From: Entophlyctis helioformis | Lineage: Eukaryota > Chytridiomycota > Chytridiomycetes > Chytridiales > Chytriomycetaceae | Direction of reading: 5' to 3' | Length of the DNA stretch: 64,000 bases | NCBI GenBank assembly: GCA_025526915.1 | Contig: JAHLKH010000005.1 | Location: 186,001-250,000, forward strand | Part shown: positions 1-64,000 of the stretch, piece by piece | How the letters are laid out: each line of letters opens with the position of its first letter | Numbering within the stretch: the first letter of the stretch is position 1 | Made by a program: the position numbers and the translations under genes | Notes under the pieces: model-generated | Database searches by the model: none | The model's input: only the letters and a program-made list of their open reading frames with translations | What the model was told of the DNA's origin: nothing

Positions 1-57
1 CGCACCGTTTTCAATGCTGCCATGCCGACTTTTGGCCAGCGTGCCATATCATGCCCT

Positions 58-103
58 GAGAGTCAGCAGCCAGCATGGACGCACATCTGCGAGCATGCCA
101 CCT
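58..103. repeat. Short dispersed repeat, copy 1 (5' flank of MTFMT)
   Basis: Positions 59-81 match 24953-24975 base for base (23 bp), and 88-103 match 24987-25002 (16 bp), with a short divergent spacer between. Here it lies 42 nt before the MTFMT start codon. The other copy lies 5' of FBXO9. No coding role is apparent. Confidence 0.6.
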
Positions 104-144
104 ACAAATGTATTCTGGCCCGGTTGACTGTCTTGATTGCAAAA

Positions 145-1747
145 ATGTTGATTTCAATTCTGTCGCGGCGTTGTTTCGGCAACCGCCTGCACAACCCACC
201 GAGCCAGTGTCTGAGAACACACACCACTGCGACCAACAAGCCAGGCAAACCATACAACCTGCTCTTCTTTGGGAGCGACCTCTTCTCCATTGCATGCCTC
301 GAAGAGCTGCTTCGCCGGAAGGGTCCGTTATCCTGCTGCTGTCGGCTGAACGGAATCTGGTCGCTCTCTGACAGGCCATGCATGACAGATTCCCTCATCA
401 AGAGCGTTCAGGTGGTCACACCGCCCGACAACTTGGGAGCCAAGCGAGAGTCGCTGCGGCAAGGTACGCAGTGACCCGCACCTGCCTTTCTATTCTCCTT
501 GGTTCAAGCTCATCGGTTCCGATCCTTGACTATGAACAGTACCACTCAAAAGCTTCTGCCAGAGATCGGGCATTGTTTCTGTCGATGCACCGCCAAAGAG
601 TCTCAAGGGCTGGCAAGTGAGCGGACCAAGATTGCACGACAAGTTTACTACCATGCAATCTCATGCTTACTACTACCGTCCAATGTAGGCGCCCCTCCAG
701 CCGTCTGGCGCTCCATTTGATGTTGCCGCTGTTGTGTCGTTTGGCTACTTTCTGCCACGACGCATCATCGAGTCATTCCCCTGTGGTGCAATTAATGTGC
801 ATCCTTCACTGCTGCCGAGGTGCGACCATGTACAGGTCGAATGGCATTGGGCTCCGACCATTGTTTTTGACCATGCACACCAACGTGCTTTGCGACTGTG
901 ATGCATTTCTTGCAGATACCGCGGCGCTTCACCCATACAGTACACCATCTTGAACGGCGACAAGACAACGGGTGTTTCGATCATCGAACTGAGCACAACG
1001 TCCTTTGATTCGGGCCGTGTATTGAAGCAGTCAACAATGGTGATGGCTTATAACTGGAGGGCTATTCTCCCAAACACTCGCTGTAAAACAACTGACGTAC
1101 ATGCGCCATCTTGCAATGCCCAACAATGGACATGGCGAACAGGACGTCCCCAGAAATATCTACTACGACAGTTTGCACAAATCGCTTTCGGAACAAGGTG
1201 CTCGCGATCTAGCGGAAACGCTAATGGATCTGGAGTATTACCAGAAACACGGCTGGGCCCAAGATGAAAGCCTTGTGACACACGCGCCACGTTTTGACAA
1301 GCGAGCTGCACACATCAACTGGGCACACCAAACCAAAGAGCAGGTGTTTGCGCTGCATCGTGCGATTGGCTCGCGGGTAAGATGATCACATCGAGACCAA
1401 TGACTCGTGCTAGCCTGCGCAATAGAGCTCACAACTTTGTTTACTGAGAATCGTAGATCCCCCTCACAACGCTGTTTCGAGGCAAACTCTGCCAGCTGAA
1501 ATTGATCGAGCAGCCTCTGGACACACCGACCGAAGCGCACGTTCCTATCCTATCGCAGTATAAAGCGGCAAAGCCAGGAACGCTTGTGTATGCGAGACAA
1601 CAGGAAACACTTTATGTGCGATGTGCAGACGACTGGGTTGGCGTCTTGGAGCTACACCTGCAAGGCAAACTCAATCTGAAAGCCCATTCATTTAACAATG
1701 GCCATCAGATCCGAAACGGAGAGGATCAGTTTGAGAGTCTGGAATGA
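145..1747 (+). CDS. MTFMT: Mitochondrial methionyl-tRNA formyltransferase
   Basis: Formylates Met on the mitochondrial initiator tRNA using 10-formyl-tetrahydrofolate. The start at 145 opens with a Ser/Arg-rich stretch (MLISILSRRCF) that fits a mitochondrial presequence, followed by the family's first beta strand, LLFFGSDLFS. After introns, 725-1025 encodes VSFGYFLP, INVHPSLLP and, past another intron, RYRGASPI and NGDKTTGVSI, which are the formyl-donor binding and catalytic loops of the formyltransferase fold. The last exon (about 1460-1747) is the smaller C-terminal tRNA-binding domain. The stop lies 22 nt inside the convergent coiled-coil gene. Family assignment is firm; exact exon borders and the choice of start are inferred. 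Confidence 0.85.
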
Positions 1748-3364
1748 AGCTTCTCGAGCGCCGCAGAGAGCTGCTGGACTCGGATCTTGTTGAGAGACTC
1801 TTCGCGGAACTGGCTTTTGCTCTGTTGAATTACAGCTGCTTGCGAAGGCGCATCAACTTGGTTTGATGCTGGCTCCGTGGCCCTGCCAAGATTCGCGGAA
1901 GGAGAAGTGGCGACATCTAAATGGACCTGCAACTCTTGAATCGAAGGAGTTGCTGCCAGTGTTGGATGCTCTTGAGCGTTTTTGCTGCGCAGATGTAGCT
2001 GCCCCATGGCCATGAGCCGTTGTGCAGCGAGATGGCAAGACGTTGCTCTTGTCGAGTTGATCAGCGCAAATACAAGCTGTCAGATGCATGTTCGACGTCG
2101 CCCACATGCTTGTAAGTCTCATCCGCCCTGTTGATGACTAGTTCCGTGTGGTGGCTCATGGCCAACATCCATACCGGATTTGGAAATGCGCCTTCAAGCG
2201 CGTGACTGCAACGACCAAGTAGCAATGACCAGTTGGCGGCATCAATCACTTCAGATCCATCCAGCCCAACACCATTTTGTCAGCGGATTGATTCATGCAA
2301 TGCTCAGCGGCCGGCCGGCGGTCTGGCGCAACTGAATAATCGTTTGTGCAAACATACCAAATGTCTTTTCGGACGATGCAATTGTGGCCCACGCTGTATG
2401 CATCAATCCAAGCTTTGTTTTAAGCGCCACCAAGAGATCCTTGAGCCGTGCACCAACAAGGAGAGTCGACTGCCGCTCGCTGGGATCAGATCGAGGGTTT
2501 CTTGCACTTGCCGGCTGATCGAGATTGCGTCCAGGACTTTGGCTCTTGGCAGGAACAGGCGGCGACAGCAGATTGTCTAAAGTTGTCCAAGATGTGTGAG
2601 CGATCAAACGACAATGGCAGTCAACGCCGCCACACCAAAAGCCATCTACCTTGGAGGTCAAGGATACGCTCAATCGCAGCCAGTAGGACGCTCAAGTCCA
2701 AGAGAATGTCTCTGATCCAAGTTGCGCCTTTATGTCTGTTTGCGAGATAGTCCATCTGAAGGCCCAACGCTTTGCGAATCACAACCAGCCTTTGCGCCTG
2801 CGATTGTGTGGCAAAGGCGTCCATGTCTGGCAGTTTGAACGACGTAGTGCTGCTCATGAACTGTGCTACAAACGACACATGGTACTGCAAAAGGGTCGTC
2901 AACATAGCGTCAAGATGCGACGGGTCCGCATGGCTGATGCCGGCTCGGCTGTTGTCGGCTATGGCTCTCATGACGCTCAAGGCTTGATCTGTCGCGTCGT
3001 CCTGGCAGTGGCACGGCCAGCCGTTCGGGTCACAGGCAGCAGCACGGTCAGCCACCTTGTCGGAGGAACAGGATGGGCAGGGGGGCAAAAGACAGGGATG
3101 GCACCGGCCGTGTGTGTGTGTACCTTTGGAAGAACAGGCGAGGCGGTTGCAGCCGCCTTCTGCTTGAGAAGCTGTGACATCCTGTTGTCAGCCACTCGAG
3201 CCAGCATGGGCTTGCACAGCGGTGAAACTAACATCCAGTCGCTCCCGTTCAAGCTCGTCAATGCGGCCCTGCAGCCGTTTGGCAGCTTGCTGCTGGTCCA
3301 GCAATGCCCGCTTGAGCACAATGGTCTGCGCCTTGAGCTGACTCTCGGATGCAATGTTGTCCAT
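1726..3364 (-). CDS. Coiled-coil protein, possibly PPP1R21/KLRAQ family
   Basis: Spliced minus-strand gene. From the ATG at 3364 the first exon reads as a strong coiled coil, with QLKAQTIVLKRALLDQQ near the N-terminus. This resembles the KLRAQ segment of PPP1R21, an endosomal trafficking factor (FERRY complex). Later exons (about 2985-2640, 2450-2290, 2010-1726) are helical, for example LKDLLVALKTKLGLMHTAW and a C-terminal IQELQVHLDVA. I could not find in-phase junctions for every exon, so the model is approximate. The stop (1726-1728) overlaps the end of MTFMT. If the KLRAQ match is chance, it is simply an unassigned coiled-coil protein. Confidence 0.4.
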
Positions 3365-3372
3365 CTGTGGGT

Positions 3373-3420
3373 AGATCTTTACTCAACACTCATCTTCATG
3401 CTCGCGTCTGGCCAGGTTCT
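3373..3420. repeat. Dispersed 47-48 bp repeat, copy 1
   Basis: Nearly identical to 19274-19320: one inserted T and two C/T changes by eye. In this copy it sits just upstream of the coiled-coil gene's ATG, in the gap before the Fanzor 3' end. In the other copy it contains the first codons of the Cdc7-like kinase. It may be a duplicated fragment of that gene's 5' end. Confidence 0.7.
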
Positions 3421-3574
3421 TGGCCCGATATTCATACAATTACCAAGAATTTTGGAATTAAATTCGACCCGAGAGGCGACGAATGCAACCCAGATATCAC
3501 ACGATAGAAGGTTCGAGTCAGCAACGAGCATGCGACGACAGGCGGGCGAGGCACATCCAACGAGATGCTCACCT

Positions 3575-3680
3575 TGCACCATTGTTTGAACAATGATGTG
3601 ATAAAGTGACCCGTTAGGTCGATCGGGAGGTCCCCCGATTCAAAGTTGGTAGACGTAAAAGTCAGAGTGCCAAAGGCTTG
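3575..3680 (-). ncRNA. Candidate guide-RNA (omega-RNA/fRNA) scaffold of the Fanzor
   Basis: Directly 3' of the Fanzor stop codon (minus strand) lie three consecutive inverted repeats: 3622-3639 (arms atcggg/cccgat, 6-nt loop), 3608-3620 (gacc/ggtc, 5-nt loop) and 3580-3595 (cattgtt/aacaatg). TnpB and Fanzor guide RNAs are known to be encoded at and just beyond the 3' end of the nuclease ORF and to fold into several stems ahead of the guide. Position and stems fit; no conserved scaffold sequence was recognised, so the call rests on position and pairing only. The right-edge copy is truncated and cannot confirm it. Confidence 0.35.
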
Positions 3681-6523
3681 TCATGCGAGACAACACATGG
3701 CTGGCAACCAGGCTTGGGCATGACTTGCACGCCGCTGGATGGATCGATGCATTGCCTTGATGTCTGCCAGGTGCTCTGGTGTGGCTGGATTGCTGTCGGC
3801 TTTGGTGTGCGTCAAATAGAGCGGCCGGTGTCCAAAGAGCAGATGCCACAGTGCGACCATTCCGATGTTGGTGGCTCCAAGCACGTCTCGGTGGTAGACG
3901 GTCTTGCATGGTATGCACTCGTAGCGTCGCAGGTTGGTGCGGTTCTTGTCTGGGATCCGCTGCTTGCACTGCGGGCACATCTGGCTGGTCAGGTTCTCGT
4001 TGCAGCGGTAGATCTGTGTGTGTGAGTGTGTCAGTTGGTGCACAGATGGATAGATGGATGGCATGGCATATCCAGACGCACATAGGCATATCCAGACGAC
4101 CGCAGATGCCTGATGAGAAACTTCTCAAACACAGCGTGCCGGCCACCTTGGCCTGTAAAGTCAATGCCAAATGCCCACACAACGGGAATGTCCTTCTCTG
4201 TTGGCTTGTCACAGCGGCCTTGAGATGCAGCAGATGCGCGATATCTAGTGGTCGATCCTGCCAGCTTCATGATGCCCTCAAGAGCGTTTCCGCGATCAGA
4301 CGTGCTGTTGCTGCGCTTGGTGAACCGCTTGGCCTTGACCTTCTGTGGAATGCCATGCCATGCCATGCCATCCAGTGTGATCAGCAGGCGATCAAGCAGC
4401 ATGGCGGCCGTGGCAATGGGCATCCAGAACCAGAGAAAACGTACCCGTGCATTCAGGAATGGCGAGCAGTACGCACGGCAGCGCAGATCCCAAAAGGCTC
4501 TCTCGCCTGCTGAGACGGCTGGATCGGCATGCTTTGCTGTCTTGAATGCAATGGCCGCCTGGATGTCGGCTGCCTTGGCAAGTCGATCAGCAAACCTGGC
4601 ACAAGAGGCAGGCACTGTGAGTTGATCTGGTCAAGAGTGCGCGTGGCAGAGTCATTGCATGCATACCACCGCTGAAAGATGCGCTCAGCATGTGCCATGC
4701 CAGAGGAGAGCACGTAGTTGGACTCGAGCTTATACGAAAAGTCTCTGAGATCAACCAAGATACTGGACGCGCCATACAGGTACCGCTGGCCCCAATCAAT
4801 GCCAACAATCCGCACAAACCGGTAGCCCTTGTTGGTGAACAACTTGTTGGCTTTGAGGATGTTGCGCAGTCGCTGCGAGGCGTAAAAGTTGCGCTGGGCC
4901 TGTCATGCCATGGCATGAGTGAGGAATGTGCAATGCATGTGCACCAATGCGTGAGTTTAGCATGCAAGTGGCTTACAGGATTGGGCGTGTATGGCTTGGC
5001 AGCTGTGGATGGCATGTCAGTCAGTGCTGGTGCCAAGTGTGCGTCATAATGGCACAGCAACTCACATGTGCCATCCATGTGATCATGCCCATCATGCCCA
5101 TCATCATCATCATCAGAATCATCATCATCATCAACCCACGGCTGCTGGCCTGAAGACACCAGATTGGAGCATGCAGAGCAAGGCGGCAGTCAGAATCAAT
5201 GTGTGCACCATCGCATCCAAGCACGCCACATACAGCAAGGTGACTCTGGACGGTCTGTGCGGCCATTGAGAGCGAGTTGAAAGATGCTGTATCCATCCGT
5301 CCTGACGCTGCCTGTCAGGATTGCCTTGGTCCGTTTTGCTCGACGTGCCGCATCAATCGCAGCCTTGTTATGCTCCTCGCGCTCCTTGCCATCCAGACCC
5401 TGCTCGTCAGCCTCTTGCGTCGCCTTGGCTGTGGCCTTGGCAACCGCGTCCATCTCCACAAGAGTACCAACTCTGACCTTGATATGCTCCTCGCGCTCCT
5501 TGCCAACCAGACCCTGCTCGTCAGCCTCTTGCGTCGCCTTGGCTGTGGCCTTGGCAACCGCGTCCATCTCATCTTTGGCTTGTGCAGGTGTCTGGAAGCG
5601 ACCTTTCTCAGGGCGGAGGCCGGGAAGCAGGACGTCGAGAACACAGAGCTCTTGGCTTGCGCTGAATGCGTCTTGGATCTTGCTATTGGGCGTCTCAAGC
5701 TCCAAGTCTTCATCTTTGTAGTCTTGGACAAAAGTGCAGTGTCAGCATCAAATCATACAAGCATGGCATAAACAAGTGCGACCTACTGAGTGCATCCAGA
5801 AGCTCCAGTCGCAATGTCTGCAAAGCATCACTCTGCTTGCCATTCTTGCGCTCATCCATGGTCCCCATTACCGCCCAAAAGAGGGTGGCCTCGGTAATGA
5901 GGATGAACGGGTCGCGGCTCGCCGCCTCAGGGCACAACTTGATTGTTGTGCCAACAGCAAGCTTGCGCAGCTCGTAAAAGATCCTGATCTCGGAGAGTGA
6001 CACATTACTCAAGATCGGCACAAGCACATGCAATGCTTGCGGGATTGTATCAAGACCGCCGTCCTCTGTGGCTGGCAGCGTGCTGGGTGTCGCGGCCGTG
6101 GTGGTGGCCTTGTCCTTCCTGCGCCGTTGCCTCTTGGGTTTGGCGCTGTTGGTGGCTGATGAAGAGGTGGACCGGTCATGCTTGAGACCCGAGGCAGGAG
6201 GGGCAGCGTCTTGAGCAGCGTGTAGTGAGGCGTCCTCAGTGGCCGGTGGTGTGGTTGATGCTGGCCCTTTGCGCCTTTGTTTCTTGCGCGTCAGTGGGCT
6301 TGGTGTGGCGACCTCGGCAGCAGTGCGTTTGGCATCCTTGGTGGCGGCATGCTTGGCATCCTCAGCGATCTTCTTAATGATCCCGATCCACCTGTCAACA
6401 TCCTTGGCAGACGCACCCTGCACCAGGCTGTGAGCTGCATCAACCAACAGCTTGGACTGGTTGGTCATAAAATGGGTGGCCAGCATGCGGCCGACGTCGC
6501 GTGCAAGGTTGTTGTAGATGTCG
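3681..6523 (-). CDS. Fanzor (TnpB-like) RuvC nuclease module, 3' half of an interrupted fusion gene
   Basis: Continues the gene starting at 17541. Exons, 5' to 3': 6518-5787 (rest of exon 12 after the retrotransposon), 5722-5234, 5149-5066, 5002-4977, 4899-4667, 4595-4082 and 4013-3681; all phases agree. After a Lys/Arg- and Ala-rich linker come the Fanzor landmarks: TDGYS at about residue 1532, RuvC-I GIDWGQR (D about 1625), WAFGIDFTGQG, then NENLTSQMCPQC (E about 1845), the second zinc pair CIPC, and RuvC-III YHRDVLGATNI (D about 1882). The Glu in NENLTS matches the relocated catalytic Glu (DEyrTS position) of Fanzors and IS607-type TnpBs. Fanzors are RNA-guided DNA endonucleases carried by eukaryotic transposons. 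No terminal repeats of the carrier element were found. Split from its 5' half by the retrotransposon, so probably not expressed whole. Confidence 0.8.
5370..5570 (-). repeat. Tandem coding duplication in the Fanzor linker
   Basis: Two 87-nt copies (5370-5456 and 5484-5570) lie 114 nt (38 codons) apart, with one visible base difference. Each encodes the same Ala/Glu-rich helix (MDAVAKATAKATQEADEQG...KEREEH). The 114-nt offset keeps the frame. It lies just before the TDGYS motif, so it lengthens a helical linker and does not touch the catalytic core. Confidence 0.8.
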
Positions 6524-6781
6524 TGTTAGATTATCGTCTGTTGGCTTTTCCAACTCTATGTCTCGCGTCTCTGCCTTTCCCTTGCTGTTCTATTCATTTG
6601 CCTGCCTCAGACGCTGTCGCCTGACAGCTCCTCTCCCTCTGTCTGTGTTGCAGGTACTTCTTACAATACATATTCATTTGCCTGCCTCAGACGCTGTCGC
6701 CTGACAGCTCCTCTCCCTCTGTCTGTGTTGCAGACCCGCAGTTCCCTGTGCCTTCGCTGCACTCGAGCAGGAACTCTGACA
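6524..6781 (+). repeat. 5' LTR
   Basis: 258 bp, TGTTAG...TGACA. It holds an internal 80-bp periodicity: a segment of about 63 bp starting at 6591 recurs at 6671. The unit 6654-6733 begins GTACTT, is pyrimidine-rich and ends TTGCAG, so it has the form of an intron. Matches the 3' LTR and the solo LTR at 16509-16766. Confidence 0.95.
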
Positions 6782-6873
6782 AGAACAGCCCTAGAAACAG
6801 CAATCTCGCCGCTCGCGGCACCCGCCTGGCCCTCACATCCCTTCTGACATCCCCCTCGTCGCTCGCGACGCCT

Positions 6874-7221
6874 ACTGGTCTTCCAGCCCCCACACTGCCC
6901 TCGTCGTCCTTCTCGTCGAGCTCAGTGCCTACCGGTTCTCCGGCCCTCTACACCGTTCTCAACGTCCTTCTCGTTGCGCTCGGCGTCCACTGGTCTTCCA
7001 GCCCCCACACTGCCCTCGTCGTCCTTCTCGTCGAGCTCAGTGCCTACCGGTTCTCCGGCCCTCCACACCGTTCTCAACGTCCTTCTCGTTGCGTTTGGTG
7101 TCCACTGGTCCTCCAGTCCCCACACTGCCCTCGTCGTCCTTCTCGTCGAGCTCAGTGCCCACCGGTTCTCCGGCCCTCCACACCGTCCTCAACGTCCTTC
7201 TCGTTGCGCTCGGCGTCCACC
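6874..7221 (+). repeat. 115-bp tandem repeat in the retrotransposon leader
   Basis: About three copies with period 115; the shared actgccctcgtcg starts at 6894, 7009 and 7124. The period is not a multiple of three and the block lies before gag, so it is untranslated leader. Short open frames through it on either strand are artefacts. Confidence 0.85.
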
Positions 7222-7344
7222 ATCTCTCTCTGTTGTCTCGCACCTTCTGATCTACCCAAACAACACGCCAACCAAACGCGACACAACTCCGACCCACTTC
7301 CTTGACATCTCGTTTCTGATTGGTCAATTCGACCAACGCGTCAA

Positions 7345-8694
7345 ATGGACGCTATCTACAGCCTCTTCCCCAGCAGGCCGCCCCAGCCTGCACAGCCGAC
7401 CAACGACGTCCTTGAGCTCCCCGGCGACTCCCCAGCCAAGGACCCCTCAACCGTCCCCACCGACGACAAGAAACCAGAGTCCCTGTTCTCACCTCCTCCT
7501 CCAAGCGACCATCCAAGCAACGACCCCCCAATCTTCTCCTTCGACAAGATGGCGCTCAGGTACCTCGACGAGCCCCCCCAGAGGGCCGATACACAGGCAA
7601 CCAGGGACATCAATATCACCCATGCCAAAAGTAGCGAGACCAAGACCGTCGCCAACCTCCGTGGGGCCCTTGCGCCCGTCCTGGCAGCGTTTGCTAAACA
7701 CACGGACGCTTTCGACTCGGAAGCCCGACACATAGTGGCCTTTATCAACCACCTGATCGACGAGAATACCAAGCTCAAACGTCACCATGACAGCCTCGTA
7801 CATATCGTCAACCAAAACGCCGACCTGACCACTCAGTCCGCGTCCCACTTTGCCAAGCTCTTCAACGGTCTTTCACAATCTCTCACCTACGCGGAAGAGC
7901 TCAACGCTGCCCTGCTGGTCCGTATCGAGGCGCTCGAAGGACGCGGTATCACCGCCCCAGCTTCGGACCCTGACAACCAGAACCGCAGTTTCCAATCCCA
8001 GATCGGCAAGATCCCCTTCTTCTCCGGTACCAACAGCGACAAGAATCCCGACGTTGTCCACACCGATTGGCTTAAGTTTGTCTCACAAGTCAACAATGCA
8101 TTCCGCTGCTACCCCTCAACCACTCTCCTCCCTTCCCAGATTGTCGGCCTTGTCATCAGCCGCCTCGAGGACATAGCCCACATGTGGGCCAACGAGTGGT
8201 TCGATTCGGTACCTCCTGAATCCCAGACATGGACCGCCCTTCGCGACGCTGGCAAGACCCGATTCACCTCCCACTCTGTCCAGTTCAACGCGTCCAACCG
8301 TCTCGAGTTGTGGCACAAGTCTCCATGGACAGCCCCACCATTCACGTCGCTGATTGCCGAGTACCCTACTCTCATGAAGGATGCTGACCACGGGTACAAC
8401 AAGCAGAACGTCCTCTCCTTCGCCAAGCTCTTTGACCCTCTACTCAGGGCCCACATTGTCACAGACTGGAAAAAGTTCGACTCCATGAGGTTACTCGTGG
8501 ATCACACTGCCAAGAAACACACAGAGCTTCGCGAGGCCGGCTACACTGAAGAGGCCCTCCGCGTTCCCAAGCCTGCAAACGCGACCCCTGCTCCCACCCA
8601 ACGGTCCCCATTCCTGTCCGGCAGGTCTCGGCCCCGCCTCTGGCATCGTCGCGTCCCATCAATTCTTACAACGATGTCTCACTCACGGCCATGA
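7345..8694 (+). CDS. gag: Retrotransposon Gag (capsid)
   Basis: 449-residue ORF opening MDAIYSLFPSRPP. It has a Pro-rich N-terminus, a helical central capsid region (for example KIPFFSGTNSDKNPDVVHTD, then a Trp/Phe-rich helical stretch with WLKFV and ADHGYNKQNV) and no zinc knuckle in this frame, although most Ty3/gypsy Gags end with one. Its TGA overlaps the pol ATG in an ATGA, and the pol frame is already open from 8550. Pol is therefore made either by -1 frameshifting within 8550-8694 or by termination-reinitiation. Product: virus-like particle shell packaging the element RNA. Confidence 0.85.
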   Translation: MDAIYSLFPSRPPQPAQPTNDVLELPGDSPAKDPSTVPTDDKKPESLFSPPPPSDHPSNDPPIFSFDKMALRYLDEPPQRADTQATRDINITHAKSSETKTVANLRGALAPVLAAFAKHTDAFDSEARHIVAFINHLIDENTKLKRHHDSLVHIVNQNADLTTQSASHFAKLFNGLSQSLTYAEELNAALLVRIEALEGRGITAPASDPDNQNRSFQSQIGKIPFFSGTNSDKNPDVVHTDWLKFVSQVNNAFRCYPSTTLLPSQIVGLVISRLEDIAHMWANEWFDSVPPESQTWTALRDAGKTRFTSHSVQFNASNRLELWHKSPWTAPPFTSLIAEYPTLMKDADHGYNKQNVLSFAKLFDPLLRAHIVTDWKKFDSMRLLVDHTAKKHTELREAGYTEEALRVPKPANATPAPTQRSPFLSGRSRPRLWHRRVPSILTTMSHSRP

Positions 8695-11600
8695 AGTCGC
8701 TCACTCCCGAGGGTTACGCTTGGATCATCTCCCGCGGCGGTTGCGTTCGCTGCCGCAACCCGTCCCACCAGTCCTCGGACTGCCCCACCTACAAGGCGAC
8801 CGTCATCGATCCAAGGTTCGTCCCTGCTCGTCACTCTCGTCGCACTCCTGTTGCCACTCCCGTGCACCCGACTCATCCCCCACCTGGCATACCTTTAGAG
8901 CCGCAGCCGCCGGTGGTGCCCCCACCCCCGCCGGTAGCTATGCCGCTGCCGCCGGTGGTGCCCCTGCCCCCGCCGGTACCGCCAGCTCCACTACTGCCTG
9001 AGTCCGTGCCAGTGACAACGCCTGCTACTCCAAGCAGTGGAGATGCCGTCGATGATGTGCCTTGCCGGAATGAACCCGTCGAAGACGTTGCCCCCCCATC
9101 TCTCGTCTCGCCTACTGTCTCCCACATTGCGGGCACCTTCATGGGGGCTCCCTGCACCGCTACCATCGATAGCGGCAGCTCGGCCATGATTGTCTCTCGT
9201 CAGTGGGCCAACAGATGGCACCTCACGCCCACACGCATCTCGCCGTTTGATATTGCCTATGCAGGTGGCGAACGCGTGGTGGTGTCCGAGATGCTGCACG
9301 GCCTGTTCTTGTCCGGCGACTACCAGGCCTCTCTGCCTTTCTTCATTGCCGACATCACGTCCGACATCATCATTGGCACTCCCTGGTTTGACAAGGTCAC
9401 AATCAACCTTTGGGACGCTTCGGCCGGCACGCTCCGCTTCACGCCGCGGCACTCCAACTGCCCCGTCACCTGGTCATTGCTATCCAACCCCGTCGATCCG
9501 GCTCCATTCATGGTCAACCTCATCTCCCCTGCGGATCTCCGCAACTCGGACGACATCGTTTTCGCCATTGAGGCCAACGAGCCGGCTGGCGGCTGGACCG
9601 TCGACTCCCTTACCGACCACATTGCCGCGATTTGCGAGCACCACCACTACACGCCAACGGTTTCCTCTGTCTCGGCTCCTGCTTCCAGCACGCCTATTGA
9701 CTTTGATCTGGTCCCCACATGCCACGAGCCGCGCATCAACGCCATTCTGCTGGAGTATGCCGATGTCTTCCAGAAGCCAACCGGCATCCCACCCCATCGC
9801 CCGGAGGACCACGCCATCCCACTCATCCCGGACGCGCGTGTTCCACCTCGCCGCCCTCTGCCTCGTCTCAACAACGCTGAGCTCGAGATCCTCCGCAAGC
9901 AGATCCAGACCTGGTTCGACCTCGGCTACATCCGCCGATCCACGTCTCAGTACGCGGCATCTATGCTGTTTGCTGGCAAGAAGGACGGCACCCTACGCCT
10001 CTGCGTCGACTACCGTGGCCTCAATGCCATCTCGGTCAAGGACAAGACGACCCTGCCCACCATCCCGGCCCTCCGCGACCAGGTGGCTGGCTGCAAGTTC
10101 ATCTCGTCCATCGACCTCCGCGACGGCTTCATGAACATCCGTGTGGCTGACAAGGACGTGCACAAGACCGCGTTCGTGACACGGTACGGGCACTTTGAGT
10201 TTCGCGTCATGCCATACGGCCTTGTCAATGCCCCTGCTACGATGATGGCACTGTCCAACCGCTTGTTCGCCGGCGCTCTTGACGTCTTCATGGGTGTCTA
10301 CGTCGACGACCTGCTCATCTACTCGCACTCCTTGGACGAGCACTGCCAGCATGTCACGCACGTCCTGCAGGTCCTCCGCGACAACCGCATCTTCGCCAAA
10401 GGCTCAAAGTGTTCCTTCCTCGAGCCGTCTGTCGAGTTCTGCGGCCATATGGTCTCGCCCACTGGCTACTCCATCGCTCAGCACAGCATCGACAAAGTGT
10501 TGGAGCACACTACCTGCACCAACCGCGATGGCGTCCTCACCCTCCTGGGCCATGTTGTCTGGCTGAAGGACTTCATCCCGTACTTTGCCGAGCTCGCCCG
10601 ACCGCTGTACGCCTTGACACTCGCCGCCGCACCGTTTGTCTGGGGCGCCCGCGAGCAGCAGGCGGTCCACTATCTGATCCATGCCATCACCACTGCCCCA
10701 GTCCTCCGCTTCTTTGATGCGAAACTGCCAACTCGCGTCTACACGGATGCGTCGGATTATGCAATCGGTGGCTGGATCGCTCAGGAGCATGCCGACGGGT
10801 GGCACCCAGTGGCCTACTACAGTCGCAAGATGGTCCCGGCCGAGGTCAACTACCCAGTCCATGAGCGCGAGCTCCTGGCCCTCGTCGAAGTCTGCCGTGT
10901 GTTCCGTCACTACCTGTCCAGCTGCCAGTTTGTTATCTGCACCGACCACCGTGCCCTCATCTGGCTTCCACGTCAGCCCAACCTGACGCCGCGCCAGGTT
11001 CGCTGGGTCATGGCGCTCCAGGAGTTCCACGCCACCATTGAGTACGTCCCAGGGCCCACCAACGTGCTCGCTGACTTCCTCTCCCGCCACCCTGCCCACC
11101 AGCCTCGTTGCTCGTCCTGCCATGCTGTTTTTGAGCGCAACCTCGACCCACCGGCCACTGCCGCTGCCTCTGTCAGTGCCATCACGTCTGCCGCGTCGCT
11201 CAAGGACACCATCCGCCCTCTGCTCGCTACCGACCCTTACGCTCTGCAGATGCTCGACTGGCGCTCCGGTCTGACCAGCCCTTCCCCTTCCGAAGCCAGG
11301 ATCTTCAAGCACATGGTCCTCTCCGACGGCCTCTGGTACCACTCCGGCCGCCTCTACGTTCCTGACGGCGAGCTACGCACGCGTCTGCTTTCCAACTACC
11401 ACGACAAGCCCTTGGCCGGTCACTTTGGCAGCCTCAACACCGCCAGCCGACTGCTCAACGCATTCTTCTGGCCTTCCCTGCGTGAGGACGCCGCCCAGTT
11501 TGCTACCTCGTGCGAGATCTGCCAGCGCCACTTTGTCGATCGCCGTCGCTCTCAGGGTCTGCTCCATCCTCTGCTGATCCCTGAGGACCGCTTCACAGAC

Positions 11601-12677
11601 GTCTCCTACGACATTGCCTTCCTGCCCATGACTGACTCAGGCTTGGATGCGGTGCTTGTCATTGTTGATCGGCTCACCAAGCTGGTCGCCTTTGCACCTA
11701 CCACCCGCACCGCATCCGCGGCCACTCTGGCTGAGCTCTTCTGCAAGCACTGGGTCTGTGCTGGCATGGGAGTGCCCTCCTCTGTTGTCTCGGACCGCGA
11801 TCCTCGCTTTGCTTCGGCCTTCTGGACGTCGCTCATGGCCACGCTCAACATTGACATGCACCTTGCCACGGCTCGCCATCAGCAGACCGATGGCCAGTCG
11901 GAACGCACCATCCAGACCACCAAGCAAATTCTCTCCAAGTACGCGGACTACTCGGGCAAGAACTGGCCTGACCTCCTGCACACCGTCGCCTTCTCGATCA
12001 ACAGCTCGCCCAATGCGTCGACTGGCTTTGCCCCGTACTACCTGGCTTTTGGTCACAACCCATCCATGCTTCCCTCTATCTCTCCTGCCGATGCTGCCCC
12101 TGCTGTGGCCGATCTCGTTTCACGCGTGGCCGCGGCCTCTGGTGTCGCTACCACTCACCTTGCGGATGCTCAGGAGGAGGCTCGCGTTCAAGCCAACATG
12201 TCACGCCGTGCACCTGCACCTCTCCCCGTCGGTTCTCTTGTCTGGTTGTCCTCGAATGGTCTCACCTGGCCGGCTGATGCTCAGCGTCCTGATCTCGTCC
12301 GTGTTCCCTGGCTCGGTCCCTTCCGCATCACTGCCATTGATGACGATGCTACAAATCTCAACCGTTGTCTGGATCTACCTCCTGCTCTTGCACGCGTGCA
12401 TCCCTGGTTCCATGTCGACCTCCTTCGTCCTTACGTAGACCCAGTCGCTGCTTTCCCGGATCGCCCTGCTCACGCCCGTCCTGCTCCTCTTGAAGTCGCC
12501 CCCGAGGGTAACATCTACGTCATTGAAGCCATCCGCGACGTCAAGGGCAGAGGCAACCGCCGCCGCTGGCTCGTCAAGTGGGAAGGCTACCCTGAGTCCG
12601 ACAACACATGGGAACCGCGCGCGTCATTCACTGGCTCCCTCCAGATGCTCAATGCCTTCGAGGCCCGCCACGGATGA
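8691..12677 (+). CDS. pol: Retrotransposon Pol polyprotein with C-terminal chromodomain
   Basis: 1,328 residues. In order: a CCHC zinc knuckle at residues 18-31 (Cys18, Cys21, His26, Cys31), normally part of Gag; a long Pro-rich spacer; aspartic protease TIDSGSSAM (Asp160); reverse transcriptase with YVDDLL (Asp539/540); RNase H VYTDASDYAIGG; integrase zinc domain (HFGSLNTAS ... CEICQRH) and D,D,E core (VSDRDPRFA, QQTDGQSERT); and a C-terminal chromodomain (IYVIEAIRD ... WLVKWEGYP ... NTWEP). The chromodomain marks the chromovirus clade, in which it steers integration toward modified chromatin. No internal stop is seen. The start at 8691 is the first ATG; a Gag-Pol fusion would enter earlier. 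Confidence 0.93.
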   Translation: MKSLTPEGYAWIISRGGCVRCRNPSHQSSDCPTYKATVIDPRFVPARHSRRTPVATPVHPTHPPPGIPLEPQPPVVPPPPPVAMPLPPVVPLPPPVPPAPLLPESVPVTTPATPSSGDAVDDVPCRNEPVEDVAPPSLVSPTVSHIAGTFMGAPCTATIDSGSSAMIVSRQWANRWHLTPTRISPFDIAYAGGERVVVSEMLHGLFLSGDYQASLPFFIADITSDIIIGTPWFDKVTINLWDASAGTLRFTPRHSNCPVTWSLLSNPVDPAPFMVNLISPADLRNSDDIVFAIEANEPAGGWTVDSLTDHIAAICEHHHYTPTVSSVSAPASSTPIDFDLVPTCHEPRINAILLEYADVFQKPTGIPPHRPEDHAIPLIPDARVPPRRPLPRLNNAELEILRKQIQTWFDLGYIRRSTSQYAASMLFAGKKDGTLRLCVDYRGLNAISVKDKTTLPTIPALRDQVAGCKFISSIDLRDGFMNIRVADKDVHKTAFVTRYGHFEFRVMPYGLVNAPATMMALSNRLFAGALDVFMGVYVDDLLIYSHSLDEHCQHVTHVLQVLRDNRIFAKGSKCSFLEPSVEFCGHMVSPTGYSIAQHSIDKVLEHTTCTNRDGVLTLLGHVVWLKDFIPYFAELARPLYALTLAAAPFVWGAREQQAVHYLIHAITTAPVLRFFDAKLPTRVYTDASDYAIGGWIAQEHADGWHPVAYYSRKMVPAEVNYPVHERELLALVEVCRVFRHYLSSCQFVICTDHRALIWLPRQPNLTPRQVRWVMALQEFHATIEYVPGPTNVLADFLSRHPAHQPRCSSCHAVFERNLDPPATAAASVSAITSAASLKDTIRPLLATDPYALQMLDWRSGLTSPSPSEARIFKHMVLSDGLWYHSGRLYVPDGELRTRLLSNYHDKPLAGHFGSLNTASRLLNAFFWPSLREDAAQFATSCEICQRHFVDRRRSQGLLHPLLIPEDRFTDVSYDIAFLPMTDSGLDAVLVIVDRLTKLVAFAPTTRTASAATLAELFCKHWVCAGMGVPSSVVSDRDPRFASAFWTSLMATLNIDMHLATARHQQTDGQSERTIQTTKQILSKYADYSGKNWPDLLHTVAFSINSSPNASTGFAPYYLAFGHNPSMLPSISPADAAPAVADLVSRVAAASGVATTHLADAQEEARVQANMSRRAPAPLPVGSLVWLSSNGLTWPADAQRPDLVRVPWLGPFRITAIDDDATNLNRCLDLPPALARVHPWFHVDLLRPYVDPVAAFPDRPAHARPAPLEVAPEGNIYVIEAIRDVKGRGNRRRWLVKWEGYPESDNTWEPRASFTGSLQMLNAFEARHG

Positions 12678-12755
12678 TCTGGGGGATGACGAGGCTTAAA
12701 ATTTTTCTCTTCTTCTACCGCCTTGGGTCCTCTTGGCCTCCTCGGCTAGGGGGGG
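12678..12755 (+). other. Retrotransposon 3' untranslated region with polypurine tract
   Basis: Between the pol stop and the 3' LTR. It ends in ggctaggggggg; the G run (12749-12755) abutting the LTR is the plausible plus-strand primer. Nothing else seen. Confidence 0.7.
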
Positions 12756-13013
12756 TGTTAGATTATCGTCTGTTGGCTTTTCCAACTCTATGTCTCGCGT
12801 CTCTGCCTTTCCCTTGCTGTTCTATTCATTTGCCTGCCTCAGACGCTGTCGCCTGACAGCTCCTCTCCCTCTGTCTGTGTTGCAGGTACTTCTTACAATA
12901 CATATTCATTTGCCTGCCTCAGACGCTGTCGCCTGACAGCTCCTCTCCCTCTGTCTGTGTTGCAGACCCGCAGTTCCCTGTGCCTTCGCTGCACTCGAGC
13001 AGGAACTCTGACA
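12756..13013 (+). repeat. 3' LTR
   Basis: 258 bp, no difference from the 5' LTR by eye, followed at 13014-13018 by the second copy of the target duplication tgtcg. Confidence 0.95.
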
Positions 13014-13018
13014 TGTCG

Positions 13019-16000
13019 TGCCTTGCTTTTGCACAAAGGCTGCTATCAAGCCTGTAGGGCAGGACAGCCTCCATAGTGTCCGTGTGCACAGCGTCTGCCG
13101 TCGGTGCACTCTTCTGCATCAAGGCAGACAGATCTGCATTTGCCTGCTCCACAGTTGACTTGAACTCATTGGCCTTGGTTGTCGCTGTCTGCTGCACGCG
13201 TGCTGTCCGTGAGATTGACTTCCGTGTGCCTGCTTTCCACGTCGCTGCTTGCCGTGTGGTTTTCTGTGCTGCAGATGCCTGCTGTGTCGCGTCCACCTGC
13301 CCCTCCTTCCGTCTCCATGTCCGATGTATGATCAGCTGCATCACGGTGACTATCCAGCAGTGGACAGGGTACTTGATCGCATGCGGCTGGACCATCTTAT
13401 CATCCGCCATGATGTATCCAATGTGATATAGCAGCATGTCCAAAGCACCCTCGCCACCAGACGTGCTGCTGGTGAGCGCCGTGAGCAGCTCATTTGCAGT
13501 TGGGACTGCTGGCGGCTGGGCAGCTGGCAATGGTGCACCGGCGCTGCTGGCTGCTGTTGCTGCTGTTGCTGCCACAGTCTGCGATGCATTTGCAAAGGTG
13601 CAGATCTCAAGCACCGTGCCATGCTCGAGAGGCACCAAACTGCCATAGCGAGGGATCTCCGTGTCACTGCTATGTGGTCCTGTGCCATACATCAGCCATG
13701 CATCAATGCGCTCTTGGAGGATGCACCTGCCCGTTGTCTGCATCGTGCCCTTGCCCTCGCCGAGGTCGTCTGGGTTGATGTAGTAGTATGTTTTCACACT
13801 GCCACTAGTGACTTGCATCACGCAGTAGTCAAGTGGCAGTGGTGCGTCTGGGCTGAGCTTGACAAGAACCTCGACTATCGCGCCGATCAACGCGAGGACA
13901 GCACACAAGAGGCCGGCTGTGTAATCGTACACTGTCAGGAGGGCGTCCTTTCTGACCGAAATGGCTGTCTGCTTGGCCAGTGGTGTCTTGGTATGGGTCC
14001 CGAAATACTTTGTATACTCTGGCTTGTTTGACAGCATCTTCTACTCATTTCACGAGTGCACCAGTCAGCCTCACAACACCAAGCATCCAGAGCAACATGG
14101 CAACCAAACCCCATACCGCCAGATCCACAATCATAACACGGCTGTTATGCTGTGCCTCATCCTCATCCTTGCCCTTGCTCTTGCCTTTGCTCTTGCTCTT
14201 GCTCTTGCTCTTGCTCTTGCTCTTGTCCTCATCCTTGTACTTTGGTGCTTTGCGATGATGCTGCACGTTTTTCCGACTGTCTGGTGTTTTGACTTTGAGG
14301 ACCCCATTGACTGTCTGGACTGGCCCTGATGTCACGCAGCAATTGCCTGCAACATCCAGATGTGTCGCCCGTCTCTCATGAAATTCGTGTCTACCAGCAG
14401 AATCCATGTCAGCAAGCACAATCAGGGCTCGCAGCATGCCATCTGCCACTTACGTGCTTGTCGTTGTTGGAGATGGGGCCTTCCGGTGGCGTCGCCCTGA
14501 CTTCTTCTTGTTTTTCTTGATGGTATTCTCGGTCGTAGCCTTCTCAGCTCGCTCGGCATTCTCCTTTGCATGTGCAGCCTCTGTCTCCTCAGAGAATTGG
14601 AATGGCGCCTGCCGTGGTTGGATGCAGCATCAGGCATCCCTTCCTTGTGCACGCAACACAGTCACAATCACCAACGGTGCCCTGTAACCTACCGTCGTAT
14701 TAGTGTCATCAAGTACACCAATGAGAAGTTTCTTGCGGTGTGCTTGTTCAGGGCGATCGTTGTCAGATGACTTGGGCAGTGGTGGAGGAGGACCAGCCTG
14801 TGGAGTAGAATGATCAGCAATCGTGCCAAATCAGTACAGGCACACACTGTCAGTGGAAGATGAGACGCACGGCGGCTTGCTCAATGACTTTCTGCAGCAG
14901 GGCAATGGCCGTTTGACGCTGATTGACGAGCGTGATTGAATTGCCCTTGCTGATACGTCGATTCTTGAGGCCATTCAAGTCATTCAGCAGGTTTGTGGCC
15001 TCATCATGGATAACTGCAAACGTGTCTGCCGGCGCCACTCTTGTGCTGATCCGTCCGCGGTACTCGGTCTTCTTCTTGCCTGTATCTGCAATAGCACATT
15101 CAACAAAAACGGCATTGTGAGTGGATTGCATCAACCATTTCAATGCAAGCAGAATATACTTGGAGTGGCTGTATGCCGGTGGGGGGCATTTTGTGGATGC
15201 ACGATCTCATCCAGCTGCGTCTTCATTCTTGGAGCAACAGTCTGTCCAGGAGCAATAGATCGAGTCAGTCACATTCAAGATCAACAACCGTGTGTGGTGC
15301 AAGAGGAACGGCATGCATCCAAGCCATGCAGCAACTTACAAAAGCATGCCAAATCATCTGATCCGCCTTACTGAGCACCATGTAATCATCTGGCTCAAAG
15401 GACTGCTCGTGCACAATCTGCAGCAGCTGTGCACTAGCCGCCCTGCAGATGGCTGCGAGGATGTCACGGCTAGTGACTCCATCATACTTGCTCGCAAGGA
15501 GATCAACTGTTTGCTCTATGATGGCGTCCAATGCCACGTGGCAGCCATTGACCTCCTTGAATGCCACATCCAGCTGCCTGCTGGCAACAATGCCATTGGC
15601 AAGCTGTTTGACGCGATCGCTCGTTAAGTGAACAGGTGGGACGCCAGTCTTGGCTTGCTGCTGCTGCTGCTGCGCGGTATGGATCAAACAGCAACCAGGC
15701 GATGAGCACCTGCACAATAACGAGATCGCAGCATCAGAACCAGGAAAGCCATGTCAGTTTTCCAGAAACACCACAGATGGCATGCATGCATACTTGGCTC
15801 CAGCCGAGGCTGTCACGTTGACATACATGTGGTTGGCATTGCCTTGTTGAGGCCCTGATCTGTGCAAGGCATGCAATCGTGTCAATGCCAATATGTCCAT
15901 AATATCCTTCAAGAATAGACTTGCCTTGCGACAATCGGGGCTGCAATTGTGCCAACTGGCGCTTTGGGCTCGATTCGGTCGACAAAGACTGAGAATGCGT

Positions 16001-17541
16001 TCTTGAACATTGGTATGAGGCTCTTGTCATGACTCTTGGCCAAGTCCTTGATGTACGCATCCCTGAGGTCATACATGAACACCTTGGCCTCTTCAGGAGT
16101 CTCGAGTTTTCTATAGAGCTCGGCCTCCTTGCCATCCAACTTGGCCGCCTTGCGATCGAACCACGCGTTAATGAACTTGGCAGCGGCCGCGATCCCTGAA
16201 GGCAATACAAGCAGAATCGCGCATGAAGACAACAAATGGCATGTGAGTCATGACAGACAACAAAACAGGCGCAGCAACTCACCATGGCGATTGCGGCCAA
16301 AAAAGTCTGTATGAGAAAACGCTGCGACACCCTGACATGCAACGCGAAAATCCCGAACGCCCAATGCAGACGCAGTTGAGGCCATACCGCCATGGTTATA
16401 TGAGCGAGGCTGGTTAAACCGCCCATGCTGCAAGTGGGTCACAACAACACCACATTGACCAGCACAATGAGCAACCAGATCAGAGCCATTGGAGACAACG
16501 ACAATTGGTGTCAGAGTTCCTGCTCGAGTGCAGCGAAGGCACAGGGAACTGCGGGTCTGCAACACAGACAGAGGGAGAGGAGCTGTCAGGCGACAGCGTC
16601 TGAGGCAGGCAAATGAATATGTATTGTAAGAAGTACCTGCAACACAGACAGAGGGAGAGGAGCTGTCAGGCGACAGCGTCTGAGGCAGGCAAATGAATAG
16701 AACAGCAAGGGAAAGGCAGAGACGCGAGACATAGAGTTGGAAAAGCCAACAGACGATAATCTAACAATTGGCTTGTCACTGTCACAAAATGGAGACCGTG
16801 AGCCATCAGTCATGACAGAATGATCCAAGGCAATGTTACCTTGGCTTGTGAACACGGCGGGCGATGCAACAGTCTGCTTCATAATCACACCAGCATACCG
16901 TGCATCCCTTCTTTTTGCCAACAAGCTCGTTGAGGGCCGCAACAATGTGCTGTTTGTCCGTCTGCGTCAATGTGAAAAATCGGCCAAGAGCATGGGTCTC
17001 CTTTCTGAGTGGCCAACAGCAGAAGATGGTTAGTAAGGCAGCCACACAGTAGAGAGTAGCAAACCTACTTGGTCATCGACCCAATCTGCTTGTATTCTTG
17101 ACGGCGGAACGCATACCGCAGGACCTTAACCGCCGCATGCAGCATCTTGAGTGCGCGGTGTCGGTGCTCGATCTTGATTCCCGCGTCTCCGCGGCGACCG
17201 TCGACGTGGAATTTGATGGTGTGGCCGTCGCCGACCGACGCCATGAACAGCTCGATGGCCGGCTCGATAATGGCCTTCCAGGCATCCTTGGAGTCGGGCA
17301 AGCTGAACGATGCTGAGGCGATGAGCTGCGAGTAGAATACACTTAGCACGTCAATGTGTAACATGCTGCTGACAAAGTTGTCTGTTGCTGTTGCTGTTGC
17401 TGTTGCTGTTGTTGCTGGTCGCTGTTGCTGCAGTGTGCTGTGGACCACGTGCTGCACGACCTGGCTGAGTGCTGTGCCAGCAAGGTAGAGCCAGACGGCA
17501 CAGCCTAGCTTGAGCATTTTCAAGTAGTAGCGGACCGTCAT
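13019..17541 (-). CDS. XPG/FEN1-like nuclease module, 5' half of an interrupted XPG-Fanzor fusion gene
   Basis: ATG at 17541. Exons: 17541-17069, 17004-16840, 16778-16283 (holds the solo LTR), 16195-15921, 15858-15794, 15709-15340, 15241-15160, 15085-14871, 14797-14693, 14608-14454, 14390-14117 and 14040 to the retrotransposon. Every junction keeps phase, and the frame runs on at 6518 into the Fanzor module. Residues 1-290 follow the XPG/FEN1 plan: HIDVLSVFY (D64), FHVDG (D114), CDYEADCCIA (E200, D202), VVVSNGSD (D225) and HTDFFGRNRHGI (D283, the helix-hairpin GIG region). FEN1's D179 position is Gly here, so activity may be reduced. Residues about 300-1390 are helical or low complexity, with Lys-rich, (KS)n and Ala/Thr-rich stretches, and unassigned. 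Rad2/XPG enzymes cut flap and bubble DNA. Intron 1 has a TACTAAC branch site. Two separate genes cannot be excluded without transcripts. Confidence 0.7.
16509..16766 (-). mobile_element. Solo LTR of the same retrotransposon, in an XPG-domain exon
   Basis: 258 bp in the same orientation as the host gene. It matches the 5' and 3' LTRs by eye and is flanked by the 5-bp target duplication attgg (16504-16508 and 16767-16771). It lies in exon 3, between the YEADCC and VVSNGSD motifs. Removing the LTR and one target copy rejoins ...DKPI and VVVSNG... in frame. It formed by LTR-LTR recombination after a full insertion, so the gene was hit twice independently. Confidence 0.95.
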
Positions 17542-17569
17542 GTTGCGTGGTGCTGGTGCGTGTGATGGG

Positions 17570-17639
<70 letters not shown>

Positions 17640-18019
17640 CTGTTTGTTTGCGGGCAAACACGGCGCGTTCCAAAGTGGCGCGCTTTGATCAGATCTGATG
17701 GGCGGAGTTGAACTTTTCATTGCATGAAAACAGAGAGCGAGTGGATAGAGAGCGAGCAGTCTGGCACTCGCAGACCACTGCCCAACAGCCATCAAGGGAG
17801 CAGCGAGCACAGCCAACAGCCAGGTGTTCAAGATGCGGTCATGCGTTGCTGGCACAGTCATTGTTGTGATGCCACCCAGTGCGCAGCTTGACATGCACCA
17901 TGCAGCATCACTCTGCGTGTCATGAGCCGCATTGCAGCGAGCCCCTCTCCGAGTGTCGTCTTCTCAGCCAATGTCCCACTGCATCCAACAATCGTCCTGA
18001 TATGCATCTGCATTGTGAC
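17542..18019. promoter_or_regulatory. Upstream region of the fusion gene: (GT)n tract and palindromes
   Basis: No supported gene. It contains a (GT)n run at 17572-17637, a 16-nt inverted repeat at 17645-17660 (tgtttgc/gcaaaca, 2-nt centre) and a 12-bp palindrome at 17688-17699 (atcagatctgat), with a ggcgcgc cluster between them. His/Thr-repeat ORFs across the GT run are artefacts. This may be the 5' regulatory region of the XPG-Fanzor gene or the edge of its carrier element. Confidence 0.35.
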
Positions 18020-19056
18020 TCAGTGCGATGCAGTTGGTGTTGGCTGACTGGCCAGCTGGTCCATGGACAGGTTGGCCGTTGGCGCACTGCCTGCATCGCC
18101 CCTCTGCTCTGGATTGTCCTTGTCAACAAGCACAGTGCATGCAAGACTTGGATAGTCAGGACCATCGCCATCATCATCGTTGTTGTGGTTGTTGAATGAA
18201 TGGAGAGTGCTTGGTCTGTCTGTCTGGCCACTCCAGTTGCTGCTCAGTGGATCGCATCCAAGATGCCATCGCACCAAGTGCAATGTGGCCAGACACGCCT
18301 GCCAGAACTCGCGTCCTCCTCACCAATCTCGTCTGGATCAGTGTCGCCGAGTGTGCTGCTCGTCGAGTGTGCTGCGACTGTCGAGTTTGGCATCCAAGTT
18401 GGCATGCCAATCCAGCTATCCAGCAAGCAGTTCCTGCGGCCGACTCCAAGGATCGGCCCATTGAGCACGTCTCAGTGGCTGCTCATCGCTGCTGCTGCAT
18501 CCCATGTCGCAGTCGGAAAGCACCAGGCAGCTCAGTCCTGCGATGCCAATGCTCTCGCTGTCCTCTTGAACAACAACCAGATCGCCCTGTTCACGGCCGT
18601 CTTGCCAACGTCTCTTGTTGCTGTTTGGACCCATCAGACATGCACGCAGTCAGTGTCAAGACCACACAGACACGGCCGTCAGACTGCTGTGCCGTCGTCG
18701 TCGATGGGCAATGGAACATGCCTGGACAGACAGCGAGTCAACGCACCTGCTCGCCTGTCTGCAGCCTGCCTTCTGTCCGCCCGCCTTGTTGGGCATGCCT
18801 CTCAGACGGCCACGACCACGCTGCTCTGCTGGATGGCCTGCTGCATGGCCTGCTGCATGCCACCTTGAGCAGTGAGCCACGCAGTCTCCCCTGAAAGGAC
18901 TCAGCCAGCAAGCGAGTGTTGTCCCATATCCGTGCTGTCGCCTGCGTTGCCGTCGTTGTCGTTTGGCTCGTTGTTGTTTGTGTGCAGTTGGGCGGCAAGT
19001 GCAGCAGCGTCTGGATCTGGCATGGCGCGTTGTTGCTGTGCTCGCATCGCGCAGTG
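18020..19056 (-). CDS. Hypothetical protein, low complexity, doubtful gene model
   Basis: No recognised family. Minus-strand segments with protein-like composition lie in series: from an ATG at 19056, MRAQQQRAMPDPDAAALAAQ then an Asn/Asp-rich stretch; after an apparent intron, GGMQQAMQQAIQQSS; an acidic GDTDPDEIGEEDASSG near 18335; and an Asp/Asn-rich C-terminus with ACTVLVDKDNPEQRGD ending at 18020. I could not establish a consistent set of splice phases. It would be transcribed divergently from the kinase across the CCAAT array. It could instead be fragments of more than one gene or chance open frames. Confidence 0.25.
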
Positions 19057-19080
19057 TCAGCACTTCGCAAGGGCTCTCTA

Positions 19081-19248
19081 GATCGACCAATCACAGCGAT
19101 TCCACCAGGATCGACCAATCACAGCGATTCCACCAGGATTGACCAATCAGAACACATCCACCAGGATCGACCAATCAGAGCGATTCCACCAGGATCGACC
19201 AATCACAGCGATTCCACCAGGATCGACCAATCAGGAATATTCCACCAG
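19081..19248. repeat. Six 28-bp tandem repeats, each with a CCAATCA box
   Basis: Six head-to-tail 28-bp units (19081, 19109, 19137, 19165, 19193, 19221). Each opens gatcgaccaatca (one copy gattgaccaatca) and ends ccaccag; units differ mostly in the middle. GACCAATCA matches the NF-Y/HAP complex core (CCAAT). The array lies 50 bp before the kinase ATG and 24 bp from the putative divergent ATG at 19056, so it looks like a multimerised promoter element. Confidence 0.8.
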
Positions 19249-19273
19249 GGGTAATGGTATGAGAACCGGGCCC

Positions 19274-19320
19274 AGATCTTACTCAACACTCATCTTCATG
19301 CTCGCGTCTGGTCAGGTTTT
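19274..19320. repeat. Dispersed 47-48 bp repeat, copy 2 (at the kinase start)
   Basis: Partner of 3373-3420. It includes the kinase ATG at 19298 and codons MLASGQV. The rest of the kinase sequence is not repeated at the other site. Confidence 0.7.
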
Positions 19321-22300
19321 GCTTGGTGAATGCATTGGCCGTGGAGCATCGGCCGCCGTGTTTCGCGGCCTGAACCTCAGCACTGGCCAAACGGTGGCCG
19401 TCAAGCAACTGTATCGCAGCAACTTGCTCAACGTTGCAGACCAAATGACGGCGAGTCTTGATACCTTTTGCGGCCCTTGCCACACCAGAACCAAGCCATG
19501 CGCTGCCAACAACACACAAACTTATGCGTTCCCAACATGTTCGTTGGCCTGCAACATGCTTTCAACCAAGCAGCTCGAGATTGACCTGCTCAAGCAGCTA
19601 CGCCACCCAAACATTGTCGCCCTCCTGGGATACGAAGCAACCGACTCTGCCCTTCATGTCATCATGGAGTATTGCGAAAACGGCTCGTTGCAGGAGACGA
19701 TCAAGAAGTTTGGGAATGTCCCAGAGAATCTCGTCTCACTTTACATGAAGCAAGTGCGTTTGTCGCTGCGCTTACATCCGTGCAGCCGCCGCCCACCCCC
19801 CACATTCTATGCCCTAACATCCAAAGCAACTGCTCTCTGGTTGTCCTGCATGCACCAGGTTCTTCAAGGTCTGGCATATTTGCACAGACAAGGTGTCATA
19901 CATCGTGACGTAAAGAGCGCGGTGAGAGGTTTGCCGACATTGGCAGTTTATCTTGCCAACGACCGGCACGCTCACGGAACTCACCGATCCATGCCATGAC
20001 CCTCGCACTATGGCAGAATATCTTGTCGACAAAAGACGGAGTCGTTAAACTGGCTGATTTTGGTATTGCCACGCGGCTGAATGTTGTTGACGACGCCGTG
20101 GTCGGATCGGCGTATTGGAGTACGTTGGCGAGTCTTGATACTGGATTGCGCGGCGGCCTGCTGACTGTCCGCAATCAAACGGCCTGCTTCTGCCAACAAT
20201 CGATCGTTAGTGGCACCCGAGGTCATTGAGTTACGAGGTGCCAGTACGGCATCGGACATTTGGAGTGTCGGGTGCACATCCATCGAGCTATTTACAGGAC
20301 AGCCGCCCTATCACAGCCTTGCGCCAGTTTCTGCATTGTTTCGTATCGTCAGCGACGATCATCCACCTATTCCTAGAAATGCGTCTCCAGTTGAGCATCG
20401 CCTTCCATTCACACACACACGCATACGCATGGGAGACGTTGCCCATCACATCTTGACTAATCAACTTGCGTGCTCATCCCCACACCAACCGACAGTTGTT
20501 TGTGAGCTTCCTCATCGAATGCTTTCAGCGCGACCCTCACTTGCGGATCTCTGCAGCAAGTCTCAGCAACCATGCATGGCTTGGTCAGGCCAAGGTAAGA
20601 TCTGATCATTTACGCCTATGCTCACGTTCATATAGTACCCAAGCCAGCATACTTGAACCATCCGGGAGGTTTTTTAGCCGCCTGGGAGACTCTTTCGATT
20701 GGCCTCGTGGGCCATGCCATAATCACACCTTGAATCAGCAGCAGAATTGGTGGATTAATTCAACTCCCAGACTCAATGCTTGGCAACCATCCACAGCCAA
20801 CATGATCTCGACGTCCAGACTCATTACGAGCGGCAGGCAATTGATGCGACGACTCGCCTCGGTGACTATGTCGAGTCGTTTGTGGAGGCACAGGATTTTG
20901 ACGCCGACTTTGAGCTCTCCGACACGGTGCCACTAATTCTTTCAAACTACTCAGCAATGGTGACGAGCATCTGGCATGTTCCGCCCATGTCTCGCCTGTG
21001 CCTGCGCTAACCGTTTATGTGCAATCTCTAAATCTTAGACTTGCAGCAACAACGGCGATGCTGGCCAGGATCCATTCTCTGGGATTGAGATCGACAGCGC
21101 TGCAGCCCAATCATCATTGCGCCAGCCTGAAGTTGGTATTCACCACATCGGCCCATCTTCTGGCGATCAGTCCAGCATGCTCGCCATGTGCACGTTAGAC
21201 AATGATACTCCTCCTAGCGGCTCTCGTAACATCGATGTTCAAGGTTGGCATCTGAAGCAACTATTTCCTCCGCTATCTAATGACGCATGCCGATTTCTCG
21301 CTCATGCCGATGCCGATGCCATTCCAATGATGACGAACCGCATACGTCCAGCTCTCACAGCAACGACGCGCGGGCTTCTTAGTCAAGGACGCTATGCAAC
21401 TCTTGTGCACACGCTGCTTACGTGCTGGAATGCGCAAGGTGCCGCGGCATGCATCTTGGCCGAATGCAACAAGGTTAGTGTCATGAGGACAGAGTTGGCC
21501 GGCTGAACCGTGTGCATATGAATAGTCTATTGATCACCGCGACAACAGTTTCTATCACTGGCGTTTTCCAATAGGCAGCATTCAGACCAAAGCTTGCTGC
21601 AGCCGGTGTCCTTCTTTGCTTGCTTTCTGTCTCGCCTGCCACTCCAACTCTTTGTGCAAACCGACCATACTCTTCAGCTTCAGTTGGCATCGATCATGGG
21701 ATTGCTCATCCGTCACGCTCCTGTTGCCGTCTTGCAACACGGCCAGAAGCAAATTCGTCACCTACTTCGATCTTCCAGCGATGCGATATCCCATGCCATT
21801 TTGTCCTCTCTGTTGGCCGTGCTAAAATGCCAGGCGAGTTTGTATGGATTGAGCGCGTGCTGCACATCTCTTCTAACATGTGTATCTGGTGTGTTTGCGT
21901 CCCCTTTTACCTGCACGCCAAGACAGATAGGCGAGCGTAAACACGAGCTCCATTGGATTCTCATCGAAGCCAAAATTGCCCCTTTGCTGCTTCACGTCGC
22001 TGCCCAATCACGCACAGTCCGCGCCATTCCAGACCAGGGGTCGCCACATCTCGCACTTGAGATCCTGCATGACATTTCACGAACCGATCATCTGCGTCCC
22101 CACCTCGGCACAGAAACCTTTATCCGCAGTTAGTCACAGAGTGCTTTGCTGCTCATGCGCTGGTTGTGCAGCACACACAATCCCGTTTTCTTACCACTCG
22201 GTGCACCGTTGATGCAATCGATCAACACGCTGTAGACATCCTCCAAGTCATTCCACAGTCACGCCCTAGCCTCCTCATCTTGCTCTTAAAAATCATCAAG

Positions 22301-23354
22301 AACTTGTGCCAGTGCCCCGAGCTGCTTGGCGTCATTGCGACGAGCGACAGCGTTCGATGTTTTTGCAACTTGCTCTGGCGGCAAAACAGTCGCGTGACCA
22401 ATGTAAAGTCGCGCTGCAGTCAGTCTTTCCGGCTCGCTGTCTTGTCTTGTGTGTCGTTCAAGGCAACCGCATATTGTACTAATCTGGAAGTCCAAATCGT
22501 CATGATAGGATATACAAACTCAGAGTTTGTGTGTGCTGTCCTGCCTTACCAAGATGAATGTCGGCAGGCAGGAGCAAGCAGTCGATGCAGACATTGGCAG
22601 GCATTTATCGTCCGTTGCTCTGTCTGGAAGCACGGCGCGCCAGTATGCGATTCCCATCCTGTGCGAGATTGTACGGGGCAGCAAGAAATGTAGAGACTCG
22701 CTTTGGGCGTGCGGCGCACCTGCTGTTTTGGCAACTCTCGTGATGGACGACGTCGTTTGGCGCACGTTCGCGTTTGAGGCGATCCTCTTCTGGTGAGTGG
22801 CTTGGCCCCCTTGCAATATGCCCATCTGCTGGGGGGCTCCTGCACAGCCTAAATCTCTAGATAATCGCGCTGATGACGGCATGCGTATTGGCGAATCAAT
22901 CCGCATCTGCACGTTCAACAGGCTTGGGGAGGACACGGTTCGAATGGAACGATTTCTGCTCTCGAGCCCCGCACTGGCGGCCATTCCATCCTTTTTGACG
23001 TTGGCATCCGCCACCAACGATCGCATCTCGGGCGATGTCGTGCAGCTCATGTCCCTTTCAGATCGCATCCTGGCAAAGCTCGTCGATGCAGGCATTGTCT
23101 ATGCCACCCAGCAGGTGCTTTCAACGAATCCTCCCACACAGACAACCATCCACCTTTTGAAAATCATCGAGCATACAGCTGCACTGGACGGCAAGTTGCA
23201 AGAGCGCAACCAGGTTGCTGAGTCAGGGTGTCCCGGGCAACAAAGACTGGATTTGCAAATTGTATTGAGCAAATGCCTTGACCATCCGTCCCTGCTGGTG
23301 CAGCAACTGGCGCGCCGTGCGCTTGCTAGAGTTGGTGATGGTCCAAAAACTTGA
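19298..23354 (+). CDS. cdc7: Cdc7(SIN)/SepH/MAP3K-epsilon-type protein kinase
   Basis: Multi-exon Ser/Thr kinase. The kinase domain is complete across introns: glycine loop [20 protein letters not shown], hinge EYCENGS, HRDVKS, NILS, LADFGIA, then [20 protein letters not shown]. The domain starts almost at the N-terminus, as in S. pombe Cdc7, Aspergillus SepH and plant MAP3K-epsilon (not budding-yeast Cdc7). The long C-terminal part (about 21.2-23.35 kb) consists of helical ARM-like repeats, for example [17 protein letters not shown] and [17 protein letters not shown], as in that family. It acts in the septation-initiation/cytokinesis cascade downstream of a spindle-pole GTPase. Its stop lies 29 nt inside the convergent FBXO9 gene. 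The first codons fall in a dispersed repeat, so the true start may differ. Confidence 0.85.
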
Positions 23355-24925
23355 CCTTTGAAAAGGTGAATTGCCGAAGCTGGGATTTGGGGAAGGCGTA
23401 CACAGAACTTGGATCGTCGATGCGGCATGTGGTGTAGTCCACCCAATGAAGCTTGTTGTGGCGGCCGCGGATGTTCTGACCGATCTTGAGAATGCAGTTG
23501 AAGATATGAGGGCGTCCTTTGTCCGTCCAGGTAAAGCTGACTTGGTTATCCGACACCCATTCCTGCGCAGCCATTCCACACCAACAAGCACAGATTCGTT
23601 GAACGTGTCAATACAAAGATGGCGCAGTCGGGCTGAGCAAATGGGAACACATGCAAATAGGCATGCATGCCTTACCCAATCGCCGTACATGACGTCTTTT
23701 ATCGCTGCGTCTGGATGAAACCCCTAGAGATGGCCATTCACATCGAAGCGCAAATCAGAAGATACAGAAGTGCACATCATCCCAGACCCAACCGAGTCCA
23801 CTTACGCGCACGATTGCTTTTGGCTCAAGGGTGGATGTGTGAATCATAAACTTGTTGCCTGGAAGCAGCCGAAGATACCGGAAATACGTCACAACAAGGA
23901 CAGGCTGGTTGAATGTCTCGGAGAAGCCGGTCCGAAGATAGTTGACCCGCGAAATGTAGACACCATCGAGCCACACGCGAGGCTTTTCCATCCAAACGTT
24001 GCGCCAGTTGAGCGCGTACCGGTCTCTGACATCATCAAGACTGAAGCACTGCCCATCCAGAAGGGATTGCCAGCACAGGAACTTCCAGATGGACTGCTCT
24101 CGCACGAGCAAGAACATACGCTTGCAGACCAGCGACAGATCCACCACCAGACCCAAATCCATGAACACTGCCCACTTGAGGATATTGACAATGACTTCGG
24201 CAGGCAGCGATACGAAATGCCGCCCAACAGCCTGCTGCTGAGCGTCGCCATCCTGCGCCTCGCTGGGCACGATCGAAAAGGCTGGATTTTCGGCCGTTAT
24301 CTTGGCCACAATGTCCATCTCATCGCCCGCTGGTGCAGCATGTGGGGCTGCGTCGCGCACAACCAACGTGGACGTGGCTGCAGCCAACTTGATACGTTGA
24401 CGCTCGATCTGGCGGATGTTCTGTTCGACGTTGTGGTCCATCCTAATCGCTGCATGGCGTGTTCCGATACACGGACTGGCGTTAGCACGTCGTTCGCTGA
24501 CACCGCTTGCTGGCCTGCCTACCTTTGCGATACAGTCGAACCGACTCTGACAGACGCCCCTGTCTTTCTTCATCCTCGCCGCGGCGGTAGAGTTCGAGGG
24601 CCGCCATCTCCTTCGAAAGGGCCTCGACTCTGTCATGGCTGTTGCTGTTGTCTGCTTCGACCGTGCCATGCCGCAGCTCGCTGCTGGTGCTGCCAGACGC
24701 ATGCTTTGAAGGTGACGTCGACCGACCACGATACACTGCTGCTTTCTGAGCAGCCGTCTGCCCCAAAGCCTTCGCAAGAGGCCGTTGTGAAGGTGGCTGG
24801 GCAGTCTCTTGTCGCTGTTGTTGCGGCAGCTTCGAGCGAACCTCTTGTATCCACTCGCTGCGGAACGAGTCAAGGTCTTCTGGAAGAACCTCTGGCGCTG
24901 GGTCGATCAATATATCGTCAGCCAT
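23326..24925 (-). CDS. FBXO9: F-box only protein 9 (Pof7/Hrt3 type)
   Basis: Substrate receptor of an SCF ubiquitin ligase. From ATG 24925 (MADDILIDPAPE): a disordered stretch, a TPR/MIT-like helix pair (AALELYRRGEDEERQGRL, SVRLYRKG), then the F-box LPAEVIVNILKWAVFMDL ... LSLVCKRMF. The conserved family block follows: W.NVWMEKPRVWLDGVYIS, then FRYLRLLPGNKFM and, in the last exon, RHNKLHWVDYTT ... [11 protein letters not shown]. The order and motifs match human FBXO9. The stop at 23326 overlaps the kinase coding end. It is divergent from IFT140 across a 325-bp gap. Confidence 0.85.
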
Positions 24926-25250
24926 TCGGCCTGCATTCCGTTCCATTAGCCAAGAGTCAGCAGCCAGCATGGACGACGAGCGGACACTGCGAGCATGCCA
25001 CCACATACCCGATCGGTCGGAAAAATACATGAATGTTTCCAGCATGAAGTTGCCAGATGGCAGCCGGATCACGTGTCATATCACGTGACTAGGTGGCATC
25101 TGCTGGTTGAATCTGCGGTTCCTCCCAGTTGACCTGACAGGCAACATTGTTAAAGGTGGCATGCTCGTGGATGTGCGCCGTTCGCTGGTCGTCTATGCAG
25201 GCTGCTGACTCATTGGTCGCCGTATGATATGCTGACCCAGCTCAACCAGA
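24926..25250. promoter_or_regulatory. Divergent FBXO9/IFT140 intergenic region with paired CACGTG boxes
   Basis: Holds copy 2 of the short dispersed repeat (24953-25002) and two E-box palindromes CACGTG (25070-25075 and 25082-25087) 12 bp apart, a bHLH (Cbf1/USF-type) binding arrangement about 150-185 bp from each start codon. A clear RFX X-box, common before ciliary genes, was not found. A short open stretch at about 25105-25200 (LRFLPVDLTGNIVKGGMLV) might be an unrecognised exon. Confidence 0.4.
24953..25002. repeat. Short dispersed repeat, copy 2 (5' flank of FBXO9)
   Basis: Partner of 58-103, same plus-strand orientation. It lies 28-77 bp upstream of the minus-strand FBXO9 start. Confidence 0.6.
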
Positions 25251-28200
25251 ATGGGCTGGGCAGCTGGGCAACTCGTCGAAGGCGACATACATGCGCTCGC
25301 CATTCACGCAAACGCGCCACTGGTCGCAGCAACGCTGAGGGACGGCTCAGTACATGTATACGACGAAGAGGTTGTCCGTTTTGAGAACCTCAGTCTGAAG
25401 AAGGAGTCTGTTCCAACCAAGGTGGCTTGGCATCCGACCAAAAAGTACCTGGCTGTTGCTTGGAATGGAGGTAATACAGCCGCGATTCTCTATGATGGCG
25501 GCATTGCGCATATGTTGTTCCAAGAGCGCCAAGAGGTTCAAGCCAGCCCAGCTTGGCTTCTGCCTCTCTCTCTCTCTTACTGCTCACGGAAGAACGACAA
25601 TCAACACTGCTCGCGTCGTGTCGTGTCGTGTCGTGTCGCGTCAGCAACGCACCCTGGCTGACATTGAGTGGACAATACGTATGCAAAGGCACGGTCGGCT
25701 TGTGGTGCTTGGACATGGAAAGCACGCTGCGTGAAGGCAAGATACACCAGTGCCGTGTCACCTGTCTGGAGTGGAACCCAATAGGAAATCGCATCATCAG
25801 TGGCGACGAGGTAGTCTGCCATTCATGTGACGGGTGCATTGATCGCACACGCATCTAACGACCAGCTTCAATGCAGGACGGAGGTGTTGTCGTGTGGAAA
25901 GTCGACGTGCGTGGGAGACTGTCCACAATGTCGCAGTACCGCCTAAAGGGGCAAATCACTTGCTGTGTGTTCCGCGTTGCATTGTTCCTTTCTCCAGAGC
26001 AGCAGCGGTAAGGGAGACCTTGCAAGCACATCAAAGCATCGAATGCTTTCCATGCATGAGCGTGCTGATTATCCTGGGCCATCGTCACAGTCCTCGCGAC
26101 AAAGACTCGCCTCCCTTCTTTCTTGCAGGGCAAAGCGGATCAGTCTACTACGCCGATGACATGGGTCATTGCACCGAGGCAACAACAACTTCCATGCCGG
26201 TCCACTCGCTCTTTGTGCCAGAGTCCCAGGATGCCTTGTTTGTTGTGAGCGAGGACCTCGTGTTGTCGCGTTTCGGCCTCGCTCTGGACGGCAAGATGAC
26301 GCTGGACACATCAGTATGGACACTCGCTCCATCTTGAAGCATCCAAGCCACCTGCACATTCCTGACTGTAGTTTCATCTGCCACTGCCTCAAATGGCGCA
26401 AATAGGTGAAGCTCAGTGGAGGACTTAAATCTCTTGGGATCAACCTTCTCACGGCGTGGATCGAGCCTGAGCTGCTTGCCATAACCGTCAACGGAAGCCC
26501 CGTCCGCATGTGGGACATTGCCAATGAGGAAACCGTCATCCTTGACCGACCAGGTAAACACACAATGAGTTGCATGGTATGATGTGCAGTAGAGTGCCAT
26601 TCCTCGACATTGTTGACACTAAGCAGCGAGTGGCGCTCTGCTGTCTTGTAGAGCTTGGCGCATCTGCCTATCGGTCCTTTAAGTACAACCCAAGGATGCA
26701 GATAATGGCAGGAAAGTCTGGTTATCTGTGGCAAGGTGATCGCCATGATAGCACATCTAACCTGCAACCATGTCTGCACGGGCTTTTTTCACCAAACACA
26801 GTTGGATCGGATAATGGGTCAATCATCTTATGGCAGACATCATTTGTCTGGAAAGACGGGGAGCGGTCAAGGACGTGGGAGGTAAGGGTCTCGCGGCATG
26901 CATCGACATTCATCGAACGTTGAACCATGCTCATGAAACTGTCAAAATGCCACTTGTGGTCGGAAGCCTTTACGAAAGCTGGATGTGGGCGGCGGAAGCA
27001 TCCTTGCGCTATCATGGGGTGCGTCTTTGCGTCACTGCGCGAGTCTTTGTATGGATGCAACTGTTGAGGAGCTAAGCGACTCGGACATAATGATCGGCAT
27101 CAGGCATCTCGGACACGTACTTGGCTGTCAAGAAAGCTGGTGGATTCCAGCTTATCTCGCAGCAACTGCTGTGCTGTTCAACACATGGAGTTCAGGCTGT
27201 TGCCGTGCAGATCGCGTCAGACAAGGTGTTGGTTGAGCGACAGCTTGGAAAGGTGGGTTGCACGTGTACGTGACAGTGCCACATTGGCTGTGAGTGCTTC
27301 CATGATGACTTGCCATACTCACGACCGGCACCAACCAGCAAATCATCCACATTGAGGCAAAAGGAAGCATCAGAGCACTGCATGTGACAAGCGATCTGCT
27401 GGCTATTTACACTGGAAAGGCGATTGAATTGCACAGACTGGAAGGTACGCATGTTTCTAACGTCACGTCACGCCGTGGCGCCAAGTGGAGGCCGGCGCAC
27501 GAGGAATTGACGCCATTTCTTGTGTATGCGCGATTAGATTCGGCCCAGCAAAGCTCTCAGCCAGCATCGGTTCCCTGCCATTCTGCTGTATTCACGGCCA
27601 ATTCGAAGCTGGTTTTCATTGCCGAACAGAATCGCATTGACATGTTCAGTCACCAAGGCCTTGCAAAGCATACTCTGCTGACATCGAGCGAAGAGGGCGA
27701 TGTTTTGCGTCTTGTCAGTGTTGGCTCATGTCTTGTCCTGGTAAGTCGCTAAAGGCGCATTGGCTGGATGCCTTTTAATCAAATGTTACATCGTACGCTA
27801 AGCTAGGACTGTCTCTCTGGCGCGTGTGGCGGTGCTGCCTCTGTCAAATCTGTCAACAGACAACTCGGAACCATTCCATTGCCATTTTTGATGTTGGTGG
27901 ACGCGAGCCTCGCCTGCTCGTCTCGCGCTCACTGAGAGCCAGACTTGCAAACGACACCATACACTTATTTGGCATCAATGCAAATGCGACCATGGTTGGG
28001 TTTGTTGGTAAGAGCTTTCTTGTTTCTTGGCGACGTTTGGAAGGATCATCGCCAAGCTCGCCGATCTTTCTGCTCACAGAGGCCATTGACGCATTTTATC
28101 AAAATGCGGCCCACATTCAGCCTCGGGAAACCCATCACAGCTCTCGATCTATAGCTTCGAGCTTGACAACGTATTTACTCACCAGTTCCAAGGTCGCACA

Positions 28201-31200
28201 GTAAGTGCCGTTTTACCGCGGTGCTTTGCTCCGCCCATATTCAGATGACGGCTATACTGTTACATTACGGAAACGTCTAGATATCGAGTATCGCCTGGGA
28301 TGTCGAGGATACGCGGCTGATCGTCTGCGAGCTAGACACGGGTGCGTGAGGCAAATTTGTGGATGAACAAGCTTTAGGCGATGTTTACCTGACTGGAAAA
28401 GCTCATTATGGTGCACATTCATGTTGGCCAACTTGATGCTGTTCGCAACATGTATCTACAACAATGGATGCCATGCACGGCTCCTTCAACAGCTGACGCT
28501 GGCGGGAAGGCTCAGGTAAGCCTATTGCACTACACGAGCAGCTCAATGCTTGCCGGATTTATGCATTGCATATGTACTCAAACTTATTGCAAACGCACAT
28601 ACAACTCAAGATTGCGTCACTGTTTGTGACTGTTGATTCCGGCATCGTTCAAAAGGACACCGAGACGCGTCCAGAAAAGTGCGATCGACTTGTTGGAGTC
28701 GCCATTCCACATTTTGTCTTCTTGAAGGTGTGCTGCGCTACGGTTGCCTGCATGTGTGCAAAAATGACTGCACGGCGCCGACTCATGCCGACTGTATCGA
28801 CGCGATGCAATCCGCCTGTGGACAGAAACAAGAGCTTCAATCGGAGCAAGCATCCCCCGTTCTGCTTCTCCCGGGACGCGAGTACGTTGGCGTCGAGGGT
28901 GAATCACAAGCCGTCATCAAGGCTATTACAGATTTCTGCTTCAATCTATCTGCAGGAAACGTCGATGACGCAGTGAAGGTAATTGGCATGGACAGAGGTC
29001 GCTCTTGCTTGCTTCATTCCTGCTAACGCACGCCTTGATGACGGTTCCCGCCTCCTGCTGCTTCATTCGTGCACACTCTTGTATAGTCTGTCAAACTCAT
29101 TCGTAACGAGAGTGTTTGGGAGAACATGGCCAAGATTTGCGTCAAGCTTGGACGCATCAACTTGGCAAAGCTTTGCTTGGGGAAACTCAAGAATGCAAAG
29201 GCCTTGCGAAGCATGCACGACAGGCGGAGTGTCGACGGAAATGGGCCGATTGAGCAGGGTGTTCTTGCCGCCATTCATCTCGGTAAGCAGTTCAAGGCTG
29301 TGTGACCTGCACCTGGCGCTAGTTGTATGATGCTGGCGCATAGAGCTGACCATCACACTTCTCTCAAACTATGCTCATGAATAGGCTTGTACGACGAGGC
29401 ATTCGCCGCATGCTCATCGACGGGACGATATGATTTGATGAGCGAGCTCCATCAGGTACCATTGCATTTTCGCCGGCATTCTTACTTTTATCCACACACC
29501 ATCACGACTTGCGGTCGTGCGCACTTTTTTTGGTTTGCATAGCTGACAAGCAGTGGCCTGCAAAAACTAGGCGACTGGGCAGTGGGAAAAGGCCATTGAG
29601 ACGGCTGCTTCCAAGGACCGACCAGCACTCCCGACGGTATTCTTCAACTTTGCCAAGCATCTGAAAGATGTCGGAGACCAAAGCGGCGCCATTGCCGCGT
29701 ATGAAAAGTCCAACACAGCACGGCAAGTTGCATCAGCATGGCCAGGATGCGTGCTTGTTGATTCACCTGGCGTCCGCAACTGACACTGAATAGGTGAACA
29801 TGCAACTTTACTAATCTTCTTGTGCCATCTCAGGACTCACATTCCGCGCATGCTGCTGATGCAGCCAGACGAGCTTCGAAACTACATTGACACGTCATCG
29901 GACATGGTGCGTGGACCGTTTGAGAAATGCCATTCATTCCCACAGCCAGTCATGTAAAGGGAGACCTAACCAACGCGTCATGACGCCCTTGATGTTGCGA
30001 GAGCAGTCGCTTAAAGTATGGTGGGCTCAAAATGCAGAGTCTCACAGCGACTACGATACGGCGCTCAAGTACTACTCGATGGCCAATGATATTCTGTCCA
30101 TTGTGCGCGTCAACTGTCTGTCTGGAAAAATGGAAGAGGTACACTTTGATGCTCTGGAGGCACAGAGCTGCACAACGGCTCTCGATGCATCATGGTTGTG
30201 CCACGACAGATGGTCAGAGCGCTAAGTCATCTGGGCAGGCTATTCGGATTGCCGATGAGCATCCCGACAACGCGGCGGTTGCTTACTACATCGGCCGACA
30301 GCTTGAGGACGATGGAAAGGTTTGTCTTGAATGTTGCGCGCCACTTTCAAGTCGAAAGAATGCAGGCCTTCCAGGAACAGCTTTACCCTCCCATTTCCTT
30401 GTTGCTGACTCTAGCCGTACAGATCCAGCGCGCTATCACTTACTTTGCAAGGGCCAAGTCGTTTGCGAGTGCTATCCGACTTGCCAAAGAGCACCGCATC
30501 GACAAGGAGCTGATGCAGCTTGCGTTACAAAGCACTCCAGAGTCGATGAATGACGTTGCAAGGTAACAGTGCTTGACCACGCGAGTTGTCAGATGCGTTC
30601 ATTTTGAGTCTGCAATCAGTGCTTCATTCGACTTCCAGCTCTGTGCATTCACAATCCTAACGGCCATCATGGTGCAGATACTTTGAAGCCAACGGAGCAC
30701 TGCCCAAGGCTATCACGCTGTACAGCAAAGTAGGAAACATGGTAAAAGCCATGGATTTGTGCTTCCGCACAAAGGAGACTGCGCTACTGGAGACCATTGG
30801 TAAGGATGCCTGTTTGTGCTCAATCTTTCAACGGCAGCGTTGCTAATGTTGCCACAATTGTGGGGGATACATGATGGCACAAAGCAACCACTCTTGATCC
30901 TGAGCGGGACGCCAAAATGATCCAAAAGGCAGCCAACTATCTTGTCGAGCAGGGATCGACTCAGAACGCGCTGCGGCTGCTTATCATGGGCCAGCGATAT
31001 GCAGAGGCAAGGAGGCCAGTCTGGCTGCAATGCCAGTCTCGCTGCAAGGAATGCCGGGCCAGCACTAACGCTTGCTAACTCTGGTGCGGTGGTATGCCAT
31101 GAATCCTTCCAGGTTCTGGACATTTGTGACGCGCAGCATATCCCGCTCTCTGAAGAGTTGGTTGACAAAATGGAAATGACTGGATCAGGCATACCAGAGC

Positions 31201-32561
31201 AAGAAGCAAAGGCACTCCACATGCGTATAGCTGACTGCTGCTTCTCGCAAGGCTCCTACCAGCTGGCCTGCAAACAGTATACACTGGTAAGAGCCGGCTT
31301 ATCCCGAGCTGTTTTTCTCTGTCTTATCCATCGAGGGCTCATTTTTGGGGGGTTGCCGCTCTGCTGACGTGCGTCTGGTCCAAACTCGTGCATGGATACC
31401 AGGCCGGTGATCGCCTTCGGGCTATGGGCTCGCTGCTCAAGTCAGGCGAGAAAGACAAGATTATCTTCTTTGCCAGTAAGTCTGTTTGCTATCAACGAGT
31501 TTCAGTCCCGATGCCGCCATTTATGTGCAATACCCAAATCTGATGCCCAATATGGTGTAGACGTATCTGGACCGAAGCAGCCCGAGATTTTCATTATTGC
31601 GGCCAACTTTCTACAAAGCATGGATTGGCGAGCCGACACGTCGGTGATGAAGGCCATCATCCAGTTTTACACCAAGGTGGGCATCGCAGACATCTGGCCA
31701 GATGGCAGAGATGGCTGCTGTTCCAATATCCGCCAATGCCGACTGGCTGACCGACTGCTTGACTCTGGCTGGGTAGGCAAAGGCATACATGGCACTCGCA
31801 CGTTTCTACGACTCGTGTGCTTTGATTGAGATTGATGAGTTCCAAAACTATGAAAAGGTGAGCAAGGATGGGTTCTGCACGACTTGGGAGCTATGCAGGA
31901 TAGGTGCATAGTTGTCATCACTTGTGTGCACTTGTAGCACGACAGTATGCAGGCAAACCAGCGCAAAATACTGACAAGCTCATCTCCATATCGTGAATTC
32001 GCCAATGCCTCTCTAACAAACTGCCGAACCATAGGCCATGGGTGCTTTGAAGGAGGCCGAGAAATGTCTTGGCAAGATACCGCATCCCACCCCGGCCGAT
32101 CGAGACAATGTCGAAACCATCAAGCGCAAACTGCACTATATTGGCCTGTTTCTGGAGGCTCATCAGCATGCCAAGGCGCAGCAGTTCGACGAGGCAGAGC
32201 ACATTTGCATGGGGATCCTGAGCGAGCCAGAGATTGATGCAAGTTTCTCTGCTTGATCGAGTCTGCGTGTTTTATAGGCATTTCGCTTACTTGTGCATCG
32301 AGCGTTTCCATCCTATGGACGATGCGTCCATCCATCCAGGCATGCGTTCGTGTTGGCGACATTTACGGGCTGCTGATTGAGAGCAGCTACACCAGCGGGC
32401 AATTTGACAAGGCACGCCAGCTGCTTCTCTCTCTCAGCCATCGTCTCACCAATGTCAGTGTTGACTATTATGTGGACCGAGCCATTGTGCAGACCCTTGG
32501 GGGAGTGCCCAATTCTGCAGCAGAGGCAGACGCCGCCAATTCGGTCGAGGAAGACTACTGA
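25251..32561 (+). CDS. IFT140: Intraflagellar transport protein 140 (IFT-A subunit)
   Basis: Core subunit of IFT-A, needed for retrograde transport and membrane-protein entry in cilia. Many short exons. The N-terminal half (to about 28.7 kb) is WD repeats, for example WHPTKKYLAVAW, CLEWNPIGNRIISGDE and SGSVYYADDMGH. The C-terminal half is TPR-like and tracks animal IFT140 closely: SLKVWWAQNAES, YYSMANDILSIVRVNC, AIRLAKEHRIDKELMQLAL, AANFLQSMDWRAD, IEIDEFQNYEKA, then VGDIYGLLIESSY. The stop at 32559-32561 is 39 bp from the convergent USP gene. The start is the first ATG in frame with the first WD repeat; an upstream exon is possible. Confidence 0.9.
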
Positions 32562-32600
32562 GTTGCTCGAGCATTCATTCGTCAATCATAAAGGGCAGTT

Positions 32601-35441
32601 TTACAATCGCTGGGTCGCGTCCATGCGTTGCATAAAAGCTTCCTTCCGCTTGTTCTTCTTCATAGATGGCCGATCGTACTCCTGTTCGTGCTCCGAGGGT
32701 CGCCTCCGCTTGCCAGCCTTGTGCTGCATGTAAACAACTTCCTCGCGTTTGAAAAGCGTCCCGTGGTCGATGGTGTCCCATACACCGGTGTGAGTGCCGT
32801 AAAGCGACCCAGCCAAGAATGGATCAGCACTAGCGGCAACGAACGGTGCGAGATCTGACGAGGTGGGCGGCATGTTGGCAGCCTTTGGCGACGACTCGGC
32901 GCGACTGCGGTCCGGGGCAAAAGTAGGCTGCACAATGGCTTCGATTGGCGAGGCGTTGATAGTACCGCTGCTCTTGTTGTTGATGCTCTTGGCGCTTCCG
33001 GTGCTGCTCTTGATACTGCTGATACTGCTGCTGCTACTACTACTGCTGCTGCTGGTCCGTTTGATTCCCGTGCTGCTCGTATCAGGGGTCTCTGAGCGGT
33101 CGTCGTCCATGCCAGAAAGAGGCATCACGATCCAAGGGCGTGTGGCGTTGTAGTCTGACAGGAAAGAGGACGAAGAGAGAGACGACTCGCTTGGCGTAGA
33201 GTCGTTGTCGCATGAGCCGTTCCAGGATGGAAGCTCAGCGTCCGTGGCCACATGCTGCTTTACATCTACACGATTACGGGAGGCATCGGTCGCAGTCGCG
33301 GGGGGCAGTGCCTGCTTTCTGTGGCTGTCGGTCTGGGGCTGAGGCTGCGCCTTTTCAGGGGCATGATCCGATCCCAATCGAGGCGTTGGGATGGTAGCCA
33401 GTCCTTGAGACGACGTCCGATGGACGTAGAACAGCATGTACGCAGATTGGGACAAGACGGTTTTCTCTGAGACAGGCCGGACTTGCGAGTCATTCATGCA
33501 ATACCTAGTAGAGTGGTGCACAGAGCAACCACGAAGCCGAGTGTCGGTTAGACACATCGAAAGGCAAGCATTCAACTGGACAGTCGATGCGTGTCGCCTA
33601 CCAATTGCCGTCAGGAGCCTTGACAAAGCTGAAATAGTGACCTGAATGGCATGAAGACCCAGAGTGGACCAGCACGGCAAAGAGATCGTACATGGTCTGC
33701 GACGAGTGAATCCAGAAAAGCCCACGAGGGCAAAAAGGAAAGCATTGGTTGGCAATACAGCACGTGAGCATGGGACTCGAAAATCCGCGGGCATGCCATC
33801 GTGCACATGTCATGCAGTGCGCCATGTTACATACAGCCGACTTGCTTGGTGTTGCCATGTAAGCGTCAAGCTTGAGCTGCGGCTGAAACTGGACGGGCGA
33901 TGAGATTTTAGATCCCATGCTGTGGTGAAAGCCAAATCGCTTGAGTTGAACAGTCAAGACAGTTGGCGGCTTGAGAATTGTGATTTGCTTGTGGGCATCA
34001 CGGAGTCCGTTGCACCTGACGAACAGATGCAGATTGTCAGCTAAAGACCCAGGATGATATCTGGACATACAGACGAAATCGCGCCATTCAAGGATAGGGC
34101 AAAACACGACAACCAGAAGGGCACATACTTTGCGCATCGATATTGGTTCTGCTTGTTCAAGAGCTCGGGTGTCGTGAATCGACGGAAGGCTTGGTCCAGG
34201 CTCTGACAATGCTTGATGTCCAGCGAAATGTCCATGAGCGGATCGACTGTGTCCGAGGTACCTTTGCAGCTGAGACACTTGATCTGACTGCGAAGTGAGC
34301 CATTGAAAACCCGGCCGGTGATTGTGGCATTGGGCTTCTTGCTGACAGTCCCAGGCGATCCGGGATTGCAGTGGTTAGTCATCGAGACGTGCACACAAAC
34401 AAATATGGACAATCGAAAGGCGTCCTGCAATATGGGATCAAATCAAGCCAATGCACACATCCCAAAGACACTCTCCACACGGATGCAGCATAGAAACCAC
34501 GGATATGATGCTTCTCACCCGCCAGCAGCCTCGCCCTTTTGAAGCCCCTCCACCAGAAAGCGGATAAACTCGTGTGCGTCTTCTTGGCGGCCAACGCGCA
34601 TTTGCTTCGAGATGCGCTTGAGGTTGTCCACAAACAGTCTTGGGCTGATGGCCTTTGCGGATTGGCCGCTGCGCTTAAAGCACATCTGAACATGCGATTC
34701 AAGGGAACACATGGCACAGAACCCCTTGGATGGGCCTGTGAAAGATTGCCACGATCAGTGCCTGCTTGCATGCATTGGCGCTCATGGGTCCAGCAAACGA
34801 TAAAGTGCATACACGAGCGGCCATGAGCACCGGTCAAGAGGACTTGAGCAAGCGGCGGATTGTACGTCATGCACTGAAGCACCGAGTTGAGAAAGCACGT
34901 GTTTCCGAGATTCACGAGGCCTGCGGCGGTTGAGAGCGATTGGCATCCAGACAGGCGCAGACAGGCGCAGACAGGGGGTAGGCCTCGTGTTAGTGCGTGT
35001 GCACTCTGACTCTCAGACGCAGTGTGTTTGATCGTCAAGCAGACTGGTGCCTGCCTCGCACCGAGGTGTCCAGCAACGGCATGGCCACTCACCAGGCCCG
35101 ATTCCACCTGCCACGAGCCAAGTTGACGACAGCTGCATTGGCATGCTGGAAGCGGCCTGTCTGGGCTGCTGATTGCCTTGCTGGCGAGGACCGGCCGCTG
35201 CGGTCGATGCCTTGGCGGCATGGGCAGACGACGCAATTGCAGGAACGGCCGTCGTCGCCAGCGGGGACTTTGAAGCAAACGATCCAGGCGACGAGACGAA
35301 ATCAATGCGTCGCTCGCCAGCCCGGTTCTTTGCTGTTCGCCCAATGGCCTGCAGCGCATTGTCAATGAGAAGCGCCGGCATGTGTCTGCCTGCTGAGGCT
35401 GTTAGATTCGGCACATCCAGTTGTCTGTCGGCAGGCAGCAT
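32601..35441 (-). CDS. Ubiquitin-specific protease, USP36/USP42-like
   Basis: Cysteine deubiquitinase. The catalytic Cys box [16 protein letters not shown] is at about 34.9 kb, then [17 protein letters not shown]. The zinc-binding region has [22 protein letters not shown] and a second Cys pair near YRCAKCNG. The His box [15 protein letters not shown] is at about 33.65 kb and YCMNDSQV carries the Asn/Asp; the domain ends AYMLFYV. All catalytic residues are present. The pre-domain segment [20 protein letters not shown] and the early position of the Cys box resemble USP36/42. The C-terminus is a long Ser-rich tail ending in a Lys/Arg cluster ([10 protein letters not shown]), a possible nuclear signal. 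An upstream in-frame ATG exists at 35540. Confidence 0.85.
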
Positions 35442-35713
35442 GGGGTTGGAAGCCGGCTTCAGCCCTGCTGGCTGCCCACTGACCTTGTGTCGAGTTGGTC
35501 GATGGAAAAAAAAAAAGTTTGCGAAAAACATTTTTACCAAAAATCACGATGCGCGATGAGCCAGCCAGCCAAGATCGGCGGCGGACAGCCGCATCGATGG
35601 CAACAAAGTAGGCCGAGGCAATTGGCCCGAATGGCAGACAGGCACACAGGCAGACGTATGCGTGTGGGCTAACAGTCTTGGCGCCATGCAGTTTTGTGGA
35701 CGTCCAGCAAAAG

Positions 35714-38700
35714 ATGAATATCCACCATTTCGAGCAGCTCATGACGCTCTTCCACGACCACCGCAACGAGGACGGATCGGCTGGATTTGACATTGACAAG
35801 TTTCGCGACGTGTTTGGGGAGGTTCTCGGCGGCAACTTGTCGGTCGAGCAAATGACCCAGCTGTTTATGAAGATCGACGCCAACTCGGACGGCACGGTCG
35901 ACTGGGATGAGTTTTCCACGTACATGATGACCGTGTCCATCGAAAGCGACGACCTCAGCGAAATCTTGGATGAGCGCAGACGGAAGCTGGTGACTGTGCC
36001 TCACAAGGACATGATCATCCGCATCGACTTTGTCCAGAAAGAGCGCAAGTATTTAAGCGTCAGGCAAGCACATGTGCATGGCATGCGTTGCAAAACAAAT
36101 GGTGCCAGCCTATCAAGCTCGGCATTAGCTGACGCTTGCTCTGCAACAGTCGAGAAGGCACCGTCTGCCTGTGGTCCAAGTCGCTAAAACTCAGCCGCAT
36201 GATCAACACCAAAGAGCTAAATCCGCGAACGTCATGGGTCCACGATGCTCGCTTCATGCATGAGCACAACAAGCTCATGATAATCACAGATGACAGACAG
36301 TACGTTGCGCACAAAGGGTCTTTGGGACGATAATCGTCATGCTTGGGACATTGCACTGACATCCTGCCTTGACCAACAAAACGTTGGCGCGTCTCATCAT
36401 GCAAACCGCTGTGCAGGCTATGCATCTACGATCTTTTTTCCATCAAGCCACGTCTTGTGGCAGCCATTACCCAACTGGAGAACAACCCGCTTTGCTTAGC
36501 ATTTGCAGGTATGCACACATGCAGACGTCCTGTTTGCAGCCAATCTAAAAATGCGAGTGTAGCAAGCATCAGCGCGCTGACATCCTCTTGCTCGATGCAC
36601 TTAGCTGGATACGACGAAGACACCGACTTGATCATGTTTGGCGACGACGGTGGCTATGTCAACGTGCTGTCACTGACGCGCCGATTTCTGATCGACACGG
36701 CATCGGACAATGGACCGAGTGAACACCTTACACCAGCCAAGCTGACCAAGAAAGATAGTCTTGAGAAAAACAACATCTCTCTCTACCGGGTACGTGCTTT
36801 GACAGGAGGATGGCCCCACACGAGTGTGTGCTTTGCTTGTTTGCTTCGCCAAAGGCATTGACCCAACGACAACCGCACGTGTGGCTTTGGCGGTGTCTCG
36901 CTGATCAGCGCAAAGTCCACAACGACTGGGTGCTCAAGGTTCAATACTATCCAGAGATGAATGCCTTTGTGTCGTGTGCACTTGAAACAGCCAAGTCTCT
37001 TGTTGTAAGACGTTGCTTTGTTGCATTCTCGATCCTTGCGTGTTCACCTGGCCCGCCACCACCATAGGGGCCAAGGATGAGGTGTGGTTGCAATCTGCCT
37101 AACACTGCGCATTTGCATGTACGGGATAGATTGGCGATCTTGAGCGGAAAACCATGCGCCACATCAGCATTCCAAAGGGCATCAAGTGCTTTGAGTTTTG
37201 CCGGAGACCGAGCTTCCTTGTGACAGGCGGACGCGACAAAATCATGTGTGCTCCTGCCCGTTCTGCACCGTTCATTTCATTGCTACTGCGCTAATCGTAT
37301 CAACCCTGCACTCTGATGCCTAATGGCCACCAACTGCAGCCGTCTGTGGAACCCGTACGTCCTATCCAAGCCTGCAGGGAGCTTGCAGGGTCACAACGCC
37401 AGTATCGTGAGCATTGTCATCAACCACGAGGATGGCCATATCATCAGCCTCTCGGAGGACAAGATTGTGAAAATGTGGAATGCGCGCAACCTAAACTGTC
37501 TCCAGACAATCATTGACAAGATTCCGCACCGACCGGAAAACATCATTTCGTCCATCTTCTACGATGCGCAATCCAGGCAGATCATCAAAGGCAGCGATGC
37601 ACTCGAGACTTGGCCGGTGAGCTGCTGCTCATCTAAGCATGGTGTTGATATGCTGATTTGGCTTGGACATTGCTGCATCACAAGGCGAGCGTCAACAGTA
37701 ACTCATTCCCCTTGGCATTACCTTGCGTGCTGGCAGTTGTACACGGACACGAAGCAAACAGCATCGAAGAGTCACGATGCACCAGTCGTTGGCGCAATGT
37801 TCAACTCCAACTTCCACCAGGTTCGAATCTACTGCAACCTGGCGTTGTATCCCAAGCGTTGGCACTTGACTCGGCTATGCTTACGTTGACGCCGTGCAGG
37901 TTGTCAGTGGATGCCAAGCAGGCACAATCACACTTTGGGATCCTACCTGTGGCGAGAGGATTTTCCAGTTCCACAAGGCTCATGGAGTATGTCGATTATC
38001 GTGCAGGACTGCATCTGCCAGTGCCCTGATTGCGGTGACGTTGATCATGCTCATAAAGGCAGGACCGCTGACATGAACTGACTGTGCACGCGACGCATCC
38101 GTGTATGTGCCAAACGGCCATCAGAATCTGGAAATTACAGCCATGTGCTTTGACAAGTCCGGACGCCGCCTCATCACAGGCAGCCGAGATGGTGCTATAA
38201 AGGTGAGTGCATCCATCGTCGCGTGACGCTGCCATTGCGCTGCACGCGTGGTTGATGGAGCATGCCGTTCCGCTTTGCATTTACTTATGACCATGACAGA
38301 TGTGGAATTTCAACAATGGACAGATCCTTCGAAGGCTGCTGAAAGACACGGTCATGGAAACAACAGACATTTGCTTTGTAGAAATGGTGAGAGTCCGGCG
38401 CAAGCAAGACGTGTTCATGCCTCGGGAAACGTGCACACATGCATGCACCCAAGCCAGTGTCTCTTTGTGTTATTCACGACCCGTTTTTGGTAGGGTATCA
38501 ATCGTTTCATTATTGCGGTCGGATGGGACCGCAAAATATCCATCTTCTTGGACGACCCCAGCCATTTTGACTCAAGACCCGTCCGCGTACTCAATGGAAA
38601 GGGATCGGGAGCACACAAAGGGTAAGCACTCATTCGTCACGGGTCTTCTCATTTTGATGAATAGCCCCCATCAAGGCGCGCTCGATGGCAGCCCATCACC

Positions 38701-40711
38701 TTGGCGTTGACACTGACTGGCAGGGCGATTGGTTTCTGGGAGTGGACAGTCACGAGGACGACATTTCGGCAGTTGCGTTCTGTCCGCCAAACATGCTCGC
38801 TACCAGCAGTGTTGATGGGACGATCGGTGCGTTGGGCGGTTTCACCAATGTTTGTCGGAAATGCTGTGCTGACAACTGCAAGCCCGACAGTCATCTGGAA
38901 TCTAGAATCTGGATACATCAAGCTGTCCATGCGCGAACCGTTTCTAGACTTGCGGAGCAAAGAAGAGAAGCCCGTGGAGAAGGTCCGCATTTGGCTGGCG
39001 CACTTCAACCAGACTCGTTTGCCTGCTCTTGACATCCTCACCGGATGCATGGCGATTACTAATTGGGCGAGAGTTTGCCGGTGTAGATTGTCTTTGTATA
39101 CAATGCGGACAGACCAAACGTGAGAGCCTCGCAGATCCCTCTGCTCTCCTGCCATGCAGATGGCTGCGTCCGGGTCTGGGACATCTTTGATGGCGTTATG
39201 ATCAATGAGGTATTTTGGCAAATGCGTCAACGCTGTGCTGTCCACTCTCTCGCAACACACCATGGCTTGCCCGCAGCTCATACACGCATGGCTCCTGCCG
39301 GATACGATTTTGGGTGTTCCAATGCACACAGTACAATTGCCAAGTGATGGACGATGAGGGCTTGACAACCATGTCATGCGACGACGAGTGCACCATCCTT
39401 ATGGTTGGTGGATCAAAGGGACATGCGCGGATCATTGATCTCAAGGCGCTGCTGACCGACATGCACGATCGGCAAGCGAGTCTTGTCGTTACGCACCTTT
39501 GGAGAGCGCATATGCAGAGCATAACAAGGTATTCTCTCCTGTGGTGCCGTCCCTTCAATAGGACGTGCTATGCTTGTTTGGCAATGCCGCGAATTGGTCC
39601 GTGGCAGAACCAGTGTATTCACGGCTGCTTGAATCACGTGGCACTACAGCATAAGCTATGTAAACGGATATGACATGATCCTGACATCTTCTAAGGATGC
39701 GACTGTGCGAATATGGTCTATGGATGGTAAACATTGGTGATGGGCTGGCTACTGGATGAGGCGTCGACTGACATTCTCGCTGATGCTGAGCAGGAAGCCA
39801 CATTGGCACATTTGGAGATCGGCCGTGGGTGTTTGGAGATGACTCTACGTACTGCCCGCTGCCGCCCGACCTCAAGCAGGACCATGACCTCGAGATAAAG
39901 AAGGCGGACATGGCAAACAAAAAGGAGGCTCTCATCAAAAAGAACGTCATTGACACATGGCGTGGCGTTTTTACGCTGGATACCATCAGCGAGCCAGGTT
40001 TGTCGCTGTTGACAGATGCACTTCATCCACCGCGGCGTATGACTTGCTGGCACAGGACTGAATGCAAAAGCACGGCTTGGTGGTGCACGTGTTTCTAGAG
40101 CCAAGCACTGGAGAAGAAGCGGACTACTCGAAGCGATTGCAGCGCCTCAGAGAAAAAGCAATGCTGGTAACGTGTCTTGCCGAGCATGTGCATATGCATC
40201 TGGCTGCCACTAAATGGCAAACGTCCATGTACTGGCGACTATTGCTGCATTGCGCTGCCATCAATCTGTAGGCGCACATCACCAAGAAATGGAAAGGTAG
40301 CTGCTTGCTTACTTGTCTGGAAACCTTGTGTGGAACTGCCAGGATGACTGCATAGTTAACGAGACTGATAATGGCGCGATGCAGAGTATTGGTCAAGACG
40401 CAAGAATGTCGACGACTGGACGCTTACACCTGATCTGATCACAGTGAAAAGCACAAAGGTTCGTTGATGTTTTTTGCCGAGCAGCGTGCACGCAGCCTGG
40501 GCACTGACGGCATCTGCCGATTGGGCACACGCAGCAGTTCTTCTCCTTTGACATCCAGCAGCGGCACCGACCCACCAAGCCTTTGATGAATGTCAAGTAT
40601 GACTCGGTGTATCACATGCTGCAGATCCACACCATGGATGATGCACAGGCTCCCATTCCACATCCTCTCAAATCAGCCAAAGCCGGGAAAACGGCTCTGC
40701 CATCTATCTGA
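35714..40711 (+). CDS. CFAP337: EF-hand/WD-repeat flagellar protein, CFAP337 (WDR49/WDR64 family)
   Basis: N-terminal EF-hand region (LFHDHRNEDGSAGFDID; DANSDGTVDWDEF, a complete loop at about 35.88 kb) followed by a long chain of WD repeats over many exons, for example LLVTGGRDK-type strands, VSGCQAGTITLWDP, LITGSRDGAIKMWNF, SSVDGTI ... IWNLESG, and TSSKDATVRIWSMDG. The tail includes LEIKKADMANKKEALIKKN and ends PLMNVKYDSVYHM ... TALPSI. This arrangement is that of WDR49/CFAP337 and WDR64, axonemal proteins of motile cilia, consistent with a swimming stage. The start ATG precedes the first helix of the EF-hand region; earlier exons cannot be excluded. Confidence 0.8.
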
Positions 40712-40871
40712 AATAGACTCATTACCTGGCCCTCGAGCTTGCTCAGCCGAGCGCGTCCACGTTTTGGCCCGATATTCACTTGCTTCGAGTGTGTCCATGT
40801 TGGTGGTTGGTGACAAGGCAGCAGCCTATGGGACGCACTAACAAGCGACATGTGTCCCAGTGCACGAGCAA

Positions 40872-43004
40872 ATGCTGCAGGCAGTGAGATACGTCGAGTC
40901 GGCTGCCAGGGCAGTCTCGCAGGGCACACACCATGGTCTGTCTGCTGTCTGCTGTCTGGGCCGAGGCTGCGTGATGACTGACGCTGGTTCATCACTCGGC
41001 AGACTTCAAGCGGCAGACAGACGCTCCATGGGAGGTTCGACAATGGGCGAGCGGACTTGAACGGCAGGCTCAGCAGGCATGGTTCGAATGGCTGCACTGT
41101 GAGTCTCTTGGCAAGCAGCCTTTGTTGGTGCCTCTGACGTTGGCACAACCGCCAACTCATTCAATCTCCGTCAACATCCAAAGCATACCTGTGCCGGAGG
41201 CTTGCCATTGAGCTGGATCGGTCGTTCACCGTTTACCAGACGCTTGCGAGATCAGCTGTACAACGCCAGACTGGACCAGGTCTTGAGCCAATCGAGCAGA
41301 TCTTGTCGCAGTGCATCGCTGTGCGCAGCAGCCTCGAGAGAATCGTCGAGGACGTTGTTGTGTCGCCAGATAAAAGGTTAGCATCGTCAGATCAGCTGTG
41401 CGCATTCGTGCTCCGCCCATTCGGACGAGAGTGTGTCCAGTGCTTGCCCATTCAACTCATCTTTGGACTGCTCGACACTGTGATCAACCCCACACACACA
41501 CACACACCAGGCTGTACCAATTGCTTCGCTTTCGCGCAGAAAGTACCGCGCAGATCCAATATCGCGCATCGGTCGCTGGGTCACTCGCGGTGGATGTCTC
41601 CGATGCTCTCTCGACACTTGTTCGTTCGGCTGTCCATGCTCATCCTCAAGACGACACACAAGACCAACAGAGCTTTCACGATCTAAACCTGCACCAGAGT
41701 CAGACTGATGACGCCAGCCAAGATGGAGGCGCGATGCACGTCGACATGGAGCATCCAGGTACAGCGGCGCAGAGCCTACATCGTATCTTTGGCTTGGTGA
41801 AGCAGGCTGGCCTGGCTCCAATTGTGGAGGGAGCATTCATTGGCGTTTTTTACGAGATTGTTCAAGAGCATGTCGAGCAGCAGACGCGCCACGAGTTTGA
41901 CAAGACGGTTGCCGACAAGCTGCCGGCGTGGCTGGACAAGGCTGTCTTTTGCCTGTCGTCTCTCATGCACGACCAGCAACCAAGCCCAACTGCAGATGAT
42001 CCGGCAACAAATCCAAGCTTGTCCAGCAATATGTTAGTGCGCGCTGGCATCAATGGAACACCCGCTTTGCTTGATAGCCATGAGCTGCCTTGCAGCTCGC
42101 AGCTTGCAAAAGATGCTTGCATCCGAAAGCGTTGCGACTGACATTCTGGCATACCAGGCTCAAGGCTAAACTTGAGTTTCATGCGTTCCGAACTCTGTGC
42201 AATTCACGGTATGCCACTGTACATCGCCTGTCTGACTCGAGGCGTTGGGGCCAAGAGCTCCACCGTTACGCATTGATCGGCGCCACCATTACAGGTCGAT
42301 TGGATGTCCGTCTTTCTGACACTGTTTGACCTGTTTATCTGTTGGGCGGAGACACGTTAGGATCCGTGACGCCTTTGAGATCGTTCGAGACTTTCCAAGC
42401 TCTGTTCCAGCAATCATTGATCTCCAGGTATAAACGATCCGGCCCGTTGCCTGTCTCTTTGCATTGTCGCCTCACACTGGCTCCTTGCAACCAACAGAAA
42501 GCGCTTCAGCAGTACAATAATTCAGACGAGCTACTGCGCGTGCTGGAGCAATGGTAAGCCGTAATGACACATCTCCAATTGTGCCCTGTGGCGTTTAGCT
42601 TACCTACATGGACTCTCTTCATAGCATTGCGTCTCGATTGCTGCATTGCGGTGTTAACACGAAAGATATTCTCGAGTACTATGTGTCAACAGCACAGTTT
42701 ATGGCGATTCTAAAGCTGCCAGATGGAGCCACCGAGACAATGCTTGATCCGATCCGCGTGTATCTTCGGTATGTACGGTTGTGCTGATGGATACTCTCGA
42801 CGAGCATCACAGAGTGAGGAGGCTGACGGGCAAGATTCGCTATAATAGACATCGGGAGGATGCACTGCGTCAGGTTGTTCTTCGTCTCATCGGCGAAAGC
42901 GATGACTTTGAAACCCCCCATGATCTTGATGGCACTCTCCAATCACTCACGCAAGGTAAATTGGGCATGATTCTCTCTCTCTCTAGCCATGTTGTTGTTG
43001 TTGG

Positions 43005-43051
<47 letters not shown>

Positions 43052-44468
43052 GCTACTGCTTTGCAAGCTGCACTGCATCTCTAGTAGATTTTGGCCGCTG
43101 GCTAACTCGTTCGCACGCACATTAATGGGCTGGCCTTAATAGTCGAGACAGATCAGCTGATGAGCATCTTCCCGGGACACGAGCTCTACGCCAAAGATTT
43201 CCAGGAGCTGCTCGCCGCCAAACTTCTGCAGATGACCGACTTTAACATTGATAGCGAGGTTGGTCTTAATGACGCCACCTTGCTGCTTACCCTTGAGTGT
43301 TTGATGCTGGCGAAACTGACTTGTGTCTGGTGCACAACGCAAAGGTTCGCAGCCTGGAGATTCTGAAATCTCGGATTGGCGATCATCATCTCGGCCTCGC
43401 TCAAGTAATGATGCACGATGTGCAAGATTCTCGGCGCATCTCTTCAAACTACGAGCAACAAGCCATGATCGAGCACAGATTTCTCGATGCACTGGTTGTG
43501 TCGCGGCTGTTTTGGCCAAAGGACGCGCTTTCTAGCCAGCCCCAGCTCAAGCTGCCGCCTATCCTTCAAGAGTAAGCGCGCATGTATCCTCGAACTCGTG
43601 CTCAGGATGGCCACTTCAAGGCCGGCCTGTGTGCTGTACTGACTGTCATGGCGCCTTGCCGATCCTATCAGAGCCTTGGCCGCATACGAAAAGGCATATG
43701 CGGCAACCAAGGCGACGCGCAAGCTCAAATGGCACACATTCCAGGGCATTGTGGACCTGGAGCTGGAGTGTGGCGACACCCGGATACGGGTTGGTGCAAC
43801 TCCGGCGCAGGCCGCAGTTGTAATGCTGTTCGAGTCGCGAGGTAAGGGCCATGGCGCAGCGTTCTGCCAAGCGATTGCGTGCATAGCAAGGAACAAAAGC
43901 GTCACACGTTTGCGGTGCTGACACGACCAGCCCTTCAGACTCTATCCCAATCGACTCTGTGATTGCCGAAAGTGGGCTGAGCAAGAGCCAGGTTGTGCGC
44001 GTGGTTGACTTTTGGCACTCAAAGGGCATGCTTTCCATTGACGGCGGCCACGTTATCAACCTCCCAGCTCGTGATGCACAGCGAGCATCAGACGCTGAAC
44101 TCCAAGTATCGCTCGATAGGAGAACGGGCACAGATGTGACAAACGAGACAAGCGTCAGCTTGATTGACGTTCACGGACATCAACCTGATCATGACCACGG
44201 ACACGGACACGGACACGGACACGGCATGGCTGCTGGCGATTATGAGGAGGAAGAGCGGCGCGCACGTTTTGTTGAGCAGCAAGAGTCAACATGGCCGTTT
44301 GTGCAGAGCATGCTTGTTAATCTCGGGCCGCAGTCGCTTGATTCGATCCACCAGAAGCTGGGAATGTTTGGCGTGGCTGTCGGCGAGACAGATCTGCGGA
44401 TGCTGCTGCAGTGGGCTGCCGAGTCTGGGCTTGCCGACTTTGAAGGAGGGCAATATTCGGCGAAATGA
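40872..44468 (+). CDS. ANAPC2: Anaphase-promoting complex subunit 2 (cullin-like)
   Basis: Cullin scaffold of the APC/C ubiquitin ligase; holds the RING subunit APC11. Recognised by the cullin-homology half: IASRLLHCGVNTKDILEYYVS, MLDPIRVYLR, the LFINEYRSLLADRL-equivalent HELYAKDFQELLAAKLL, SRRISSN, SRLFWP, LKWHTFQGIVDLELECG and TPAQAAVVMLFES. The APC2-specific C-terminal winged helix follows (WPFVQSMLVNLGPQSLDSIHQKL ends the protein's last domain; both Leu-rich strands seen). A His/Gly-rich insert (HGHGHGHGHG) precedes it. The N-terminal region is weakly conserved and exon borders there are uncertain. A (TTG)n microsatellite lies in one intron (about 42987-43051). Confidence 0.85.
42987..43051 (+). 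repeat. (TTG)n microsatellite in an ANAPC2 intron
   Basis: About twenty ttg units, the first few imperfect, between the exon ending SLTQ and the exon starting with DQLMSIFPG. The Cys-run ORF across it is an artefact of the repeat. Confidence 0.85.
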
Positions 44469-44498
44469 ATTGTTTTCAAATCGATCAGCAACACGACT

Positions 44499-47400
44499 TT
44501 GGCCACGACGACCACGACGACGACGACCTCGACGACAGACAGCCGCAGCACCACCGCCACCACGACAAACGGCAGTGCCATCAACAGCAGCAGCAATAGC
44601 GCCATGCCTGGCAGTCATGCGCAGCCGGGATCCGCCGCTGGATTGATCCCCAGGCCAGCCGTGGCATCCGCACTCGCAGACACCCCGGCTGGCATTCCAT
44701 CGGCAAATGGTCTTGCGTCTGCTGAGCCTGGCTCAGGCAGCGCTTCGGCGGCCGCGGCAGCCACTGCCTCTGGCCCAGCCCACTCGGCGCATCCGCACGG
44801 CTCGTTGGCCACATCTGCTCCTGCAACCAGTGCAGGTGCCCAAGGCGCTGCTAGTCCTAACGGCGGCGGCATCGGCGGCATCGGCGGCGGCGGCGGTGGC
44901 GGAAGTGGTAGCGCAGCAGCCCCGCCGGGAGCAGTTGCTGCGCTGAGACCCTCGACCCACAAGCCGCACAAACAGCCCAAAATATGCGCCACATGCGGGA
45001 AGCGGATCGAGGGCGGCCAGTTTGTGCGGGCTGTCGGCTCGCACTACCATCTGGAGTGCTTTCGCTGCCAGGCAAGTGGCACTCTGTCTGCCTTGCTTCC
45101 CATGTCTGTCGCCGTCGCCGCAGCCCAGTGCTTTGGAGTCTTGCGAGTGCGGACCGCGACGATGTGCGGTGGAACAATATGCCCTGCCACGCCGGCCACG
45201 ACTGTATCTCTGCAGCGGATCTGCGATGGGCCGCACTCCAACAGCCCCGACAGAGCGCTGCTGCAAGCAGGGACTGTCGCTGTATTTGCCCGATCGGTGT
45301 CCCATGCGCAAGACATGCTGTCTGTATCGTGGCTGACCCTGCTTTGACTGGCGGCCGGCCAACATGCGCATCGCTCTGGATTGCAACAACAACCTTTGCA
45401 GGAGTGCAACGAAGTCGTCGCCGACAAGTTCTTCCCAGTGGCTGCCGATGGCGTCACCAAGATCTTCTGCGAAACAGACTATTTCAAGCGGCTTGATCTG
45501 ATTTGCGCTAGATGTGGCTTGGCCCTTCGCGGACCATACATCAATGCCCTCAATCGCAAATACCACATGGACCATTTTACGTATGCTTGCAGATTGCCTG
45601 TTTTATTGCCGGACAACGGCCTTGATGCCTGTCTGGCCATTGGAAACGTGCGCTAACGCTGCTCGTTCTGGCTGTTTCTGTTGTGGCAGATGCTCCGTGT
45701 GCCCGACCGTCTTTCGCCAACACGATTCATACTACGAGCGCGATGGACAGGTGTTTTGCGGCTATCACTACTCCATCTTCCATGCGGCCAAATGCGGTGG
45801 TTGCAACACCGCCGTTCTGAAAAACTTTGTTGAGATCAACAAAGACCAGGTTCCGAAGCAGTGGCATCCCCCTTGCTACATGATTTTCAAGGTGCGCACA
45901 ACATGCAACAACGCGGCATGCTGCTGCTGTTTTGCTGGCAACCCCCGTCTAATGCGCTGTCTTGACTTGATTGCGGTTCTGTTTGACATGGCAGCTGTGG
46001 AATGCCCAGCTGAGCCTACCAGAGCAACGCGCAGAGGATACATTTGCTCGGGATCCCGAGGGTATGTTGGCTCGTCAAAATGGCTTGCCGTCCAGAAGCC
46101 TTTGTTCGTTCTTTTCCTTGCTGGTGAGCTGACGATATGCGGCATGGCAATGGCTCTGCCGGTGCGTTGGCCAGTCGAGGTCCAAAAACAGCAGGTCATG
46201 GTGGAGCGTGCGGAACGCATCCTCCAAGTATTGTCAGCGTTTGAGGAGTCTGCGGCGGCCTGCATTTCAGAGATGCTCTTGCACTTCTCAAACGAGAGCA
46301 ACCTGCTCTGCGTCTTGCAGGCGGCCCGGTTCATTCAGCACGTCGACATTCTCTTTTCAACCATCGAAAACATCAACCACCGCCTTCTGCTGCTGAACGA
46401 CAGCTCTGCTCTGCAACAGACAAAGGAGCCGAAGCAACTCGTCAAGAAGATCTTTTACTTTTTCACCAACCTGTCAGGCAAGGACACATCTGTGCGGCAA
46501 CGTGCCACCCTCGGCCTGATCCAGCAAGTCACAAGCCTCGCACATACGCTCAAGAAAGTCATCCGCACTGCTTTTGCGGGCTCGTTGCGCCTGGTGCGTC
46601 CTGTTGCATGTTTTGTTCGTTTGGCCTTTAGAGACTGTCCACGATCGTCTGGCTGGTGACGGACTGCTGATTCGCTTTTTTCGTTGGCGGCGACGGTGGT
46701 GGCGGTGGTGTGCACTCACAGGAGCAAGTCCACGGCGAAATGGAGGCTGTGAACCAGTTTCTTGCCGAACTGTCAAGCATCCACGTACGGCAGGGAGAGC
46801 ACCCGACGCGGCTCTTGCCGAACAACACGGATGCTCCTTGCGCGGTATGCCAACAGGTGTTTGATGACGACAGCATCAAGTTTGACCAGGTCCAGTGGCA
46901 CGCACACTGCTTCAACTGCACTGCATGCAACATAAATCTGGGAAGCGACCCAGCACAAGCTTTGTGCGATCCCCAGGGCTGGTTGCCATACTGCCACGTC
47001 CACGCGCCAGCAGGCGCTGTTGCTGGCGCAGAAAAGTTTACCAGATTCCAAAGGTAAGCCATGCCCAGTCCTTGTTCACGGAGAAAGTGTCTATGTAACC
47101 CGGCACTGACCCCTCCTATAATGGACTCGGTTGGTACGCTTTCGGCTCCCTAGATTCATCAGCCTGCTCTGGTGCACATGGAGTCGCCTGTGCTTGTGGC
47201 TCAAGATCGAAGAGAGACGTAAGCTGGCTATTGTCTGCATTGGCTTGATGGCGATGTGGCATTCTGGCGCGTTTGTTTTTTGTTGTGCGTGGGTCTCATA
47301 TAGCATGCACATGGTTGGCTCGTTGCATAGATCTCATTCCGACTACGCCACTCGATGATTCTGACGCGTACCGCGACCAAAACAGCAGCGACGACGAGCA

Positions 47401-48924
47401 CCGGCATGCTGACCAAGAGGAGGAATTCTTTGACGAAGACGAGCCATACACGCCTGCAGCAGCCCCAGCCAACAATTCTGACCAGGCTAAGGCCAAGTAC
47501 ACTTCATGGCAAGTTGCCAACGACCCATCCAGCGACTCTGACGTGTACTTGTCGGAGCTCTCTGGACTGCAGCACCTTGCTGTTCGCCAGCTCGCCTCGT
47601 TGGCTTTGCATCCGCTTCTCGAGCGATACGTTAATCTCAACCAGCTGTTGGAGATTGTCGAGGCTCCCAAGCCGTCGTCTGTGTGGTCCAAGATGGTTGA
47701 TGTTATGAAACCCGCCAAGCGCAGACGGAAGGGTATGGATGCTTGCTGCTTGCTGCTGGATGCTCTGTATGTTGGTCGATATCTCGCTCGGGCTGATCTT
47801 GACTGACTTGCTGGCATTGCAACCGTGTAAATGCAGGCACATTTGGTGTTCCACTCGAAGACCTTGTTGAAAGCTCTGGCGTGGATTCGGAAATGGGCGT
47901 GGGCACTGGCACTGTTCGAATCCCTTTGATCATGGAGCACTGTGTCCGTACTCTGCAGCGCAGTGGTAAGCGGCTCTCTTGCTCTTGCTTTTGCTGGGGA
48001 TCCTGGTCGTGCTGAGCTGGAGAGTTGCTCATTTATCCTCTGGCATGATCGCGTGGATTGGCCGAGCTTAGATTTGGCCACCGAGGGTATATTCCGCAAG
48101 AACGGTAACATTAGACGACTCAAGGAGGTCTGCGAGCGTATTGACAACGACCCCAAGGACATTGATCTCTCCAACGACAACCCGATCCAGATTGCGGCCC
48201 TCATGAAAAAGTTTCTTCGTGAGATGCCCGACCCGCTTTTGACATTCAAGCTCAAGGACCTGTTTGTGATTGCGCAAAGTAAGCTGCGCGTTCCTTTGTC
48301 GCCTCGAGCCTGTCCTAACGCCTTTCTGACCGCTCTCTTGCTCTCACCTTTTGGAACTCTCGCGTTGACACAGAGCTTGAGAGTGAGGCAGATCGTCTGT
48401 TGGCCGTGCGGCTTCTTTGCTGCCTGCTGCCCAAGCCCAACCTGGAACTGCTGAGTGTGCTGGCCCAATTCTTCCACGAGGTTGCAAGCTATTGCGGCGC
48501 AGACGGCCAGCCAGGCAACAGGATGCACATGGAGAATATTGCTACAGTTATTGCACCCAACATTTTGTATTCCAAGACTGGCGCGAGTCCTGAAGACTCT
48601 GTGTATTGTGTTCGAGCGGTCCACCTGATCTTGGAGAACATGCCCGATGTGTTCAAGGTGCGTGCCTTGGTGGCCATGCCGCGTCTAGTGGCTTGCCACT
48701 GACCAGCTGGGAGTGTTTCCACTGACCATAATGGGCCACCACAGGTTCCAAGCATCATCGTCGAGGGACTCAAGGAAGACGGGGCCGATTTCAACCCAAC
48801 GTCCAAGTTTGAGCTTCGCAAAAAGTACGAGGATGTGGCGAGCAAGGTGCGAAACTTGCAAGTGAGCCAAAACACAGGGCCAGAGGCCGAGCAGGCTTTG
48901 ATTGATGATGTGGAGAGGGATTGA
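44499..48924 (+). CDS. LRG1: LIM-domain Rho GTPase-activating protein, Lrg1 type
   Basis: Fungal Rho1 GAP linking cell-wall synthesis and polarity. A Thr/Ser/Ala/Gly-rich N-terminus is followed by LIM1 (CATCGKRIEGGQF ... CFRCQ, continued after an intron as ECNEVVADKFF), LIM2 (CARCGLALRGPYINAL ... FCGYH) and a helical middle (AERILQVLSAFEESAAACI). LIM3 follows (CAVCQQVFDDD ... CFNCTAC), then an acidic linker and a RhoGAP domain: GTFGVPLEDLV, arginine finger EGIFRKNGN, DNPIQIAALMKKFLREMP and MHMENIATVIAPN. The LIM1 intron uses a GC-AG pair. Start at 44499 is only 30 nt after the ANAPC2 stop; ATG 44604 is an alternative. The stop is 18 nt from the convergent CCNDBP1 end. Confidence 0.88.
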
Positions 48925-48942
48925 ATAAACAAGTGTGCTTTA

Positions 48943-50100
48943 TCACAGCTTGAGTTTGCCAAGAAGCTGTGTGATCTGCGTTGTGCAGAGATCCAGCCAT
49001 GCATCGTCCTTTTTCGGCTGCGATGCCTGAGCCGGAGCTGCCTCCTCTGCAATGCCTTTATCGGCACCACAGTCGCGTCGCTGGACACGATACCAGACGC
49101 GGGCGGCTTGCAGCAATCTGCTTTCGGCCTCGGCAAGTTCATCAACTGCTTTGCCGACTTGTTCGCTGGCCGCGTCAATGGGCGGATCCATGTTGCCCAC
49201 AAGATCGTCTGCGGCCTCGACACACTTGGCGGCCAGATCCACAAGATCATCCAAGGCAAGGTTTGCGTCTGCCGAGCGGCCTGCGTTTTCGGGCCGGGCC
49301 ACAGCAATGGCGAGCTTCTTAACCGACAGCTTGACAGTCTTGATCATGGTTTGGGCGTTGCGGATCCACACCTTGTCGTGCTCGGTCAGCGTTGCCGCGC
49401 CGCCACCTTCGTCGTCGTCGTCGTCGTCGTCGTCATCCAGAAGCTCGCCCCAACCGTCTGCAGCATTCTTGTCGTCATGGCCGCGTTCGAGCATGTCTTG
49501 GCACTCGTCAACGGCGTCCGTGAGTTGGTCCGAGATGGCGCTCAGCTTGAGAGTGGCGATGGCGCTGTTGGACACGGGCAGCTGCTCGATTGCCTCGCAC
49601 GCAGCCCACACACCGCCTGTAGCCGCCTTGGCATCCAGCTTGGCGAGCGACTTGGGCTGCGTCAGGGCGGTTGTGAGAAGCAGCGACAGGCTGGAGAGGA
49701 GGTTGTGCACCTTGACGTGCAGCAGACGGCTGAGCATGCGGCCCAGAGACGCTGGAAGCGTCAATGCACTGTCGACAAGCATGCGGCTGCACTCTGCGAG
49801 CTTGCCACTTGCGCTGCGAGCCTCTTTGACGTCCGAGGCTTGGGCAGCAATGGTCAGCAGTGTCACCTGGTGCGAGACCATTTTGGCAAGGGCCGTCAAC
49901 CGAGGCTGCGAATCGGTCAAGTCGGTGATGGTGTTGCCCAGCAGGCCTGCAACAGCCTGGCTCGAGGGCTCTGAGCCAGCGCGGCCCGACGCTGATGCCG
50001 TCTGCGATGCCTGCGATGCCTGCGATGCCTGCGATGCCTGCAGTCGGTCCAGGCATGCCTTGAGAGCAACGTCCAGTTCGGCAATGATTGTCTCGACCAT
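48943..50100 (-). CDS. CCNDBP1: Grap2/cyclin-D-interacting protein family (GCIP)
   Basis: Single-exon ORF of 385 residues, all-helical. It matches the CCNDBP1/GCIP family in length and pattern: GLLGNTITDLTDSQPRL near the start, VHNLLSSLSLLLTTALTQ, GVWAACEAIEQLP, an acidic run (DDDDDDDDDE), then TMIKTVKLSVKKLAIAVARP and a C-terminal WLDLCTTQITQLLGKL. The human protein binds cyclin D1 and HLH factors; the role in fungi is unknown. A Gln-Ala-Ser repeat (QASQASQASQ) lies at residues 21-33. Start codons of this gene and ALG14 are only 10 nt apart. Confidence 0.75.
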   Translation of the reverse strand: MVETIIAELDVALKACLDRLQASQASQASQASQTASASGRAGSEPSSQAVAGLLGNTITDLTDSQPRLTALAKMVSHQVTLLTIAAQASDVKEARSASGKLAECSRMLVDSALTLPASLGRMLSRLLHVKVHNLLSSLSLLLTTALTQPKSLAKLDAKAATGGVWAACEAIEQLPVSNSAIATLKLSAISDQLTDAVDECQDMLERGHDDKNAADGWGELLDDDDDDDDDEGGGAATLTEHDKVWIRNAQTMIKTVKLSVKKLAIAVARPENAGRSADANLALDDLVDLAAKCVEAADDLVGNMDPPIDAASEQVGKAVDELAEAESRLLQAARVWYRVQRRDCGADKGIAEEAAPAQASQPKKDDAWLDLCTTQITQLLGKLKL

Positions 50101-50110
50101 GTTTCCAAAA

Positions 50111-51072
50111 ATGCCGCCAACCGCCGCTGTTGCCTCGATCGCCTTGGCCGTTCTGGCGCTTCTTGCCGTGGTTGCGGCGCTTGCAGCCAGACAACGACGA
50201 CGACGGGCCCAGGCACGAACAGCGCATCCAAACAGACGCAGCCTTTGCGTTGTGCTTGGCTCGGGTAGACCTGTGCTGGTTGGCGGCGGCCATGTGAGGT
50301 GACTGCATACTTATTGCTGGCTTCTGCGCCGCCAGGTGGCCACACGTTTGAGATGATGCGCTTGTTGCGCCAGATCCCGCAAGCCACGTTCACTCCGCGC
50401 ACATACGTCGTGGCCGCAACGGACGCAGGCAGCGAGTCCAAGGCGCTTGCGCTTGAGCGTGAACTGGCAGGCAACCCATCTGCGGCCCATGATCAGCATG
50501 TGAGCGCTACTGGTTACCAATCTGCTCATTCTGTCAACGCTCATTTTGAGCATGGTGCTGGACCTTGTGCGATCAAGCCATGAACTGATCTGAAAGTCGC
50601 AGAATGGGCAGGATCCGACATTTGCAATTGTCAAGATCCCCCGCAGCCGCGAGGTGAAGCAATCGTGGGTGTCGACCCTGTTCACAACCCTGTATGCTGC
50701 AACGGTCTCACTTGGCGTGCTGCTCAAGATCCAGCCTGACATGGCAAGTGCACACCGTTTTCAGACGCAAGACCTTGTGCATGGGCATGGGCATGAGCAT
50801 GGGCATGAGCACGAGGAATGGACTGACACCAAGGAATGCAGCTTGTCTGCAATGGGCCTGGCACATGTGTGCCAATTGCACTCCTGGCGCGGCTGTTGCG
50901 CTTTCTAGGCGTGCTGGACACCCGCGTTGTCTTTGTCGAGTCGCTTGCGCGTGTCCATAAGCTGTCGCTCTCTGGCCGCATCCTGTACCCCTTTGCAGAC
51001 CAGCTGATCGTCCAATGGCCCGAGCTCGCTGCCAAATATCCAAAAGCCGTCTATCAAGGACGGCTTGTGTAG
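50111..51072 (+). CDS. ALG14: ALG14, membrane subunit of UDP-GlcNAc transferase
   Basis: ER-membrane anchor recruiting ALG13 for the second step of N-glycan lipid-precursor synthesis. The N-terminus from 50111 is one hydrophobic helix (VASIALAVLALLAVVAALAA) followed by Arg-rich cytosolic sequence. After an intron comes the family motif GSGGHTFEMMRLL, TYVVAATDAGS, PRSREVKQSW, LQLVCNGPGTCVPIALL, VVFVESLARVHKLSLSG and the C-terminal LYPFADQLIVQWPEL, which contacts ALG13. Three to four exons. It shares its upstream region with CCNDBP1. Confidence 0.92.
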
Positions 51073-51192
51073 TTCTTTCTGGCATCGGTACAGCAGCAAT
51101 CCTGCCAGGCCGCACTTCGCATGGGACACACGCCTCAATTGCAGGGATTTCATCTGTCGACAATACCATTCATTCCCTTGACGCCGAGCAGT

Positions 51193-52069
51193 CTACAATG
51201 CCTGTGCCTCTCTGTTCTTTCTGCGCATGCGCTCAAGCTCGTTCATGAACGGCGACGGGAAAGGGCACTTTGTGATGTCGGGCTTCCACGTGACCTGGGA
51301 AACAAGGTTTGCCTTTGTGTCGTTGGCACCCTCTGTCGACGTTGGCGCGATGGTGCAGATGGGTCAGGACGGCGCTGTGTAAAAGGAGCGAGTTCAGAAG
51401 AAAATGATCATGCACAGCCCCTCACCAGCAAGCTTCTTGAACTTGCTCTCGGGCTCGGGAACGGGAATGAGCGTCTGGGTGGCAAGAGACAGACGCTGCA
51501 TCTCCTTGCGGTGGGTAAGCGGGTTCATGGTCCAGTGCAACTCTGTCTTTGTGGGCATTCTGAGCCGGCAGTGTCAGCAGAGATGCTCGCCGTGCACGAA
51601 CACAGCAACGGGGTCATTCCGTCAAGGCCGTCGCCCCAGCAGCAGCAGCAGCAGCAGCACTCACCCAATAGTCGGATCGACAAGCTCGACGTGGGAGTGG
51701 TGGATGGGCATTTCCTTTTGAATGCGGCCGCCCTTGGGATACAGGGGGTTTGGCTTGATGTGCTTGATGCCCTGCACAGTTTAAGAGCAGTGCGACAGTG
51801 GTCAGCAACACTGCACACGGACTGGGCTTGCCCTACACATGCACTGCACACGGCTGCACACAGGCTGCACACACCAACTTGCAGTCCTCCACGACGACAC
51901 TGTTGAGCTCCGTGATCACTTCGAGCACTCTGCCCTGCTTGCCAACGTCCTTGTTGCCGCCGACAATCTGCACAAGGTCGCCCTTGAACAGCGTCCACTG
52001 CTTGATTTGGTTCTTGGGGTGGATGTTGGGCTGGATGCGGCGCATCATGTTGGACCCTCTGAACTTCAT
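51193..52069 (-). CDS. MRPL24: Mitochondrial large-subunit ribosomal protein uL24m
   Basis: From ATG 52069 (MKFRGSNMMRRIQPN) the first exon carries the KOW motif: LFKGDLVQIVGGNKDVGKQG then RVLEVITELNSVVVEDC. Later exons read NPLYPKGGRIQKEMPIHHSH and VELVDPTIG, TELHWTMNPLTHRKEMQ, and a last exon GANDTKANLVSQVTWKPD ending REAQAL. Mitochondrial-type extensions beyond the bacterial L24 core are present. Acts in assembly of the mitoribosomal large subunit. Divergent from mL54, another mitoribosomal gene, 225 bp away. An upstream in-frame ATG (52159) could add a presequence. Confidence 0.85.
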
Positions 52070-52294
52070 GGCTGCTGGCTGGTCGCTTGGTGTTGGTCGC
52101 TGGTCTTTGTGTGAAAGGTGGTCCAAAGGAGATCTGACCAAACGGGCAAAGTTGGCCACAAAAACTCTGAGGTGTGCATTGCTCGCGGCTTGACCGAGAA
52201 CAGGTCTGGCTGCTTGCCTGCCTGCTTGCCTGCTTGCGTGCCTGTCTGTCTGCCTGCCGCCTGCCTGCTTGCATGTGTGCAGGCCGGCTCCGTC

Positions 52295-52954
52295 ATGGCC
52301 GCATGGCTAACCAACCAGCCTGTTCTGTCTAGCACCAGGATGATGACGGCCAGCCGACGGACAATCGCCCTTGCATCGACGTTCTTGCGAAGGAGCAGCA
52401 GCACCACAACCGCAGCCGCAGCCGCAGCAGCACCCGCCAGCGCCGCTGCCTCTGTGGCGTCCGCGTCCACCACTCCAGCAGGCATGTAGCACCGTCTCTC
52501 CTTGCCGAGCACATGTTGTCGGCCTGCACCCTTGGACGCAACGGCGTTGCTGATCGTCCATTCGTCAGCGAATCGCCGTGTTGCCACGCCGACGAGCACT
52601 GTTGGTGTTGGCAACATGGCATTCGCATGGTATTCGCATGCTTGCTAGCCGTATTCGTCCTTGGCTGGATGGTGGAAACGGGACTGACACGGCATATTGG
52701 ATACCGGCGTGGTGTGGCAACCGACAGTCGTTTCGTCGGTCAAGGAAGGCACCGTTCTGAAGGGCATCAACATCCTCAAGGACGGCAAGGATCCCGTTGC
52801 AATGGCCGATGCAGAGTACCCAGCCTGGCTCTGGACGCTGCTCGAGCCAAAGAAGCTGGAGTGGTCTGCAGAGGAAAAGATGTCCATTCGCTATCTCCGC
52901 ACGCTCTCTGGCGCCAAGATCCAGGCCTTTGCACTCTCCAAACGCACCAAATAG
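52295..52954 (+). CDS. MRPL54: Mitochondrial ribosomal protein mL54
   Basis: The first exon (from 52295) encodes a basic, Ser/Ala-rich N-terminus (RRTIALASTFLRRSSSTTTA) suited to mitochondrial import. After an intron, the conserved mL54 block reads VLKGINILKDGKDPVAM then AEYPAWLWTLLEPKK, and the protein ends LSKRTK. Length and the ILKDGKDP / EYPxWLW signature fit yeast Mrpl37 and human MRPL54. The intron acceptor could not be fixed. The 52,200-52,275 stretch before the ATG is built of ctgcctgc/cttgc repeats. Confidence 0.8.
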
Positions 52955-53195
52955 GAGGCTAGTAGCCCCAATGAACAAACTGTGGCTCATGCATCTTCCC
53001 AGAAACAACAAGACAGCTCCAATGGATCTAGACCGTGGATGGTATTCATGCACAATCCAGACAGGAGGTTTGGCCGCGATCGTTTTCTTATTGCTCGCTT
53101 CAGGACGTTTGATCGGCATTGATGCAGCGAACCAAGCCTACTTGCCTGCCTCAAGATGCCATGCCGACCATATCACTTGTGGGAGCAACGCATCC

Positions 53196-55851
53196 TCAGT
53201 ATGCATCCGCTTCAAGCAAAGTTATGATGGATCGTGCCAGCGACAGCCCAACCCCGCGACGTCCCTCGCCAATGGACCGCAGTAGCGTCTCTTTGGATGC
53301 CTGATCCCGTGCTTCTGCGAGTGCCTGAAGCAGTGCGCGCGACGTGGGGTACTTTGCTGCAATCGCCAATGCCTTTTCCGAGCTGACGCCGCGAATGCAC
53401 ATGAGCTGGCGGAGCCATATGTCTCCTAGTGTAAACCCGTTTGACTTGCCGTTGATCCCGCTAAATGCTTCGTATGTGAGCAAAATGGATTGCTTTCCAT
53501 GGCTCTGGCCAGCCGCGCTGCTGTGTGATCGCATCCTCAACTCGTGTTCGCACGCTCGCCGGAGATCGGGCAGGGACTCTTTTGTGACATCTGCAGCCCG
53601 AAGCGCGTACAAGTCTTGTGTCTATCGCAAGTGTGAGTAAGTGCACCAGGTAATACAGTCAGTAACCACGGCCAGTGTGCAATGCCCGTCAGTGTGTGTG
53701 CGGCATGTATGTGAGCACCAGAGCAATCAAAATCTATGCTGCTGCTTCTGATCAGCAAACATACCCGATACATGCTCTGGATGGCGCAGGTCAGATTGTG
53801 CAGGTATGTGACCGTTTCGTTTGGAGAGTATGTGTGCTTGAGGAAAAAGCCATCGAGGATCTGTGTCTGCGTGATGGCCGTCATAATCTTGTCCATGCCA
53901 AATCCTTCGGCATCTGCCGTCGAGACCTCTTCAATGAGGTATATAAGGTTGCTCATGCCGCAACTTCCGAGTCGAAACTGTTCATGCACACGTTCGCACA
54001 TCAGGCAGGACATTGAAAAGAGCATTAATCCAGAGCGTGCCGTCATGCGTTTTGACAAGACATGCAACAAGGATGCCAGCGACAACGCCTGGAAACACAG
54101 GCGCACACACTTTTTGCTCTTTGAAGCGATCGTCTTTGATGCTGGCAACTAAGTCGTCGAGCAGCTTGCGCTCAATGATAAAGTCCAGTGCGATCTCGTC
54201 GTCGTGGTGCAAGCCAAGACCCGACTGTTGATACACGCCACTGGATCCAGGCTTGCGTTTTGCAATCCACATCACATCGCCAAGTGGAAGCGCTCTTGTA
54301 ATCACAGACACTTTCAGCTGCTCAAGCTCCTTTTGGAAAAACTGCCGGTTGGTGCCGCGTACAATCTCTCGAGAGTCCAGAAGGAGATGGATGTCGAATG
54401 TTCCCGCCTGCATGCACACGAGCCTCGCATTCATGTTGGCAGCATTTGCCGGCGCTGTCCGGGATCCAAGATGCGGGGTGTTTGGTTCTCGCGGCATGTG
54501 TGGAGCAGCACCGGGACAAGCAGGCTGTCCATTATCACCCGGCTGTGATGGCACTCTCGATCCAGTGGGCAATGCCACTGCTGGGATCGTTCGGGGAATG
54601 AACGTTGTACGCTGTGAAGACCCCTGTGGTTCCAACAGGAAAGCGCCTAGTGCACCAGACAAAGCGTCGCGTGTGGCAGACCCGCCAGCCAAGGCTTGAC
54701 CGCCATGTGCCTGCATGCCCATGCCTGGAATTCCGTATCCAGAGTACTCATCCAGCTCGCTGTATGCGTCGTCCGAAGTCTCGGAAGCCAGCTCCAGGCT
54801 GGCAGTGTTGGGATGGCTGGCAGCCGAGGCTTGAAGAGTCCGTGCAAGCTCTGCAAGTTGGCGCGCGAGATCGCGGCCCTCTTCGGTCAGCGTGAAGCGG
54901 TGGGGCATGCCGGTGCGGAAGACAAGGTCTTTGGCCACGAGCGTAGACATGGAGCTCCAGGCCGTGTGGTTGGCACCCTTGTTGGCATTGGGGATGGTAA
55001 AAGACGAATCCGAATATGCCTCGCCTGCCGTTATGATTTCGTGTTTGGACATGAAGTTGGACACTGGCGCGTGGAGGTGAAGGGCCAGCAATATAGCGTA
55101 CGCGCCGGATCTGTATCTTGGAACGTAGACACGCTCAGCAGCCGACTTGGCGTATGCTCGTTTTGGTGGTTGCCGTGGTGATGCATGCGCGACTGAAGCA
55201 GCAGGTGCACTGTGCGCAGACGGGCGTGATGCACAGACGCTGCGGTCCAAGTCTTGGTCCACAGCGGCAGCTTGCGACTGTGTCTGCGGCCTCTGCCAGT
55301 CTGCTGCTGCTTGTGGGTTGCTCTGGATGTGCTTTTGCAGACGACGCTCGAGGCGCTCGGCGATCTTGGGGCCAACGTACTTGACTTTGGATGCCTCGGT
55401 GCCGGACCAAAGGCGCTGTGGGTGCTGCCGCAGCTGTCCATTGCCTACCACAGCAGCATGAGCCACGCCGGCAGCTGACGGCATTGGAAGGCAGCGGGCG
55501 GCACTCGTCCGGACAGGACGGCACTTGCCTTCTTGAACGTGAACGGCAGCTTCGACGCAGCCCCGTTCACAAGCGCATCGGCCCTTGCTGCCTCGTACCC
55601 TGTCCAGGCACCGAACAGGCACCGCACAGGCACTGCACGATCAGACTCGTTGTAGGCAGGTGCACGGCAGGCAGGCGGACAGGCAGGCAGGCGGACAGGC
55701 AGGCAGGGCAGGCGGACAGGGCAGGCGGAGCGCACGCACATTCAGACAGCCACTGCACAAACAGCGGATTGGCCGGCGTCTCTGATCCAGCACGCCCAAT
55801 CTTGGCCGCGGCCTCTGGCGCTGCTGCTCCTGCTGCGGCCACTGCCGCCAT
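53196..55851 (-). CDS. MUS81: Structure-specific endonuclease MUS81
   Basis: Catalytic subunit of the MUS81-EME1 nuclease that resolves stalled forks and recombination joints. From ATG 55851: NPLFVQWLSE and, after an intron with short tandem repeats, the N-terminal HhH region (KVKYVGPKIAERLERRL) and a winged-helix segment (YRSGAYAILLALHLH ... HRFTLTEEGRDLA). The XPF-type nuclease core then shows LLLDSREI, LGDVMWIAKRK and IIERKLLDDLVASI (ERKxxxD intact), then ILDGFFLKHT. A C-terminal HhH pair (LRQLMCIRGVSSEKALAIAA) closes it. Domain order and catalytic residues match human MUS81. Confidence 0.92.
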
Positions 55852-56180
55852 GCTGCACCCACGGCCGCGTCCTCGGCCTCGACCACGACCTCGCCCTCGC
55901 CCTCGCCCGTGTCGTGTCCATGCTCGTGTTCCATGAGATCTGGTTGCCGCAAACACTTTCCCTCGAACGGATCAGGTTCGTCTGTCGCTGCTGTGTGCTG
56001 CCTGTGTGAGCCTGTGTGCTGCCTGTGCTGCACCAGTGGATGGCACGCACGGCGGCCAGCCAACTGAGCCAACTGAGCCAGCTGAGCCAACTGACACTGG
56101 CCCTTGGCGCTCTCTGCACGCTCGGCACCCAGGCCATGATGCATCACCCGCAACCGTCGGGCGACCTGCGTGCAACCATC
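55852..56180. promoter_or_regulatory. Divergent MUS81/U2AF2 intergenic region
   Basis: No supported gene. A repetitive stretch (tcggcctcgaccacg..., gcctgtgtgctgcc and actgagcca repeats) lies between the MUS81 ATG and the U2AF2 start; Gly-Arg dipeptide ORFs here are repeat artefacts. It may contain a U2AF2 5' UTR or first exon. Confidence 0.4.
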
Positions 56181-58731
56181 ATGGACGACTCCGCCAGCGC
56201 CTTTCTGAACGGCCTGCTCTCTGGCTCTCAGGACGACCCGCAGTCCCTTCCCAACGAAGGCGCCGTGCTGGACCAGGCAGGAGGTCTTGTCGACGGCAAC
56301 GGTAAGCTGCACCTTGGTCACCTGCCTGCTTGCCCATCTACCTGCTTGTCATCGTGCCACCAGTCGTGCCTGTCTGCACAGTCCCCGTACTGACTTGGCC
56401 ATGGCATGCTTGCGGATCTGCCCACGTTCTGGCCGGGCCCTCCTGTGCTCATCCTGCATCCGGCCTGCCTGCCGTGATCAGGCGACTTTGAGCGCAGCCG
56501 TGTCGACAGAAAGAGGGACAGGGACTATGGCAGGGACTACAACAGGGATCGTGGCGACAGAGACCACCGTGATCGCGATCGTGACAGGCGGCGTCGTAGT
56601 CGCTCTCGCAGCCTGAGCGGGAGCCGTGCCCGCAGTCGCAGCCGCAGCCGTGACCGTGGTGACCGACGCGACCGCGACCGCAAGCGCGACAGAGACAGCC
56701 GCCGCTCTCGCAGCCCAGAGTACAGCCGCAGAAAGAGATCGCGCAGTCGCGAGCATCGCTCGTCGAGACGCAGCAGCTCGAGCCCTGGCGCAGAGATTGC
56801 ACCTCTTCATCTCCGTCCTCGCAAGCTGGCCAACTGGGACGTCCCTCCGTCTGGCTTTGAGACCGTGTCCGCCATGGACGCCAAGGCAACAGGTAACCCT
56901 TTGCCGCGGTCTTGAATGGAGCAGAAGCAGTCTGCTTCGTCCTGCATTGCCCTGCTTGCTTGTTTATCCCGTTGGCTCTGTGGATCTTGCCTACTCACCG
57001 TTGGCCATCTTGCATCGCCTCAAAGGCCGCTTTCCTCTGCCCAGCCATCTGCTGAGAGGACCTCCTCAGCCAGGTGCCTCGCACCACTACGATCCCTCGT
57101 CTGCAGGAGGGCTGCACATGCAGCAGCCTCAGGCTCAATGGGATATGCCTCCTCCTGGCCAGCGGCCTGGATTCAATGGCCGCCAGGCATCTGCAGGCGG
57201 ACCTCGCGACTTTGCCGGTGCACCATTCCCTGGCCGTGACGACAACAACCCCCTCAACTCAACATTGGTGCGCCAAGCCAAGCGTCTCTATGTTGGAAAC
57301 ATTCCCCCTACCTGTTCAGAAGTACGTCTTTCCCCATTCGGTTTGGTTCCTCTCACCACGCGTCCACCTTCACCGAGAGATGCTGGTTCTAATCTGATGC
57401 TTACAACCCCATTTTTGCAAACTATTCGCCTGCAGGATCGCATCGTGGCGTTTATGAGCGCTAGCTATGAGCAGCTGCCTGTTCCAAAGGACCCTGGAGA
57501 TGCCGCTGTCAATGCCCACGTCAAGGCCGATCGCGGCTATGCTTTTGTAGAGGTATTTTTCCATGACTGTTTGCCGAGCCAGTTTCGCTCATTTGGCATC
57601 CCACTTGAGACTGATCCCGATCTTGCCCTGCATGCTGTATAGTTCCGTACTCCAGAAGAGGCTGCCCGTGCTTTGGCGCTCGATGGCGTTGTGTTTGAGG
57701 GCCAGACGCTGCGTGTTCGTCGTCCAAAGGACTTCAATCCAGACATTCTCAAGGGCATCCTGCCTCCACCATCCATCACGCCGCCGTCCATCATCGAGTC
57801 GCCTGACAAGATTTTCATTGGTGCCATTCCCATATACCTCACAGACGACCAGCTGCAGGATCTTCTTCGCGCATTCGGCGAACTCAAGTCGTTTAGTCTG
57901 ATTCGCGATTCCCAGACAGGCGTGTCCAAGGTAGTTTCCCTTTTGGCATGGGTTGTGTTTGCTGAGCCTTTTTGTTCTGCCAATTGCGATGCTAAACCCA
58001 CTGTGCTTGTTTAGGGCTTTGCGTTCTGCGAGTATACTGACAGCGAAGTCACCGATGTGGCTTGCTCTGGCTTGAATGGCATGGAGCTCGGAGAAAAGAA
58101 ACTGGTCGTGCAACGGGCCAATGCTGGTGGCCATCGCGCTGCTCGTGCTGCGATGGGTGCGTCGGGCGATGGCGGCATGACTGGATATGGCTCGGCCGGA
58201 GCCATGTCAGGGTCTCTGACCGGAGATATTCTCTCGAGGATCAGCAGTGCTCCAGCCTCGGATCCCACGCGCATTCTGCTGCTCCTCAACATGGTCACCA
58301 TTGATGAGCTGATCTCAAAAACCGAGTATGAAGGTATGTCTCGAGTCTTGCTCGTGCCAGCACAGCATGGCGTTGGCAGCATTGCTTACGTTGCGCTCTT
58401 TGGCATTGCCCAGATATCCTCCTGGATGTCCAGGATGAAGCTGCCAAGTTTGGCAAGGTGGAGCGCATTGTTATTCCACGGCCAATTGATGGCCGCGATG
58501 GCCCTGGTGTGGGCAAGGTAAGGCACTATGAGAGGGCGGGGCCTACTCTGCTTGCCGCCTACACGCTACTGACGCAGTTGCTTGGCAATCGCTCGTCAGA
58601 TCTTTGTCAAGTACAGCGAAGCGGACGAAGCCGCCGCTGCTCAGCGCGCACTGGCCGGTCGCAAGTTTGCAGAGCGGACGGTTGTGGCGTCGTTCTTTGA
58701 CGAGGAGAAGTTTGAGAGAAGCGAGTTTTGA
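56181..58731 (+). CDS. U2AF2: Splicing factor U2AF large subunit
   Basis: Binds the polypyrimidine tract at 3' splice sites and recruits U2 snRNP. Exon 1 (MDDSASAFLNGLLSG) is followed by an Arg/Asp/Ser-rich RS region at about 56.5-56.8 kb (RSRSRSLSGSRARSRSRS). The SF1/U2AF35-interacting segment has LANWDVPPSGFE. RRM1 shows AKRLYVGNIPP and RGYAFVEF; RRM2 DKIFIGAIPIYLTDDQL and GFAFCEYTD; the C-terminal UHM shows ILLLLNMVTIDEL and KIFVKYSEADEA, ending FEERT-like ... ERSEF. Start alternatives exist upstream at 56137/56140. Fits the pyrimidine-rich, intron-dense genes seen here. Confidence 0.9.
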
Positions 58732-58972
58732 AGCGTGCCGTCGGCGTGCTCGTTGTGGTGTCTCTGGACGAGGCTGGCAGATGGTGTCTGAACGATCAGG
58801 AATGGATGATGGAAGGATCTGGAATGAAGAATGCATAAGAGTGTTCATGGTGGTTGTCTGGCGCGAGTGCGCGAGTGCATTCGTGCGTGTGTGCGTGTGT
58901 GCATGCGTGCGTGCGTGCCCACCAGCAGCCCAGCACGCGGTCCGAGCCATCAGGCGCCAGCGTCGCGCGCCG

Positions 58973-61831
58973 CTACTGGCGGAGCTCTGTGTGGGATGCA
59001 GGTGAGCCAGCCAGCCGGCATGTGGCGAGCCAAACACATGCGGTGCACGACGGCAAGACTCACCGGCCGCAATAGCGTCCACGTCAAGCGAGTCCAGAAA
59101 GTCATCGTCCAACACATCTGCAACAGCTGCACTGCGCGACGAAGGCGTTTTAGGGAGCCCGCCAGAGAGCGACGATCGCGTGCCGCTCAGGATACCGCCC
59201 TGCAGGGGCTTTGCCACGCGCATTGGCGTTGGGGATGCAGACGCCCCCTTATCGTCCTGCTTCGGTTTGGCGTCCGGCTCCTCCGTGATGCTTGGCGCAC
59301 AGGGTCAGTGCCAGCCTTGGCCATGACAGCCAGCCGTCGACCGGCTTACCCGTTGATGACGTGGATCGGCGCTGTGCGGCGCCGTGCAAACGGGTCATAC
59401 TCGACGGCGCCTAAGCAAGACAAAGACTTGCCTGTTAGCACATGAAACTGCAACGCAATCAACAAGCCATCGAGACCAGAGCGGCAACCTTACCCTTTGT
59501 CTTCTTCTGCTCAATCACGCTCCGCTCGGCTTCGCGGCCCTCGATAAAGTTGGACTTGCGATTGCGCTCATTGATCTTGGCAAACTTGTCCTCGCTCGAT
59601 GCGGCAGATTGCTTCTGGTCGACCAGCGTACCAAGCTCGTCCAGCCGGCTCTGCAGCTCGCTGGCCCGCTTCCTGTCGCCTCGCTCATTGGCCTTGTCTA
59701 TTTCAAGGCGCAGACGAAGTCGCTCGGCCGGAAGGTTGACTGGCACGTTGCTGAATGCCTGTTTGCGCTTGATCATCTCATTGATCTCGTCCTGGGCAGG
59801 GTCGTGAGTCACTGAGCGTGTCGTGCCATGCTACTCCCATGTGCACCTACGTTGCTGAAAATGTGCTCGCGAGCCTTTTTCAGATCGGCCTGCTTGCGCT
59901 TGATGTGATCAAGGCTTGGCATGACCTGCTTCTCAATCTGCATGGTTTGCTCGTATCTACGCCACTCGGCCTTGTACGTGTTGTCGACCAGTGCGCCATG
60001 CCATATCAATCAGTCTGTCCGCTTGGCCAGTAGAGCCAGAATGGATCACGACAAACCTCGGTAATGGGCCGGTTGGAAATAATGTCCATCAGAAACGGCT
60101 TCTGGGCCCGGCCGTGCGCAAGAACAAGAGCCGTGTTGGTCTTGGCGCCTCCAAACTGGTACGCTCTGTGATACTGCGTCGCCTCTGTGCAGCGATGCCA
60201 AGATTAGCCAGCAATGCGTGTGGGTCCAAAACAGCATCGGATGCGATGAAAAGCAATCCATCGCACTGACCAACAACATAGGTTGCGCGGTAGACCTGCT
60301 CTCTTGTGGCAGGATCGCTGCCAACTCCAAGCCGGACAAAGCAGCCTGCGCACAGCATGCCACGTGAGCCGCCATCCCATCCATTTTTCAGGCATTCATC
60401 AATGCTTGAATGGTGCGTGCATACCCTTGACGGTGGACGCAAAGAAGGATGCATGTGCCCATTTCTCCAGCTCCTCGCGTGTGATTTGGATGGAAGTGAT
60501 GTGCTCATGGCCGAGAACAACCTGGAAAATGAGTGGAATATAATGAGCTGGACTGGAATGCATCGTTGCCATTCTGTTTGATCCACCATCGGCTCCATGT
60601 ACAAACCTTGGCTTCGGATGTGCGCTCCTTGACGTCATCGTCGCTGTCTCTGCTACTGACATCTGACTCATAGCGGTTCTTGCGCCAGCGATCGTCTGCT
60701 TGGTCGGCATCTGCATCAATGTCGTCCTCGTCCTCTTCGTCCTCATCGCTATAACTACGCGTGCGTCGCTCTTTTTCGCGGTTCTCTCGCTTGCGTCTCA
60801 GGCTCTCAAAGCTTTTGCCCTTGCGCTCTCGCTCAGACAGACGAACCGACGATCCTTCGCCTGCGATACCGGCCATGCAGACGTTCGACGCCTGTTAGAT
60901 CCCGCTGCACTCTTTGATCGTGCCGCGCATGGCGACACCAACCAGCGTCTTGCTTTGCCCTCTTGAGTCCAGTCTGCCTGTTTATGCGGCTCTTGAGGAT
61001 CATGCGTTCTTGCAATGCATCAACCTGTTGAAAACAGGCTCGTCAGCATGCTTGCGGCGTGTACGTCGAAGCATCGCCTGCATGTCCCTTGCCTTTTTCT
61101 GGCGCTCCGCAAGCAGCAGCTCACGATCCAGTTCAGACATTGCCATGAGACTGACGGCAGCGGAATGTGAGCGTTTGTCAGTCGGATCGGCGTGTGTGTG
61201 TGTGTGTGTGTATGCATGGGCGATCTCGCCGCCAGACAGCCACGCACTCACCGTCTGCGGTCCTCCTTGTCGCCCATCAGGTCCGTGCGATCCCACGAGT
61301 CGGCCTCGGCCCACTCCGGGTCCGACAGCTCGCCGTCCTCGTCCACGCGGTTGTCGCTGTCGTCGTCGAGGTCACTGTCTCCACTGCCAGCCAACGACCA
61401 ACGGCCGCCAGCGTAGCGTCCACGGATCCATACATGTGTGTGTGTGTGCGTGTGTGTGTGCGTGTGTGTGTGCAGATGCCCAGCCAAGCGTCAGTGCATA
61501 TGCCGTACAGCATGTGTGCCAGCAGATGCGCAGTGGCCGCTCCAGCAGCAGGTGTGCCAGCACAACGCTGCGTCTTGCTGAGCAACGATGCTCAAGTGTC
61601 CGCGTGCCTCTAAAGCCGCCCGCACCTTCGTCTCTTTCTGCTCGAGGAGCTTGACTTGGCCTGCTGGCCTGCATGCTGCGAGCCCTGCCGCCCTCCAGAC
61701 GCATACTGCTGGCCCTGCTGGCCCGCTTGCGACTGCTGCTGTGACTGCTTCTGGGGCTGCTGCTGCTCGTCCTGGCCCTCCTCGGGGTCAATCAGCGCGA
61801 GGATTTCGTCGTCCAGATCCTGGTCGGCCAT
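58973..61831 (-). CDS. RTF1: RNA polymerase II-associated protein RTF1 (Paf1 complex)
   Basis: Elongation factor coupling Pol II to histone H2B ubiquitination. From ATG 61831 (MADQDLDDEILALIDPEEG), a Gln/Ser-rich N-terminus is followed by an acidic SDPEWAEADSWDRTDLMGD block, ELDRELLLAERQKKARDM (the histone-modification-domain helix) and a charged EREKERR-rich stretch. The Plus3 domain reads ITSIQITREELEKWAHASFF, GCFVRLGVG, YRATYVVGQ and NRPITE. Helical REINEMIKRKQ and a LDELGTLVDQKQ ... INERNRKSNF coil follow, then a Ser-rich tail with VLDDDFLDSLDVDAI. Order matches yeast and human RTF1. The final short exon (ending at 58973) is inferred from phase. Confidence 0.85.
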
Positions 61832-61923
61832 TCGTGTTTGCAGGGCAACGTCGGACGAGGCAGAGATGCCATGGCGGTCGCCAGAGGCAGCAATTGAAAG
61901 CAAGGCCAGAGACAGATCTTCAA

Positions 61924-63771
61924 TCAGACTTGAAAGACAAGGGCCATGCCGTCGTCTGATCCACTCAGGACAACGTTGCCGTCGCTGCGAACACAAACGT
62001 CGAGCACAGGGTCCTGGTGGCCCTGCCATTTCTTAACGCATTCGCCCGTCCTGCTGTCCCAAGATCGCACCGTCATGTCGGTCGAGCAGGTGGTCAGCAG
62101 ATGAGATGCCTGGTGCCACTTGAGCTTGGTGACAGCATCCTGGAAGCGCGAGGAGAGCACGGTGAGGTGTGGGCTGTCAGATGCTGCATTCGTCGAAATA
62201 AACTTGGCGGTCTGCGCTTATATTGCAACAGCACTGCACAAACCTCGTGGCTGACCGTGTGGCGCAGGCGCATCGTGGTAGTGTCCCAGATGCACACTTT
62301 GCCATCCACAGCTCCAGTGGCGGCGAATGACGATCTGTTGAAAAATGCCATGTCAGCACCTCCACGGCATACGCGAGTCCAAGTACAAAACGCGCTGTCC
62401 CTACACGTTGGAAAAGCCGACGGCTTCGACTGATCCCTCGTGGGAATCAAAAGACGCGAGGATCTTGCCCGTGCCAGAGTGAACAATTCGCGCAGTGCCG
62501 TCCTGCGCACCAGTCAGAACAAGCGACGAGTCGCGGTTGACTGCGATGGACGTGATGCCACTCTGGTGGAACCGGCCGTCATCAGGTGTGATGCGGTGCA
62601 CTGCAGTGGCGTTCTTGGGGTCCCAGATAATAAGAGATCCGTCGGCTGAACCCGAGACGATTGCCTTGCCTGCGAAAGCGTGAACCATCGTTGCAAGTCA
62701 ATGAGAACCGATGAATGGTTGTAAATGGCGCAACTGACGCATAAGGGAGCAAAGTAAAAAGGCAGCCAATCGGCATAAAAGACATACCATCGGGAGTGAA
62801 CTGTCCGCAAGTGACAGACTCCACGTGGCCCGTAAAGACGTTCATGCACTTTCCAGACGGAACCTGCCACATCCACAGGGTGCCGTCTTCGCCTCCAGCC
62901 AAGAGGACATTGCCCTTTGGGTGCCAGCACAACCACTATGGTCCGTTATGCAGCGTGTCAGTACAAGGTCCATGTTGGCCAGCGTGCGACCACACGCACG
63001 CGCGCTTACCGTGACTTCAGTAGGGCCTTCGAGCGCGCAGACCTGGCGACCGTCGGTGATCTGAAAGACAAACACCTTTCCATCCATTCCACCGCTAGCA
63101 ACGTACTGGCCGTCATTGCTGAATGCGACCGACACAACAGAGTCTGTGTGCACGCCGAGATCAAACACCTTTTCGCCCGTGTCGACTCTCCAGAGGTAGC
63201 TGCGATCGTCACCGCCGCCCGTGGCAGCCAGAGTCGGATCGGTCGGATGCAACGCAACCGTGTACACCGGCTCTGTGAAGCAGCGTCAGTTGGTCTGCCG
63301 GACCGTGCGTCGCATGCACTTTTGCCGTGGCGAGTGCGCTCACCTTTGTGGTCAAAGAAGCCCTGCACAGAGTCGTCGACAAAGTCGGCGTTGCCCTGGC
63401 CTGCATGCATGCATGCATGCATGCATACATGCACAGATGCATGTCCAGCGGTATCGGCATGGCAGCACGGTGCCGCCGAAGCAGGAGCAGCGGTCGTACA
63501 TCAGCTCAGCGTCAGACGACTCACAATAGTCACTCGCCTGCCTGCCTGCCCGCAGCCTGGCGTGGTTTCAGGCCGCAGCAGTGCACAGCAGGCAGCGCTC
63601 TTGCCCACACGCACCTTGTTCGCCCTCGGCGTCAGCGTCGGCCTCGTCAAAAGCCTCTCCGTCTCCGCTCTCATTGTCGTCCTCGTCGTCGCTCATGGGC
63701 ACATCGTCGTCCTCGTCGACAACCTGCGCAACGTCGGCCTGGTCGATGAATTCCTCCTCGTTGTCGTTCAT
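61924..63771 (-). CDS. SQT1: WD-repeat protein AAMP / Sqt1 (ribosomal protein uL16 chaperone)
   Basis: ATG 63771 opens an acidic segment (NDNEEEFIDQADVAQVVDED, EDDNESGD) followed by seven to eight WD repeats: VALHPTDPTLAATGGGDDRS, VAFSNDGQYVASGGMDG, WLCWHPKGNVLLAGGEDGTL, AIVSGSADGSLIIWDPKN, DSSLVLTGAQDGTARIV, FAATGAVDGKVCIWDT and LLTTCSTDMTVRSWDSRTG. It ends SGSDDGMALVFQV. The acidic N-terminus plus WHP...LLAG..DG..WMW is the AAMP/Sqt1 signature; yeast Sqt1 escorts newly made uL16 (Rpl10). Same strand as RTF1, 92 bp upstream of it. A Fanzor fragment abuts its 5' end and is open in frame into it. Confidence 0.85.
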
Positions 63772-63810
63772 CGTGTAGTTTTGCGGTAAAACTCCAAAAA
63801 CGGTTGCAAG

Positions 63811-64000
63811 GCGGTTCTCGTATGGGATCCGCTGCTTGCACTGCGGGCACATCTGGCTGGTCAGGTTCTCGTTGCAGCGGTAGATCTGTGTGTGTGTGCG
63901 TTCATGATCATGTGTCAGTTGGTTCACAGACGGATGGATGGATGGATAGTTGGCATCAGACGCACATAGGCATATCCAGACGACCGCAGATGCCTGATGA
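63811..64000 (-). mobile_element. Truncated second Fanzor copy (zinc-ribbon end), runs off the window
   Basis: Near-identical to 3939-4130: the end of Fanzor exon 17 (RHLRSSGYAY), the following intron (diverged, with an extra tandem stretch and a tg-rich 3' end) and the start of exon 18 from 63885 (IYRCNENLTSQMCPQCKQRIP). Similarity stops near 63811, before the second zinc pair and RuvC-III, so this copy lacks the end of its catalytic core. The remaining frame is open through to the AAMP/SQT1 ATG at 63771. The 5' part lies beyond the window. Confidence 0.85.

Follow-up and report, generated by a model that had tools for sequence, protein, structure and literature searches.

A single gene of Entophlyctis helioformis appears to join an XPG/FEN1-like nuclease to a Fanzor, a eukaryotic relative of CRISPR cutters, and sequence comparison among its copies leads us to give this reading a probability of roughly 0.93. 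The fused gene takes up a transposon of 7-10 kb, which has inverted repeats of about 23 bp and, mostly, 8-bp target duplications. Its product is probably a protein of about 1,900 aa that comprises an N-terminal 5'-nuclease domain (FEN/EXO1/XPG), a middle region and a C-terminal Fanzor1, and it would be accompanied by an RNA-like segment in which the element ends on its 3' side. One copy lies in the window (the whole stretch of 64,000 nucleotides that was analysed), with the following features.

3422..19272, minus strand: transposon copy from terminal inverted repeat (TIR) to TIR, 15.85 kb; homology stops at about 19273 upstream and at 3422 downstream
19250..19272, minus strand: 5' TIR, GGCCCGGTTCTCATACCATTACC
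19081..19233: 28-bp subterminal tandem repeat, 5.5 copies, possible transposase-binding sites
17069..17541, minus strand: exon 1, containing the ATG and the first half of the XPG/FEN-like domain, with the Asp residues of HIDVLS and FHVDG
16840..17004, minus strand: exon 2, YEAD motif, XPG-I region
16283..16778, minus strand: exon 3, SN(G/D)SD and HTDFFG motifs, split by a solo LTR
16509-16766: solo LTR within exon 3
15925..16195, minus strand: exon 4, closing part of the 5'-nuclease domain, with an H2TH-like GIAAAAKF stretch
14117..15859, minus strand: exons 5-11, middle region, no known domain
15859-15794, 15709-15340, 15241-15160 and 15085-14871, minus strand: exons 5-8
14797-14693, 14608-14454 and 14390-14117, minus strand: exons 9-11
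5787..14040, minus strand: exon 12 (about 586 aa in the undisturbed paralogue L009), split by a Ty3/Gypsy element
6524..13013, plus strand: Ty3/Gypsy LTR retrotransposon with chromodomain, foreign to the gene, in exon 12 (domains recognized by eye)
5722-5234 and 5149-4977, minus strand: exons 13-14, Fanzor WED-type TDG motif (RTDGYS)
4899-4667, 4595-4445, 4342-4082 and 4013-3681, minus strand: exons 15-18, Fanzor RuvC core and C4 zinc ribbon (PF07282)
within 3681..4899, minus strand: motifs of exons 15-18, GIDWGQR, NENLTSQMCPQC and HRDVLGATNI
3422..3641, minus strand: conserved 3' end with the 3' TIR, a candidate scaffold for a guide RNA (omega/re-RNA)
3422-3444, minus strand: 3' TIR

The window gene runs on the minus strand from an ATG at 17541 to a TGA at 3681. 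Search strings set by hand, with one mismatch allowed, find all 17 splice junctions in order, and these define 18 exons separated by 16 GT-AG introns and one GC-AG intron. The first-pass annotation had proposed 18 minus-strand exons and about 1,949 codons. The exon count stands, but the annotation did not notice that the copy is broken in exons 3 and 12, and the coding length comes to about 1,936 codons when these two exons are taken at their L009 lengths. Both breaks are LTR insertions flanked by 5-bp target duplications (read by eye), neither is present in the five nearest paralogues, and together they explain why this copy is 15.85 kb long. The motifs quoted earlier are indeed present in the window, but SNGSD departs from the NDSD/GDSD of the family, in which D occupies this site in all 20 other copies. 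The window copy therefore lacks one metal-binding Asp.

Paralogue L009 contains one frame of 1,898 aa through all 18 exons, and intron positions are common to 20 copies of six subfamilies. Every exon is free of in-frame stops in just one of these 20 copies; some of the stops in exon 14 may stem from the exon limits chosen. Some introns of the distant groups g5 and g6 (mostly introns 4, 5 and 7) lack GT or AG at the mapped positions, which is taken as alignment slippage. Comparative gene finding based solely on substitution scores was too noisy at the Fanzor end, and manual placement of the junctions, checked in the other copies, was used instead. A 20-nt intron 15, which would yield 1,915 aa, was set aside in favour of a probable 71-nt intron that has GT-AG ends, keeps the frame and fits the other introns in size. 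Values of dN/dS are below 1 in all blocks of eight copy pairs, and range from 0.16 to 0.61 in the middle exons (5-11). Moreover, there is little room for a second gene, because the fused gene occupies the 7.2-kb elements. The single-gene fusion originally proposed is upheld by this spare-room argument together with the L009 frame, the common introns and the dN/dS values.

Residues ~1-370 are supported as a 5'-nuclease (FEN/EXO1/XPG) domain. Among seven active-site carboxylates, which we take to correspond to residues of human FEN1, six are kept in 20 of 20 copies and one in 19 of 20. They are retained in subfamilies that have 33-68% identity to L009, with dN/dS of 0.22-0.48. Fold searches of the PDB with two AlphaFold models rank EXO1 at the top and recover a PIN/FEN fold, but these matches are weakened by the low confidence of the models (pLDDT 46 and 52). 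Profile-profile alignment by hhalign scores 38.7 against a shuffle maximum of 25.0 (36.8 without one faulty row), and 32.1 against 23.4 when all 20 unedited copies are used. Six nr proteins alone score 26.6, close to the maxima that shuffling gave for the other alignments, and the hhalign alignment offsets the EAD motif by two residues. The sole recurring Pfam model is XPG_I_2, found in five of eight members (best E 1.7e-4) with bits that, where shown, are under the curated cut-off (19 versus 24.2); no Pfam XPG model (XPG_N, XPG_I or XPG_I_2) reaches its cut-off in the N-terminal domain. A PDB profile search by sequence detected no XPG relative of the N-terminus, and NCBIfam and PHROGs yielded no XPG-like family for it. 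Genome scans listed four matches to XPG_I and three to XPG_I_2, none from the Fanzor-fusion family. In the database searched, the XPG half has six relatives, all from E. helioformis. Two FEN1 loci, both archaeal, occur in the genome contigs searched, and none in the viral contigs searched. The conserved carboxylates, the hhalign scores above shuffles and the fold searches support the XPG/FEN1-like assignment of the first-pass annotation. That annotation had also staked the assignment on a match to XPG profiles, which was found in the fold but stayed below threshold in Pfam.

The C-terminus is supported as a Fanzor1 by its sequence motifs, as had been recognized at the outset. The RuvC D/E/D active site is present in 20 of 20 copies, and a TNB zinc ribbon (PF07282) accompanies it. 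An excerpt of PMC3627910 gives the Fanzor1 motif as D-X(125-275)-[TS][TS]-X-X-C4 zinc finger-X(5-50)-RD, and L009 conforms to it with D1605, TS at 1797, the C4 ribbon and RD at 1830-1831. The TDG motif, assigned to the Fanzor1 WED domain in an excerpt of PMC10711439, occurs as TDGYS at position 1490 of L009; TDG is found in 16 of 20 copies and is absent from the reading taken for the other four. Transposase families of PHROGs also match the C-terminus. Fanzor proteins are RNA-guided DNA endonucleases, and this half may act as one.

The element is abundant, with well over a hundred copies in the genome. The first-pass annotation noticed neither the size of the family nor the mosaic make-up of its copies. 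Matches to the N-terminal exon number at least 151 in the genome, with two pieces for some exons; those to the Fanzor zinc ribbon number at least 150 (150 scored of 205 candidates). For 69 of the 150 listed Fanzor matches, a listed N-terminal exon occurs up to 20 kb upstream on the same strand, usually at 5.5-7.5 kb (55 of 69). As controls among the listed matches, four have the exon downstream on the same strand (up to 20 kb away) and four have it on the opposite strand (up to 10 kb away), so the pairing is far beyond chance. The 5' TIR has 86 genome matches with up to three mismatches, two of which are 3' ends on the other strand, and a reversed-pattern control has none; 27 of 41 TIR-paired units measure 7.2-9.8 kb. 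Six insertions were read by eye for 8-bp target duplications, which are exact in L009 and L010, agree at seven of eight positions in L020, and are probable in L014, whose 5' end is degenerate. None was found in L024, and the window copy has a 46-bp direct repeat in this place. TIRs and target duplications of set length are traits of cut-and-paste DNA transposons. Pfam reveals no transposase domain in L009, and none in the middle region of either L018 or L028. All 29 copies compared have a conserved, RNA-like 3' end. It includes a hairpin kept across six length variants (z of -1.25 to -3.90), and the whole segment folds slightly better than shuffles (z of -1.6), with a covariation term of 0. 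This segment sits where Fanzors keep their guide-RNA scaffold, and is a candidate for that role.

Copies of the element are mosaics, in which near-identical Fanzor ends, introns included, are joined to diverged N-terminal halves. The tree changes inside the frame, from exons 5-8 to exon 12 and on to the Fanzor block, and L026 groups with g4 in the exon 12 tree. The 5' flank is also similar among g1-g4, and conservation between subfamilies is poor in the middle region. The homogenised zone adjoins the candidate guide-RNA end. Mosaicism of this kind may come from ordinary recombination among repeats.

The first-pass annotation had suggested that the tethered nuclease could process the target break or help to mobilise the element, and this idea is still conjectural. 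A tentative proposal, possible but short of probable, is that the two halves cooperate to cut and resect DNA. The Fanzor half would take an RNA that draws its guide from the flank past the 3' end of the element, and would cut the empty site after the element's departure, or the site on the other chromosome. Trimming of 5' ends or flaps at the break by the tethered EXO1-like half might then steer repair to recombination with another copy, such that the element is copied back. The element would thus stay in place, and its ends would be homogenised. Homogenised ends are expected from such copying back, which fits the combination of near-identical Fanzor ends and introns with diverged N-terminal halves. 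The larger idea of a natural one-protein "cut and resect" machine, whose guided breaks lead to recombination-driven copying of a selfish element and module shuffling among more than 100 copies, is rather unlikely.

Two adjacent genes in one transposon, one XPG-like and one Fanzor, could have been joined just by the splice model, and a middle region that diverges between subfamilies and contains no known domain would suit this arrangement. It is nonetheless very improbable, given the uninterrupted frame of L009, the intron positions shared by 20 copies through the middle, dN/dS below 1 in the middle exons, and the tree changes described above, which fall inside the frame. Within a fused protein, the N-terminal domain might be a non-enzymatic scaffold, as in XPG proteins of the Asteroid/Mkt1 type, which serve in binding and are not enzymes. 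Its recurring Pfam match, XPG_I_2, is presumably the model of these proteins, and the window copy lacks one Asp. However, carboxylates retained at 33-68% identity to L009, with dN/dS of 0.22-0.48, make a scaffold unlikely.

Alternately, the mobilisation enzyme of an autonomous element might be the XPG domain, alone or together with the middle region; it would excise the element or process its ends, and the Fanzor would target or preserve the element. The 7.2-kb TIR elements have little room beside the fused gene, those with readable ends mostly carry 8-bp target duplications, and no separate transposase is among the domains found. However, we know of no transposase of the FEN/XPG fold. Fanzors may also work with transposases encoded elsewhere, according to an excerpt of PMC10432273, and a mobilisation role for the XPG domain is quite doubtful. 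Ordinary ectopic recombination of dispersed repeats could likewise have homogenised the Fanzor ends, with the fusion a passenger that has no cooperative function. Exchange elsewhere in the element (exon 12, in which L026 joins g4) and the similar 5' flanks of g1-g4 agree with this explanation, whereas the intact state of both active sites in nearly all copies and the position of the homogenised zone beside the candidate guide-RNA end argue against it. Such a passenger is plausible, at less than even odds.

A Fanzor-XPG fusion was not found in the databases or open-licence literature searched, nor was any paper on Fanzors in Entophlyctis, and the word XPG does not occur in the excerpts of PMC3627910, PMC10432273 and PMC10711439. 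A full-length protein search (8,000 candidates scored) and a Fanzor-core search among proteins of ~1,044-3,321 aa (870 candidates) returned no match, but this tests the absence of the fusion elsewhere weakly, because the database may contain few spliced eukaryotic proteins. Fanzor1 proteins are described as reaching ~800 residues in an excerpt of PMC10711439, and an excerpt of PMC10432273 states that the biological role of Fanzors is unknown. For the cooperative reading, a Fanzor tethered to a 5'-end-processing nuclease provides a direct hypothesis, namely a guided cut followed by resection and copying, that is addressable with one protein and its point mutants. If true, it would be a natural precedent for a programmable nuclease coupled to a repair-steering enzyme. 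The mosaic copies are a record of recombination at the element ends.

Known systems resemble the Entophlyctis element in part. Proteins of the Asteroid/Mkt1 type (XPG_I_2) give the sole recurring Pfam model, below cut-off where bits are shown; their active site is partly lost, whereas that of the Entophlyctis family is complete. SPu-1/SpuFz1 of Spizellomyces punctatus is likewise a chytrid TIR transposon with one gene (excerpts of PMC3627910, PMC10432273 and PMC10711439). In these excerpts, SPu-1 and other Fanzor1 elements also share with it the RuvC D/E/D site, the C4 zinc ribbon, the TDG motif, deletion derivatives that retain the ends, the lack of a transposase found within the ends, and an RNA scaffold at the 3' end, which is only a candidate in the Entophlyctis element. 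SPu-1 measures ~2.1 kb, contains just one ORF, of 633 aa, and has a putative TA target duplication (excerpt of PMC3627910). In contrast, the Entophlyctis element has 7-10 kb, 18 exons, ~1,900 aa, an 8-bp duplication and an N-terminal 5'-nuclease domain. That domain resembles EXO1, FEN1 and XPG (Rad2) in the order of its seven active-site carboxylates, in a predicted EXO1-like fold and in an H2TH-like GIxxAxK stretch, and 5'-flap or 5'-exonuclease activity is predicted. It differs in having only about 16-20% identity to EXO1 in fold alignments, in an Asp in place of the second Glu (YEAD), as in EXO1 of E. helioformis, and in its apparent fusion to an RNA-guided nuclease inside a transposon.

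The window carries a disrupted member of a large transposon family within a 29.57-Mb genome of 482 contigs. The 18 minus-strand exons proposed by the first-pass annotation were borne out, with 17 splice junctions found at window 17541-3681 (minus strand). This copy is considered broken because exons 3 and 12 contain LTR insertions, both missing in the five nearest paralogues (5 of 5):

Inside exon 3: solo LTR
6524-13013, inside exon 12: Ty3/Gypsy element carrying a chromodomain (identified by eye)

The transposon interrupts a frame that resembles a protein kinase (plus strand, from about 19283; by eye). No 8-bp duplication borders it; the flanks carry a 46-bp imperfect direct repeat (one mismatch, one gap) at 19274-19318 and 3373-3418, either an unusually long target duplication or a repeat that predates the insertion. 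Elsewhere in the window, at 53982-55622 (minus strand), lies an ORF that by eye resembles a MUS81/ERCC4-type nuclease, judging from a motif, and that we take to be a host gene.

Because the window copy is broken, the gene structure was worked out on paralogues. The undisturbed paralogue L009 (contig G000:C138) has a single frame of 5,697 nt across 18 exons, whose sole stop is terminal, and encodes 1,898 aa if intron 15 is 71 nt long or 1,915 aa with a 20-nt alternative. Among 20 copies, it is the only one in which every exon lacks in-frame stops. Intron places are constant and sizes similar in these 20 copies from six subfamilies, with some boundaries slipping in alignment for the two most distant groups. 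GT/GC-AG occurs at the mapped sites of 16-17 of 17 introns in five close copies, and of 15-16 in nine more distant copies. A deposited model from independent authors, P0001, has first five junctions identical to ours; relative to copy L014, it starts further upstream and its exon 1 is 12 residues shorter. In eight copy pairs, dN/dS is below 1 for all blocks.

dN/dS by block (range over eight pairs)
Exons 1-4: 0.22-0.48
Exons 5-11: 0.16-0.61
Exon 12: 0.31-0.54
Exons 13-14: 0.34-0.86
Exons 15-18: 0.42-0.73

The C-terminal domain matches PF07282 above the Pfam cut-off (E 3.4e-10), and it contains the Fanzor motif published in PMC3627910 (D1605, TS at 1797 and D1831 in L009 numbering). All 20 copies keep the RuvC D, E and D residues, and 16 of them have the TDG motif. 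The middle region has no convincing Pfam match. A search with the N-terminal domain (7,999 candidates scored, E <= 0.1) returned six related proteins, all Entophlyctis helioformis hypothetical proteins, and at its sensitivity none from outside this species. Protein searches with the full-length protein (8,000 candidates scored) and the Fanzor core (870 candidates, approximately 1,044-3,321 aa) gave no match, and no report joining Fanzor and XPG was found among open-licence papers.

Homology limits place the element between window positions 19273 (approximately) and 3422. It terminates in imperfect inverted repeats, which read outside-in are GGCCCGGTTCTCATACCATTACC and GGCCCGATATTCATACAATTACC. 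A genome search tolerating at most three mismatches found 86 matches to the 5' repeat (two being 3' ends on the other strand) and 170 to the 3' repeat, against 0 for the reversed-pattern control of each. Of these, 80 5' matches and 100 3' matches entered the pairing, which gave 41 units below 25 kb. Among the matches listed, at least 35 units have the N-terminal exon, at least 30 the zinc ribbon, and at least 25 both. Lengths are 7.2-9.8 kb for 27 units, 13.9-15.9 kb for nine, below 2.2 kb for three, and 11.6 and 20.6 kb for two. The window copy is one of the nine long units, which may reflect frequent insertion into the transposon. Inspected by eye, target duplications are exact over 8 bp in L009 (CAAACCGG) and L010 (AGAAAAAA) and match at 7 of 8 bp in L020; L014 probably has one of 8 bp, and none was found in the flanks of L024. 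Four copies (L022-L025) have approximately 50 bp in common past the canonical 3' terminus, and there may be a second terminus type common to subfamily g5 and one g3 recombinant. At another locus (L031, contig G000:C2), a Fanzor 3' end is found immediately past the host FEN1 gene, in the opposite orientation.

Between subfamilies, exons 1-4 are 44-85% identical. In the same pairs, identity over the segment spanning introns 14 to 17 is 91-97% for introns and 78-92% for exons, approximately the within-subfamily level. The XPG-block tree recovers all six subfamilies as monophyletic, the exon 12 tree two of them and the Fanzor-block tree one. L022 groups with g5 in the Fanzor block (support 0.999), and L026 with g4 in exon 12 (support 1.0). 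These trees indicate that the two halves have recombined repeatedly inside the reading frame. When copies of different subfamilies are compared (L009-L022), JC values for introns 1-11 (mostly approximately 0.2-0.37) are below the dS of neighbouring exons (mostly 0.5-1.1).

The sequence shows a TIR element with one identified gene, both active sites conserved, an RNA-like conserved 3' end and mosaic copies. The Fanzor half might make an RNA-guided cut, the EXO1-like half would process the broken ends, and repair would be templated by another copy. Recombination in the vicinity of such a break, if it fell at the 3' end of the element, would homogenise precisely that end. Ordinary recombination among repeats could also produce mosaic copies, and is a real rival to nuclease-initiated exchange.

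The last 188-225 nt of the element are conserved in all 29 copies compared, from 28 loci plus the window (mean column identity 84%). One hairpin in this segment, ATCGGG/CCCGAT, shows a single compensatory change; another has a tip that takes at least six forms, all still folding (z -1.25 to -3.90). Against shuffled sequences, the window segment as a whole has only a small folding advantage (z -1.6; 16 of 200 shuffles equally good), and the consensus structure has compensatory changes in 2 of 47 pairs and a covariation term of 0. Because Fanzor1 guide-RNA scaffolds include the transposon end at the corresponding place (PMC10711439), the segment is a candidate scaffold. Two units of approximately 1 kb retain both TIRs and the zinc ribbon, without the N-terminal exon:

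G000:C35, 164492-165480
C436, 7860-8911

Both recall the Spizellomyces ghost elements (PMC10432273) and look like ghost-like derivatives that keep the Fanzor end.
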